This document shows, piece after piece, positions 1 to 64,000 of a stretch of 64,000 nt of DNA (positions are counted from its first letter, which is position 1; every line of letters starts with the position of its first letter). Position numbers and translations under genes: made by a program. The notes under the pieces are model-generated. The model made no database searches, was not told the DNA's origin, and saw only the letters and a list, made by a program, of their open reading frames with translations. The stretch is from Neoarius graeffei (lineage: Eukaryota; Chordata; Actinopteri; Siluriformes; Ariidae), in NCBI RefSeq assembly GCF_027579695.1, contig NC_083592.1, positions 34,292,714 through 34,356,713 of the forward strand. The letters are read 5' to 3'.

Positions 1-345
1 TGATAAGGAAATGTAATGAGCTGTAGGTTTTACTGAGCATCTTACAGAACCAGCCACAGTTCTTCTGGACACTTTGACTGTCACACTCGCTTCTTCATTT
101 TGCACCAAAACCCAGCAGCCTTCATTATGTTTTTTTGTCTGAAAATCGATCTCTTATGTAATATGCTGCTTTCTTTACTAACTTACAAATTTTTAATTTT
201 GTGCTGAAAAACGAACGCTTGGAAATCTAAAATGTGTTGGTCCGGACTCGATAACGTAGAAGTCATCAAATAAAAATCGAAAACACAGTTGGTAAAAATA
301 AATAAATAAAAATATGTAGGGTGCTTTTTGTACAGTACTGTATTA
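1..345 (-). mobile_element. Tc1-like MITE fragment
   Basis: The stretch from about 15 to 130 is the reverse complement of part of the element at 16636-17170 (shared GCTGCTGGGTTTTGGTGCAA). It ends near 343 with the same TACAGTACTGTA terminal sequence. The other end is cut by the window edge. Confidence 0.6.
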
Positions 346-2640
346 TTAATATCTGACTTGAATTAGAGCCGGCGCTTCTGCCAGAGCTGCTGTTATAGAA
401 AATTAATCAACACCTTCTGACCAATCAGAATCGAGAATTCAAATATTATACGGGGAGAAAACAGGAAAAGGTGGCATCCATTTTGTATTTTGAAGCGTCG
501 TGATTTCTGAATTGTAGTGAGTGTAATCCGTTATGAAACATCACATCACAAATTAACTCATCAGAAAGTGACTTCAGAGAAGTCGGGTATGACAGTTAGG
601 GACCGGGCGGAATAAAAATAACCACCTCCCTCAGTCAAGCATTCAGGCAGTATGGCTGCTGCTGCCATGATGTCTCAGGATGCTGCAAACACGGTCGAGT
701 ACGCAGACAGACAGCACAGCAATCACCGCTCACACACTGCACTGGCTCATCAGTTCATCTGAAGATCTGGCATCAAACTAGATATGTCAATTTCGCCTGA
801 TAAAAGGAGGCACGTTTAGTCCACCTCCGCGCAACACATATTTACGCTAAGGAAAGGAAATGAAAAAGAAAGAAAGAAAGAGAGAAAAACCTACACACCG
901 CCCCAACTACGCAAGTTTATCATAGCGGTGTTGATTTGATTAGAACCCACTGCCAGATCCAGCACTGTCACAATATGCTTGTCTTTGATTTTCCTGGCGT
1001 GTCTGTGCACATACACGCAGCTGTTCATCACAGAGACAGTAATGCAGCTTTTGCGTTCTGCATTTTCTCCGTTCAGCCTCCACCCCTGGTCTACTACGAT
1101 TCACATAAACGCATTAAATAACAAGGAAAGATGGCGTGCCATTAAAGAAATGAAAGAAGGCTTAAACGTCAATGAGAGTGAGCAGGGATCAGGATGATAG
1201 ACACAATTTGATACCGAACCCAACACACTATTAAAACATAACATCCAAAGTCACCCAATCAAAGTCAGTCGTCTCCTCGACGCCACAATCAGCGAGACCT
1301 TTCTGGCCCCAATCAGCATCCACATCACCAATAGCTGCTATTACATCAAATCTACACTGGCTTTGCTGACACCAGAGAAACCGTAGCCGCATGACAAATA
1401 GATCATGCAAATGACCTCGCGTGAATTTGGAAAGGAGCGACCACATAAGGTGGCAGGAGGTAAACGCTATCCATCAGCAATTGCTCTGTCCGAGCACGGT
1501 TTCCTGGTGGGGAAGCCACTCATCAAAAGGTCGCTTAAAACACAGAGCTACAGCTGCAAGCACCAGGGATCCAGAAAATAACGCATCTGACACCCTCGTT
1601 GAAGAATCTCAGGGCGAGACATGAGCAAATAATAAACCAAAGCCATCATTCTGTCTGTCCGGACACCTTCTTGGCTATCCATACAGCTGAGCCAGGATCT
1701 CATCAATAATGCAGCATGAGTTCATGTTTATGCAATGGAGCACATATGCATCCTAGGAACTGTACAGATTGACAAGCCTGCAAAACATACACACCCGTCG
1801 ACCCAGAATAATACAACACTGCACACTGAAACGGCCACAAATGGTACAATTTAAGAGAAGGGTTAAAAAAAAAAGAAGAGGGAAGGAAAATAGCTTTAAA
1901 TACTCACCTTTTCAGTCCTTCTGTTTGATTCTGTTAAAGGCAGGATCTTAGTGCTTCATGATAGCACAGCACAGAGAAAAAATAACTGTAGTGGCATGGT
2001 GATATGCAAATTAATGGATCATGCCGAATAGGGGTGCATTTATTATTCATAAATTACTCATGTTTATGCAAATTAGACTACACAGAGCTACTCAAATGGG
2101 GGGTTGGTAATTCCTCTGTCTTGTTGCAGACAGAATCAACATGCAGCTCCTAGCACTCAGGGTTTATTGTCTTGTGAGCATTGCATATGCTCAGCTATTT
2201 TTTTTAAAGAGATTTTTTATGATTCAGTTTATTTTAATTAACTATAATCAAAGAAAATCTTTGGCCTTCAATTCATCTTTTCTGCTGTGTGAAAATCCAT
2301 TTTTATCTGCAATAAAAAAACAACAACATTATTCCGTATAGTGGCTTAACATCGTTACAGATTTAAATATACACTCGAAACCTCCAGGGTCTGGAATGTG
2401 AGCCAAAAAAGGCCACGACACGAGTTTGATCTCTGAGAAAGCACCGGGCTTAAAGCATCCCGTTATAACTCCTGCAATACATCAAATCCAAACATATTTC
2501 CAGTGTACGCTCTTAACATGCTGAACAATCTCCAATTACCAGCGAGCGCCCGAGCAAATCACAGACATGGAGAAGGTCTGAACAACCTGTATTCATGGTT
2601 TGCAAACCTTCACACTGTAATGAAGAAAGTGCACGAAAAG
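346..2640. other. Repeat-poor non-coding stretch upstream of ccnh
   Basis: No gene of any length is recognised here. A repeat at about 363-470 (CTGCTGTTATAGAAAA and flanks) recurs at 24405-24500. Otherwise the stretch lacks the SINE and MITE sequences common in the rest of the window. Several short ORFs between 936 and 1624 lack coding character. Three ATGCAAAT octamers are annotated separately. Confidence 0.4.
1405..2073 (+). promoter_or_regulatory. Three POU octamer motifs
   Basis: ATGCAAAT occurs exactly at 1405-1412, 2004-2011 and 2066-2073. The last two are followed by TA and lie 62 bp apart in an AT-rich setting. Octamers bind POU factors; that this is an enhancer is inference only. 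Confidence 0.25.
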
Positions 2641-2919
2641 TTAAACCTCAATATTGTGACCCTCTTTTAAATACAGCATGGTTCAATGTGTACACCTAAA
2701 TCTTTCCAAAGCAATTTTTTTGCATTTTTAACAATACAAATAAAACTGTACGTCAATGAAAATCGTTCACTGCTACTAATACACCATAGTTTATAAACAT
2801 GTTGATGGAGCTTTTCATATCAGTGAGGGAAAAACAAAATTATATGAAAAGCAGCGCCCCCATGTGGCCACATATGAAAAAGCTTTTTTTTTAAATACTG
2901 TACAACACAAAAAGAAAGA

Positions 2920-3268
2920 AAGCACAACTTTATTCATCACACACTTGTGAAATTTCCTCTCTGCATTTAGCCCATCGGAAGCAGTGAACACACACAAAGC
3001 AGTGGGCAGCCACACTAACAGCGCCCAGGAAGCAGTTGGGAGTTAGGTGCCTCGCTCAAGGGCACCTCAGCCCAAGGCCGTCCTATATTAACCTAACCTG
3101 CATGTCTTTGGACTGTGGGGGAAACCAGAGCACCCGGAGAAAACCCACGCAGACACGGGGAGAACATGCAAACTCCATACAGAAAGGCCCTCGCCGACCG
3201 CTGGGTTCGAACCCAGAACCTTCTTGCTGTGAGGCAACTGTGCTAACCGCTACACCACCGTGCCACCC
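2920..3268 (-). mobile_element. SINE with tRNA-like head, variant tail
   Basis: Read on the - strand it begins with the tRNA-like head (A-box-like GTGTAGCGG, B-box-like GGTTCGAACCC) and the shared body (CATGTTCTCCCCGTGT). After GTTAATATAGG it switches to a different 3' half ending AATAAAGTTG. The same combination is at 26648-26955. Confidence 0.75.
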
Positions 3269-3269
3269 A

Positions 3270-5270
3270 AAAGCCAAAACCATCTGCTTTATAAAACAAA
3301 ACCAAACAGGCCTACAGCTGGTTTGGCAAAATGTTTCTATATTTCTGCACAGGAAAGAACTTCAGAAATTTGGTAAATTACAAAGTAGTCACTCAAAATC
3401 ATGACTAAAAAAACCAGTAATAACAACCTGCTAATTAAACTTGCAAAGAAGGAAACACTTTTAAAGCGAGACTGAAATTTGGTCATTGTGATATATGTTT
3501 ATTTCTGTAATATCGCACAAAATATCAAGCCATTCTGTGGCTGGGTAGTTATTTAATTTGAGGGGATTCCTGAGCAAATAATGTGCATGAAATTGCTCAC
3601 TTCATGCAGTCAAGCAGACAGAGGAAGCCCGTGTGCGCAGATTTATTTTCTTCTTTTGGGTTTTACAGCAGCTGGCATCCACAGTGTTGCATTACTGCCA
3701 TCTACAGGTTTACCTTTGAGCGTGCACTGACAGTTCCATCATTCTGTCCCTAAACGAACAGCTGATCACACCGAGGTGCTCGCTGAGCGCCAATATTTAT
3801 TAGTTTGGTCCTGCGTTTCTTTTCCTTCACAACATACGTCTTTTCTTCTCTCTTTCCGTTACTGTAGTCAGTCTTTCATGTTTCATTCACACACCCACGT
3901 CCTCCATTTTTCTCTCCTGTTTGAAATTTGTCTCCCACAATGCCTTGCGTGAACAGGGAAATTCCACCACGTCATGCATGACGTAATATCTTGAATTGGG
4001 TCATGGTGAAGCAGGAAAAAATAGCAGAGGATTTAGGGCCATGTGGCCCTAAATTCATTAATTGTTCTATTTTTTTTTTAAATAATAAAATTGGAAGTCT
4101 GTGATTCGAATTCAGTAGCTTTCAGTCCACTAAATAAAAATACCTGGGTGTCGGGGAAAATTCTTTTTATGATCTACACTTGAAAAATCTGAAAGGCAGT
4201 CTAGCTTTAATGCTGCATGCCCAAAATGAAAAAGTTTTCCAAACCACAGTCAGTGAAACCTGGACCTCATGAAAATGATCTCATTTCAAAGCTGCATTAT
4301 AAAAGTAAGGCCTCCGATCAATTATACTCTATACACAATAATCTACAGTGCAGGTTCCCAACCTCATGTCCTGCACATGTTTGGGTTTTCCCTTCTCCAA
4401 TACACCTAGTTCAAACGAGGAAGGGTTGTTCATTCGCTGATTAATCGGATGTGATGTGAAAACACTACGTATAGGATAGAACCAGAGAACTTCACAGTAT
4501 GCATGCCAGTCTTTCACTGTATACTATCATAGGGGTACAGGAGGAGTCCATTTCTGTTTCCCAAGGTACAATTTACACGAACATACCCCCGAAGGCTCAT
4601 TATTGAACCTCACGGTACCTGTGTACCTTTTTAGGGCCAAAAAGCTACATACATGTTCCCAAGCAGTACATAAAGGGTCCAAATAAGTACCTTTGAGGGT
4701 ACTACCCCAGTGACAAGCCAGTATAACCTTAAAAGTATAATAAGGGACTTTATTTTCTGAGAGTGTATCATATTATACAAGGAGTGACGTGTGTTTTAAC
4801 AGACAGTAAGGGATATAGTGTATGTAGCTATGGAGCAGCAGTGTGCGATTTTGTCCTTGGAATGCAATCTGAAACAAAAGCTGAAAAGAGAAATCCACCT
4901 AATATAGGCTTTTTGGTCGCAGTGTGTATATGATGTTTTAAATGTCAGGCATCAAATACATCATAAAGTAGGCATTCAATTTTCCATTACTGTAAACAAG
5001 AGCATATATTTGGAAAACTCATTTAAAAGACAGCTTAGTGGCAGCAGCCAAACTAGGCTGACGAATTCATACATGAACTCCAAACTTCAGTTATTAGTGT
5101 CAACATGGTCAGTCAAATCCATCCAAGCGGTTTCCTTGCATTTCCAAACCCATGTCCTATTAACTATACAGTGCACTTGTTGTCCAAAAAAAAAACATTG
5201 TGAAGTAGAGTTGTTGATCCAGATCCAGTGTGTTGGTTTAATCTCACAATGCACTTCAGTAGAATAGTGC
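3270..5270. other. Non-coding; MITE-like stretch at 4530-4770
   Basis: No gene seen. The stretch from 4530 to 4770 is rich in GGTAC-type short repeats (for example GTACCTTTGAGGGTACTACC), which resembles a common fish MITE. Its ends were not defined. Confidence 0.3.
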
Positions 5271-5274
5271 CCCA

Positions 5275-5620
5275 AATAATACACCACAGAGAAGGCACAG
5301 GGTATAAATACCAAGACAGGAGGCAAAGTTGAAGACGTTAAGGTTTGCTACAGGAGTGACGAGGTTGGACAGGATAAGGAACAAGCACATCAGACACACT
5401 CGGAGCACATGTGGAGAGCTTGGGAATTAAGCTAAGAGAGATGAGACTGAGATGGTACGGGCACATCCTGAGAAGGAAGATGTTGGAGCTGCCAGGGACA
5501 TGAAAACGCTGAAGGATGTGGTGAGAGAGGACGTGTCTTAGGGAGCGACGGAGACAAAAAGTTGACTCTTTCTGAGTAGGGAATAAGGAGGAGATGAGAC
5601 AGGTTACACATGGACACAGC
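5275..5620 (+). mobile_element. Non-LTR retrotransposon fragment (RT C-terminus)
   Basis: The + strand encodes IKLREMRLRWYGHILRRK at about 5425-5480, the typical C-terminal motif of LINE reverse transcriptases (RLRWxGHxxRR). The rest is degenerate. It abuts the CENP-B-like ORF. Confidence 0.55.
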
Positions 5621-5622
5621 AC

Positions 5623-6420
5623 TCAGGCTACAAAACTGTCATGGCAGCCTTGAACCACTGATCTCTTGACAACATTTGCAACTTCTTTTTCAAATTGATG
5701 AAGGAGATTAAAGTCACAAAAGCCTCGATATAACAAGCCCGTGGCTAAAGTCTTCATAGCTTCCTGCATCTGGTGCACTGAGGGCACAGTGACTGTCCGC
5801 ATGTCACCGTTCACTATGCGACTCAGGAGTGTGGGTTTGCTCTGGACAGGAAGTAGTTTTTCTTGTTCCGGCTGGATAACTGGAACACTTTCTTCTTGGG
5901 GTTCATATGTGCCGTGTTCCTGAGGAGTCTGAGCATCAGCAGGAGACGCAGAGCACGGCATGGTGTGAGATCTCAACTCATCTGGCTGATTGTTTACATC
6001 CAGTTCCGGGTAGATGTGATACCTGGCGCGCACGACCGCCTCTCGTTTCTTAAAGCTGCTGTACCAGCGGGGGCTCGGCCTGAAGCTCACGATCCCCATC
6101 CGCGCCGCGATGTCCATTGATTTCCGGTGAATCATCAGATCAGTAACGTGAACTCCGTTTCGTCTCGAATGATCGATCCATTTCCAGATATTCGCCTCGA
6201 GTTTCGGCGACCTGCCGCAGCCCGCCCACTTATTCTTCTCACGTTTAATATTCTCTCCTTTGATTATGCAGTTCCTATTATGCAGGATCGTCCAAAGCAT
6301 AGACGGAGCGATATTAAGTCGTTTAGCCGCCTTTCTTTGGCTCATCCGAGGAAGCTGGTCATATAGCTCAAGAATCTGCCGTTTGTCTTCTATTGTGAAC
6401 CTTCTTTTCAACGCCGCCAT
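5623..6420 (-). CDS. Single-exon protein with psq and CENP-B type DNA-binding domains, no DDE domain
   Basis: 265 codons, uninterrupted. Residues about 1-55 (RRFTIEDKRQILELYDQLP, QRKAAKRLNI) form a psq-type helix-turn-helix as in pogo/Tigger transposases and CENP-B. Residues about 70-135 (SPKLEANIWKWID, then RWYSSFKKRE) match the second, CENP-B-type helix-turn-helix. The rest is a low-complexity linker rich in Pro, Gln and Glu and a short tail ending HDSFVA. The DDE catalytic domain expected in the middle of a pogo transposase is absent, although the frame never breaks. It could be a deletion derivative of a pogo element or a domesticated DNA-binding protein of the CENPBD type. The start is the first Met. 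An ETS-like ACTTCCGG lies about 35 bases upstream, in a GC-richer stretch. Confidence 0.7.
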   Translation of the reverse strand: MAALKRRFTIEDKRQILELYDQLPRMSQRKAAKRLNIAPSMLWTILHNRNCIIKGENIKREKNKWAGCGRSPKLEANIWKWIDHSRRNGVHVTDLMIHRKSMDIAARMGIVSFRPSPRWYSSFKKREAVVRARYHIYPELDVNNQPDELRSHTMPCSASPADAQTPQEHGTYEPQEESVPVIQPEQEKLLPVQSKPTLLSRIVNGDMRTVTVPSVHQMQEAMKTLATGLLYRGFCDFNLLHQFEKEVANVVKRSVVQGCHDSFVA

Positions 6421-6784
6421 GTTGCCTGAACCTGATCGCGCGGCTTGTTACTACTACTTCCGGAAAATTCCTTTTCTGCTCGATGATTGGGTACGCGATA
6501 AGATGCAGCCAATCACAACACCGGGATCAACCAATCCTAGTTCAGGAGGCGGGATTTTCTGGTGACGTAGATTTCATGCGACGTTTCTCAACAACCCGGT
6601 GTCACGGTCTGGATTTACCAGGTAAATTTAAACCGTAGCAGCCACGGTCTGAATTTACCACAGTATAAGTCAAGTTTATTGTCAAATATGCTATACATGC
6701 TCGACATACAGCACAGATGAAATATCAGTCCTCTCTGACCCACGGTGCAAACAGGAAAATAAAAATAGAATAATTGAAAAAACA

Positions 6785-7026
6785 AACAAACAATATAAAC
6801 AGTATAAACACTCTAGATAGGAACTAGACATAGACTAAACACTCAAACAATATAAACAGTATAAACACTCTAGATAGGAACTAGACATAGACTAAACACT
6901 CAAACAATATATACAGTATAAATAAACAGTATAAACACTAGATAAGAACAAGACACAGACTAAACACTCAGACAATATAAACAGTGTAAACACTCTAGAT
7001 ATGGACTAGACGTAGACTAAACACTC
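6785..7026. repeat. Tandem repeat, about 58-bp unit, four copies
   Basis: Units contain ACAATATAAACAGTATAAAC, then CTAGATAGGAACTAGAC. The third and fourth units are more diverged. The stretch before it (6662-6720) is a dispersed repeat of the TTTATTGTCAAATATGCTA type. Confidence 0.75.
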
Positions 7027-7041
7027 GTGTATATATATATA

Positions 7042-7822
7042 CTGAACAAAATTATAAACGCAGCACCTAAAGATTTTATTTATTTTGTACATCCGATACT
7101 GATTTTTTTTCTGCCCACATCAAATGATAGTATAGCATACCAGTAAACATTTTTTGAAAAAAAAAAATGTCCCTCTACTCAAGTTCTGAGCAGTGCCCAG
7201 ACTTGAGATAATCCATGATCCAGTCGGGTGTGACCATTGCAGACAAAAATTTCACTGAGTAATGCATGTCATGACCATCCTTTATGTGGGGCCAATAAAA
7301 GGCCACCCTAAAATGACAAAAATGTTCAAATGTCAAGATGCCACAGATGACCAGAATCAACCGGGAACGAGCCATTGGCATGCTGCAGGCTGGAATGTCC
7401 ATCAGAGCTGTAGGGCGTCAATTGGGGGTGCATAATTCCACGATTGTCCGCCTCCGACGACGATTTCAGCAGCATGGCACCACAGACAACATGCCACATG
7501 CACGCAGGCCACGTGTCACCACTCCAGCACAAGACCGGCATATCCGTCTGACCCACCTGCGTGATCAGTGCCGGACTGCAACACGGACCGCAGATGAGAC
7601 CATGGGGAGACACAATCGCAGGGTCAGCAGTCAAACTGTGAGAAACCGACTCAGAGAAGCTGGCCTCCATGCACGTAGACCTCATCGAGGATTGGACCTG
7701 ACTGCTGGGCGACGACGTTCTCATCTGGACTGGGCTCGGGCACATAAAAAATGAAAATGAATTTCTATCTGAACATTTGTATTTCATAAAATATGGACCG
7801 CTGTGTTTATATTCTTGTTCAG
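7042..7822 (+). mobile_element. Tc1-like transposon, internally deleted
   Basis: Ends are CTGAACAAAATTATAAACGC and its imperfect inverse TTTATATTCTTGTTCAG. The left end is preceded by TA. It holds a transposase ORF at 7338-7754. Confidence 0.8.
7338..7754 (+). pseudogene. Tc1-like transposase, DNA-binding half only
   Basis: 138 codons (MPQMTRINRERAIGMLQAG, then GVHNSTIVRLRRRF and RRPRVTTPAQDRHI). They form the paired helix-turn-helix region plus the start of the linker (LDWARAH). The sequence stops exactly before the DDE catalytic domain, and full Tc1 transposases are about 340 residues. It cannot catalyse transposition but could still bind TIRs. Confidence 0.85.
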
Positions 7823-7868
7823 TGTGTGTGTATATATATATAGATAGATAGATAGATAGATAGATATA

Positions 7869-8232
7869 GGGCGGCACGGTGGTTAGCGCTGTCGCCTCAC
7901 AGCAAGAAGGTCCTGGGTTCGAGCCCCATGGCCGGCGAGGGCCTTTCTGTGCGGAGTTTGCATGTTCTCCCCGTGTCTGTGTGGGTTTCCTCCGGGTGCT
8001 CCGGTTTCCCCCACAGTCCAAAGACATGCAGGTTAGGTTAACTGGTGACTCTAAATTGACCGTAGGTGTGAATGTGAGTGTGAATGGTTGTCTGTGTGTC
8101 AGCCCTGTGATGACCTGGCGACTTGTCCAGGGTGTACCCCGCCTTTCGCCCGTAGTCAGCTGGGATAGGCTCCAGCTTGCCTGCGACCCTGTAGAACAGG
8201 ATAAAGCGGCTAGAGATAATGAGATGAGATGA
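7869..8232 (+). mobile_element. tRNA-headed SINE
   Basis: Head GGCGGCACGGTGGTTAGCG (part of the A box lost), B box GGGTTCGAGCCCC, body CATGTTCTCCCCGTGT and tail GAGATGAGATGA. It sits in a GATA/TA microsatellite. Confidence 0.85.
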
Positions 8233-8760
8233 TATATATATATATATATATATACACATAAATTGGTTCAGTATAAACAAACTAGCAGCTGTTAAGATGA
8301 GGTAGTGCGGAATAGTGCAAATGAGCGATGTAAATTTACCAACTTGGTATAATTTGGCCTGGTCTGAATTTGCCAGCTTAATGAGATTTATGTTCATACT
8401 TGAATTATTTACACTTTATCTTGATGAATATTGATTCGTTTAAGTAAGACTCCTCATGATTATAATAATTTAGTTATTCTCTCAAATTTACCAACTTGGT
8501 ATAATTAGACTGCTGTCATTCGGCCTAGTCAGAATTTACCAGCCCAATATGATATGGGATTTATGTTCATACTTGATCCACAAATAAATTATTTTCACTT
8601 TATCTTGATGAATGAATGAATGACCCGTGTTTTAGTTCCAGTTTATGCACTAAGTAGGCTGATCAGGAGCAGCCAGGAATGATGAACTTTATCTTCATGA
8701 ATATTGATTTGTTTATTAAGTATATATGAAAGAACGAAGTCAGAATGTAAAGTGTTTTGA
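8233..8760. repeat. (TA)n and imperfect direct repeat of about 185 bp
   Basis: A (TA)n tract is at 8233-8252. The sequence from AATTTACCAACTTGGTATAA at 8332 recurs, diverged, from about 8486, including TTATGTTCATACTTGA and CACTTTATCTTGATGAAT. Confidence 0.55.
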
Positions 8761-9739
8761 ACAACTTTATTAACTTCATTTACACATTATACTAATAAAA
8801 TTCAATCCAAACCATTCTTGTCTACTGACAATCAAATCTCACAATTGTAGTCACAATTCGCGTTCTATTAGTCCATAAACGTGTTGAAATGCTCGGTACA
8901 AAACCGCAGCAAGAAATGGTAAATAGACTTCCCGGAAGTTTACCGGGGGGGGGAATCGGTCTGCGCATGCGCATGGTAAATTTATACCAGCGCACGATCA
9001 GACCGTGACACCGGACAAATTTGCTTCGATTTGGATGTTATTCTTATTTTCGATAACAACTTTGATTTATTTTATTTTTAATCATATACTTCCCCCCTTT
9101 TTTTTATATATATTGCGTTTTATTTGACACCGCAACTGAGACGCTAGGTGGCAGTGTGTAAGTGTAATACCCACTCAGCTTATACTCTGTTAGAGAAGAA
9201 GTGAGTGGTGGCGTGCGGGAGACGGTAAAAACATTTCCTTTCGTAACTGAACTGATAAAAGTTTAGGGAGAAACTCTGTTTATCTCAGAAGTGAGAATCT
9301 GTTCAGTAGTGTGTTAGTAGAGAGGCTGTTTGATTTATCAGGAAATATATACACAATAGTAACATGTTAATGTGCTTTCCATTATTTCGTGCTCCATCAT
9401 GCAGTGTGTGGAGAGGAGGAAGGCGGATTTGGGATGCAGGCAGGGATTCCTGGCCTTAGTCTTGAACTGTGCTCCTGTTTTAGGACTCACAGCCATGTAC
9501 ACTTCCCCCCTCCCGACCTAATACACATACAAACTCAACAGGGATCTCTACTTTTTGTTTGTTTGAGATATTCATGCTGGTTTTCTTTACATTGGTTGAG
9601 TTTGTGTGCAGACTTTTCAGATAACTCTTAACTCTGTGTCTGATATTTAGACCCTGTTGTAATGGAGTTCCAGTGAACATGGATTTCAGGAACGTTTTTC
9701 ATTTTGTCACAAAAACTAACAGGAATGTGAATTTCTTCA

Positions 9740-10117
9740 CTCTCATCTCATCTCATTATCTCTAGTCGCTTTATCCTGTTCTACAGGGTCGCAGGCAAGC
9801 TGGAGCCTATCCCAGCTGACTACGGGCGAAAGGCGGGGTACACCCTGGACAAGTCGCCAGGTCATCACAGGGCTGACACATAGACACAGACAACCATTCA
9901 CACTCACATTCACACCTACGCTCAATTTAGAGTCACCAGTTAACCTAACCTGCATGTCTTCGGACTGTGGGGGAAACCGGAGCACCCGGAGGAAACCCAC
10001 GCGGACACGGGGAGAACATGCAAACTCCACACAGAAAGGCCCTCGCCGGCCACGGGGCTCGAACCTGGACCTTCTTGCTGTGAGGCGACAGCGCTAACCA
10101 CTACACCACCGTGCTGC
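9740..10117 (-). mobile_element. tRNA-headed SINE
   Basis: Full copy in reverse orientation: tail TCTCATCTCATCTC first, B-box complement GGGGCTCGAACC, head complement CCACTACACCACCGTG. Followed by an (ATT)n run at 10128-10150. Confidence 0.9.
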
Positions 10118-10183
10118 TGTAGCCTTTATTATTATTATTATTATTATTAATAATAACAACAACAACTGCTTGCATTGTAAATA

Positions 10184-11816
10184 CAGTTGAGGTCAGAAGT
10201 TTTTATACTCTCATTATGGACTTGAATGTCATGGCGATATTGGACTTTCAAAGATTATTATTTTTTATTTTTCCCCCTCTGTGGCAGAATGATTGCACAA
10301 CAGACATCTTTACTAGAAAAAAAAATCATTTGCTGCACAAATTTATTTTAGGTTTTCCAAAATCCATACATCGACAAAAATTCACCTAAATGTCCCTTAG
10401 CAAGTTTTACCTTAACCAGATGCTTTTGGTAGCCAAAAGTTTCAGGCAGTTTCTGGTTGGACTGCTATTCTTGGCAGAATTCTATTAAGTTTCTTGGCAC
10501 AGACCCAGCGTCTAAGCAGTCTCTACATGTTTTCAATACGGTTGAGGTCAGGCCTTTTGGGAAGGTGATTCCAAAAGCTTAACATTATCCTGCTTCATCC
10601 ATTCCACAACCAGCTTTTGATGTGTGTTTGAGGTCCTTATCCTGTTGCAACACCCAGTTATGTCCAAGTTTCTGCTGTTGAAGAACTCTGAGGTATTCCT
10701 CCTTTTTCTTTATTCCATGTGCAATGCACCAGTTCCACTGGCAACAAAATGGGTCCAGAGCATGATGCTACCACCACCATGTGAAGCAGTTTGTACAGAG
10801 TTATTGGGGTTGAATGCTTCACTTGTAGTCATTCAAACATAACTCTGGTCATTGTGGTCAAACTTTCCTCCAGAAGGCTTTTTTTTTTTTTGTCCATATG
10901 GTCAGTTGCAAACTTTAGTCAAGCTTAAAGATGTCAATTTTGGAGCAGGGGATTATTTCTTTGATGGCAGCCCCTCAATCTATGGTGATGTAAAACTCCC
11001 TTGACTGTAGAAGGTATTCCAGAAGCTTCCAGTTCATGGCAGGCCTGTGCTTTGGTGGTTCCTGACCATCCAACCAATTTCCTCTCAGCAAAAAGTGACC
11101 GTTTGGGTCTTCTTACAGACATTGGCAAAGTGGCTACATCTCCCAATAAGTCTAATCTCATCTCATCATCTCTAGCCGCTTTATCCTGTTCTACAGGGTC
11201 GCAGGCAAGCTGGAGCCTATCCCAGCTGACTACGGGCGAAAGGCGGGGCACACCCTGGACAAGTCGCCAGGTCATCACAGGGCTGACACATAGACACAGA
11301 CAACCATTCACACTCCCATTCACACCTACGGTCAATTTAGAGTCACCAGTTAACCTAACCTGCATGTCTTTGGACTGTGGGGGGAAACCGGAGCACCCAG
11401 AGGAAACCCACGCGGACACGGGGAGAACATGCAAACTCCGCACAGAAAGGCCCTCGCCGGCCACGGGGCTCGAACCCGGACCTTCTTGCTGTGAGGCGAC
11501 AGCGCTAACCACTACACCACCGTGCCGCCCCCCAATAAGTCGTTCTTAATAATAAGTCGTTCGTAATTAATAATCTAATTGGGTGTATGTATATTTTTTT
11601 ATTCTGTAGGTATAATGTTGACCCTGTGTTGATTTTAGAAAACCCAAAATAAATTAAAACTTGTGCACCAAATTCTTTTTTTTTCTTTTCTGTTAAATAT
11701 GTTGTACAATCAATCTGCCACAGGAAAAAGAACAGATCAGAGAACTCACTGACATCCCAATACTGCCACGACATTCATGTTCATGATGAGCGCATGTAAA
11801 CTTCTGACCTCAGCTG
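10184..11816 (-). mobile_element. Degenerate Tc1-like transposon split by a SINE
   Basis: TIRs CAGTTGAGGTCAGAAGTTT and AACTTCTGACCTCAGCTG are flanked by TA on both sides. Between 10500 and 11150 the - strand carries a frame-broken Tc1 transposase. A SINE sits at 11152-11530. Confidence 0.8.
11152..11530 (-). mobile_element. tRNA-headed SINE with 10-bp target duplication
   Basis: CCCAATAAGT flanks it exactly at 11142-11151 and 11531-11540. It is a full-length copy inside the Tc1 element, so it is younger than that element. Confidence 0.92.
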
Positions 11817-12004
11817 TACATACTTGTATACATAGTACATTTGGATAGTCTACATGTTATGAATGAGGCTGAATTGATAATTGGGGGGGGGACACCCAGC
11901 GAGTGCTCTACTGACTGAAGCTGAAAGCATTGGCACAGCACATCCAAATATCATTCATGCTCTAATAAAATAAATCCTTTTTCTACTTTTAAGCAACCGC
12001 AGCC

Positions 12005-12121
12005 ATGTACCACAACAGCTCCCAGAAGAAATATTGGACTTTCAATAAAGAGGCCAACTTGGAAAATTTAAGACTTGAGGCGAATCAGAAGTTTCGTGCA
12101 AAAGCCCGAAGTCTCCGAAAG
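12005..12121 (+). CDS. ccnh: ccnh coding exon 1 (residues 1-39)
   Basis: Encodes [19 protein letters not shown] and on to SLRK, the N-terminal helix region that contacts CDK7. It ends at a GTAAGA donor in phase 0. The ATG sits 11 bases after a CTACTTTTAAG acceptor-like site, so this exon probably continues from a separate non-coding exon. Confidence 0.95.
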
Positions 12122-15100
12122 GTAAGAGGTGAAAAAAAGCAGGATGAAGTCTACAGTATGTGTTTAGTAAACATGTTCCCAATGCCTTCAGATGGCATGT
12201 GGGAGGAGTTTGTTAGTTGGTTGTACAGTCGCCTTGAGTTACTATTACTAAACTTTCAAAAATGGCTAAAACGTTTCGATTTTCTTGCTAAGACATAGGA
12301 TGTCTTACATAAGCTATTTAAAAACAAAACTTGTGTAATAAAGTTTGTACAGAAAAAGCATTAGCTCGAAAGAGAAGTCTTTTGTTTAAAATGTATCCAA
12401 CCGTTACTGTTTGTTCTGGACCGCATAGTTGTGACCATGAATTTCAGTGGAGCAGGAAGACCTCATTAATGACAAACTTCAAACAAAATGAAGTTGAGAG
12501 GCTTTCATGCTTGACTTATCATGTGATTATTTTATTTTTTAAAGAGTAACCATAAAAAGGTGGGACAGGGGCATGTTTATCACTGTTACACCTCACAACA
12601 AGTTTTTGGGAATTGTTGAAGTTTTGAAAGTGAGATTCTTTCCCATTCTTGCTTGATGTATGACTTCAGTTGCTCAACAGTCCGGCGTCTCTGTTGTCAT
12701 ATTTTGTGCTTAATGCGGACCACGTTTTCAGTGGGAGGCAGGCAGGCCAGTTTAGCGCCCACACTCTTTGACTACAAGCCATGCTGTTGGAACATGTGCA
12801 GCATTGTCTTGCTGGAATAAGCAGGGACGTCCTTGAAAAAAACATTGTCTGGACGGTTGCATTTTTGCTCCAAAACCTGCATGTACCTTTCAGCATTAAT
12901 GGGGCCTTCACAGGTGTACAAGGTACCCATGTCATGGGCACAAACACACCTCCATACCATCACAGATGCTGGCTTTTGAAGTTTCTCCTGGTAACAATTT
13001 GGATGGTCCTTTTTCCTCTTTAACCTGGAGGACACAATGTCCATGATTTCCAAAAAACAATCTGAAATGTGGACTCATTAGACCACAGTACACTTTTCCA
13101 ATTTGCGTAAGTTCATGTCAGATGAGCTTGGGCACAGAACTGGAAAAGTGTACTGTGGTCTAATGAGTCCACGTTTCAGATTGTTTTTGGAAATCATGGA
13201 CGTTGTGTCCTCCAGGTTAAAGAGGAAAAAGGACCATCCAAATTGTTACCAGACACACTGTCTGGATTTAACCTTTTGCAGGAATGTTATTATTTGCTAT
13301 ATAACAGTAACATGGTGGCCAGCCCAATTTAGTGTAAAAACAGCAACCCTGTGACCATTGACGGTGCTGCAGTGGAGAAGGTGAAGAGCACCAAATTTCT
13401 GGGGGTGCACATCGCTGAGGATCTCTCCTGGTCCAACAACACCACATCGCTGGCCACGAAGGCTCAAACTCACCCCTACTTCCTCCGCAAACTGAGGAGT
13501 GCACGGGTCCCACCCCCCATCATGTGCTTATTCTACAGGGGCACCATTGAGAGTGTCCTCACTGGCTGCATCACTGCGTGGTACGGAGGCTGCAATGCCT
13601 CCTGCCGGAAGACTCTGCAACGCATCGTGAACACGCCCAATAAGATCATCGGTACCCCTCAGCCCTCCCTTACAGACATCTATCGCTCCTGTCTCACCCG
13701 CAGAGCCATCAGCATCGCTAGTGACACCTGCCACCCTTCACACTAACTCTTCAGCCTCCTGCCCTCAGGGAAAAGGTACCGGAGCCTCCAGGCCCGCTCC
13801 ACAAGACTGCTGAACAGCTTCATCCACCAGGATGCTGAACTCTGTCCACTACCTACCCCTTGCCCCTGGACTGTAACACATTCATTTACACAAGAACTCA
13901 GCACATCACACCACAATCATTTGCATCATTCAGGGTTTTTTCTAGAAAAATTTAGTATGAGGGCGCTCACCTAGGCGAGGGAGCGAAGCGGGGGGAGATG
14001 GTGCTGGTTGTCCCCCCCCTGCCGTGCAAAGCCTTTGAAAAATGTTCCAATGGGACATTCTGAGGCTGTCTGAGAGGGAAATTGTAACAAATTGTCTGTC
14101 AACATTGAAAAAGAAAGAAGTAATCTTCTTCTGCCCCGGACAGTCTTTGGCTTTCTTCCGTTTCGTGCCGCGGGATGACATCTTTAAATGCCCAAGTGTC
14201 AACAAAAACAACTCGCGAACTACTTCTGTCGAAAGCTCCCACGCCGGTGGGTGAAAGGTCATTCAGTCTCGAGAAATCTCGCTCTACAAGTCAGCTGACC
14301 TTGTATGTAACCCATGTCAAATCTCGCGAGAGCAGCCGTGACAAGTAAACAACTAAACAACATGGCGCCTCAGTCTGGAAAACGCCAATTCGGATTGTTT
14401 TTGCACCGTCTGGCGGTGTATCTACTATGATTGGAATATTTTTGGAGCAATTATAACGTATTTGATGATCAGACACATTGTCACATGGTGTTGCTGGGAT
14501 GTTTTCACGGAGTCGGTAAGGGGGCGCACGCCGAGAGTAAGAGGGCGCAGTGCCCCTGTCCCCCCGTTTAGACGAAAGCCTGTCATTGTTGTACCTGCTG
14601 CTATTGGTCATTTGCACTACTGTCCGTGTACACCTCATAAGCTGCTCTTCTAAGCACCTTCTCCATTACAGTTATTGTATTGTATTTGTACGTTGTTTGA
14701 CTTTAGAGTGCATTTTTATCCATCCATCCACTATTTGTAGCCGCTTATCCTGTTCTACAGGGTCACAGGCAAGCTGGAGCCTATCCCAGCTGACCATGGG
14801 CGAGAGGCGGGGTACACTCTGGACAAGTCGCCAGGTCATCGCAGGGCTGACACACAGTGACACAAACAACCATTCACACTCACATTCACACCTACGGTCA
14901 ATTTAGAGACACCAATTAGCCTAACCTGCATGTCTTTGGACTGTGGGGGAAACTGGAGCACCCGGAGGAAACCCACGGGGAGAACATGCAAACTCCGCAC
15001 AGAGAGGCCCTCGCCGGCCGCCGGGCTCGAACCCAGGACCTTCTTGCTGTGAGGCGACAGCGCTAACCACTACACCACCGTGCCGCCTGTATTTTTATCC

Positions 15101-18100
15101 ATATTGTCTAATATTTTTACTTGATTTTATAAGTAAGGTGAGAGAGGAAGGGCATTTTGATTCTCCTACATGTCCTGGGTATATAGTGAATTGACAATAA
15201 AAATCTTTGAATCTTGAATCTGTCAGCTGCTGCTCCCATGAGCACGGGGCAGCATGATACCTGCCCCAGTGGCCCACTTGTTGCTGCTCCCATTTTTGAC
15301 CACTAGGTGGGCTAATAACTTTCTGCAGTTAAATGGGTCAGTGAGTACGCTTGCCCATGTTTCTGCAGCATTTAGAAAGGTGATTATATGGAGTTGCGAA
15401 TGAGGACTTTATCAAGATTAACACTTGTTGAATGTCTGATATAACCTGCTGTTACTGCTAAGCATGCTTGTGTAGTTTCACGTCGACGTCCAGCTTATAT
15501 AGATTTAATAAAGGCAAAGGAAGGGAGAATGGCTAATGAATATTACCCGTGTTTTATATCTTGTGGCACTTTGAGGGCTGTGGCTTGACTGTCAGTGTTG
15601 TAACGGTGTGTTGCTTTTCACAGCCTGGAATAAGTGAGTCCATGTTTCTTGATCCCCGTGAAGAGAACGTGCTCTTTAGACACTATGAGAAGAGACTGCT
15701 TGACTTCTGTGCAGTGTTCAAACCTGTGATGCCCAAATCTGTCGTGGTAATTATTAAAGCTGCATCCCACTCACTCACCAGCACTGAATCACAATCGTAC
15801 ACGTTCAGTAAGAGTCCTGATGCTTTAGAGTAGCCTTTCTCAACCGGGGTGCCGTCAAAAAATTATATATTCTAACATTGAAATAAAAGGAAGTTACACT
15901 AATACAGATCATCGCCGCCTCGCGTATCATCAAAATTTGTCTCACGGCCCCCTTTCCCATGTCACGTCATCACTGCCGGGGTCAGCGTGACTGCGTATAT
16001 TTTATATGGGGGTGCCTTGAGAATTTGCATCCTTCTGAAGGGTGCCGTGACTGAAAAAAGGTTGAGAAACGCTGCTTTAGAGTTTCTCCTTCATCCACCA
16101 CACTGATTTTACTCCCACACGTACAGGCGTAATGTTTTTATTTCAGTCAGCCGAATGAGGGCACATGATCCGAGCATTTGTTTAGGACTTGCCAATAAAT
16201 TTCATGAATTTAAAAGTTGGATTTCTCTCTTTTAGGGCACGGCTTGCATGTATTTCCGAAGGTTTTATTTAAACAACTCTTTAATGGAGTACCACCCAAG
16301 GATAATAATGTAAGTATTAAAAATTACTGAATGCGCACCAGCCCATGCGCAGTATATAAAAATATCTCATGGTCATATAATCTGTTTGGGCATGTAAGCT
16401 TTAATTTCTGATCTGAACAAATATACATGAAGGTATTGTGTCATTCATTAATATTACAATAATTCATTCAGTTAAAAATAACAATATGTGAAGTTCTAGC
16501 GAACGTTACGAGCACAATACGTTTATAAAAACAACTCTGAGAATGTTCCTCTGGATCAAACTCCTATTTAGGAGACACGAGTGCAGTCAACCCCAGAATT
16601 ATTGGACAGGAGATGGTGTATTAGGCTTAAATGTACAGTACTGTGCAAAAGTCTTGGCCCCCTATTTTTTTTCCCCCATATGAGCTTTGTTATAGATTTC
16701 TATTTTATGACCTCTACATTATCGAGTCGGTACAAAAACATTTTAGATTGCCGAATGTTCATTTTCCAGCATAAAATGAAATGTTACAGAAAAAAAAAGT
16801 TTGTATCTGAGCGGCGTATTATATAAGAGGCCAATTTTCAGATTAAAAAAGAAAACATAATGAAGGCTGCTGGGTTTTGGTGCAAAATGAAGAAGCGAGT
16901 GTGACAGTGTCCAGAAGAACTGTGGCTGGTTCTGTAAGATGCTCAGTAAAACCTACAGCTAATTTCCTTATCAAACTGCACTCACTGTACCTGAGATGAC
17001 GACATATATTTTTAGAAAGCAAATGGTTGTCTCACACCAAATATTGACCTTGTTTAATTTATTATGCTGTGTTTTTTAAATAAATGTTGAAACATTTCAT
17101 TTCATTATCTTTAAGCAATTTTTGGTCCACAGTGTTCCTTTACATGTGCCTAAGACTTTTGGACATGTATACAGTACTGTGCAAAAGCCTGGTATTAAAC
17201 TATTGGCACCCCCTGCATTTACAATTTGTTGAAGGAAAATAACAGAACTGACTAACAACTATGAAGAGAGTTGTTGGACCACTTCTTCATACAGTACGTT
17301 TCAAATTCCTTTATATTCTCAGGTTTGCGAATTCATTTTCAGCTCAGTGGTCTTCAACCACAATTCTATTTAACTCCGTGGAGTTAAAAAAAAAAAAAAA
17401 CTGTTTTGACTTGAATGTCTCATTTCATCTCATTATCTCTAGCCGCTTTATCCTGTTCTACAGGGTCGCAGGCGAGCTGGATCCTATCCCAGCTGACTAC
17501 GGGCGAAAGGCGGGGTACACCCTGGACAAGTCGCCAGGTCATCACAGGGCTGACGCATACCCCTTTTCCACCAAATCAGTTTCAGGGCTGGTTCAGAGCT
17601 GGTGCTGGTTCACAACTCGTTCAACTTGCGAGCCAGGTGCGAACCAGTTTGCTTTTCCATAGCTCGCAGTGCTAAGCGGAGCCACGTCATTACGTCGCTG
17701 TATATATCAGTTACGGCGCTACGTTTACATAAACCTTGGCGCGAATATCAAGGCAAAAAGAACACAGAAGAAGCAACAACAACAATAATAATAATGGATG
17801 ACTTCGTGTTTGTACAGCTGCTGCTTCTCATCGCTTAAAAATGGCGATCTTTCGCGGTCTTGTTATTGTTGTTGGTCTTAACAACTCCGCCCCCCCGCTG
17901 ACATAAGCAGTTCTTTCCTCTGGCCCAGCAGAGAGTTGGTGCTAGCCTGGAACCGGTTTTTCTGGCCCCAGAGCCAGTTCTTTGTCAGTAGAAACAGAAA
18001 ACCCGGTTCCAAACTAAGCACTGGCCCCGAACCAGCCCTGGAACTGCTTTGGTGGAAAAGGGGCAACAGACAACCATTCACACTCACACCTACGGTCAAT

Positions 18101-21100
18101 TTAGAGTCACCAGTTAACCTAACCCGCATGTCTTTGGACTGTGGGGGAAACCGGAGCACCCGGAGGAAACCCACGCGGACACGGGGAGAACATGCAAACT
18201 CCGTACAGAAAGGCCCTCGCCGGCCACGGGGCTCGAACCCGGACCTTCTTGCTGTGAGGCGACAGCGCTAACCACTACACCACCGTGCCGCCCATTGCAG
18301 GACAAATGTTTTGTGAGGAAAATATTTTTGTTAGATAATAAGCCATTTCTTTAATTGCTTTGAAAAGGTAATCATTTTGCGTTTTATTTTATACAGTCCT
18401 GGGTAAAGGGTGCCAGTAATTCTGGAGTTGACTGTCGTTTGTATTGTCAAAGCAGCAGACATTCGAATTGGTTTCTTGCCATTTCTTCAAAAAGTTTTGA
18501 TGCTTGCATTGTTTGTTTTATTCCAAACTGTGGTTTATCGTTTAAAACTTGTGGATTTTTCAGTCCCTCTGCTTGTCTTCACCAGGTTGACGTGTGTGTA
18601 CCTGTCCTGTAAGGTGGATGAGTTTAATGTTTCCAGCACTCAGTTTGTGGGAAATCTTCAGGAAAATCCAGCAGCTCAGGAGAAAGCTCTGGAGCAGATC
18701 CTGGAGTACGAGCTGCTCCTCATTCAGCAGCTCAACTTCCACCTGGTGATACACAACCCGTATCGGCCACTCGAAGGCTTTCTCATAGACCTGAAGGTAA
18801 TATACTGTACGTTCGAATAGCACCGTCCTGTCACCAATAAAAATAACGGACAGGACGATGTTTTGTGACGCACTCTGGACTATACTGTAGCATTTTAATC
18901 GTTTTCATACTCCCCCCTTGGTGACGTATACTATATGGCCAAAGGTTTGTCGACACCTGACCATCACACCCATGAATGCTTTTTGAACATACAATTCCAG
19001 ATGCAGTCCCTTTTCCCTGCTCTAATAATCTCAGCTCTTCCGGTAAAGCTTTCTGCTAGCTGTTGGAGCAGGGCTGTGGGGATTTGTGTTCATTCAGCCA
19101 CGAGAGCTTTACTGAGGTCAGGCACTGATATCAGGTGAGGAGGCCTGGCATGTAGTCACCATTTCAAATTAATCCCAAAGGTGGTCAGTGGGGTTGAGGT
19201 CGGGGCTCTGTGCAGGACACTATAGTTCTTCGTTCTTCCTTTCCAACTTTGGCAAACCATGTCTACACAGAGCTCGCTTTGTGCACAAAGGCAGTGTCAT
19301 ACTGGAACACGTTTGGGCGCTCTAATTCCACCGAAGGGAAATTCTAATGCTATAGTGTCCACAAACTTTTGGCCATATAGTGTAGTTAACATACCGTAAT
19401 CCAACAGCAGATGGTGTTATGGCAACAAAAGATTAACTTGAGGAATCAGGAATGTAATATTTATTTTGGATAGCTGGTGCAAAGTTTTAGGACAGTTCTA
19501 GAAAAAGTGTCTGCTTGGAGCCCTGGTAATAGTTACCATGACCCTGAAGTAAGGTTGGACATCATGGCACAGAGACTCGGATTGTTGGCGCGCCCGCGTC
19601 TAAGATGCACTATTTCGAATAATGAACGCATTGTCGAGAGGGGCAGGGGCCAATATGGACGCGAGTATTTTATACCCTATTTGGAACGTTTCGTGGCGTA
19701 TTACTAGACTTCATGGTCTCAATATTGAAACTCTTGCACAAATATGCAACTTCCAACATAATTATGTGGATATTCAACAGATTTCAGCATCGGATGAATT
19801 TGTTTTGACCGCCGCCATATTGAATATACGTCGGCCCTGTTTGTAGCGTCCCAAGCGAGTAAAACCTGATTCAAGTCTTTCGCTAGGTGGCGTCTTACGG
19901 TCTATGTATGAATATTCGAAAGAGACAAGAAAACATGGATAAGAAAAAAAAAAAAAAGAAAAAATACATCCATTTTGTTATTCTTTGGCAGAAAGAGTAC
20001 ATTCACCTGGAAAAACTGATACCCAAGGTAATTAGTCATACTAGATTTACAACTACAACAGCAACCATGGCGGCACGGTGGTGTAGTGGTTAGCGCTGTC
20101 GCCTCACAGCAAGAAGGTCCTGGGTTCGAGCCCCGTGGCCGGCGAGGGCCTTTCTGTGTGGAGTTTGCATGTTCTCCCCGTGTCCGCGTGGGTTTCCTCC
20201 GGGTGCTCCGGTTTCCCCCACAGTCCAAAGACATGCAGGTTAGGTTAACTGGTGACTCTAAATTGACCGTAGGTGTGAATGTGAGTGTGAATGGTTGTCT
20301 GTATCTATGTGTCAGCCCTGTGATGACCTGGCGACTTGTCCAGGGTGTACCCCGCCTTTCGCCCGTAGTCAGCTGGGATAGGCTCCAGCTTGCCTGCGAC
20401 CCTGTAGAACAGGATAAAGCGGCTACAGATAATGAGATGAGATGAGAACAGCAACCACTACTACTATAGACCTATACCAAACTGAAAACAAGTTAATAAA
20501 ATTAATGAAATTAGAAGTAGAGATGATTAGAGACTAGCAGAATTAGACCGTCACAGCATGCAAAAAACAAACCCATTCTTGTGCTATAATTTACAAGGAG
20601 GAGATAATATAGATGTGATGTATAGTGGCCTGTGGTTGAATTCCAAAATATTGCCACTGATTAAACAATATCTCAATATATTTGGTTGAAACATTGATTT
20701 TTGTCATCTACATTGCTTCATATGGCTTCTAATACCAAAAAAAAAAAACCCCAGAATTGAGAAGAAAAAAAAAACAGCCCCTGGGCTGCCCAGCTGTTCA
20801 TTGGGCTCGCTTCGCTCACTAAGTTCACTTCAACTGAAGGATAATCACTGGGCCCCCCATTGTAGAAATGGGCCCGTTTTTTCCCCGGAGGGGCCCTATG
20901 GGCCCCTTGACCTGCAAAACAATCTCACTACGTTCACACTGCAAGGCTTAATGCTCAATTCCGATTTTTTTGTGAGGTCGTTCACATTAACAAATATATG
21001 CGACTTGTATGTGATCCTCAGTATGAATGAAAAGCGACCTAAAAGTGTTCCGCATGCGCATTGCAGGATACGACGACGTCACACGCAGTGAGCATGGCCA

Positions 21101-24100
21101 GTGTTTACGGAAGTTAACCTAAAGTTACCTGTGTATGACAGTAGCCAGCATGGAGTACCTGGCGATGATGCAGTTGTTGTTGCGACGGAGCCAGAACATG
21201 CACAATAGCCTGATGTTAAGGAGGAGGTTGAGAAGGAAGAGGGCAAGGGTTTTGGCTCAGGCGTTCTGCGGGGTAGTGACTGCAACCTCCGTTCAAAGGA
21301 ACATCAAAGCCATGTTGTTGTAACTTTTTTTGAGAGACCCGCCGCCTACTTCAGCGCAGAATAGTGACGTTTGTGGCTTGTTGATGACGTGTAAGTCGGA
21401 TGAATGCGACCTGGCGGTTCAGACTGAAGTCGCATATGAAAAGATCGGATAGGAATCGGAATCAGGACCACATATCCAAACGGCCTGGGTCGGATTTGAA
21501 AAAAATCGGATCTGTGTCGTTCATATTGTCAATAAAAGATCGGATACAGGTCACATATGGGCGAAAAAATCGGATTTGAGGTCATTTCAGCCTGCAGTGT
21601 GGACGTAGTGTCTGAGTCTCTGATGGCAGTATAATAATTTCACAAGATGCATTTTAGACTTTTTTTTTTTTTTTAGATGACCCTCCATTATTACAAGTAC
21701 CTTTTTTTTTTTTTTCCTTGTTAAATTTATAAAGTATTATAAACGTAGAAGTATTTTTGCTCTTACACTGTTAGCAAACAATTACTGTGATGCCCATCAT
21801 GGATTGTGAAAATGCCTTCCCCGCCCCCCCAGACAAGGTATCCGCTGTTGGAGAATCCAGAGATGTTGAGAAAAAGCGCAGACGACTTCCTGAACAGAGC
21901 AGCAATGACAGACGCAGGTCTTTTGTTCTCTCCGTCCCAGATCGCCCTCACCGCCGTCCTCAACAGTGCAGCACGAGCAGGTCTCAACATAGAAACGTAA
22001 GTTCTAACAAACGCATGCTGATGGGCTGTACAGTCACGCTGAATTTTTTTTTTTTTGTCCTTGTATTTTAAAGTATGTAACAAAATGGCGAGCCTGAGGT
22101 ATGTGCTGATAATCTGTGATGTCAGGAAAAAAAAAAAACACTTGGAGGGAAGCGGTTACAAGAAAATAATCAATGACTGGGTAGTGTGAATGACTTTATA
22201 TCCTGAAGTTTATTATGTTCTTGTAGTAGCATGTCCTGAAGTGTTTTATTCCTTTAACACACAGCAATTTCTTTTTTTTTTTTAAATAAATACCCCTGTG
22301 CCAGGGGTCTACTGGCTTACCTCTGTTCATATCTCATCATCTGTAGCCGCTTTATCCTGTTCTACAGGGTCGCAGGCAAGCTGGAGCCTATCCCAGCTGA
22401 CTACGGGCGAAAGGCGGGGTACACCCTGGACAAGTCGCCAGGTCATCACAGGGCTGACACATAGACACAGACAACCATTCACACTCACATTCACACCTAC
22501 GGTCAATTTAGAGTCACCAGTTAACCTAACCTGCATGTCTTTGGACTGTGGGGGAAACCGGAGCACCCAGAGGAAACCCACGGCGAGAACATGCAAACTC
22601 TGCACAGAAAGGCCCTCGCCGGCCACGGGGCTCGAACCCGGACCTTCTTGCTGTGAGGCGACAGCGCTAATAAATCGGGGTTTTTTTTAAATGATTTTGT
22701 ATTTTTAATGTTATTACAACCTCAGTATTATGTTAAAGTTTCAAACAGAAAATGTTGGTTTTCATGCTACCAATTGTTTGGTAAAGATTATTTTTAATAA
22801 AATAATCACAGTGGATTTATTGCATTTTGGAACCAAGCTCTTCTCTTTATTCATGGATGGGTACAATTCTTGCTGTGGCTCAAGCGTGAAAAAAAAAAGT
22901 TCCTCTTATCATTTGCTTCATACTAGCCGTAATCCGTCGTCCCCTCACCAGCCTCTCTTTTTTTTTTTTTTTTAATCATGTTGCTGAGAAGCTGCAAAAA
23001 ACCTCTATCCTGAAAACCTTCCAGCAGGCTTTCGTCTAAACGGGGGAACAGGGGCGCTGTGCCCTCTTACTCTCGGCGTGCGCCCCCTTACCGACTCCGT
23101 GAAAACATCCCAGCAACACCACTTGACAATGTGTCTGATCATCAAATACGTTATAATTGCTCCAAAAATATTCCAATCATAGTAGATACACCGCCAGACG
23201 GCGCCAAAACAATCCGAATTGGCGGTTTCCAGACTGAGGCGCCATGTTGTTTAGTTGTCGCGGCTGCTCTCGCGAGATTTGACATGGGTTACATACAAGG
23301 TCAGCTGACTTGTAGAGCGAGACTGAATGGCCTTTCACCCACCGGTGCGGGAGTTTTTGATAGTAGTAGTTCGCGAGTTGTTTTTGTTGACACTTGGGCA
23401 TTTAAAGATGTCATCCTGCGGCACGAAGCAGAAGAAAGCCAAAGACTGTCCGGGGCAGAAGATGATTACTTCTTTCTTTTTCAATGTTGACAATTTGTTA
23501 CAATTTCCCTCTCAGATAGCCTCAGAATGTCCCATTGGAGCATTTTTCAAAGGCTTTGCACGGCGGGGGGGACAACGGGCACCATCTCCTCGCCATGGTG
23601 AGCGCCCTCATACTAAATGTTTCTAGGAAAAAAAAACCTGCTTCCAGTAATCAGAAAACTTAGCATTACTTCTAACTGTTGCAAAGCGCCAACACTGGAG
23701 ACTCCTTCCAAACATGCTAAATGAACAAAACCACACGCACCTTATGACAGGTATACACTGATTTTTGGGTTGTCCTAGATGAAAGATGACTAACGTCAAA
23801 GAAACGTGGTGATGTATATCTTTGGTTATGGCTCCAAACCGGTGGTCCTACCTGACACGGCGCAAGAGGTTCAAAGACGGCCGTTGTCACCGTCTTGCAC
23901 CCAAAGATAGCCTGGGACAAAATTCTGGCAGTGTCAGAAATTTAGGATGACCATCTCGCACTGAGACTGCTGCTACAACCTACGTCTACTAACCAACCAA
24001 TAGGAACGCAGCATGAAAGGATCAACGCGACACTGGTGCCAAACCCAGAATCTTGTTCTGCTTCATTGTTCACCACCATAGCGGTGCAGATGGAGGACGC

Positions 24101-27100
24101 ATGCTGATATCTTATTCTTGTATCCTACGATTGAGTAGGTGTCATCGTCGGACAATCGACCTACGTCAAACCTGATGTCGTACCCAAGTTTATTAGATCC
24201 ATGTCACATAGTGTGACTTACACTAAACTTAGTTTCTGAAATCTGTCTGTAGGCACCATTTTATATATAGAGTAACCATACCCACAATTAAACGTTTTTA
24301 AATCCATTTGAGAAGCATGTTCTACACAAGTCCCAAAGTTTACTATTACCATAGAAACAACACATTAGAATGAGCACATTACTATAAACTGGTGATTTTT
24401 CCTTACAGCTCGAGCTGCTGTCAAAGCTGCTGTTATAGAAAACTAAACACCACCTAATCAGTCAGAATAAAGTATCCAACAGCACTGTGGTAGATATGAT
24501 GTGACTGCACTGTTATACATAATATTTTATACATATCTGTGCTCTCCATAATTATTGGCACCTCTTGTAAAGGCTAATAAAGTGTTAAGAGAAAAATCCA
24601 CCTTCTGGTGCAATGGCTTCATCGTGCATGGAGAGAAATCCAATTGAAAAATGTATTCAAAGAAAAGCAAATCCCTGCGGAAATAATTATTTTCAACAAA
24701 AACACGTGCTACGATTGATGGCACCCCTGGAAATGGTGAACTATACAACCTGTCTGATCCGTCCTGGTGCCCTACGTCTGATCACGTCGCTCCTGTAGAG
24801 GCTGGCCCCCATGGACAGTTGAAAATCACACTTGGCTGGCTTTGGACTCTGTTTTTCTATGATGGCTGGCGACTGCAGGTGTCACGAACAGTTGATTACT
24901 TGAACAAAACAGACTTCATATGAAAACTATAACGAATTTCCAGGCTACACAGTTGTGCATTGACTATATAGGACACAGTTATGGAAGCGAGTTATCACCC
25001 AGATGAGGATGGGTGCCCTTTGAGTCTGGTTCCTCTCAAGGTTTCTTCATGTCGTCTGAGGGAGTTTTTCCGTGCCACCATCATCTCAGGCTTGCTCATC
25101 AGGGATTAAATTAGCTTGTTTAAAAGGCTTTAATTTTCTGTAAAGCTGCTCTGCAACAATGCCTGTTAAGAGCGCTCTGAGAGCACAATGGCCCCCGCTG
25201 GTAAAATGTGACTGAACTGAATGAAATTGCAATCTGCGTATTACTGACATGGAACAAAGAATCCTGTCAAGCTGGGTGAAATTCGTCCAAAAATTGTGGA
25301 GTTGATTTCAGAAGAACGTACACCCTCATGAAATTGTCAAAGTACAAGTTATTTAATCAAGGGTCAAAACGCTGGTAAAATTTTCACAAACTAAATTAAA
25401 TCGCAATATGCGTATTACCGTCATATAACAAGGCCTTTTGCACCAAGCTTCGAGAAATTCGTCCAAAAATTGAGAGGAGTTGATGTCAGAAGGCAAGCAC
25501 ACCTTCATGAAATTGTCAAAGTACAAGGTTGTTAATTATGGAATCAATTTTGTGCCAAAATGTTCATACAATACTTTTGAAACATCAAACAAAAACGACA
25601 AATCAAAATACAAAAAGTCAATTTTTTTAGACTGGCAAACAAATTATTCGTGTAATCGTGCAAAATATCAGTCTATTACTCTTCAGAAACCTTTTATTTT
25701 TGTTCCGCGTCTTTCTCAGTTTTGTTTGACAATTTATTTTGGTTGCGATTCCAGCTCTCGTTTGCGCTCCCTGACTTTTTGCTTGCAGTTTTGGTACAAA
25801 CTTCACGTGTGGGCGGGCTGTCCAGGAATGCATTCCCATTGGCTAACTTGTGTTTGACTGACAGCTACGCTCAGCCATTCCCTACTCGGATTCTGGTGGA
25901 CTGTTTGAGTGACCGATCCATTGACAGTAAACAAGGATCGAGTGGACTTCAGTGGCGACTATGATATTGAATTTACACTTTGTTGAATTAATTCAATATC
26001 ATAGTCGCCACTGAAGTCCACTCGATCCTTGTTTACCGTCAATGGATCGGTCACTCGTCAAACAGTCCGCCAGAATCCGAGTAGGAAATGGCTGAGCGTA
26101 GCTGTCAGTCAAAGGGAATGCGTTCCTGGACAGCCCACCCACATGTGAAGTTTGTGCCAAAACTGCAAGCAAAAAGTCAGGGAGCGCAAACGAGAAAGCT
26201 GGAATCGCAACCAAAATAAATTACGTCAGACAAAACTGAGAAAGACGCGGAACAAAAATAAAAGGTTTCTGAAGAGTAATAGACTGATATTTTGCACAAT
26301 TACACGAATAATTTGTTTGCCAGTCTAAAAAAATTTTCCTTTTTTTGTATTTTGATTTGTCGTTTTTGTTTGATATTTCAAAAGTATTGTATGAACATTT
26401 TGGCACAAAATTGATTCCATAGTTAATCAAGGACTGTAACTCTGGTAAAATGCAACCGACTTGAACAAAATAATGCGCATACTACCAACATAATGCCTTT
26501 TGCCAAGTTTTGTGAAATTCCTCCAAAAATTGAGAGTTGATTTAAGAAGGTGAACACCCTTCCCAGGACAGGCAGAAATCGCCACGACATAATCCCCCTT
26601 CGGGCCTTTCGGTCAGCAGGGGATAATAAACTGACTTAACTTGTAACTAAAGAAGAAGCCGCCTTTATTTGTCACATGCACACTTCAAGCACAGTGAAAT
26701 TCATCCTCTGCATTTAACCCATCTGAAGCAGTGAACACACACACACACACACACCAGAGCGCCCGGGGAGCAGTCAGGGATAGGTACCTTGCTCAAGGGC
26801 ACCTCAGCCCAAGGCCGCCCCACGTTAATCTAACTGCATGTCTTTGGACTGTGGGGGAAACCGGAGCACCCGGAGAGAACATGCAAACTCCACACAGAAA
26901 GGCCCTCGCCGGCCACTGGGTTCAAACCCGGAACCTTCTTGCAGTGAAGCGACCATGCTAACCACGTTAGCGGTAAGAATGGACATTCTCCATATGTCCC
27001 AATGAGAACAGTTAAAGGTAAATCTTGTTTATTTTAAACCTGTACTGTATTTTGCATATACCATAAGTTTCTACATTTTTAAAATCGATTAACATTCAGC

Positions 27101-29770
27101 TTCTGGAGTTCATTTTCAGTTGTAACCCTGTCATGTCATCCAAACTAATTAGAAAACTAAATCACTGCCACACAGATAAATGATGTTCTTCATATTTGTC
27201 CCCCGTTTCTTTCAATCTGTTGCTTACTTAGGTATCTGACTGAATGCATGGGGCTAAAAGATGACAAGGAGACACTTTCCAAGATGTACGATGCAATGAG
27301 GCGTAAGGATTTTTCTCATGGCTTTCTTGAAATTGCTTTCAGGTCAACCCGTAGAAACATCTAATATAAAAGTAATGACTGGGACGGTCTTTTGCCATTT
27401 TAGGAATCACAACTCTCCTGAAGGAATACGAGCTTCCCAAATCCGAAGAAGTAAACGTTTGCAAACAGAAACTGGAAAGGATTCATGCAGAGTTCAGCAG
27501 CAACACAAGTTTGTGAGTACAAACACACACATCAGCGTCATCACTTGTATTGAAATTCTGAAAACATGAAGCCCACATGATAATAAACAGTTTTATTGAG
27601 CCTGGTCAGTCACTTTTTTTGTCTCATGTATCCTAGATGCAAAAGTTGTAGCTTTCATCAGGTAGAAAAATAATAATTAAAAAAAAAAAAAGCCCAATAG
27701 CTTTCAGAAATTCAAGGGAGACATAAAACAATCAGCATCATGCTGCTTCTAAGCTTCAATCACAGACGACCACAGCTAAACTAGAATACGTTCAGTCATT
27801 GAAACATTTTGGTACGTCATGAAATCAAGTTTGTGGAGGTAAGTACATGGCTAATTGCGCAGAAGTTAATTTTCTCAGAGTACAAATCAAACTGGACAAA
27901 TCAAATGATTTGACTCATTGGCAAAGCTGTTTCGAAACAGTTTCACACAATATTTACAAAACGTCAGGAAGCATACAGAGGTGTTACAAAATGTATATTA
28001 AGTGTAATTTCTTGCATAAATCAAAACACACTACTATTGATTAAATAGTGTCCATGAACTGGTGAGCACTGGGTGTTGGAGTTGAACCATCACTCCCAGT
28101 CAGTATTGCATTCCTTTGGGACGACAGCGGCAGAAAGTGATGTGATGTGATCCGGGGGCAGTTTATCAAGTGTAAACACATGCACAGAGGAACGACAGCT
28201 ATCTGTCCTTTCAAAAGTTTTCTCCGTCTCGGCAAACCTCGTCCATCACACATGCCTGGTTTGGAGATAAACGCCGAGGTGCAGCATTTCGTCAAGGAAA
28301 GCTGCTCAGGAGGAGCTACGATAGGATCAGCGGTCTTTTTTTTTTTTTTAAATCAGGACAACTCTTCGGAAGAGGTTTACACAGTGGCTTTTGAGTGCAG
28401 GTTTCTTAAGGCTTGTAGTTCAGGCGCTTGTTCTCTGGCTGAATTTCCAGAGCTCAGCATATTTCCAAAGGGCTTGCTGAAGGGGGGGGGGGGAAAACAA
28501 CTCCAGTGGAGGCTGGAAAATAATGCAATTCCTCAAAGTTCAGAAGACTTCACTAGAGTCCCTAAAGCATTTCACCCTGACTGAGGTTCAGCAACAATTC
28601 ATGTTTATTGAGGGGACGGTAGTAGACTATACCCTGCCTCTTCAGTAACGGAAACGTCTTCATTATAAACTCATGTGTAGTGGATGTTCCTCAGAGCACC
28701 TGAATTGTAGCAGCCATGATGGTACATTCAGGTCTGGAAAATAAAGAAATGTCAAGGCAACATAGGACTGAAGATTATTGGTCAGCTAAGAAACAAATTA
28801 AATTATTGTTCAGCTTCGCTATTAATCATTTCTCTGCCGTTTATACATCTGTATTCAAGTTTAAAATCTTTTACTACCTACCTTGTCCTGACGAGATGGC
28901 TATCAGCTAAATACCGTATTTTCTGGACTATAAGCCGCTACTTTTTTCCTAGGTTTTGAACCATGCGGCTTATACAAAGGTGCGGCTATTCTGTGGATTT
29001 TTCTTCCACCGCTAGGGGCGCTCTAACCGGAAGTAGAATCAAAAATAAGATAGACGAAAAATCAATGCAAAGAAGAATTAGCAGATAGAACACGCACGAC
29101 AAATTACTAACTGGTAATTATTTTCAAATCCAGCGAAGATGATTAAAGTGACTTGTGGTTTCAAACACAGGAGAAATAAAGGTAAATAAATACCGGTTAT
29201 TTTCTCTTGGTTCTGCTTTGCTGCCGTGTTAAAAGGCACTGTTCGGAAAGAATCTGTTCAGGTACATACATGTACAGTACAAAATCGTTCTGTACATGCA
29301 GTAAATATCTAATTTTTCAACATAGATATCTGCGGCTTATAGCCCGGTGCGGCTTGTATATCTTTTTAAAAAAATTTTTTTAAAAAATAGAGCGGATGCG
29401 GCTTATATACAGGTGCGCTCTATAGTCCAGAAAATACGGTAAATCTACATGATGCATGGACATGAGTTTAAGCCTACACATGGAAGGAATGTACTTGCAT
29501 GCTCAGAGATGTACAGCAATGATGTAAATCTAAACTAGCCTCTACGAGTTTGGTTTAAAGGATGCATTCTGGCCATGTTTTCCAGGAAAAGGAAGCATGG
29601 CTATGAAGATGACGACCACGTTGTGAAAAAGCCCCTGGTTACTGAAGAGGTAAGCGATGACTCCTTTATTTCCGTCAGTTCCTTTGGAGCATCGGCTTCA
29701 TTTCAGGGAATCTAATAAAAGCTTTATTGCGTTGTAGGAGTGGACCGATGAAGACCTGGATGTTTTGTAG
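12005..29770 (+). CDS. ccnh: Cyclin H, complete, nine coding exons
   Basis: Coding exons are 12005-12121, 15624-15746, 16236-16309, 18586-18796, 21833-21996, 27232-27302, 27404-27512, 29586-29649 and 29738-29770. All introns are GT-AG and the phases join in frame to 321 codons, against 323 in human. The protein starts [13 protein letters not shown] and ends [11 protein letters not shown], both cyclin H signatures, with KVDEFNVSS and [14 protein letters not shown] in the core. Cyclin H pairs with CDK7 and MAT1 to form the nuclear CDK-activating kinase. That kinase phosphorylates cell-cycle CDKs and, within TFIIH, the RNA polymerase II C-terminal domain. Ser5, a CDK8 target in human cyclin H, is present. 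No stop, frameshift or missing exon was seen. The start is the first Met of a conserved N-terminus. A pyrimidine-rich acceptor lies just upstream of it, so the 5' UTR is probably spliced. Identification is from family knowledge of the sequence, not a search. Confidence 0.97.
12550..13260 (-). mobile_element. Tc1-like transposase fragment with inverted duplication
   Basis: The - strand encodes [12 protein letters not shown] and PASVMVW, related to the intact transposase at 56603-57622. Segment 12988-13100 is repeated inverted at 13141-13252 with a 40-bp loop. It lies in ccnh intron 1. Confidence 0.75.
13931..14582 (-). mobile_element. hAT-like MITE, copy A
   Basis: Begins CAGGGTTTTTTCTAG and ends CGAAAGCCTG, flanked by TCATT on both sides. 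On the - strand it keeps a start-like segment [19 protein letters not shown] then ITSFF. The same element is in opposite orientation at 23025-23640. Confidence 0.7.
14724..15090 (-). mobile_element. tRNA-headed SINE with 12-bp target duplication
   Basis: ATTTTTATCCAT at 14712-14723 is repeated at 15091-15102. The copy is inserted in the 3' UTR of the L2 LINE. Confidence 0.9.
15624..15746 (+). CDS. ccnh: ccnh coding exon 2 (residues 40-80)
   Basis: Follows a TTTTCACAG acceptor and ends at GTG|GTAATT. It encodes [10 protein letters not shown], then YEKRLLDFC and [10 protein letters not shown], the start of the first cyclin box. Phase 0 at both ends, 41 codons. Confidence 0.95.
15831..16074. 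mobile_element. hAT MITE, 244 bp, with 8-bp target duplication
   Basis: CTTTAGAG flanks it at 15823-15830 and 16075-16082. Ends are TAGCCTTTCTCAACC and GGTTGAGAAACGCTG. It lies in ccnh intron 2, only 84 bp past the donor. Confidence 0.85.
16236..16309 (+). CDS. ccnh: ccnh coding exon 3 (residues 81-105)
   Basis: Encodes [20 protein letters not shown] and PRII in the first cyclin box. The last two bases (AT) pair with the first base of the next exon to make Met105. Acceptor TTTTAG, donor GTAAGT. Confidence 0.95.
16636..17170. mobile_element. Tc1-like MITE
   Basis: Starts CAGTACTGTGCAAAAGTCTT after TA and ends near GCCTAAGACTTTTGGACATG. The same family is at the left edge of the window. A second terminal sequence starts directly after it at 17171. 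Confidence 0.6.
17419..18292 (-). mobile_element. tRNA-headed SINE split by a 504-bp MITE
   Basis: The SINE tail half is at 17419-17556 and its head half at 18065-18292. Together they make one full copy in reverse orientation. Confidence 0.85.
17560..18063. mobile_element. MITE with CCCCTTTTCCACCAAA ends
   Basis: CCCCTTTTCCACCAAA at the left and TTTGGTGGAAAAGGGG at the right are perfect inverted repeats. The interior repeats GGTTC/GAACC motifs. It is inserted in a SINE, and no clean target duplication was seen. Confidence 0.8.
18586..18796 (+). CDS. ccnh: ccnh coding exon 4 (residues 105-175)
   Basis: The longest exon. It encodes [23 protein letters not shown] and [13 protein letters not shown] up to LIDLK, completing the first cyclin box and the linker to the second. 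Acceptor CACCAG, donor GTAATA. Confidence 0.96.
18931..19382. mobile_element. Tc1-like MITE flanked by TA
   Basis: Ends are CTATATGGCCAAAGGTTTG and CAAACTTTTGGCCATATAG. Degenerate transposase sequence lies between them on the - strand. Confidence 0.75.
20068..20446 (+). mobile_element. tRNA-headed SINE with 11-bp target duplication
   Basis: AACAGCAACCA at 20057-20067 and 20447-20457. Intact A box TGGTGTAGTGG and B box GGGTTCGAGCC. This is the best-preserved copy in the window. Confidence 0.93.
20926..21610. mobile_element. Harbinger-like MITE
   Basis: Ends are CACTACGTTCACACTGCA and TGCAGTGTGGACGTAGTG, flanked by the 3-bp repeat TCT, the duplication size of PIF/Harbinger. The + strand at 21135-21323 has a short frame with [19 protein letters not shown], possibly the start of a lost transposase. 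Confidence 0.65.
21833..21996 (+). CDS. ccnh: ccnh coding exon 5 (residues 176-230)
   Basis: Encodes [26 protein letters not shown] and SQIALTAVL in the second cyclin fold. The acceptor is CCCCCCCAG, with an unusual C-run tract. The donor is GTAAGT after two bases of Thr230. Confidence 0.95.
22328..22672 (-). mobile_element. tRNA-headed SINE, head truncated
   Basis: Tail TCTCATCATCTGTAGCCGC to GCGACAGCGCTAA. The last ~23 bases of the head are missing, replaced by AT-rich sequence. Confidence 0.85.
23025..23640 (+). mobile_element. hAT-like MITE, copy B
   Basis: Begins CAGGCTTTCGTCTAAACG and ends GGAAAAAAAAACCTG, flanked by CTTCCAG at 23018-23024 and 23641-23647. The + strand carries [19 protein letters not shown], matching copy A at 13931-14582. 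Confidence 0.75.
23648..24990. other. ccnh intron 5, non-coding
   Basis: No coding sequence recognised. A Tc1-like end fragment (CATAATTATTGGCACC) is near 24549. A repeat shared with 363-470 is near 24410-24500. Confidence 0.35.
24995..25170 (+). repeat. Dispersed repeat shared with 54590-54800
   Basis: Contains CTCAAGGTTTCTTCATGTCG and GAGGGAGTTTTTCCGTGCC. The inverse copy at 54590-54800 has GGCAAGGAAAAACTCCCTC. Probably a retroposon 3' end. Confidence 0.6.
25171..26627. mobile_element. MITE expanded by a giant foldback
   Basis: The outer parts match the 300-bp MITE at 54249-54550: GAGAGCACAAT at the left, CCGCTGG, CTCCAAAAATTGAGAG, and GCCACGACATAATCCCCCTT at the right. The foldback at 25528-26430 occupies the middle. 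Confidence 0.65.
25528..26430. repeat. Giant inverted repeat, ~445-bp arms, 11-bp spacer
   Basis: The left arm is 25528-25974 and the right arm 25986-26430. They are near-identical inverse copies: ATGGAATCAATTTTGTGCC at the outer end, GATATTGAA/TTCAATATC at the centre, and GTCCACTCGATCCTTGTTTA inside. It lies in ccnh intron 5 and would fold into a long hairpin in RNA. Confidence 0.9.
26648..26955 (-). mobile_element. SINE with tRNA-like head, variant tail
   Basis: Same head and body as the common SINE but with the alternative 3' half seen at 2920-3268 (AGGTACCTTGCTCAAGGGC, then CAGAGCGCCC). A short (CA)n lies inside. Confidence 0.75.
27232..27302 (+). CDS. ccnh: ccnh coding exon 6 (residues 230-254)
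   Basis: Encodes [19 protein letters not shown] and DAMR. Acceptor CTTACTTAG, donor GTAAGG. The 5.2-kb intron before it carries a SINE, a hAT MITE and a giant foldback. Confidence 0.93.
27404..27512 (+). CDS. ccnh: ccnh coding exon 7 (residues 254-290)
   Basis: Encodes [20 protein letters not shown] and [14 protein letters not shown], the C-terminal helix segment. Acceptor ATTTTAG, donor GTGAGT. The preceding intron is only 101 bp. Confidence 0.94.
27513..28911. other. ccnh intron 7, unique part
   Basis: No gene or clear transposon seen. It contains homopolymer runs (T at 28336-28348, G at 28484-28493) and no convincing coding sequence. Confidence 0.4.
28914..29439. mobile_element. MITE with CCGTATTTTCTGGACTATA ends
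   Basis: CCGTATTTTCTGGACTATA at the left and TATAGTCCAGAAAATACGG at the right are perfect inverted repeats flanked by TA. GCGGCTTATA motifs lie inside both ends. It is in ccnh intron 7, ending 147 bp before exon 8. Confidence 0.85.
29586..29649 (+). CDS. ccnh: ccnh coding exon 8 (residues 290-311)
   Basis: Encodes [16 protein letters not shown] and LVTEE, the basic/acidic tail of cyclin H. Acceptor TTTTCCAG, donor GTAAGC. Confidence 0.94.
29738..29770 (+). CDS. ccnh: ccnh coding exon 9 and stop (residues 312-321)
   Basis: Encodes [10 protein letters not shown] then TAG at 29768-29770. Acceptor GCGTTGTAG. The acidic C-terminus matches the cyclin H family. Confidence 0.94.
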   Translation, partial: EWTDEDLDVL

Positions 29771-29916
29771 CATGGCTAGTACATACGGTTCATTAAATGT
29801 ACAGATTCACTTAGCGCCTTAGTCGAGGTGAGAAACAGAAGCCAGTGCTTTCTATTTTTGTAAATAACTAGGCAATAATTGTCTGCTTGAGTTGTACTGT
29901 CCAACAGGGACTGAAA

Positions 29917-29922
29917 AATAAA
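29917..29922 (+). promoter_or_regulatory. ccnh polyadenylation signal AATAAA
   Basis: Canonical AATAAA 147 bases after the ccnh stop, with a T-rich stretch shortly downstream (29940-29955). It implies a short 3' UTR ending near 29940. Confidence 0.7.
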
Positions 29923-30462
29923 CTGCTGAAAATTAAACCATTTTTGTATCCTTTCTGGTTGTGAAAGAATACAAACACACAGGTACCAAAAAAAAGTGCA
30001 AAGGAACCTTCATGCCTGATCAATGTTAATCACGCCACAGTCCAGTCTGAATCAGTCAGTACTTTATAAAGTTTTAATAAGTGCATGCATTCCTCATACA
30101 GTCTGTACTATTGTAAATTTTACGGCTGTAAACATCTCATTTCTTCTTCCCTAGCTTAGGGAAGAGTGAACCAAATCAAAAAATATATAATAATACACAG
30201 AAGCAGGGGAGAGAACTCAAATTATATACTCATGATTCCAGCAAGAGAATTTATTGTTCTGATATAAAATAATCATAATCTCTTTAAAAAATCCTGTCTA
30301 CACCACAATCGTAAGTAAATGGAAAAAAGAAAAAACAAAAACACTAGTTTGAGCACAATTTTGTATATTCATAACCTTGTAAATCAGTAACAAATTACAG
30401 TATAAAAAGCATTATAGCTCATAATCCAGTTATAGATATCGCTGCAGCCTCGTCAGTTGAGT

Positions 30463-30468
30463 TTTATT
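30463..30468 (-). promoter_or_regulatory. Candidate rasa1 polyadenylation signal
   Basis: AATAAA on the - strand, about 385 bases after the rasa1 stop. A second AATAAA is at 30250-30255. Which one is used cannot be told from sequence, but either would end rasa1 within about 550 bases of the ccnh 3' end. Confidence 0.4.
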
Positions 30469-30850
30469 ATCAAGCAGACAAACACACACTTTGGCAATGG
30501 CTGTTCAATGGTACGCTGAGCTTTATGGGTCGCTACTGGGACCCGTTTAGGTTGAAGAAAAAGCAAAACCAAACAAACAAGTACCCATATTAAGGGGCAC
30601 AGTCAAACTTGAAGTTGCTGTGGGAATAGCTTAAGAGTTGTCAGTGTGGGACTCGAGCCCCAGGCTTTTTGTTTCACTGCTGTAGTTGCATAGTTATCTT
30701 GGCATGGTGGAAAAGGAAGGGAAGGGGGAAGTGGCTAAATAGTCAGGGATAGAGGTTGCCATGGTGATGAAGGTGGAGCATGCTGGGATCCCACTGGCTA
30801 CTCCATGGAGACGGAGACAGATGGAGTGACAAAGAGAGCGGGAAATGGAA

Positions 30851-30934
30851 CTACCTGTTGCTGTTGGACATGGCGTAGTGCACCTGTTTCTGCTGGAGGA
30901 GCTCCGTGATGGCCAGCAGCTTTTTCAGCACGTG
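30851..30934 (-). CDS. rasa1: rasa1 last coding exon
   Basis: Encodes [17 protein letters not shown], then [10 protein letters not shown] and TAG at 30851-30853. The last ten residues are unlike the human tail, as expected for a poorly conserved end. Confidence 0.93.
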   Translation of the reverse strand, partial: HVLKKLLAITELLQQKQVHYAMSNSNR

Positions 30935-33900
30935 CTGCGGAGACACAGTTGGAGAATGTTTTATGCGCCAGACACCGTATGTACTGGGGAGAACCGCTCT
31001 GTGTGCTTATTATGGAAAAAAAAAAAAAAGTGTATGTATGTTTTAGCTCCACCCACCTGCTGTGCTCCTCTCTCGTTGCTCAAGGTGCGGAGTTCATCCG
31101 AGTGAGCAGCACAGATCTCGTGCAGGGCAGCGAGGTCTCGGGACAGATCGGTCCTAAAGTGCTCTGAAGCATCAGGCAAGTCAGGGACATTCTGGAGGAA
31201 CCGGGAAGAACACACTACACCTTTAAAAATGAAGTTACATCGGGTGGTGTACAGTTTGTAGTGTACATAAATAAATAAATACTCAAGAGTTGTATAATTC
31301 CATCTTTTCTGAGTTTTTATTTCAATTGCTTAAATTTAAAAGTATGTCGCTGCAGAGAGCACTAATTTTCACTTTAGAAAATTCTTTTTTTTTTTTTTAA
31401 GTGCTGCTATGGTAGAACATGGCATGGCTGTGATGCATCGTAATACTTGTTAGTAAATAGCAGGAGCATCTTTCTGGTTTTTTGAGCTCACAATACCAAG
31501 TTTCATTTATATAGTGCCTTTCACAACCCCAAGGTCACTTTACATGACAGTAGGGGGGTTAATCGACATGGGCTGCCTGGTACACACTAGATTTTCAACT
31601 CTTAACCCAATTTTAAAAACAGGGGAGACAACAGAAATGACGGATATAGAGGTGTTTTTTTTTTTTTTTTTAAATCGCAAGAACCCACACCACAATCTAT
31701 GATTATACATAATTTCAGAGTGGCAGTTCCGGGGATCTCACAGAAATGCACTGTAAAGTTCAGAGTTTTGGTACGTTCATACCGAACCTGCTGAGGGCAT
31801 TAAAAGCCGCTTTGGCCGTCCGACCAACGATGCCGGTAGGTTTGTGGACAGACTGTGACGGAGATGAAACGGACAGCATCACGGGCGTTCGGAAAGCTTA
31901 GTCTGACTAGCTTTATTTAAAGGGGCCGCAAAGCAAACAGAAGTGTCAACTGGTATCTTTGTGCTGAATGACCAAAAGTAGGGTATAAATTAACCTCATT
32001 AATACAAATGTGAAGGTAAGAAATCAAATCAGTGAAGGAAGATAATGAAAAATTATGACTGGAAAGAAAAACTAATGATGGGAAAAAAAAAAAAAGCTAT
32101 TTGTGTGGGGAGTCCTGTGTGTTGATAGCCTAGTAAACTAGACCCACCTGCCTAGCGGCCAAAAATATTTTTGCCTAGCGAGTGGGTCTAGCCTCGCACC
32201 ATATAAACAAAAACACGCCGGGCATCAAATCGTGCCCGCCAATCACAACGCAAGGTTTTTGTTTGGATTCTTTGGGCGGGCTTTTACAGGAGTGACGACA
32301 AAGCTGCGCGACGCTGGAGAAAGCACAACAGGAAAGATGGCTACGGGCTAGTGAACAGCGCATTTGACTCCGCTTTGGAATCAGTTTTAGAAGAATTAGA
32401 CTTGGAGTTTTCGTTGAAACATGAGCAGGAAGAGGCTCTCCGCTCATTCCTTTTCAAGAAGGACGTTTTCGCTGTTTTGCCGACCGGCTATGGCAAAAGT
32501 CTGATCTACCAGCTGGCTCCGCTCGTAGCCAAAATGATGGGGCTAGTTTGTGCAGTACGAAGAATTAATTAAACAGCTTTGAAACATTACTTTTTGATTG
32601 TTTCTTATTTTCCCATTATTTTAAATTTAAGGGAAATTATTTCACCAAACACCACTAAATAAAAACTCTCAAAAACAGTTTAAGCAAACCCTTGAAAAAC
32701 ACTTGGAAAAAATAAGTGTGTATGTGGTACAGACTCCAAACTTGTGGTCATTATCTCCAAACTTCTTAATGTCTAGAACCTGTTTATTAGTGATGTGTCG
32801 GTCGCGAACGATCCAGTTCAAAGAGCCGGCTCTTTGAAGTGAACGACGGGAGCCGAATTATTTTTTTGTCCTTAGGTGCCTCAGAGAGAGAGAGAGAAAG
32901 ACTTTCACAAAAAAAGTTGCTGTCCGATTGCGTCTTTGTGTTGTCTATTACCATTCAAAGGAAAAAAGTAGCATGGTGTACGCCTACTTTTTTTGGTTGA
33001 TGTCATTCACAGCTGTGAAAATACGAAAATTGGTGTAATGCTTAAAGCTGTGGAGCGCAGGGGAGAGGAGTCTGTGAGGCACCTGAGGAGGGGAAAATCA
33101 GCTGTGTATTTTATATTGGTAATATAACACAGTTTTGCATTATGTTTGTGAGAATTTATTAATTGGCAAGTTTTATTTCTATAGCTAGAACATTGTTACA
33201 CTGCTATACTTTACAAAGCTTTACAATGGCTACAAAAACTAAAAAATAAAATGGAAAACATCCTATTGATAAAATATAATGTAATTAATTAACTAGTTAA
33301 TTGCAGCAATTAAATCAAAAATAAAATCTCGGGAGCCATTTGGGAGCCGAAAGAGCCGAAATTCCCATCACTACTGTTTATTAATTAATATGCATTTTGA
33401 AAAATTATTTATTTCAAGGTCTCCCCCATTGCTTTCTGTCGCTCTGACTACGTCACAGTCACTGTTGCGCTGATTGGTCAGAGCGTTGGCCTATACGCAC
33501 AGAGACAGTTTGAAAGACAGCGGTTTGTTCCACCCACCCCCTTCAGAAATGTCTACGGATCGAGGCCAGGCTAAATATTCACATTTAGTCTGGCTTGCCA
33601 GGCTAGTGTGTTGATGCTAAGTGCAGAATCAAATTTCAACATGCAATTTATTGGCTCAGCCTTTGGTTAAAGATTATAGAGACACCCGTCTGTATGTTCA
33701 ACAGAGTTCGAGCATGTTTAAAGTGCATATCCTGGACCAAATTCTTTTTTTTTTTAATATGAAAGTATGTCCAGAAGGGTACACACTCATCCAGAAGGGT
33801 AATTTTGCACAAGGCCATCTGTCTACAGCAGAAAAAGATAAAATAAAACGCATCTGGAGCCAGATTCATGACGTCACCTGCGGAAGCGCCAGCAGGCTGA

Positions 33901-36900
33901 GAGCGCTTGCACGGTTTCAGTGCACAGCCTGTCAATTTTGCATTAAAATATGGAATTGTCACCTGATCGCAATGTGGGAAACGAGGAGTACTAATCCCAT
34001 CAAGATTGGTGTTGCTACACCCTCCTACGATACATCTGTTAACCATTTTAATAATTACGCGATAACAGTGAAGAAATTTGCAGAAAACCACCAGGTCGTT
34101 TTCTCAAACAAACCAGCGCTGATGTAGGATTCAGAGGGAGGCGTCCCGCACGCGACGTCATGAAAATCAATGTTTGCCGGGAAATCCAAATGCCAAGTTT
34201 TTTCAGAGGCGGACCAATTCGCCTCAAATGGCTTGATTTCAACTGAATTTTTCTGGTATTGCTCAAGGTAAAAAAATTGCACAAAATGTGACATTTGACC
34301 AAAGTTTATTATTAAATAGGAGAATTACATTGATCTCGCTCCTGAATTTACCCGAGATATGCACTTTAAGAATGTAAGATGGTCATTGGCGTGCCAGCCT
34401 CAGGTAGCGAGTCTACAGTCATGGTGTGGTGCTGCTGCATTCTGACAATGTAACCACCCTGTTACATAGCCACAGAGAATTACACCATGAGCTGTGGCTA
34501 AGTGGTCTAGCGTACTGTCTGACAGGAATAGCTCTTGCAACATCAGTTCGAATCCTGGCGTCAACGTATTTCTGAGCAGCCTATTTTTTTTTTTCCTGTT
34601 TACACTATCGTTCAAAAGTTTGGGGTCACCCAGACAATTTTGTGTTTTCCATGAAAAGTCACACTTTTATTTACCACCATAAGTTGTAAAATGAATAGAA
34701 AATATAGTCAAGACATTTTTTTGAGCATTTAATCGACCCCACAAATGTGATGCTCCAGAAACTCAATCTGCTCAAAGGAAGGTCAGTTTTATAGCTTCTC
34801 TAAAGAGCTCAACTGTTTTCAGCTGTGCTAACATGATTGTACAAGGGTTTTCTAACCATCCATTAGCCTTCTGAGGCAATGAGCAAACACATTGTACCAT
34901 TAGAACACTGGAGTGAGAGTTGCTGGAAATGGGCCTCTATACACCTATGGAGATATTGCACCAAAAACCAGACATTTGCAGCTAGAATAGTCATTTACCA
35001 CATTAGCAATGTATAGAGTGGATTTCTGATTAGTTTAAAGTGATCTTCATTGAAAAGAACAGTGCTTTTCTTTCAAAAATAAGGACATTTCAAAGTGACC
35101 CCAAACTTTTGAACGGTAGTGTATGTACCGTAGCTTCTCTCTCGGTTAGAAAAAGGTTGAGCTCAGAGCTGCACAGTTTTATTTCGGTCCCTGTATGAAA
35201 CAGGAACACATGATAAATAATGGAGAAACCCACTACTGCAATTATTAATCCATCCTCCACTGTACTGAAGAACGGTTTGAACAGGACCAAAATTTATACG
35301 ACTGCGCTCTGGTATTTTTTTTCTCTCTTAAAAGCAGAGCACTTCTAAATTCTGACTGATTGCTACCAAAGTGCATCATAACCCTACAGTTGCCTGGACT
35401 TCCCCTACATTCACACTAAACAACCAGAAGTCGTTCATTTTCTATGAAAGCCAGCGTCTTCTGGCGGTGAGCGGCGGCATGATCGTTGGCAGGAAGAAGA
35501 GAACTGTTCACTGAAGAGAAAAGCGAGTCTTGACACTACCTTCGGGTAAAGTGACAGCTGCACGTTTTCTCTCTCTAAAAATATGGAGACGATAAAGCTT
35601 AATTATAATAAAGCATACTGGCTCTGAATGAAAGAAGAAATTTCTCATTCTAATGTTTTCACATCCACATTAATAGGCTTTGTCCTGTTTTCATTTCTTG
35701 TCGCGCTTTGTCTCAACTCGAGCAGATTTTAACGTGTGTATTACACATACAGTGCTGAATCGTTACGACAGTTTAGTGTATGGTTGAGTTTTGTTCAGTA
35801 TGCAGAATCCAGCCTTCTATGTTCAAAATTTTATCCAACTCACTCCCAACTCATCCAGAAACATGATCATGCGTTGTTTGTTATTCTTGATGAATGGATT
35901 CACTCCTTCCATGTAGGGCTCCTAGACCATAAATAAGAAAAAACCACATAACTCTCTCTTTTTAATTACGATGTCAGTCAACATGAAAACACACACACAC
36001 ATGCAGCAAAACAAACCTTGGCCCCAAACTCCACCAGATTGGCCAGGTTCTGGACTGACTTGGCCACAAGCGTCAGTGTTCTCACTGCAGTTGGAGAAGG
36101 AGGATCTGCAAAGAAGCAGTCATTTATTATACTAACCGTCCTTATTAGGCCAAAAAAAAAAAAAAGTGTTTCTCTAGTAACATGAAATACTAAAATAAGG
36201 TCGGTAGGTAGGAAAAAGTTTTTTTTTTTTCTTAATTTTTTTTTTTTATTTTGTTTGAAAAAATAAACACAAGTAAACATCTTACAAAATAGTATTTTGG
36301 CACAGAATCCTTTATACCACACATCATAAAATAAGTGTTTTAAATCTTTAAACGAATAAAAAAAAAAAAAATCGCGAGAGTTCGAGTTATGATCTACGGA
36401 AGCGTATTGCTGCCACACTCAAAAAAATTGGCTTAGAATCAAGTAATTACGTGAAAAGATATTGTTAACAAAGTTCACGTTTTTACAATATATTTATCAT
36501 GTGATAACGTCACGTAATTTCATGATATGAAATTATCACGTTATTTCATGATATTTTCATGTAATAACAGGGTCTCTGCACATTTCTGACCAGCAAAAAT
36601 AATACTTTTTAAGACCATTTTAAGACCACTGAGTATAAAAAATAAGACTACTACCGCGGAACAAATACGTACAGTAAAAAAAAAAAAGCACACTCTAGGT
36701 TAAGTTCAAAGCATTTTTTTATAAAAAATGTGCATCTTCAGTTTACAAAACAGAACATTAGCTGCCTTCTCGATATTTTAATAGTGGGGTACTGCTGTAA
36801 ACAAACAGTGAGGAAACAAATTGATCTTCAGTTAACAAAACAGAACATTAACTGCTTTCTCAATATTTTAATAGTAGGGTACTGCCATGAACATAAACAG

Positions 36901-39900
36901 TGAGGAAACAAGGAAGTTTGACTACTGATCGAACTGCCTCTGGGGACTGTTGTTGCCCGACTAGCAGCACAGCGCATATGCTTTTCCCCTTTCGAGTGAG
37001 CGTCAAGGGCTTTACAGCCCATTGTTGTTAACTTGATGTCTTTCCGACATACCTTACATCTCGCTTCATATTCTGAAGTTGCTGTTGTTAGCCAACTTTT
37101 GTATTTTGGCTCCTCAAGCCACTTGTTACTAAACTTACACTTCCCCATCTCCGTTCATGTTCAAGTTCAACCACTTCTTCCTCGTCTGCTCTACTCTCAA
37201 TGGTTCTACTACCAGTGTTGGGCACGTTACTTTCAAAAAGTAATTAGTTATAGTTACTAGTTACTTTTCCCAAAAAGTAACTGAGTTAGTAACGGAGTTA
37301 CTTTGTCATAAAAGTAACTAATTACCAGAGAAAGTAATTATTCCGTTACATTTTGTTCCCCCTCAAAAAAAAAAATCAAATTCAATTAGTGTAATCATAA
37401 TAAAAGTGAATGTTAAATGTGTTTAATGACTGAAATGGACACTTAACAGAACCAATTAGTAATGTTATCTACACTATATTAATATTTTTGTGGGACAATG
37501 TGAGAAGACATCTATCAAATGTAATATATTTCTGTAGTTATTAAAATTGTTACTAATTACTGGCCACTGACGAGGACAAACGCTTTGTTCCTCGACATAA
37601 TGTGCATTGCACGTAAACACTCTTGCCTTTTATTTCAAGTAATGAAAAGTCCTGGCTGTATTTCCAGTGTGAAAGCGCAGTGCTGGGCTGACCGCTCGCC
37701 ATCGCTGTGTCTTCCGATTGAAAGAGCGCGCAGTAGTGCAGTAGGCGTGGCCTACCTACGTATGTTGTCCAAATGTACTCTGATTGGCTTACTGTGCCGT
37801 TGTCTCGTGTCTCCCCGCCCCACACGAAAGCAGAGTAAAGAAAGGCTGAACGAGCAGCGTGCCAGATGAGAACAGCTTTAATAAAGTAACGCATAGTATT
37901 TTATTGTAAGTAACGGGAACGGCGTTATAACGATGTAAAAAGTAATTAGTTAGATTACTCGTTACTAAAAAAAAGTAACGCCGTTAGTAACGCCGTTTAT
38001 TTCTAACGCCGTTATTCCCATCACTGTCTACTACATGGATAAAAGAACACACTGCCCCCAGTGGCGTGGTTCCTGCGCTATTAGAACTAGTGCTAGACAC
38101 ACAACGGCTCTTGTGCTACTTGTTCAGCATCTTGATAACAAACGACGCTGGTTGAATAAATAACGTAAGCGCGGAAAAAAAAAATCCAGACATATGGTTT
38201 TTTTTCATTTACCGTAGGCTACGCGGATGAAATTTAATACCTCCCATGTGAAATTTAATACCATAGCTCAAAAAATAGCGAAATATAATGCTTTTTAAGA
38301 CCTTAAAAAACACATATTAAAAATAAGACTTTTTAAGACTTTTTAAGGATCCGCGGAGACCCTGAATAACGTGAAAACACCTTATCAAGAAATAATGTGA
38401 AAATAACGTCCTAGGCTAGGCTACTTCCATTAAAAGCAGACGGCCTAGCCTGGGTCGAGCAAAAACGCCAAGCAAAAACATGGCTGAATCCTGAATGACT
38501 CCTATTTGTATAAATAGGGGACTACATAGGCAGCAAAACGTAGTGTTTTTCCCTGCCATGGAAGTGCACTTGTATACTGAAGAGGAAGCAATTTGCATTA
38601 CAGCCTTGAATGAGGATTCAAAATGGCGGCTCGGCTCAGTTTTCCCTTCCTCCTTCAGTATACAAGTGCGCTTCCATGTTTATGCACGAGGGCTGATAGA
38701 AGTGGCGAAACATTTTACTTTTTATCGTTTCTTTCACAACTTGAATGCGTTGAAACAAAAAATTATGACAAACTAACGCCGCTTACACTAAAATATCGAG
38801 GGCAATTTGTAATAACTTTACAGTCGGCAATTTCGACGCGGAAATTCTCGATCGGTCGGGTTACCGGAAACACACTTTTTTTTTTTTCTTGGCCTTACTC
38901 TTCATCTAATGTCCTCAAATAAAGAGTGTGACCACTTGACCTTCATATTCTCCATCTTTAAAGCTGCAGTGTGTCACTCTGACAATCCTAAACTAGTAAT
39001 AATCAATCATAGTCCAAGAGCGTCAGGTTAGAATCTTCAGGTTAATAACAACCAGCTTTAGACACAAAATAAGTGACTCTTTTGAATCCGAAGCCACTCA
39101 GGCGAGAGTAAATAAACTAAATGAGAGTTAAAGAGTAAGATAATAATAAGGAATGTGAAGTTATATACAAACGTGATTTCTTTTTCCCTCTTATTTGATG
39201 GGAATCCAGTGAATCATCAACTGATTTATCCTCTTTGTAGAATTTATATATTATTCATTGAAGTTTGTTTTACCAAGAGAACACGCAATCGCAGTGACCA
39301 ACACAGAGTGAAGAGAAAGTAACAGATTAACTGACACACACACTGCGGTTTGGGATGGAGCCCTAAATTCTTTCAGAATGCATACCGACTTTGCACTCAG
39401 AGTTGTGAGATTAATCTGCTCAGTGCTGAAAGATTGCGTCACAACCCACATTAAAAACATTTTTCACAGGTAGCATGCAGCAGTATTTTTTTTTTTTACC
39501 GCTGAGGGTGAAATTCAAAAACCTGATGACATCCTGTACCTTTAAGCAGTAGCTCTTTTTTTTTTATGTCAGCTGTGTACTCACCAGAGATGATGTTGAA
39601 CATCCTGGGGTTGAGAATCGCAGGGCAGATCAATCGCAGGAAGACGAAACCACTACACAGACAAACAAGCACTTTGCTCAGCTGAAAACACCGACCTAAC
39701 ACCTGAGAAGGGTTGCACAAACAGAAAAACAGCAGCGTTGTGGTGACCTACCTCACAACTCTGGTCCGCATTGTAGTGTTAGTGGGCCATTTCTGCTGCA
39801 CGGACTTCTGAAGGCACCCGTATATAAACCTCAAAGTTCTGACAAACAACCAAAAAAAAAAAAAGGGAGGGAGGGAGGGAGAAAAAGTCTGTAAATGTCA

Positions 39901-42900
39901 AATTTAAATCAGATCAGCACAAAACCTTCGAGTATTATTCTGCTTACGGAGGCAAGATCTCAGCAGCCATGAAGATCTTCTCAACCAGCTCAGAGAGGAT
40001 GAAGAGCAGGTTGTTCAGGTTCAGATTTACATCCTCGTTCTTCTCCAGTTTAGATGGGTTCAGCTTTACAGCAGAAAGCAGGAAACGGTCAAAACAGGGG
40101 TAGCATTCTGACAAACTAGTGGATCAATAGATCTATTTAGTGACTACAGATCTACAAAAAAAAAAAAAGTAGGTCACGCATATTCATCACAAGGGATGTC
40201 AAATTGCATTAAGGGGGGGGGGGGGGGGGGGGGAGAGAGGAAAAAAAAGGACCAATAAAATCACATTAATTTTTAATTACTGAAATAACGTGGTGTTGAA
40301 ATGTTTGTACGCACTGCCACTGTGTGTTAATTTGAAGCAAAGAGAATCATAATTGTAAAATATTGGCTCATCATTTATTAACGTCCCTTTTTATTAATGC
40401 CCTTTCTAAACGTGCAGTAAGACTGAATGAGAACCCACTTCCTTTTCACTTAATACACTCACTACAGAAGATATAATGGCATTCGAAAGAGACAAATAGT
40501 AAACTATATCGCCAAAAGCACCCCAAATCAACTACAACAATAACTCAAGAGCAGGGTGTCAACTATTGACATGTACTTGCATACACCTTTTAGTACACAT
40601 TATTCATGCAATGTATAAAAAATTATACAATTTAAAAATTGATGCATAACAAGATCAGCTGTGAGCTACTGCTCACTTATGTTTCCCCCGCTCTCGCTTA
40701 GGCCATCCTTAAAAAAAAAAAAAATCCGTTTCCTGTCCACCGGGTGAGCAAAAAAAAAAAATTCAGTCAGGAGGGAGGGATTTTTTTTTTTATGGATGGA
40801 TAAGAAATCGCAATGCTGTGTTTGCTTTTTCTTTCAGTACTTTATTATTACAAAAGCAGACACATTTAATAAAATGACAGTTTAAATCAACTGAAACTTG
40901 TACAAAAACTAAGTTAGCATTTTAAATGCTGACTGCAACATTTGCAAAACTTTTACAAAGGTACTTAAAATGTCCGACACACGGGCTTTTTGTAGTTCTA
41001 AATCGAGCGTTAGGCCTAGTTCGGATGAAATTACACTATTAAAATGATCACTGAATGATTTGTTTTTCTGAATCTTTACTATTTTGTTGTTCGCTAGAAT
41101 ACCATTTTGCGATTTCACACTTAAGCAAATGTTTGAAAACTCCGGATCTCCTTCCTTCATGGTGGCTGCCATTTTTTTGTGCCGCACGGCGCATGCGCAG
41201 AGCTGATTCAGTTCAGAGTGCGCGCGCACTCGGCGGAGGCAGTAGTGTGTCGGAGGGAACAGAAGCAGAGATAACGCTTATTTTGTCTCCGGTAAACCAG
41301 TCTTCTCTCGTTCAATTACGTGCTGGCATCAAAAGACACCGTTGGTTGTAAATGAACCCAAACTGAGTGGTTGGAGTGTATTTTCATACACAAATGGAGA
41401 AATGTTCGCTGAGTGTTTAATTGTGTAGCCCCACTGCAGACCGTTGTCGTTGTTAATTCATAGCATGCTCAGCTGCGTGAATGTGTCCTGCACCGAGAAT
41501 AAGAGATTTACAAGCCAGGAACACCTCATGATGCAATACGCAAGAAAAGAAAGAAGATTTACTGCCATTTTACTTTGTATTTGAGTAAAGTGAATAAATA
41601 AATGGTCTGTGGAAAATGCATTTAATCCTGGGAACTGCGTGCACAGGAGTTTATTTTGTGTTTACTCCCCCCGGCTACTTATTTGTCATGGCTGGCTAGT
41701 ATGAGCCTTAGTGGAAAGCCCTGGGAATGCATAAATGTCAAGTTCGATTTTAGATTTACGAACCTGAAAAAAAAATGTCGAAAAACCGGCGTAAAAAAAA
41801 AAAATTTTCAACCGCACAAACGGCACTCACCCGGCTGGTGGACCGGAAACAGAACATTTTTTTAATAATGGCCTTATAGCAGAATGCAAGCAATAGGACA
41901 CTTATTATGAAAGCTGACTTCAACAAATAATTAACCCTGAAACAAGTAAAGAGCAGTGTTCGCCCCAGGGATTTCAAATAGCATCCTGCTAAACTGTCAT
42001 TTAGCTTCTTGAAATAGCATCAAAATTCACCATGTGTTTCATAAATACATTCAGTCAGTCGATGTGCGACAGACCTGAAAATGGTATACGTGGTACAGAA
42101 CCCCAAGCTGAAGCTTGCTACCGAATATCAAGCAGTTGTGATTTGTAGTTGCTGAGAAAAATGTTACGAAAATTTTGTAAATCCACGCTATACGTTTCGT
42201 AAATACATTCAGTCGGTAAACAGGAAGTCGATGTGCGACAGACCTGAAAACGGTATACACGGTATAGAACCCCAAGCTGAAGTTCGGTACCAAGTGGCTA
42301 TGATTTGTGGTTGCTGAGAAAAAGGGAGTTTCAGACGGACGGAAATACAGACGGACAAAGGTAAACCAGTATCCACCCCTGCTCCAAAGCGGGGGTATAA
42401 TTTAGTAAAAATAAAAATTAAAAATGAGGTGATTTTGACAGCCCTAATGGAAGTTATACCCACAGACTACAGCACCAGTCAAAAGTTTGTACACCTCTAC
42501 TTATTCATAGCTTGTTTTTTTTCTGTATTCTGACCATTTTCTACATTGTAGAACAATACTGAAGACATCAAAACTATGAAATAACACATAGAATTATCTG
42601 ATCAACAAAACAGTATGTTTAGATTCTTCAAAGTAACCACCGTTTACCTTGTTGACACTTTGCACACTATTGGCATTAGCTTAACCAGCCTCATGAGACA
42701 GTCACTTGGAACGCTTTTCAGTTAACAGGTGCCTCGTCAAAAGTTAATTAGTGCAATTTCTTGCCTTCTTAATGCGTCTGAGATCACAGTAAACAATAAA
42801 AACACAGTCAGTAGCCCTATTAGACAACTGTAGTAATCCATATTATGTCAAGAACCAACAGAATACAATTACTTAAAAGACATCAAGTGTCTTAATTTAT

Positions 42901-45900
42901 AAAAATAAAGAAAAACCACCGAATTAGAAGGTGTGTCCAAACTCTAGACTGGTACTGTACTTTCACAGTTGAAGTACGACTATCTACAGTGGCATGCAAA
43001 AGTTTGGGCACCCTTGCTGAAAATGTGTTACTATGAATAGTTAAGTGAGCACAGGGTTCTTGCAGGATTCAGTAAGTTAAATTTTAGACTTTTTTTTTTT
43101 TTTTAGACTTTAAGACCATTATGAAAAATTTTTTAGACCAACACAAAGCATTACAACCTGCCCTACCTTCGCCCTTCCCAAAAAAAGACAATCGAGTTCA
43201 ATTCTCAAAACAAAGTCATTTGTATTGGTAAACTGACTATCAGGGATACAAACTGATTGTGTGCTTATTTATGTCATATGGCAACATTAGTACATTATGT
43301 CACATAGCAACAAAAGTACAAGACAATAGAGTGATAAAGGGCATTTGTGCAGTAAATGCAGTCTGTAGGGGTTTGGTTTTTTCCCCTAACTGCAACAGAA
43401 CTCATTTAAACTTTTGGTTAGTGGTGTTCTGGTAATAAAACAGCGTTATTATATAATGCACTGTTGTCAGATGATGACTTTCTTGATTGCTCATGTGAAC
43501 CCCATGCTGCAAACCACAGCATCGCAGACCTCCACTGGCTGTAGCAACCATTTCAACCATATTAACAGTAAAAATGCATACACATCTTTTAAAACTAATA
43601 GTTAAAACATACGTAGTAGCCCCGTAGCACACTTGCTTCCAGTTAAACAGCAAACTCACGCAAGGCGGCAGCGATTTACCAATGAAATCAAGTCATACCT
43701 TGCGAGAGGTATACAAGGGAGACAGCAGGTTTTTAAGCAGTAGCGGAGCAAACAGGGGCCATTTGAGACAGAGGTGTAAAATCATTGCAAAATATGAATG
43801 CAAAATTAATAAATACTAAATAATAAAGCCAGGAAAGACACACCATTGGGGAGAGAATAATATATTTAAAAAAAAAAAAAAAGAGCACTGTTAGAAAGCT
43901 GAATACGCTGACTGGACTCATGCGCTCCATGTTGTCATGGTAACGTTGACGACATGTAATGTGCACGCTAAGATTGTCTACAGCAAGGGTGCCCAAATTC
44001 TTCTCTACAATGGGCCAAAAATTAATTCTGTGGGTGGGCCGCGGGCCAAAAAAAACGAACGTCCACGTTATGTTACCTTACATTTTATTGAAACGTGTCA
44101 TTTTTATATAGGCTAAGATCATTAAACTCAAATGTAAATGTTTAAAGCAATTAAACATATTTTGTATATTTATAGTAGGCCTACCTTTATTAATTTCAGA
44201 TGATGACAGAACATCCACATGGCTTATTTTAAGAGGTAGAAACATATTTGAAAGGAAAGCAACATTTCAGACTATATTACAAAAAGTGCTTTGGTAGCTT
44301 GAACAAGTTGAAAACAGTTGGATAAGGTCCAGGCAGGGCTTTGAACCGGTTCAAGGAACGAAAACGAAAACCGGGAACTTTTTCTATTTCACATGGAACA
44401 GAAACGAAACCAGAAACTTTATTATTTTTTATGTTCCGGAACAGAAACGCTTATTAAAAATAATGGTAACCGGTTAATACCGGTTTTTATTTCGTTCCTC
44501 AAAGTTTCTGTAGCCTACAAATAAGTCATTCTTCTCCTGCACAAGTTTCTATGACCCGCTGGGGTTCACTTCCTGTGTGAAGTTCACTGATTGAATGGAG
44601 AGAGCGGGAAGGTGGACTGCTATCATGTCTCCACGTGATAAAGTGAGTAAGTGCATTACTGAGTGTCTGAGCAAAGGAGAGCCTGAACGTTGCAACCTCC
44701 CTATTGGCTGTTTGTAAAAATGTATCAGTTGTTGCCCCTCCCACGGGAATCATCGCGGGCTCGAGAGACGAGACCTGACGAGTTAGTTCGTTGGTAGCAG
44801 AACAAAATGTCTGGACACAAATCGGGTTTTCAGAAAAGGAAAGAAAATAAACAGAGGGTCGAAAATACAAAAAAGGAGGCAGAAAATGCAAAATGAGTTT
44901 TAAGGTAGGACAAATGGTTAGTTTTTAAGGCAGCCCGCCGTGGCTGCAGGCTTTCAGTTGCGTCATTGAATGGTTACTTTTCTGAGGCAGCCCGCCGTGG
45001 CTGCCTGCAGGCTTATTTATTATAGCCCATTTCGTTAAAATAGTTGATATAAAATGTTTATAGTTATGTGATGGTTGTCCTGATTTAGACTGCTTTTTTT
45101 TTTTTTTGGGGGGGGGGGGGGGGGGTTTGCGCGATGTTGCACCCGGGTCCAGATTAGGGCAGAACCGGCCCTGGCTACATTTCAGGTGTAGTTTGTTTTA
45201 TGTATGTATGTACTTGCATAGATGTGTACTTGGTCTTCCAATATGGCGCCTAACAAAATCTCGCGGCGCGGTGACGTCATGCGGTAGCCCTCTATAGGGC
45301 CTGACTAGCCTTTGGTAACACACTAAACGAATTATCTTTCATTTTTGGCACTTTTTCTGTTTGTGTAGATGGGAAGACATACTGAGAATCCAAATCGCCA
45401 ACATTTGAAATAATAATTGTTTTGAATTATTTCTTGTCTTATTTAATGAAGGTTGTAATAGAATTAGCCTACATTTGGCTTAAGCTGGATGAGACAGAGA
45501 CATAATTTTATAGCCATTTGTTAAACAGCTGACAGGGAACGTAATTAACCGTTCCGGGAACGAAATTTTTTTGTTCTAACCGGTTCGGGAACATCTATTT
45601 AATGGTGGAACCCAAAACCGGAAACGTTAAAATTCCGTTTCTGTTCGGAACGAACCAATAGGAAAAAAATTCTGGTTCAAAGCCCTGGGTCCAGGACAAC
45701 CAAATATACAATTCTATTTAAAAATTAACTAAAATGTGAATTGAGCAATAACACATGCCCTTGTAACACTGTGCCTTTTAAGCCATATGAAACCAGATAG
45801 AATTTACTTTAGACGGAATGTGAAATTAGATTGAGTATTAGGTATGGAATTGGACAATGTGAACTGAGCAATATAGAACACAACACAACATTTCCCTCGT

Positions 45901-48900
45901 GTTGTACCTGAAAGTGTCTCAAGGCCAGCCAGCTCCTGTGTCACTTCAAAATCCTCACCGACTCCGCGCAAAAATGCCATCAATTGTGCATAGTCGCATA
46001 TGTCGGTGCTCTCATCGCAAGCAATAGAAAAGGCCGTAAATCTGGATGCTTTACCAACGATTTGTTCTCCGAGATCCTCAGCCATGTCCTCGATGCGGCA
46101 GGTAACTGTGTTCCATGATAAACTAATTTGCGAAAAGGCCCGTGTCTGGCTCGGGGACACAGTCTCTGCAGCCACAGTCAGGCAACTTTTAACAAACTCT
46201 CCACATGACAAAGATCTCCCAGATTTCACTATCATTGCGCTGATCTTATAGCTGGCCTGAGTTGCATTTTCTTGAGCAGATGACGGCTGCAGTAATGTGC
46301 GTTGTTGGGCACTGAGCCTGGCTAACAGTTCACTAGCCTTCTGCTTTCTTATTTCACCACTGTATTTCGCAAACTGAGGTAAATGTTTTGTTTCATAATG
46401 TCTACGGATGTTGTATTCTTTCAAAACTGCCACTCTCTGTCTACAGACAAGGCACACTGCCGAGGAATCGATTTCCGTGAAAAAAAATAATCTTGCCAAC
46501 TATTTTTGAATTTTCTTTTATCCGTGTGCCACTGCCTAACACAGCGCTCCATCGTAACCTCTGCTCCTCGCTTGTGTCATGAGCCTGCTGACAGGCAGAA
46601 GAGCCAGCAACTCAACAGCGCCCCCCTTGTCCCCCCTTATAAAACTGTGGTCAGAAAGTGAACTGCAGGCAACTCTTCCGAGCCGCTGGGACAGAAATTC
46701 CCAGCGGCTGGCACAGACCTGGCACTGACGGGCGGGCACAGATGGGAAAAATGAGGCGGGCCAAAAAAAACGGAACATGGGCCAAACTTGGCCCGTGGGC
46801 CCCAAATTGGGCACCCTTGGTCTACAGTGTGAAAGCTCTCCGCGCTAATGTGAGCGGCTATTTAACCAACCGTTCCAGCCCAACACAGCTCCTTTTAGCG
46901 GTAGTGTGCTTCAGCCTATTGCTCGCAGAACACTCATTTTTCATACTTACGGAGGTGCTTGAAAGTTTGTGAACCCTTTAGAATTTTCTATATTTCTGCA
47001 TGAATATGACCTAAAACATCAGATTTTCACACAAGTCCTAAAAGTAGATAAAGAGAACCCAGTTAAACAAATGAGACACAAATATTATACTTGGTCATTT
47101 ATTTATTGAGGAAAATGATCCAGTATTACATATCTGTGAGTGGCAAAAGTACGTGAACCTCTTTACTCACTATTATTCGACGTGCTATCCACACTCTTCA
47201 TCGCACTGCCAACACAACCGCTAACCTTCTCTGACTGCCACAGACTGCATAAACTCGGCGGGAACTTAGAAGGTAGAATTACGGTAAGCGTAGTGGACAA
47301 ACCGGACCGTTGCATACTTGCCGCGATCACCGGTGATTGAAGTTTTTTAGCAGGCAGACAACAACGCAACCGGCACATTTTTTATTAATGTTTTGCAGGC
47401 ACTTCTAGGAACGGATTGAGCGGATGTAAGAATTTTAGACTTGGATAAATAAAATTTTAGACCTGGGATGAAAGTGTTTTTAGACATTTTAAGGCCTAAA
47501 ATTTAACTTTCTGAATTTTAGACTTTTTTTTTTAAGACTTTTTTAGACCCCACGGGAACCCTGTGAGCAGAAGATGAACTGATCACCAAAAGGCATAAAG
47601 GTAAAGACCACATTTCTTTTCAGCGTTTTCTGCAAGATTTGTGTATTATTTTTGTTTTATACAATTGGAGAGTGAAAAAAGAAAAGGAACACCATGCGAA
47701 AGTTTGGGCACCCCAATACATTTGAGTTCTCAGGTAACTTTTACCAAGGTTCCAGACCTTAATTAGCTTATTGAGCTGTTGCTTGTTCAAATTCTTCGTT
47801 AGGAAAGGTCAGATGATGCAGATTTCAAAGCTGGATAAATTCTCTGACTCCTCAAACTTGTCCCTAAAATCAACAGGCATGGGCTCCTCTAAGCAACTCC
47901 CTCACATTCTGAATAATGAAATAATTGATGCTCACAAAGCAGGAGAAGGCTACAAGAACATAGCAAAGTGTTTTCAGGTAGCTGTTTCCTCAGATTGTAA
48001 TGTTATTAGAAATGGCAGTTAACAGAAACAGTGGAGATCAAGGTGAGGCCTGGAAGATGAAGAAAACTTTCTGAAAGAACTGCTCGTTGGATTGCTAGAA
48101 AGGTAAATAAAAACCCCTGTCTGACTGCAAAAGACCTTCAGAAAGATTTAGCAGACCCTGGAGTGGTGGTGCACTGTTCTACTATGCAGCGACACCTGAA
48201 CAAATATGACCTTCATGGGAGAGTCATCAGAAGAAAACCGTTCCTGCATCCTAGCCACAAAATTCAGTGTCTGAAGTTTGCAAATGAACATCTAAATAAG
48301 CCTGATGCATTTTGGAAACAAGTCCTGTGGACTGATGAAATCAAAATAGAACTTTTTGGCCACAATGTGCAAAGGTATGTTTGGAGAAAAAATGGTGCCA
48401 AATTCCAGGAAAAGAACACCTCTCCAACTCTGACGCATGGGTGTGGATCGATCATGCTTTGGGGTTGTGTTGCAGCCAGTGGCACAGGGCACATTTCATT
48501 GGTCGAGGGAAGCATGGATTCGAATAAATACCAGCAAACTCTGGAAACAAACATCACACCATCTGTAAAAAAGTTGAAGTTAAAAAGAGGATGGGTCCTA
48601 TAATAAGACGATGATCCAAAACACACCTCAAAATCTACAATGGAATACCTCAAGAGGCCCAAGCTGAAGGTTTTGCCCGGGCCCTCACAGTCCCCTGACC
48701 TAAACATCATTGCAAATCTGTGGATAGATCTCAGAAGAGCAGTGCATGCAAGACAGCCCAAGAAACTTGTCGAACTGGAAGCCTTTTGCAAGGACGAATG
48801 TGTGAAAATCCCCCAGGTAAGAACTGAAAGATTATTAGCTGGCTACAAAAAGTGTTTACAAGCTGTGATACTTGCCAAAGGGGGTGGTACTAAGTACTAG

Positions 48901-51900
48901 CCACGCAGGGTGCCCAAACTTTTGCTTCGGGCCCTTTTCCTTTTTTGTCATTTTGAAAATGCAAAAGATGAAAATAAAAAATAGTTTTTGCTTAAAATAT
49001 AAAGGGAACGAGTCATTAACTTTATGCCTTTTGGAGATCATTTCATCTTCAACTTGCTTAACTGTTCACAGTAACAGCAATTTTGACCAGGGGTGCCCAA
49101 ACTTTTGCATACCACCGTACATCAGAAACAAAACACAAAAACACGTAACAGACCTCGCAGGACTGCTTGCTCTCCATAATCTTCAGAATGGTGTCTTTGA
49201 GGGCATGATGGACAAAGGGCGTGGCTGTAGCCTTCATGTACTGCTCCATCAGTGTGCTGGCCAGCGTGGTGGCACGGAACAGAGTGGTGGCTTCATCTGG
49301 CGAAAATTACAACATACTTATAACATTCAACAGTCTGACTCCATTTGTTACATATGCTGACTTGTAATGCTGTTTGCTTAAAAAGGTACAACTGTTAATG
49401 GAGGAGTTTTGCATATATAGTACAGAAAAGGATCAGAAAACTTTACCTTCCATATTAATCTCTCGGTCATTTAAAGTCCTGAGTAGTGGAGCCTCGGCTT
49501 TCTCGTGCCTGAAGATCTTGAGCAGGATGCTGGCCAGTAGAGTGCGGTCCTGCCCACACACATGAGCCAGCGCATAGATCACGTGGAAATCTCTTTGCAG
49601 AATCACCTGAGTACCAAAGGGTGGTCAAGTGAAAACCACAATAAAGAACGAGACTGCAAACAAAAATATGTCAGCAGCATGCAAACCTGAAGCATATTGT
49701 GCATAAATCAGTGCCATGTAATTTCATATATAAAAACAAGTTCTTTAAAAGTGCTCGTCTTACAAAAACGACATCATAAAATCCTGGGTTTTCTGTGCGT
49801 GGTATGATCAAATAGGTTGTAAAGTTCACCGAGAAATAAAAAATTGGTTTGAAAAAGAAAAATTTACGCCTGAATTCTGTTCCAAAATCATTAAAAGCTT
49901 GTCTGCCATTCGATCGGAGCAATTTATTGGTCAGCGGTGCTGCGTGTGTGACATCATGTGCGCCACTGCCTTCTTTTGTAAAGCTCTCTACACAACTTTA
50001 TGACAACAAGGACAAAGAAGTGACTCAGAGTGAATAAGCATGTTTCGGTTTGTTTTTAGATCAGTAATTGTCTGTCGTCTATCTAAGTATTATATTTGGC
50101 CGCATAGAAAATACCTTAGAACGTTATTGATCCGACTAAGGACAACTAATAAATTCGAGCAAAAGGCTAAAAACACAAGCTTGACACTTCCTGTGCGGCG
50201 GTGAGCTCTTTGGGACGGCGCTTCTGACTTTTGTTTCCAGATCGTAGGAACTGCTCCATGTACCAAACATCACTCAAATCCTTCTATGTGAATTTACCTC
50301 ACAAATTTATATCTTTTTCAAAACGCACGGAGCAGATACCAAACCGCCCTGATGGCTTGAAGTTACCGCTTTTTGTCTGTACAAATCGAACCCATTCAGT
50401 CTGTACTGGCCCTTTTCCACTACCCTTTTTCAGCTCACTTCAGCCCAACACGGCTCGCGTTTCGACTACCTCAGAGCAGCACGACTCGGCTCGCTTCAGC
50501 CCTGCTCAGCCCCCAAAACTCGCACGGTTTTGGAGTGGGGCTAGGGGCGTGAGGAGACACTCCCCTGTGCACCGATTGGTGAGGAGGAGTGTCCTCACAC
50601 GCCCACACACGCTCCGCGAGCACGCTGGGATCTGTAAACACCGTAAACCCGGAAGAAGAAGAATTACGAATTACGAGAATTTCTGAAGCCTTACGCGCCT
50701 CGCCTCATCTATACGCTCTTGCCAGTATCTGTTGGCGTTGTCGGTGACAACAAGCCACAGCACCAAGACCAGCCACACTAACGACTCCATGTTTATTGTT
50801 TACTATCCGGGTCGTGAGACGACCGCTTAAAAGGTCACTGATGTCACTGTTTGCGCCGCCTAACGACATCACGTGATGTCCACCCACTTTCGCTAACTCC
50901 ACCCAATGTGTCCACCCACTTCCAGCCAGCACGGTTCAGCGCGGTTGTAGTCGAAATGCAACTCCAACAGCCCCGCTCAGCTCGACTCAGCCCAACTCAG
51001 CCGCGTTGGTAGTGGAAAAGCGGCATAAGTGTCCTGCCGACTTTGGGGTGTAATGGATCAAAATTCCACCTTTTTTAAAATAAAAATCAGTTACACTTGA
51101 ACAGCCTTGAACAAGACACCCCTTAGGAAGCATGCTTTGCTTTTAATTTACATAGACGAAGCCAGAAATGCCACAAACTTTCAAGCGTTCCACGCATGAC
51201 GTCACTTCCTTTGAATCAACAATAACTTAGCAGGAACGCATTCGTGTAATGGCGGACTCAAAGAGCCAAACTTTACCGGCTAAATAGAACATGTTCTCGG
51301 GCTCGTATTAAAATACAATTTTATAAGGTTTTATAAGGTATAATTTCCAGGGGTGATGCCATTTTCATAAGACTAGCACTTTAATACTCATGTTTGAGAT
51401 TCTTACATCTTTGAATTCATTATACTCTTCCTCTGGCATGATTTTCTCCATGGAATAGCGTGCTCGCACACGCAAGGAGCCTGGCTCAATTCCCTTCAGA
51501 GGCACATGAGAGCTCAACGGAAACCATTCGTCAATCATCTGTCCCCTCTGCAACCGGCTCAGAAGGCAGCGCATGAACACTGCACAGACGTGAACGTGCA
51601 CATTTAAAACATGGTGCTTTAAATAAAGTCCATTAAGTTCCATTCATGTGGACAGCAGAGGGTGCCACAGCACAAATAAACAAACATGGTCTTAAACCAA
51701 AGGCTACCATGTTGCTTTATACAGTAATCCAGGCAACTCAACTGTTTTTACAGAACGTGTGTAATTTGCATTAATTTTCTACCGAGTACAGAGTTTTTCT
51801 TTCAAAGTATACTTACAAATATCACTTTCTTTGCTCTTCTTAGTCTTGTTGCTTAAGCTGATTTCAAATCGGTTTATTTCACTGGATAAGTCACTGAAAG

Positions 51901-53691
51901 GAAGCGAAAAGGAATAACTTCTTCATGAATGCATCGTTCAGTCACCTATCAGTTAAGGCTGCAAGTAAAATATTTCACTATTATGTGCAATACACGCGTC
52001 TACTCACTCAAAGATGAACTCCTCGGTGAAGACCGGGTTCTGGCCATCTCTCGGGTGAGTCCTGGCTACATGCACGCTGTTCAAGTAGATGTTACAGTAT
52101 GGGTTTGTGAAATGTTTAATGGGAAGTTTGTGCGCCTCTTCAACATACAGCACTAAGCTGCTCACCTGAGATAGAAGGATGAAAATAAAATGTATTGATA
52201 CAAATTATATTGGTATAATTAGGCGACTCATTTTAGATTTTTCGGATCACGGATCCGCCGACGGCAGTTAAATACTACCGCTAGAAAAATAAAAAGTCTG
52301 TGCGTATTATTTTTATTTTAACCGCCGAAACGTACAAAAAGAAATGTAAAAAAAAAAAAGTCACATTTTTCTTGTAACAGCACTGTATCCCTGGTACTAG
52401 GTCAGATTTCTTTAAGTAAAAAGTATTAGAATTGCAAATACAAACGGCAATGCGTGTTGTATATATCTACTTCAGCCGAGTCCGAAAAAGAAACTATTTA
52501 CGACATTGAGTATTCACTTGAATGTTATGGTATTTATGACCGCTTTACGACAGTGTCAGGCCAAGTTTACATTAGACCGTATCGGTCTCGTTTTCTTCGC
52601 GGATGCACTGTCCGTTTACATTAAACCGCCTGGAAATGCCGGGAAACGGGAATCCGCCAGCGTCCACGTATTCAATCCAGATCGTGTCTGGTCCGGTGCT
52701 GTGTAAACATTGAGATACGCGGATACGCTGTGCTGAGCTCTAGCTGGCGTCGTCATTGGACAACGTCACTGTGACATCCACCTTCCTGATTCGCTGGCGT
52801 TGGTCATGTGACGCGACTGCTGAAAAACGGCGCGGACTTCCGCCTTGTATCACCTTTCATTAAAGAGTATAAAAGTATGAAAATACTGATGCAAATACTG
52901 CCCATTGTGTAGTTATGATTGTCTTTAGGCTTGCCATCCTTCCACTTGCAAGTAGTAAGTGATATGCGCTGGGATCACACACACAGCGGCTCAGTCCCGA
53001 ATCGTGGCTTGTGCACTTCACTCGCGCGCTGTGTGAGCTGCGCAGGGCCGGAGTGCGCACCCTCCAGAGGGCACTCGCTGTTCAGGGCGGAGTGATTTGG
53101 AGCGCAGGATGCCTGCGGAGCCGAGCGTATCCGTGTATTGGTGTTGCTGTGTGCACGCGAATGGTGTATTGGTGTTGCTGTGTGCACACTAATCGTTTTA
53201 AAAACGTTAATCTGATGATCCGCTGATACGGTCTAATGTAAACATGGGCTCAAACTCGTGCTGACCATGGCTGACGGCATGGATTCCGAGCTATCGCCTC
53301 AACTGTACGTAAGCATAAAGTGTGGTAAAGAAAAGTCTTTTCACTGTCTCACTAACCAAAACGTGGGCGATTTCGTCTCTCAAGCGTTGAAAGTAAACAA
53401 TGAAAAGATCAAAACGATCTTTGGTTCTCAGAAAGAAGGTGGTGATGTAACGAGCGTGATGCTGAATATGCCTGCAAGTATCTGACTGTGGAATTAGAAG
53501 AGGATGGTGCCGCAGAGAGTCCTATCAAATCAAGTAGCACGAACGCATCAGCCTTCAATGTGCTCATGAGAGCTCAACGGTCATATGACCACATACCTTC
53601 AGAGAAGTAAGTACTGGAATGCTAGTCCGTGTTATAAACTTATACACAAGAACACACACACACATACATATATATACACATACATACATTT

Positions 53692-53769
<78 letters not shown>

Positions 53770-53790
53770 TATATATACATACACACACAC

Positions 53791-53855
<65 letters not shown>

Positions 53856-53867
53856 TATATATATATA

Positions 53868-53919
<52 letters not shown>

Positions 53920-56900
53920 CACACACACACACATATACATATATATATATATATATATACATACACACACATATATGTATGTATGTGTGTATATATAAAG
54001 TGTGTCTCTTGAATTTAAATTTTATCATCTTAATCCAATGAAATTGTCATGCAAAAAAAAAAAAAAATTGGCCAAGGACACTTATTTTTATTTCGACCGA
54101 CATCAAAAACATGTTGAAAAAATCCGTGAACCTAAAGATAAAAAAATGGGTGGCCTTAGTGAGAAGTTCACATATATGAGGGCCATGACACAAACTAGCA
54201 CTAGTGCTATTTTGTGCAAAAAATATTGGTAGCAACAGCAAATATTGAACAAGAGTGCTCGGAGAGCACAATATCCCCTGCTGGCAACTATGTCTATGCT
54301 AGAAGTACTTAATACACCCCCATGAAATCGTCAAAGTACAAGTTTGGTAATCAAGCGCCATAACACTGGTGAAATGTGACTGAAAGTGCAATATGCGTAT
54401 TACCGACATAGAACAAAGAATCCTGTCAAGTTTCATTAAATTCCTCCAAAAATTCTGAGAGGAGTTGATTTCAGAAGGTGAGCACCCTTCCCGGGACCGA
54501 CATTGCCACGACATAATCCCCCTTCGTGTCTTTCGGCCAGCGGGGGATAAAAATTAAGATGCTTTATGCGCTGAAGTTTGTTGCTTCCTTGCTTTGTTAG
54601 CTATGGTTTCTCGTATAGCGCTTTTAACAACCGACATGGTCGCAAAGCAACTTTACAGAATTTGAATGACTTTAAACATGAGCTAATTTTATCCCTAATC
54701 TATCCCCAATGAGCAAGCCTGTGGCGACGGTGGCAAGGAAAAACTCCCTCAGACGACATATGAAGAGGAGCCAGACTCAAAAGGGAACCCATCCTCATTT
54801 GGGCAACAACAGACATCATGATTATAACATTAACAGTTTTAACGTTAAGTCAGTTTCGTTGATGTTATAAACTCTTCATTGATGGAAACTTGAGTGCAAA
54901 ACTGTTCATGACGACTGCAGTCCTAAAGTTAGCAAGTCAACTGTAGTCCTCAGCCATAAAAGCATTCTCGTCTCTTGTACGGATTAGCTAGGCTGCTGCT
55001 ATGGGGCCACCTGAGATGCAGATGGGGGTCGCAGGATAGTTTATGTACATAAACTTGTTTTTTGATATATTTAAAATGTCATATTATATTAGCCTTAAAT
55101 CAATTCGGAGCGCCTCTTATACCCATTTTACAACAGACTGCAACAAGCCACATCCAACATGCTTTCACCTTAATCAAAGTCGCCTCCTGCACTGGACACT
55201 GGTGGTGTGCAGAAGGAAATATAAATTAGCATATTTTGTATGAAATGTTTGTTGTTTCATCCTAATATTCATGCTATATTTTGCATCATTGTACGCTTGA
55301 AATCTAAAAAGCGCACAGGTGATATTTCTGACTGTAGCCTACTGCATCAATTTCATTTATACGTTATATTTAGGGGTGTTCACACGGCACATATTTGCAT
55401 CGATGCTGCACCGATGTATTTTGTTGCGATATATCTTACACCGGTGTAAATTTTGTGGAGCGTTCACACGTCACAAACCTGCTTACTGGAGAGAAGCGTG
55501 TTAGCACCGGTGCAGCAGCCCCACTTGCGTTCACACGGCAGTTTTTGCGACCGTGCTATACGATAGTAATAATGCGGAAATGAAATATGCGCATGCGTGA
55601 AAATGTACTTCCTTTTCCCGGTTGTCATGGCATCACCAAGCGCCGGGAAAACAACGTGGATGAAGACACCAGTGTTGCCAGATACCGCTGACGTTTTCCA
55701 GCCCAAAATATGTTCAAATCCACCAAAATGCACTTAAAACCGCCCAATCTGGCAACACTGGAAGACACAGTTCTGTTGTTGTTGATATTCGCCATTTTGG
55801 AAGCACAAAATATCAGGATGCAAATTATGCAATGCCCGTATGTAATCAACTCTCCTCACGCGTAGCGAGTCTACCCCTGTAGCGTTCAGACGTCCCATTT
55901 TATATCGGTGCTGCCCCGCAAACTAGCATTTACTCCGGAGTAAATTTCTTAAACCCCCTCCCGAGCAGGGTTAGATTTGCACCGGTTTAAGCAGCTTTCA
56001 GGGGCTACACCGGTATAACTTTGTACCGTGTGAACGCTCTACCGGGGCAGCCCCGGTGCTACACCGGAGTAAAAAAAAAGTTGTCGTATGAACACCCCTT
56101 TTGACAAAATGTTTATTCCATTTATGTTGACTTGTAACAGTCAAATATGAAACGTTACACACACATCTTTCTATGGCTCGGGCACTGATTTACAGTAACG
56201 CACTGAATTCTTAAAACAGTGGGGTTATAATTTCAAATACAACCCCGATTCCAAAAAAGTTGGGACAAAGTACAAATTGTAAATAAAAACGCGAATGCAA
56301 TAATTTACAAATCTCAAAAACTGATATTGTATTCACAATAGAACATAGACAACATATCAAATGTCAAAAGTGAGACATTTTGAAATTTCATGCCAAATAT
56401 TGGCTCATTTGAAATTTCATGACAGCAACACATCTCAAAAATGTTGGGACAGGGGCAATAAGAGGCTGGAAAAGTTAAAGGTACAAAAAAGGAACAGCTG
56501 GAGGACCAAATTGCAACTCATTAGGTCAATTGGCAATAGGTCATTAACATGACTGGGTATAAAAAGAGCATCTTGGAGTGGCAGCGGCTCTCAGAAGTAA
56601 AGATGGGAAGAGGATCACCAATCCCCCTAATTCTGCACCGACAAATAGTGGAGCAATATCAGAAAGGAGTTCGACAGTGTAAAATTGCAAAGAGTTTGAA
56701 CATATCATCTACAGTGCATAATATCATCAAAAGATTCAGAGAATCTGGAAGAATTTCTGTGCGTAAGGGTCAAGGCCAGAAAACCATACTGGGTGCCCGT
56801 GATCTTCGGGCCCTTAGACGGCACTGCATCACATACAGGCATGCTTCTGTATTGGAAATCACAAAATGGGCTCAGGAATATTTCCAGAGAACATTATCTG

Positions 56901-59900
56901 TGAACACAATTCACCGTGCCATCCGCCGTTGCCAGCTAAAACTCTATAGTTCAAAGAAGAAGCCGTATCTAAACATGATCCAGAAGCGCAGACGTCTTCT
57001 CTGGGCCGAGGCTCATTTAAAATGGACTGTGGCAAAGTGGAAAACTGTTCTGTGGTCAGACGAATCAAAATTTGAAGTTCTTTATGGAAATCAGGGACGC
57101 CGTGTCATTCGGACTAAAGAGGAGACGGATGACCCAAGTTGTTATGAGCGCTCAGTTCAGAAGCCTGCATCTCTGATGGTATGGGGTTGCATTAGTGCGT
57201 GTGGCATGGGCAGCTTACACATCTGGAAAGACACCATCAATGCTGAAAGGTATATCCAGGTTCTAGAGCAACATGTGCTCCCATCCAGACGACGTCTCTT
57301 TCAGGGAAGACCTTGCATTTTCCAACATGACAATGCCAAACCGCATACTGCATCAATTACAGCATCATGGCTGCGTAGAAGAAGGGTCCGGGTACTGAAC
57401 TGGCCAGTCTGCAGTCCAGATCTTTCACCCATAGAAAACATTTGGTGCATCATAAAACGGAAGATACGACAAAAAAGACCTAAGACAGTTGAGCAACTAG
57501 AATCCTACATTAGACAAGAATGGGTTAACATTCTTATCCCTAAACTTGAGCAACTTGTCTCCTCAGTCCCCAGACGTTTACAGACTGTTGTAAAGAGAAA
57601 AGGGGATGTCTCACAGTGGTAAACATGGCCTTGTCCCAACTTTTTTGAGATGTGTTGTCATGAAATTTAAGATCACCTAATTTTTCTCTTTAAATGATAC
57701 ATTTTCTCAGTTTAAACATTTGATATGTCATCTATGTTCTATTCTGAATAAAATATGGAATTTTGAAACTTTCACATCATTGCATTCCGTTTTTATTTAC
57801 AAGTTGTACTTTGTCCCAACTTTTTTGGAATCAGGGTTGTAATTGCCTCTGAAGGAAATATTTGGGGGGGGGGGGGGGGGGGGGGCGCTATTATAAAGCA
57901 CAATTATCAGTGATGGGTGCTGGCAAATGCCAAGTAGCACCACACCGCCAGAAATAAAATAAAATAAATATTATAATAATTAGCTCGACTGTCAGCTTGG
58001 TGCATCAGGGCTCAGGTAGCGGCGTGTTACCTGTCGTAGACGCTTGTTTGAAGTGGACTGTGTCTGCTTCCTTAAGTTACTGCAGAAGGTTTGTAGGCAT
58101 TTCATCCAGTCCTGTGAGTTTTAAAGAGAGCGCTTTAGAGTCAACTTTAACGTTAGGGACTGAATGAACAGATGTGGTGAGGACACGTACCTGGGCCTGA
58201 TCAGGCGTGTCTCCCGCAAAGTAGAAAATGCACTGCTCTTCACTAAAGTGCTGAATCACAATCTGGAAACAGTTTGGCCTGCAAAAAAACAAACGATACT
58301 GTGATGTTCTGTCTGGCCCAATGATTTAAAGGACTCCTCTCTATGGACCCTTTTCACGTGACGTCACGACAAACGCGGCCGCCATTTTGGACGTGTACTA
58401 CCAGTAGTTTACCACAGCCAGCATTGAGGAACGGCAGCAAAGAAAGTTTTTACTTTCAGCAAGACTTCCATCATGCCACTATATTGTTGTGCACCTGGAT
58501 GTAGTAACCATCAACAAACAAGGCAAGGTTTATCATTTTATCGGATCCCGACGGAGAAGATGGATAGCGGCCATTAACAGATTGGCAGCCCTCGGCATAC
58601 CAACGCTTGTGTAGTGACCACTTTGTTGGAGGTAAGACGAATAAAATTAGCCAGAAAAGGCATTACATTGCTGTTAACATTCTGTGGCGGCGAGTGTGTA
58701 ACCAAATAGGTTAAAATAACCCACTGTAACCTCTTTGTTCTTCTGTAGTAGCTATTGTTGACTAGCTAATGTCAACATCATCATAGCTGGTATGTTACTG
58801 TAGCAATGTTTACATTCAGTCATTTGGATGACTGTTAAAACCTTTCAGTCTCAAGTTTTTCCTTTACTGTATTTACTAGTTTACTGTAATTATGATCCAG
58901 CAGCTATTTACACCGGATCCAGTATAAATAGCTGCCGGAGCCAACGTCCGAGGTTCCGGAGCGCGCTCCGGCTTGCTCTCCCTCAAATTAGGCAGCGCGC
59001 GCCGGCTTGCTCCCGGAGTGCTCCGGCCGAGGTTGCCCTCAAATTAAGCAGCGCGCGCCGGCTTGCTCCCGGAGTGCTCCGGCCGAGGTTGCCCTCAAAT
59101 TAAGCAGCGCGCTCCGGCTTGCTCCGGAGCAAGCCGGAGCGCGCTCCGTAACCTCGGCCGGAGCACTCCTGGAGCAAGCCGGAGCGTGCTCCGGAACCTC
59201 GGACATTGGCGTGTATGTGTATGGCGATGGGTTTTTAACGACATAGGTATACAGATCATGTGGGCCGAAGTCAGGTAAAAGACGAGGGCTTCGTGTACTT
59301 CCGTACGTACGTCAGTGAACAATCCTGGTGGAAGCAGGTCAACGTCGTTCTCTAAGCCTGCTAACCTCAATTTTTGCAAATACCTCTCCCTCTGCTCGCC
59401 CTGTAAATGCCCTACGTCGCTGGATAGTGAAGGTGTTTTCTGCATCTCGCTCCTTTTTCTTTTATGTTTTTCGTTTGTCGCCTTCCTCGCATTCAAACTG
59501 ATTCGAGCCCAAGTCCACTACATGTCCAAAATGGCGGTCGCGTTTACGAAGGTCACGTGACTGAAAAGGGTCTATAGCTCATCCTGCTTAAGGATGAAAT
59601 TGTGCTACGAGACAGCACACGCTGGTTACCTGCCAAACAGACTGTCATGCACACAGTACACTGAGGACACACTGAGGTCGATCAGCCCTTTGGGTTTGGT
59701 GGCTCGTTTCTCGCTCTCAAAGTAGATAAGTTGAGCATCATTGCCCTCCAGGATGAAGTACAGATTCTTCCAGCGCTTTCCTTTGCCTGAATAAACCATC
59801 ACGGATTGAAATGATGAAAAATGCCCATCTACACGGCTACCAATGCAGTTAGTAAGTAAGAGCGGTATAATGGCTTTGCATATCTGCAAAAGCACTGCGA

Positions 59901-60280
59901 CTTTATCTCAAATCTGGTCACATTACATAGCATTTCTAAGTTTCTATTGCTTAATGATAACTCATGCAGTTTTTATTTCTCCTTCAGTACCTTTATTAAT
60001 CAAGAGGTATCCTTTCTTGACAATGTTCTTGTAGAACGCATCTTTTGTTTTTCGCCGAATAGTTTTGTAAATTTCTCGAGTCTCATCGACGGCGTTACAG
60101 AGTACTTGTTCTTGTTGCTTGGGGGGGGAAGGAAAAAAAATGGATATTAAATACAGATTCACAATGTGTGATTATATTATTGCTATTCAGTTTTCACCTA
60201 CCTGATTTGAAACTGGATCTTTCAAGTTATAGCCTTCGACAATCTGCTCTTTTCTGTAATGTTCGATGATATCATCAACA
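30851..60280 (-). CDS. rasa1: RAS p21 protein activator 1 (p120 RasGAP), 3' part, 17 exons
   Basis: Minus-strand exons in coding order are 60280-60202, 60117-59991, 59786-59630, 58278-58191, 58111-58031, 52165-52008, 51893-51817, 51579-51407, 49606-49447, 49296-49154, 40063-39948, 39838-39752, 39652-39585, 36105-36017, 35921-35844, 31191-31057 and 30934-30851. All join in phase: 1900 nt, 632 codons and a stop, about the length of human RASA1 from the end of the second SH2 to the C-terminus. Domains in order are the SH2-C tail ([15 protein letters not shown]), PH ([13 protein letters not shown]), C2 ([14 protein letters not shown]) and RasGAP, with arginine finger FRATTL and motif [16 protein letters not shown]1 speeds GTP hydrolysis by Ras at the membrane, recruited through its SH2 domains. 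The first exons lie beyond base 64000. Two rasa1 paralogues exist in many teleosts and the sequence does not say which this is. Confidence 0.97.
31057..31191 (-). CDS. rasa1: rasa1 exon: C-terminal helices
   Basis: 45 codons, [20 protein letters not shown], then [19 protein letters not shown] and ERGAQQ. Acceptor TTCCTCCAG, donor GTGGGT. Confidence 0.94.
31192..32125. other. rasa1 intron, unique part
   Basis: Non-coding; T and A homopolymers only. No gene recognised. Confidence 0.35.
32351..32572 (+). pseudogene. RecQ-like helicase N-terminal fragment
   Basis: The open frame from 32351 encodes [19 protein letters not shown], then [19 protein letters not shown]. That is a Q-motif-like lead and Walker A (TGYGKS) of a RecQ-family superfamily-2 helicase. 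The frame ends after AKMMGL, so the DEAH box and all later motifs are missing. An upstream ATG at 32338 runs into a stop after four codons. It is the leftover 5' end of a helicase gene carried by the transposon, not a host gene. Confidence 0.75.
32788..33373. mobile_element. hAT MITE nested in the helicase element
   Basis: CTGTTTAT is duplicated exactly at 32780-32787 and 33374-33381. Ends are TAGTGATGTGTCGG and TTCCCATCACTA. Inverted GAGCCGGCTCTTT and GGGAGCCGAAAGAGCC motifs lie near the ends. Confidence 0.9.
33722..34365 (-). mobile_element. Kolobok-like non-autonomous element (TTAA, THAP)
   Basis: AGTGCATATC and GATATGCACT are the ends, with TTAA at 33718-33721 and 34366-34369. A THAP start lies on the - strand. 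TTAA target sites plus a THAP domain are the Kolobok combination. Confidence 0.7.
33858..34043 (-). pseudogene. THAP zinc-finger N-terminus
   Basis: From Met at 34043 the - strand reads [17 protein letters not shown], then ISTPRFP: the C-x4-C start of a THAP C2CH finger. It then runs into a sequence without the conserved Trp and CxxH half. Only the first coding segment of a transposase gene is left. Confidence 0.6.
34490..34575 (+). repeat. tRNA-like sequence (A box and B box)
   Basis: TGGCTAAGTGG (A box) and AGTTCGAATCC (B box) are spaced as in a tRNA with a long variable arm (Leu/Ser type). The acceptor ends do not pair, so it is likely a tRNA pseudogene or SINE head. Confidence 0.4.
34603..35121. 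mobile_element. Tc1-like MITE flanked by TA, copy 1
   Basis: Ends are CGTTCAAAAGTTTGGGGTCA and TGACCCCAAACTTTTGAACG. Nearly the same sequence lies at 62172-62695. Confidence 0.9.
35122..35843. other. rasa1 intron, non-coding
   Basis: No gene or defined transposon seen. Confidence 0.3.
35844..35921 (-). CDS. rasa1: rasa1 exon: RasGAP C-terminal part
   Basis: 26 codons, [19 protein letters not shown] then MFLDELG. Acceptor TATGGTCTAG, donor GTGAGT. Followed by a 4.65-kb intron with three separate transposons. Confidence 0.94.
36017..36105 (-). CDS. rasa1: rasa1 exon: RasGAP C-terminal part
   Basis: Encodes [20 protein letters not shown], then ANLVEFGAK. Acceptor TTCTTTGCAG, donor GTTTGT. The 3.5-kb intron before it holds the nested hAT pair. 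Confidence 0.94.
36828..37148 (-). pseudogene. hAT transposase N-terminus (BED-like finger)
   Basis: The - strand encodes [20 protein letters not shown], then [20 protein letters not shown] and HSKGEKH. The Cx2C ... Hx5H pattern is a BED-like zinc finger common at the start of fish hAT transposases. The rest of the transposase is absent. Confidence 0.65.
37213..38026 (-). mobile_element. Non-autonomous hAT with exact 8-bp target duplication
   Basis: TCTACTAC at 37205-37212 and 38027-38034. Ends are CAGTGTTGGGCACG and TTCCCATCACTG, with subterminal AAAGTAA and TAACGCC repeats. The - strand at about 37553-37715 keeps [20 protein letters not shown], the start of a BED-finger transposase. Confidence 0.9.
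38365..39584. other. rasa1 intron, non-coding
   Basis: No gene recognised. The stretch from 38620 to 38850 has short open frames without homology. Confidence 0.3.
39585..39652 (-). CDS. rasa1: rasa1 exon: conserved FLR motif of RasGAP
   Basis: Encodes [20 protein letters not shown] and [15 protein letters not shown] is the hallmark RasGAP motif whose Arg stabilises the finger loop. Acceptor CTGTGTAG, donor GTGAGT. Confidence 0.96.
39752..39838 (-). CDS. rasa1: rasa1 exon: RasGAP
   Basis: Encodes [20 protein letters not shown], then TTMRTRVV. Acceptor TTTGTCAG, donor GTAGGT. Confidence 0.95.
39948..40063 (-). CDS. rasa1: rasa1 exon: RasGAP
   Basis: Encodes [20 protein letters not shown], then [17 protein letters not shown]. 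The acceptor GCTGTAAAG is non-optimal (A before AG), but the phase and the join SKQSCE|LNPSK fix it. Donor GTAAGC. Confidence 0.93.
40214..40252. repeat. Poly-G / purine tract
   Basis: A G-run of about 19-20 at 40214-40233 is followed by GAGAGAGGAAAAAAAAGG. It could form a quadruplex on one strand. Other poly-G runs are at 45109-45125 and 57867-57885. Confidence 0.8.
40909..41172 (-). CDS. Unrecognised ORF in rasa1 intron
   Basis: From Met at 41172 ([19 protein letters not shown]) the frame runs 87 codons to a stop, with [19 protein letters not shown] in the middle and a hydrophobic-heptad tail ([14 protein letters not shown]). An in-frame Met lies 19 codons upstream. GGCGCATGCGCAG, an NRF1-type promoter motif, lies just 5'. 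I do not recognise the family. It could be the first exon of a transposon gene or a small host gene; no splice signal settles it. Confidence 0.3.
   Translation of the reverse strand: MAATMKEGDPEFSNICLSVKSQNGILANNKIVKIQKNKSFSDHFNSVISSELGLTLDLELQKARVSDILSTFVKVLQMLQSAFKMLT
42059..42330. repeat. Tandem duplication, about 170-bp spacing
   Basis: TCGATGTGCGACAGACCTG occurs at 42059 and 42229, each followed by AACCCCAAGCTGAAG. The second copy has about 10% differences. Confidence 0.75.
42470..42957. mobile_element. Tc1-like MITE flanked by TA
   Basis: Ends are CAGCACCAGTCAAAAGTTTG and (imperfect) CCAAACTCTAGACTGGTACTG. Confidence 0.8.
44334..45687 (+). mobile_element. hAT element (level 4 of nest)
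   Basis: GGTCCAGG at 44326-44333 and 45688-45695, exact. Ends are CAGGGCTTTGAACCGG and CTGGTTCAAAGCCCTG. A short + strand frame at 44806-44895 begins [17 protein letters not shown], as in the N-termini of some fish hAT proteins, then stops. Confidence 0.9.
45804..46499 (-). pseudogene. hAT transposase N-terminal half, GTF2IRD2-like
   Basis: 231 open codons. They show a BED-like finger ([20 protein letters not shown], then RHYETKH) followed by [22 protein letters not shown] and [18 protein letters not shown], which includes the first catalytic Asp region (DEST). This pattern is shared with GTF2IRD2 and related hAT-derived proteins. After GLETLSGTT the similarity ends and the C-terminal catalytic and dimerisation regions are missing. 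Confidence 0.75.
47816..48897 (+). pseudogene. Tc1-like transposase, frameshifted
   Basis: The readable part has LVLWTDE-type sequence ([15 protein letters not shown], first catalytic Asp), then [15 protein letters not shown]. After a stop near 48601 it continues as DDPKHTSK (second Asp) and [16 protein letters not shown], where the usual catalytic Glu of PDLNPIENLW is replaced by Ala. At least one stop and the Glu loss make it inactive. The N-terminal half, with repeated breaks, starts near 47816. Confidence 0.75.
49154..49296 (-). CDS. rasa1: rasa1 exon: arginine finger of RasGAP
   Basis: Encodes [20 protein letters not shown], then [19 protein letters not shown]. The Arg codon at 49274-49276 in FRATTL matches the catalytic arginine finger (Arg789 in human) that inserts into the Ras active site. 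It is followed by a 9.1-kb intron full of nested transposons. Confidence 0.96.
49447..49606 (-). CDS. rasa1: rasa1 exon: start of RasGAP domain
   Basis: Encodes [32 protein letters not shown] and [10 protein letters not shown]. Acceptor GGTACTCAG, donor GTAAAG. Confidence 0.95.
50408..51024. mobile_element. MITE with GGCCCTTTTCCACTACC ends
   Basis: GGCCCTTTTCCACTACC and (inverted) GCCGCTTTTCCACTACC. Subterminal AGCCCAACACGG and CTCAGCCCAACTCAGC repeats. It resembles the MITE at 17560-18063 in layout. Confidence 0.8.
51407..51579 (-). CDS. rasa1: rasa1 exon: end of C2 and lead into GAP
   Basis: Encodes [36 protein letters not shown] and [14 protein letters not shown]. Acceptor CTGTGCAG, donor GTAAGA. 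Confidence 0.95.
51817..51893 (-). CDS. rasa1: rasa1 exon: C2 domain, middle
   Basis: Encodes [19 protein letters not shown], then SKESDI. Acceptor CCTTTCAG, donor GTAAGT. Confidence 0.93.
52008..52165 (-). CDS. rasa1: rasa1 exon: C2 domain
   Basis: Encodes [20 protein letters not shown], then [14 protein letters not shown] and [12 protein letters not shown], a C2 domain. Acceptor TATCTCAG, donor GTGAGT. Confidence 0.95.
52559..53249. mobile_element. MITE with GTTTACATTAGACCGTATC ends
   Basis: GTTTACATTAGACCGTATC at 52565-52583 is matched inverted by GATACGGTCTAATGTAAAC at 53225-53243. It directly precedes the ORF at 53267. Confidence 0.8.
53267..53606 (+). pseudogene. Unrecognised exon-like ORF with splice donor, one frameshift
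   Basis: Starts in a good context (ACCATGG): [20 protein letters not shown], then [16 protein letters not shown]. Around 53450 the frame shifts and continues as [20 protein letters not shown], then [19 protein letters not shown], ending at a perfect GTAAGT donor. I do not recognise the family. Its place next to a MITE suggests a transposon-encoded gene. Confidence 0.4.
53649..53998. repeat. Long (AT)n/(AC)n microsatellite
   Basis: About 350 bp of almost pure TA with CA islands and a T run at 53848-53857. It lies in a rasa1 intron. Confidence 0.97.
54249..54550. mobile_element. Short MITE, same family as 25171-26627
   Basis: Begins AAGAGTGCTCGGAGAGCACA and ends CAGCGGGGGAT. Its interior (CAAAGTACAAGT, CTCCAAAAATT, GCCACGACATAATCCCCCTT) matches the outer parts of the foldback element. 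Confidence 0.75.
54590..54800 (-). repeat. Dispersed repeat shared with 24995-25170
   Basis: Inverse copy: CCCCAATGAGCAAGCCTGTG and GGCAAGGAAAAACTCCCTC. Confidence 0.6.
55372..56099. mobile_element. MITE with AGGGGTGTTCA ends, hosting a 91-bp hAT MITE
   Basis: AGGGGTGTTCACACGGCA and (inverted) AGGGGTGTTCATACGACA. The interior repeats CACCGGTGTA and ACACCGG motifs. Confidence 0.8.
55670..55760. mobile_element. Minimal hAT MITE, 91 bp, exact 8-bp target duplication
   Basis: GAAGACAC at 55662-55669 and 55761-55768. Ends are CAGTGTTGCCAGAT and ATCTGGCAACACTG. Confidence 0.92.
56240..57839 (+). mobile_element. Complete Tc1-like transposon, 1.6 kb
   Basis: TA at 56238-56239 and 57840-57841. Ends are CAACCCCGATTCCAAAAAAG and CTTTTTTGGAATCAGGGTTG-type. 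The inner TIR continues to ACATATCAAATG / CATTTGATATGT, about 120 bp. It holds one full transposase ORF. Confidence 0.92.
56549..57622 (+). CDS. Tc1-like transposase, apparently intact (DD34E)
   Basis: 357 codons without a break. The likely true start is the second Met (56603, [11 protein letters not shown]), giving 339 residues, the usual Tc1 length. The first ~110 residues form two helix-turn-helix units ([16 protein letters not shown], then [10 protein letters not shown]). The catalytic triad is Asp in LWSDESKFE, Asp in [11 protein letters not shown] and Glu in [11 protein letters not shown], with 34 residues between the last two (DD34E). GRP-like and nuclear-signal-like basic patches ([16 protein letters not shown]) are present. 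It is co-oriented against rasa1, lying in an intron on the opposite strand. Confidence 0.92.
57862..57885. repeat. Poly-G tract
   Basis: A G-run of about 22 right after the Tc1-like element and before rasa1 exon 58031-58111. Confidence 0.85.
58031..58111 (-). CDS. rasa1: rasa1 exon: PH C-terminal helix
   Basis: 27 codons, [10 protein letters not shown] to NKRLRQ, including the invariant PH-helix Trp. Acceptor CTCACAG, donor GTAACA. Phase 0 at both ends. Confidence 0.95.
58191..58278 (-). CDS. rasa1: rasa1 exon: PH domain strands
   Basis: Encodes [17 protein letters not shown], then [13 protein letters not shown]. Acceptor TTTTTTTGCAG, donor GTACGTG. Confidence 0.96.
58473..58632 (+). pseudogene. 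THAP-domain first exon, frameshifted
   Basis: [20 protein letters not shown], then LSFYRIPTE is the start of a THAP C2CH zinc finger. After a frameshift near 58555 it continues [16 protein letters not shown], then after a second shift CSDHFVG, followed by a GTAAG donor. All landmarks (Cys pair, Trp, C-x2-H-F) are there but in three frames. THAP domains bind DNA in P-element and Kolobok transposases and in THAP proteins. The copy is dead. Confidence 0.8.
58940..59205. repeat. GC-rich tandem and inverted repeat
   Basis: A 56-bp unit (GGCTTGCTCCCGGAGTGCTC, then CGAGGTTGCCCTCAAATTA) repeats about three times from 58975 to 59115. The same motif then appears inverted (GGAGCAAGCCGGAGCGCGCT). It can form a strong hairpin around 59125. 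Confidence 0.85.
59270..59496 (-). pseudogene. Transposon ORF start, possibly YqaJ-type protein N-terminus
   Basis: From Met at 59496 the - strand reads [18 protein letters not shown], then [18 protein letters not shown], before running into the GC-rich repeat. The YLxKLxLAG pattern resembles the N-terminus of fish transposon proteins that carry a YqaJ recombinase domain. That domain is not here, so the link is weak. Confidence 0.35.
59630..59786 (-). CDS. rasa1: rasa1 exon: PH domain core
   Basis: Encodes [33 protein letters not shown] and [12 protein letters not shown], the PH beta-barrel. Acceptor TTTATTCAG, donor GTAACC. Confidence 0.96.
59991..60117 (-). CDS. rasa1: rasa1 exon: SH2-PH linker and start of PH
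   Basis: Encodes [17 protein letters not shown], then [20 protein letters not shown]. The acceptor is CCCCCCCCAAG, a C-run pyrimidine tract. The donor is GTACTG. The KKGYL strand opens the PH domain. Confidence 0.93.
60202..60280 (-). CDS. rasa1: rasa1 exon: end of SH2-C
   Basis: Encodes [19 protein letters not shown] and KDPVSNQ, the C-terminal helix and tail of the second SH2 domain. Acceptor TTTTTTGCAG, donor GTAGGTG. The exon with the SH2 core should precede it, but none was found between here and 64000, so that intron is probably longer than 3.7 kb. Confidence 0.93.
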
Positions 60281-60974
60281 CTGCAAAAAAAGGCAATTTG
60301 AAAACATTAAGACCATCTGTGTGGTTTATTACCGATTACAATAAATAGGTCTACGACATGAACTTAGAGTACTGAAGGTTACTTTCACTTGGATAAAATA
60401 CGCTGCGTTAAAGAATGAATCTTTTGAGATTTATCTTGGAGATTCAAATTCAGGGTGCATGAAGTACAAAAGGAAATTCAAAAAAGGAAACATGGATACC
60501 ATACGTTTTAATCGCGGTAAGTGACAATTTCTGAGCACGCACAGTACATAGTTATAAATGTAATGCTTTACTCTTAAAGCTTTATTAGCAGGCCTTTCAA
60601 TTACATGAAACCTGCGACGGATAACGTCGTAGGCACCCAAATTAAGGTCAAGCGCGCAAAATGCTACCAAAAGTAGCTGCATAAAACCCAACGTCTTGAC
60701 TTTCTTCTTTAAAAACACCAAAATTAGCGAGAATTAGCATGTATTTCTCATAATTGACGCGAAATCCACACCATTCCCACGTTGTTCCGGGTTCGTCGAA
60801 CTAGCCGTAAGCCTCACGCAGAGCACGGATTCTCCATCAACGGCGATCAGCACGCCATGATTTCGTGGAGGAGCAAGACTCGCGTACCAATGACCAGAGT
60901 GGAATTTCCACATTAGGGAAACGAGGTAAAAGACTGAATAAAAGAGAGCCATTCAGGACACAACTGTGTGTATT

Positions 60975-61943
60975 TAAGGCTACATCCACACGACAACAGC
61001 AACGAGATGTTATTTAAAAATGTATCGCGTCCAAATGGGCAACGATCAGTAAAATATCAGGTCCATATGGCAACGCAATGCTTGCTGAAAACGATGCAAT
61101 ACACATGCCACACCTCTAGGGGCGCTGTAAGACGGTCCATTCGGAGACACCAGAACAATAGAAGTAGTAAGGACGCATGCGCATAAACTATTATGCGCGA
61201 GACTTCATATTAGCCACAAAGTCATAAAAATCTGTTCGTAAAATTACATTATAATGACCAAATATAATGAAAAGTATTTTTCCAGTCTCACCTTTGAAAG
61301 GTAATCCCATGTGATCTCGTTTGGACAGTAAACTGGGATCTTTATTCTCCGCTTTGACCTATCCAATATGGCGGCGAGGATGACGTATGATTCTACGCGG
61401 AAGGCGGCGTCTTTAATGGTCCGGAATAAATTGAATGCTACACGTTGATGGATTAATTTGCTCTTCTACACCCTTTTTGAGGAATGTATTGTAGGACTTA
61501 AACCAACATCTGAAGAGGTGAGATCGCTCCTTTTTTTCCCTATTTTTGCTGGCGGGATTGACTCTGCCCTAAGGGCTATTTACTCACTCTCTCTCACTTT
61601 GCACCATTACACAATAAATATTCACAGTGAAAATATTTTGTAAGCGCGTTTCATGAACCAAGTTATAGGATTTGTTGACAACTCGCATCGAGTTCGTTAC
61701 ACTTCTACCCGGCGTGAAGCACTCACAGTCATGTGGTTGTGACGTCATCGTAAACAAATCCGTTCTACTCATCCAGATGACTTCGCAACGGCAACGTTGC
61801 CAGATCTTTCCACTCTGGAACCCGTTCTCACAAAGACTGCGTTTTGGGCACCCAAAACGCCGGTGCCATGTGGACGCCAGGCCTAAACGATAAGCAATTG
61901 TATCGGAGTCACCTGAATCCGTTGCCGTGTGGACAGGGCCTTA
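60975..61943. mobile_element. MITE with AAGGCTACATCCACACG ends
   Basis: TAAGGCTACATCCACACGAC at the left and (inverted) TAAGGCCCTGTCCACACGGC at the right. About 970 bp, no coding sequence recognised. Confidence 0.75.
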
Positions 61944-62171
61944 GATACAGCTTGCATCTTAAATCCACACAGTTGTGCAAGTGTGGGTGGAATCAGTGAC
62001 TTGGAGCTTGGTGCTCTTGTTGACAATCATCATCTTAAACACTGGCCTTTCATTTAAGCTAAACTCTTTTACTCGACTACATAATGTGAATCACGCTGCC
62101 AATTCTTGTGACGGGACTGAAAAACCTTTTGCGTTGCAGGCCTGCTACAGGTTTGTCTCTTTGATGGTATA

Positions 62172-62695
62172 CTACCGTTCAAAAGTTTGGGGTCACCCAG
62201 ACAATTTTGTTTTCTCCATGAAAAGTCACACTTATTTACCACCGTAAGTTGTAAAATGAATAGAAAATATAGTCAAGACATTTTTCTGGCCATTTTGAGC
62301 ATTTAATCGACCCCACAAATGTGATGCTCCAGAAACTCCATCTGCTCAAAGGAAGGTCAGTTTTATAGCTTCTCTAAAGAGCTCAACTGTTTTCAGCTGT
62401 GCTAACATGATTGTACAAGGGTTTTCTAATCATCCATTAGCCTTCTGAGGCAATGAGCAAACACATTGTACCATTAGAACACTGGAGTGAGAGTTGCTGG
62501 AAATGGGCCTCTATACACCTATGGAGATATTGCACCAAAAACCAGACATTTGCAGCTAGAATAGTCATTTACCACATTAGCAATGTATAGAGTGGATTTC
62601 TGATTAGTTTAAAGTGATCTTCATTGAAAAGAACAGTGCTTTTCTTTCAAAAAGAAGGACATTTCAAAGTGACCCCAAACTTTTGAACGGTAGTG
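62172..62695. mobile_element. Tc1-like MITE flanked by TA, copy 2
   Basis: CGTTCAAAAGTTTGGGGTCA ends as at 34603-35121, same orientation, with only scattered differences and a ~12-base segment (TGGCCATTTT region) that copy 1 lacks. Confidence 0.9.
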
Positions 62696-62956
62696 TAACA
62701 GTGCAGAACTTGCTTTTTCATTCCCAGGATCCTTTCCTCCAGGCTCTCCTCGGGCCCCAACACATCTTTTAAATACTAATTAACTGTATTCTAATTATTT
62801 TTGTCGTCATGTACATGTATATCAAGACGGATTAATTTTGCAATAAAGGTAAAAATAACATTCATAGATTTCTTTATTTAGTCATAGCTTTGTAGCTAAA
62901 AAAGCAGCAGCAGGTTTAAACACCGAGCGCTGGGAAAACAGCACTTTGCGCGTGCA

Positions 62957-63063
62957 GAAAAGCCCAAATTACCCTGCATCACGACGGAAAAAGCCCAAAT
63001 TACCCTGCATCACGACGGAAAAAGCCCAAATTACCCTGCATCACGACGGAAAAAGCCCAAATT
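62957..63063. repeat. 31-bp tandem repeat, three copies plus a partial
   Basis: AGCCCAAATTACCCTGCATC then ACGACGGAAAA starts at 62961, 62992, 63023 and (partial) 63054, nearly identical. Confidence 0.92.
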
Positions 63064-64000
63064 ATGTAACTGAAAGGCCCGATTACTCCATTTCTTTTAG
63101 CTTGCCCAGAACAGGTGAAATGTTCTGCAGAATATTCCCTCTGCTCTGCTGAATCTGTACATTTATGTGCCTCTTTTGTTAGCAAATACATTGTTGAATG
63201 TATTATTTTACTGATGGCTATAAGTATTACTTCATTAACTACTCATCTTCAGTTAAATGGATCATTTTAAAACAAAACAATAGACCCTTATTTGGTTGCT
63301 CCACTCTGGTATTGAGTGACAATGTATTTCATAAAACACATTTTCAGACTCTTATTAGCTCCATAATTGTCCAGTGCTGTTATTGCATATTATTCTTCTT
63401 CAGTACACTTAGAAATATACGAGTCAAAATTTGCTAATGGGTAATAATGGTGAGACACATATAAAAAAAAATCATCTCCATCCACTATTTTAAACATAAA
63501 TTGGATATTTTTTGGTTTAAATAAAATATTGCTCTAAGAAATAATGTTGACAACTTCAGATATCACAAGCTATATTTTCCCAATAAAATCATGAATTAAT
63601 TTTTTGAAGTTGGTGAATTTTAGACAGCCGACCGTAACAGTTCTGACTAATCAACTTCGACAAGGTTTGATTGCTATACAACTTATTGTCGGAATTAAAT
63701 CAACTACACTCCATAAAACAGGTTTACTGAAGTGTTTAAAAAACCACATACAATGGGCCTGCACATTTTCTAAACACGAAAAAATCATTCTAAAAAAAAA
63801 GACCCTTATGCACGTTACTGTGTCCGTCAGAAGTCAACATCAATTTGTGAATAAGAATATTCCAACTAAAAACATTAATATAGAACAATATATGTAATCA
63901 ATCATTTTAATATAAAAGCACCAATTGATTTATAATTAATTCTCACCTTGGAATCTGCCCGTTTTCAAAATACATCGATGGTAAAATCAAAGGATCGCTG
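63064..64000. other. rasa1 intron to window edge, non-coding
   Basis: AT-rich, no exon recognised. The expected SH2-C core exon is not present here. Confidence 0.4.

Follow-up and report, generated by a model that had tools for sequence, protein, structure and literature searches.

The rasa1 gene in the Neoarius graeffei sequence analyzed here, a window of 64,000 nucleotides, carries in one intron four DNA elements nested one inside the other (A > B > C > D, at 42987-49117). All four levels were found in the place given for them by a preliminary description of this DNA. The best explanation of the nest, and in our view a very probable one, is serial cut-and-paste insertion. A Tc1-type element (A) would have entered a TA in the intron, followed by a 6-bp-duplicating, hAT-like element (B), which would have landed 65 bp into A in its left terminal repeat. 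B would then have received a hAT (C), which became non-autonomous either before or after that event, and C in turn a hAT-type element (D). From the nesting itself it follows that every host sequence existed before the inner element entered it, while the insertion of all four at this locus and in this order is the more tentative part of the proposal. The preliminary description gave the same architecture and a stronger chronology, and its interpretation is partly supported. Its outer limits are the first and last base of A, its figure of about 1.61 kb for A without the insert agrees with the computed length (Table 1), it had the Tc1 type of A and the hAT type of C right, and the three exact duplications that it listed all lie at element ends.

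Table 1. Elements of the nest, their target-site duplications and the host intron, in positions of the window.
Feature	Positions	Strand	Length	Basis or remark
rasa1 intron	40064..49153	-	9,090 bp	between the FRATTLA (arginine finger) exon and the next coding exon
A, Tc1-type transposon, transposase broken	42987..49117	+	1,613 bp net	TA flanks, long terminal repeats, Pfam domains
TGAGCA left copy, 6-bp duplication of B	43046..43051	+
B, DNA element, hAT6-like	43052..47563	.	1,668 bp net of C	ends CAGGGTTC...GAACCCTG; TGAGCA flanks, excision test
TGAGCA right copy, 6-bp duplication of B	47564..47569	+
GTCTACAG left copy, 8-bp duplication of C	43976..43983	+
C, hAT by ends and duplication, non-autonomous	43984..46819	-	1,474 bp net	13-bp perfect terminal repeat CAAGGGTGCCCAA
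GTCTACAG right copy, 8-bp duplication of C	46820..46827	+
GGTCCAGG left copy, 8-bp duplication of D	44326..44333	+
D, hAT-type by ends and duplication	44334..45687	.	1,354 bp	14-bp perfect terminal repeat CAGGGCTTTGAACC
GGTCCAGG right copy, 8-bp duplication of D	45688..45695	+
E, fragment inside B right of C, probably the left end of another Tc1-type element	46950..47162	+		right limit by eye
F, possible remnant hAT-type end inside D	45133..45173	.		...CCGGCCCTG; start arbitrary

The intron was located with a stretch of the RASA1 GAP domain as tblastn query. It matched at 49282-49118, the exon encoding FRATTLA, and at 40072-39947, the next exon. The intron bounds carry a GT donor and an AG acceptor on the minus strand, and an ORF over the first of these exons matched Pfam RasGAP with an E-value of 1.7e-4, under the curated cut-off. 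The nest makes up 67.4% of the intron, in line with the earlier statement that it fills most of the intron beside the arginine-finger exon. Over 42400-49200 the list of stop-to-stop ORFs (minimum 40 aa) has 82 entries, and the longest, at 231 aa, falls short of a full transposase of either the Tc1 or the hAT kind. As no complete transposase was found in any level, the four elements are most likely inactive remains lying in non-coding sequence of the gene. The transposase of A runs antisense to rasa1, and we assume that rasa1 is unaffected by the nest.

Element A lies between TA dinucleotides at 42985-42986 and 49118-49119 and begins with CAGTGGCATGCAAAAGTTTGGGCACCC. Its terminal repeats are long and contain outer and inner direct-repeat motifs, the left outer and inner motifs being alike at 20 of 21 positions. 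Pfam searches recovered HTH_Tnp_Tc3_2 over its cut-off (3.2e-18), together with HTH_SB (2.3e-9; 37.3 of 43 bits) and DDE_3 (4.7e-6; 27 of 28.6 bits), both under theirs. These three pieces are spread over two frames with two adjacent stops, so the transposase of A is broken. The TA duplication, the HTH and DDE domains and terminal repeats that are continuous after excision of the insert place A in Tc1/mariner as a Tc1-like element. Compared with Tc1-like elements of the Sleeping Beauty type, A shares the TA duplication, the long repeats with direct-repeat motifs and the Tc1-type domains, but differs in its broken transposase and in terminal repeats that have only 161 of 211 aligned bases in common once B and one TGAGCA are removed. 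Searches of microbial and viral contigs, which are uninformative on animals, gave no matches to the terminal motif of A (viral contigs), none to a degenerate pattern across its empty site (viral and genome contigs), and four pattern stretches for its transposase piece (viral contigs), none of which was confirmed.

The ends and duplication of element B do not make a convincing case on their own. When the whole window was scanned for 6-bp duplications with 12-nt repeats, allowing up to 3 mismatches, 27 pairs including B were returned; shuffled sequence gave 4.85 on average and never more than 10. Of the other 26 pairs, 20 fall within apparent inverted copies of what looks like one unrelated repeat family at 7.9-26.9 kb. 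With 20-nt repeats the scan returned 25 pairs (shuffle mean 0.8), and B was not among them. B therefore rests on an excision test, which makes use of its position within the left terminal repeat of A. We excised B from A at 45 x 45 = 2,025 junctions and scored each product against the right repeat of A. The eight top-scoring junctions (150-149) are one identical sequence, in which B and one TGAGCA are removed, and they differ only in the length of the tail kept. The next distinct junctions, one to a few bases off, scored 148 and 147. The left arm alone scored 80 and the right arm alone 73, and 2,000 random joins reached at most 98. A is clearly continuous across B, aligning to its own right repeat without a gap at the join; the exact junction base is favored narrowly. 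The preliminary description had held that a break in the rejoined element, when aligned to a family consensus, would refute the nest. With the right repeat of A as yardstick in place of a consensus, the rejoined element came through this test. The excision test covered A; a corresponding continuity of the two inner hosts, B around C and C around D, is predicted.

B ends in CAGGG..CCCTG, and we take ends of this type to be hAT-like, which argues against placing it in another superfamily. The flank shared by its two sides is 6 bp and exact (7 bp counting the terminal G), while its 8-bp flanks differ. Transposons of the hAT superfamily usually have 8-bp duplications, according to passages of PMC3942097 and PMC12730594, and the latter names families that duplicate 5 and 6 bp hAT5 and hAT6. 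The 6-bp rather than 8-bp duplication thus fits the hAT6 group better than classical hAT, making hAT6-like the best label for B, a label given by the duplication and not by a protein. The TGAGCA flanks named in the earlier description are right, while its typing of B as hAT-like needs the correction that the duplication is 6 bp against a hAT norm of 8. B also differs from hAT6 in that no transposase was found in it: two ORFs on the minus strand (43402-43692 and 47163-47381) were searched in Pfam and neither gave a transposase match. It is conceivable, if rather unlikely, that B is no hAT relative and belongs to some other superfamily in which 6 bp are duplicated. The missing transposase and the usual 8-bp duplication of hATs speak for this, and IS3EU and GingerRoot elements do duplicate 6 bp (passages of PMC10045372). 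However, the same passages give TA..TA as the termini of complete IS3EU families, which are not those of B, and add that GingerRoot termini are occasionally TG..CA; moreover, hAT6 provides a group with 6-bp duplications within hAT. We therefore keep the hAT6-like label for B in what follows.

For elements C and D, the ends and duplications are more than chance. The whole window was scanned for 8-bp duplications with 20-nt terminal repeats, in which the first 5 nt had to be exact and no more than 6 could mismatch. Three pairs came out, two of which are C and D, whereas 20 Markov shuffles averaged 0.05 and never exceeded 1. Both elements show what is expected of hATs, an exact 8-bp duplication and short terminal repeats that are perfect. 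Three ORFs were searched in the region of C. A hAT core was recognized in none of them and a zinc finger in one: the 231-aa ORF, in 45804-46499 on the minus strand, hit Pfam zf-C2H2_12 (Spin-doc zinc finger) over the cut-off (2.4e-9). This copy seems internally deleted, and its ends and duplication are our grounds for filing C as a putative non-autonomous hAT. The name "GTF2IRD2-like" that it had been given may refer to hATs misannotated as GTF2IRD2. Such annotation of hATs in non-mammals is described in passages of PMC10641963, where "hAT-6" is a family number and not the 6-bp group. C resembles these elements in having a piece with a Spin-doc-type zinc finger but has only part of a transposase, and the likeness is one of name and zinc finger. 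In D, the one ORF searched (44526-44924, minus strand) contained no recognized transposase and gave only two chance-level Pfam matches; D would be a hAT relative by its ends and duplication.

The nest is probably not a single line, as it had been described. To the right of C, B contains a TA (46948-46949) followed by CGGAGGTGCTTGAAAGTTTGTGAACC, the start of fragment E, which we take to belong to a Tc1-type family. The outer and inner direct repeats of E, a pair chosen by eye for the test, score 25; among 3,989 control 56-mers, 7 did as well. A right end of E was not found in B, where the best match to its own reverse complement is not an end. If E is correctly read, B hosts two inserts, C and E, and the structure is a small tree. 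Fragment F was considered as a fifth level inside D and rejected, since neither a left end nor a duplication was found for it: the two stretches of D that might be its 8-bp duplication both contain 2 mismatches, and a matching end follows neither of them. Separately, CAGGGCCGG was spotted by eye at 53043 in 52990-54600, with no paired end seen by eye.

How much the nest says about time depends on how its parts arrived. The preliminary description had each level dated by its target duplication, which is too strong, as duplications carry no clock. A dating of the levels by their left versus right terminal repeats was dropped because the two repeats of a family need not start identical. The observed/expected ratio of CpG stands at 0.27 for A, 0.71 for B without E (0.68 with E), 0.62 for C and 0.91 for D, compared with 0.69 in the window and 0.73 in the rest of the intron. 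The extremes fit an order with the oldest element outside and the youngest inside, weakly, since the pair of B and C does not follow it and starting values are not given by the sequence. Since E, likewise a Tc1-type piece, has a low value too (0.34), that of A may reflect family composition. Of the earlier expectation that age falls inward, what is left is a suggestion at the extremes, with B and C out of order.

A cut-and-paste element moves everything between its own ends, passenger included. Hosts can thus arrive loaded, and since A, B and C each retain both ends, nesting leaves their local order of insertion unfixed. The claim that the order is fixed by the sequence stands only if every inner element inserted here. 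At least one inner element may have been in its host before the host jumped to this site, for example C and D as a unit into B; the result would be the same nest with its local order unfixed. We consider such an arrival unlikely, as longer, interrupted copies usually move less well and, as weaker evidence, the CpG minimum falls in A and the maximum in D, as stacking in place would give. Very improbable is a combination of the two doubts, in which B represents a lineage of 6-bp-duplicating, CAGGG-ended elements to which no transposase has yet been tied and part of the nest came in as loaded units; if true, the nest would record composite cut-and-paste movement and not simple stacking. That part of the nest is a chimera of unlinked repeats is scarcely credible. 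Misassembly does often arise from repeats, but neither three exact duplications at element ends nor the continuity of A across 4.5 kb of foreign DNA is expected from a misjoin. Serial insertion at this locus remains the best explanation of the nest.

Overall, the nest is ordinary: nested transposons are well known and a common way for transposon debris to accumulate, and a single locus adds little by itself. Most elements in mammalian nests are retroelements, which do not leave their site, whereas here all four levels look cut-and-paste, so the order is less secure. Nested clusters are numerous in the genomes of mammals, where interruption analysis has drawn on them for a ranking of family ages (passages of PMC2517846); as in those clusters, older elements would here be interrupted by younger ones. 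Titles and abstract openings of literature on teleost nests and on catfish hAT/Tc1 intron nests contained nothing on this locus. The nest is a clean worked example in that its outer element carries its own yardstick, the second terminal repeat. It also serves as a caution that cut-and-paste nesting gives a local order of insertion only where passenger transport is excluded. Within the window, blastn found no further copy of A, B, C or D; its matches there were the repeats of A to each other, short poly-T and poly-G stretches, and the end of C matching that of A.

The terminal sequences of the outermost, Tc1-type transposon of the nest (A) and of the hAT element nested within it (C) share the core TTTGGGCACCC(TTG). 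Their likeness reached a local score of 30, compared with at most 24 in letter shuffles (n = 2,000). The common core is probably the result of convergence, and the likeness can mislead annotation of the nest. Inside D, the hAT-type element within C, a short open frame runs for 29 residues to a stop and presumably resembles the beginning of a zinc-finger MYM-type hAT transposase.

Positions in the window of the features described.
Feature	First interval	Second interval
End pair with common core, A then C	42987-43019	43976-44002
End pair with common core, C then A	46807-46829	49078-49100
Short open frame in D	44807-44896	
Short Tc1-type element	42470-42957	
Candidate DNA element	~50408-51024	
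Repeat copies	7890-26910	
Palindromic stretch	25537-26421	

A short Tc1-type element, TA-flanked and separate from A, lies outside the nest, ~25 bp upstream of A; its 39-nt terminal repeats are 79% alike. What by eye looks like another DNA element, starting with GGCCCTTTTCCACTACC and finishing with GGTAGTGGAAAAGCGGC and having inverted ends, is probably located in a neighbouring rasa1 intron.

Elsewhere, one repeat is present in several copies, some forward and some reversed, whose pairs carry GTCGCCTCACAGCAAGAAGG and AACCACTACACCACCGTGCC. These copies form the bulk of the pairs from the whole-window search for terminal repeats flanked by 6-bp duplications and are also frequent in the corresponding TA search. 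An 885-bp stretch, in which 20 of 20 end bases are alike and the inner arms also match, in register, is apparently a long palindrome.
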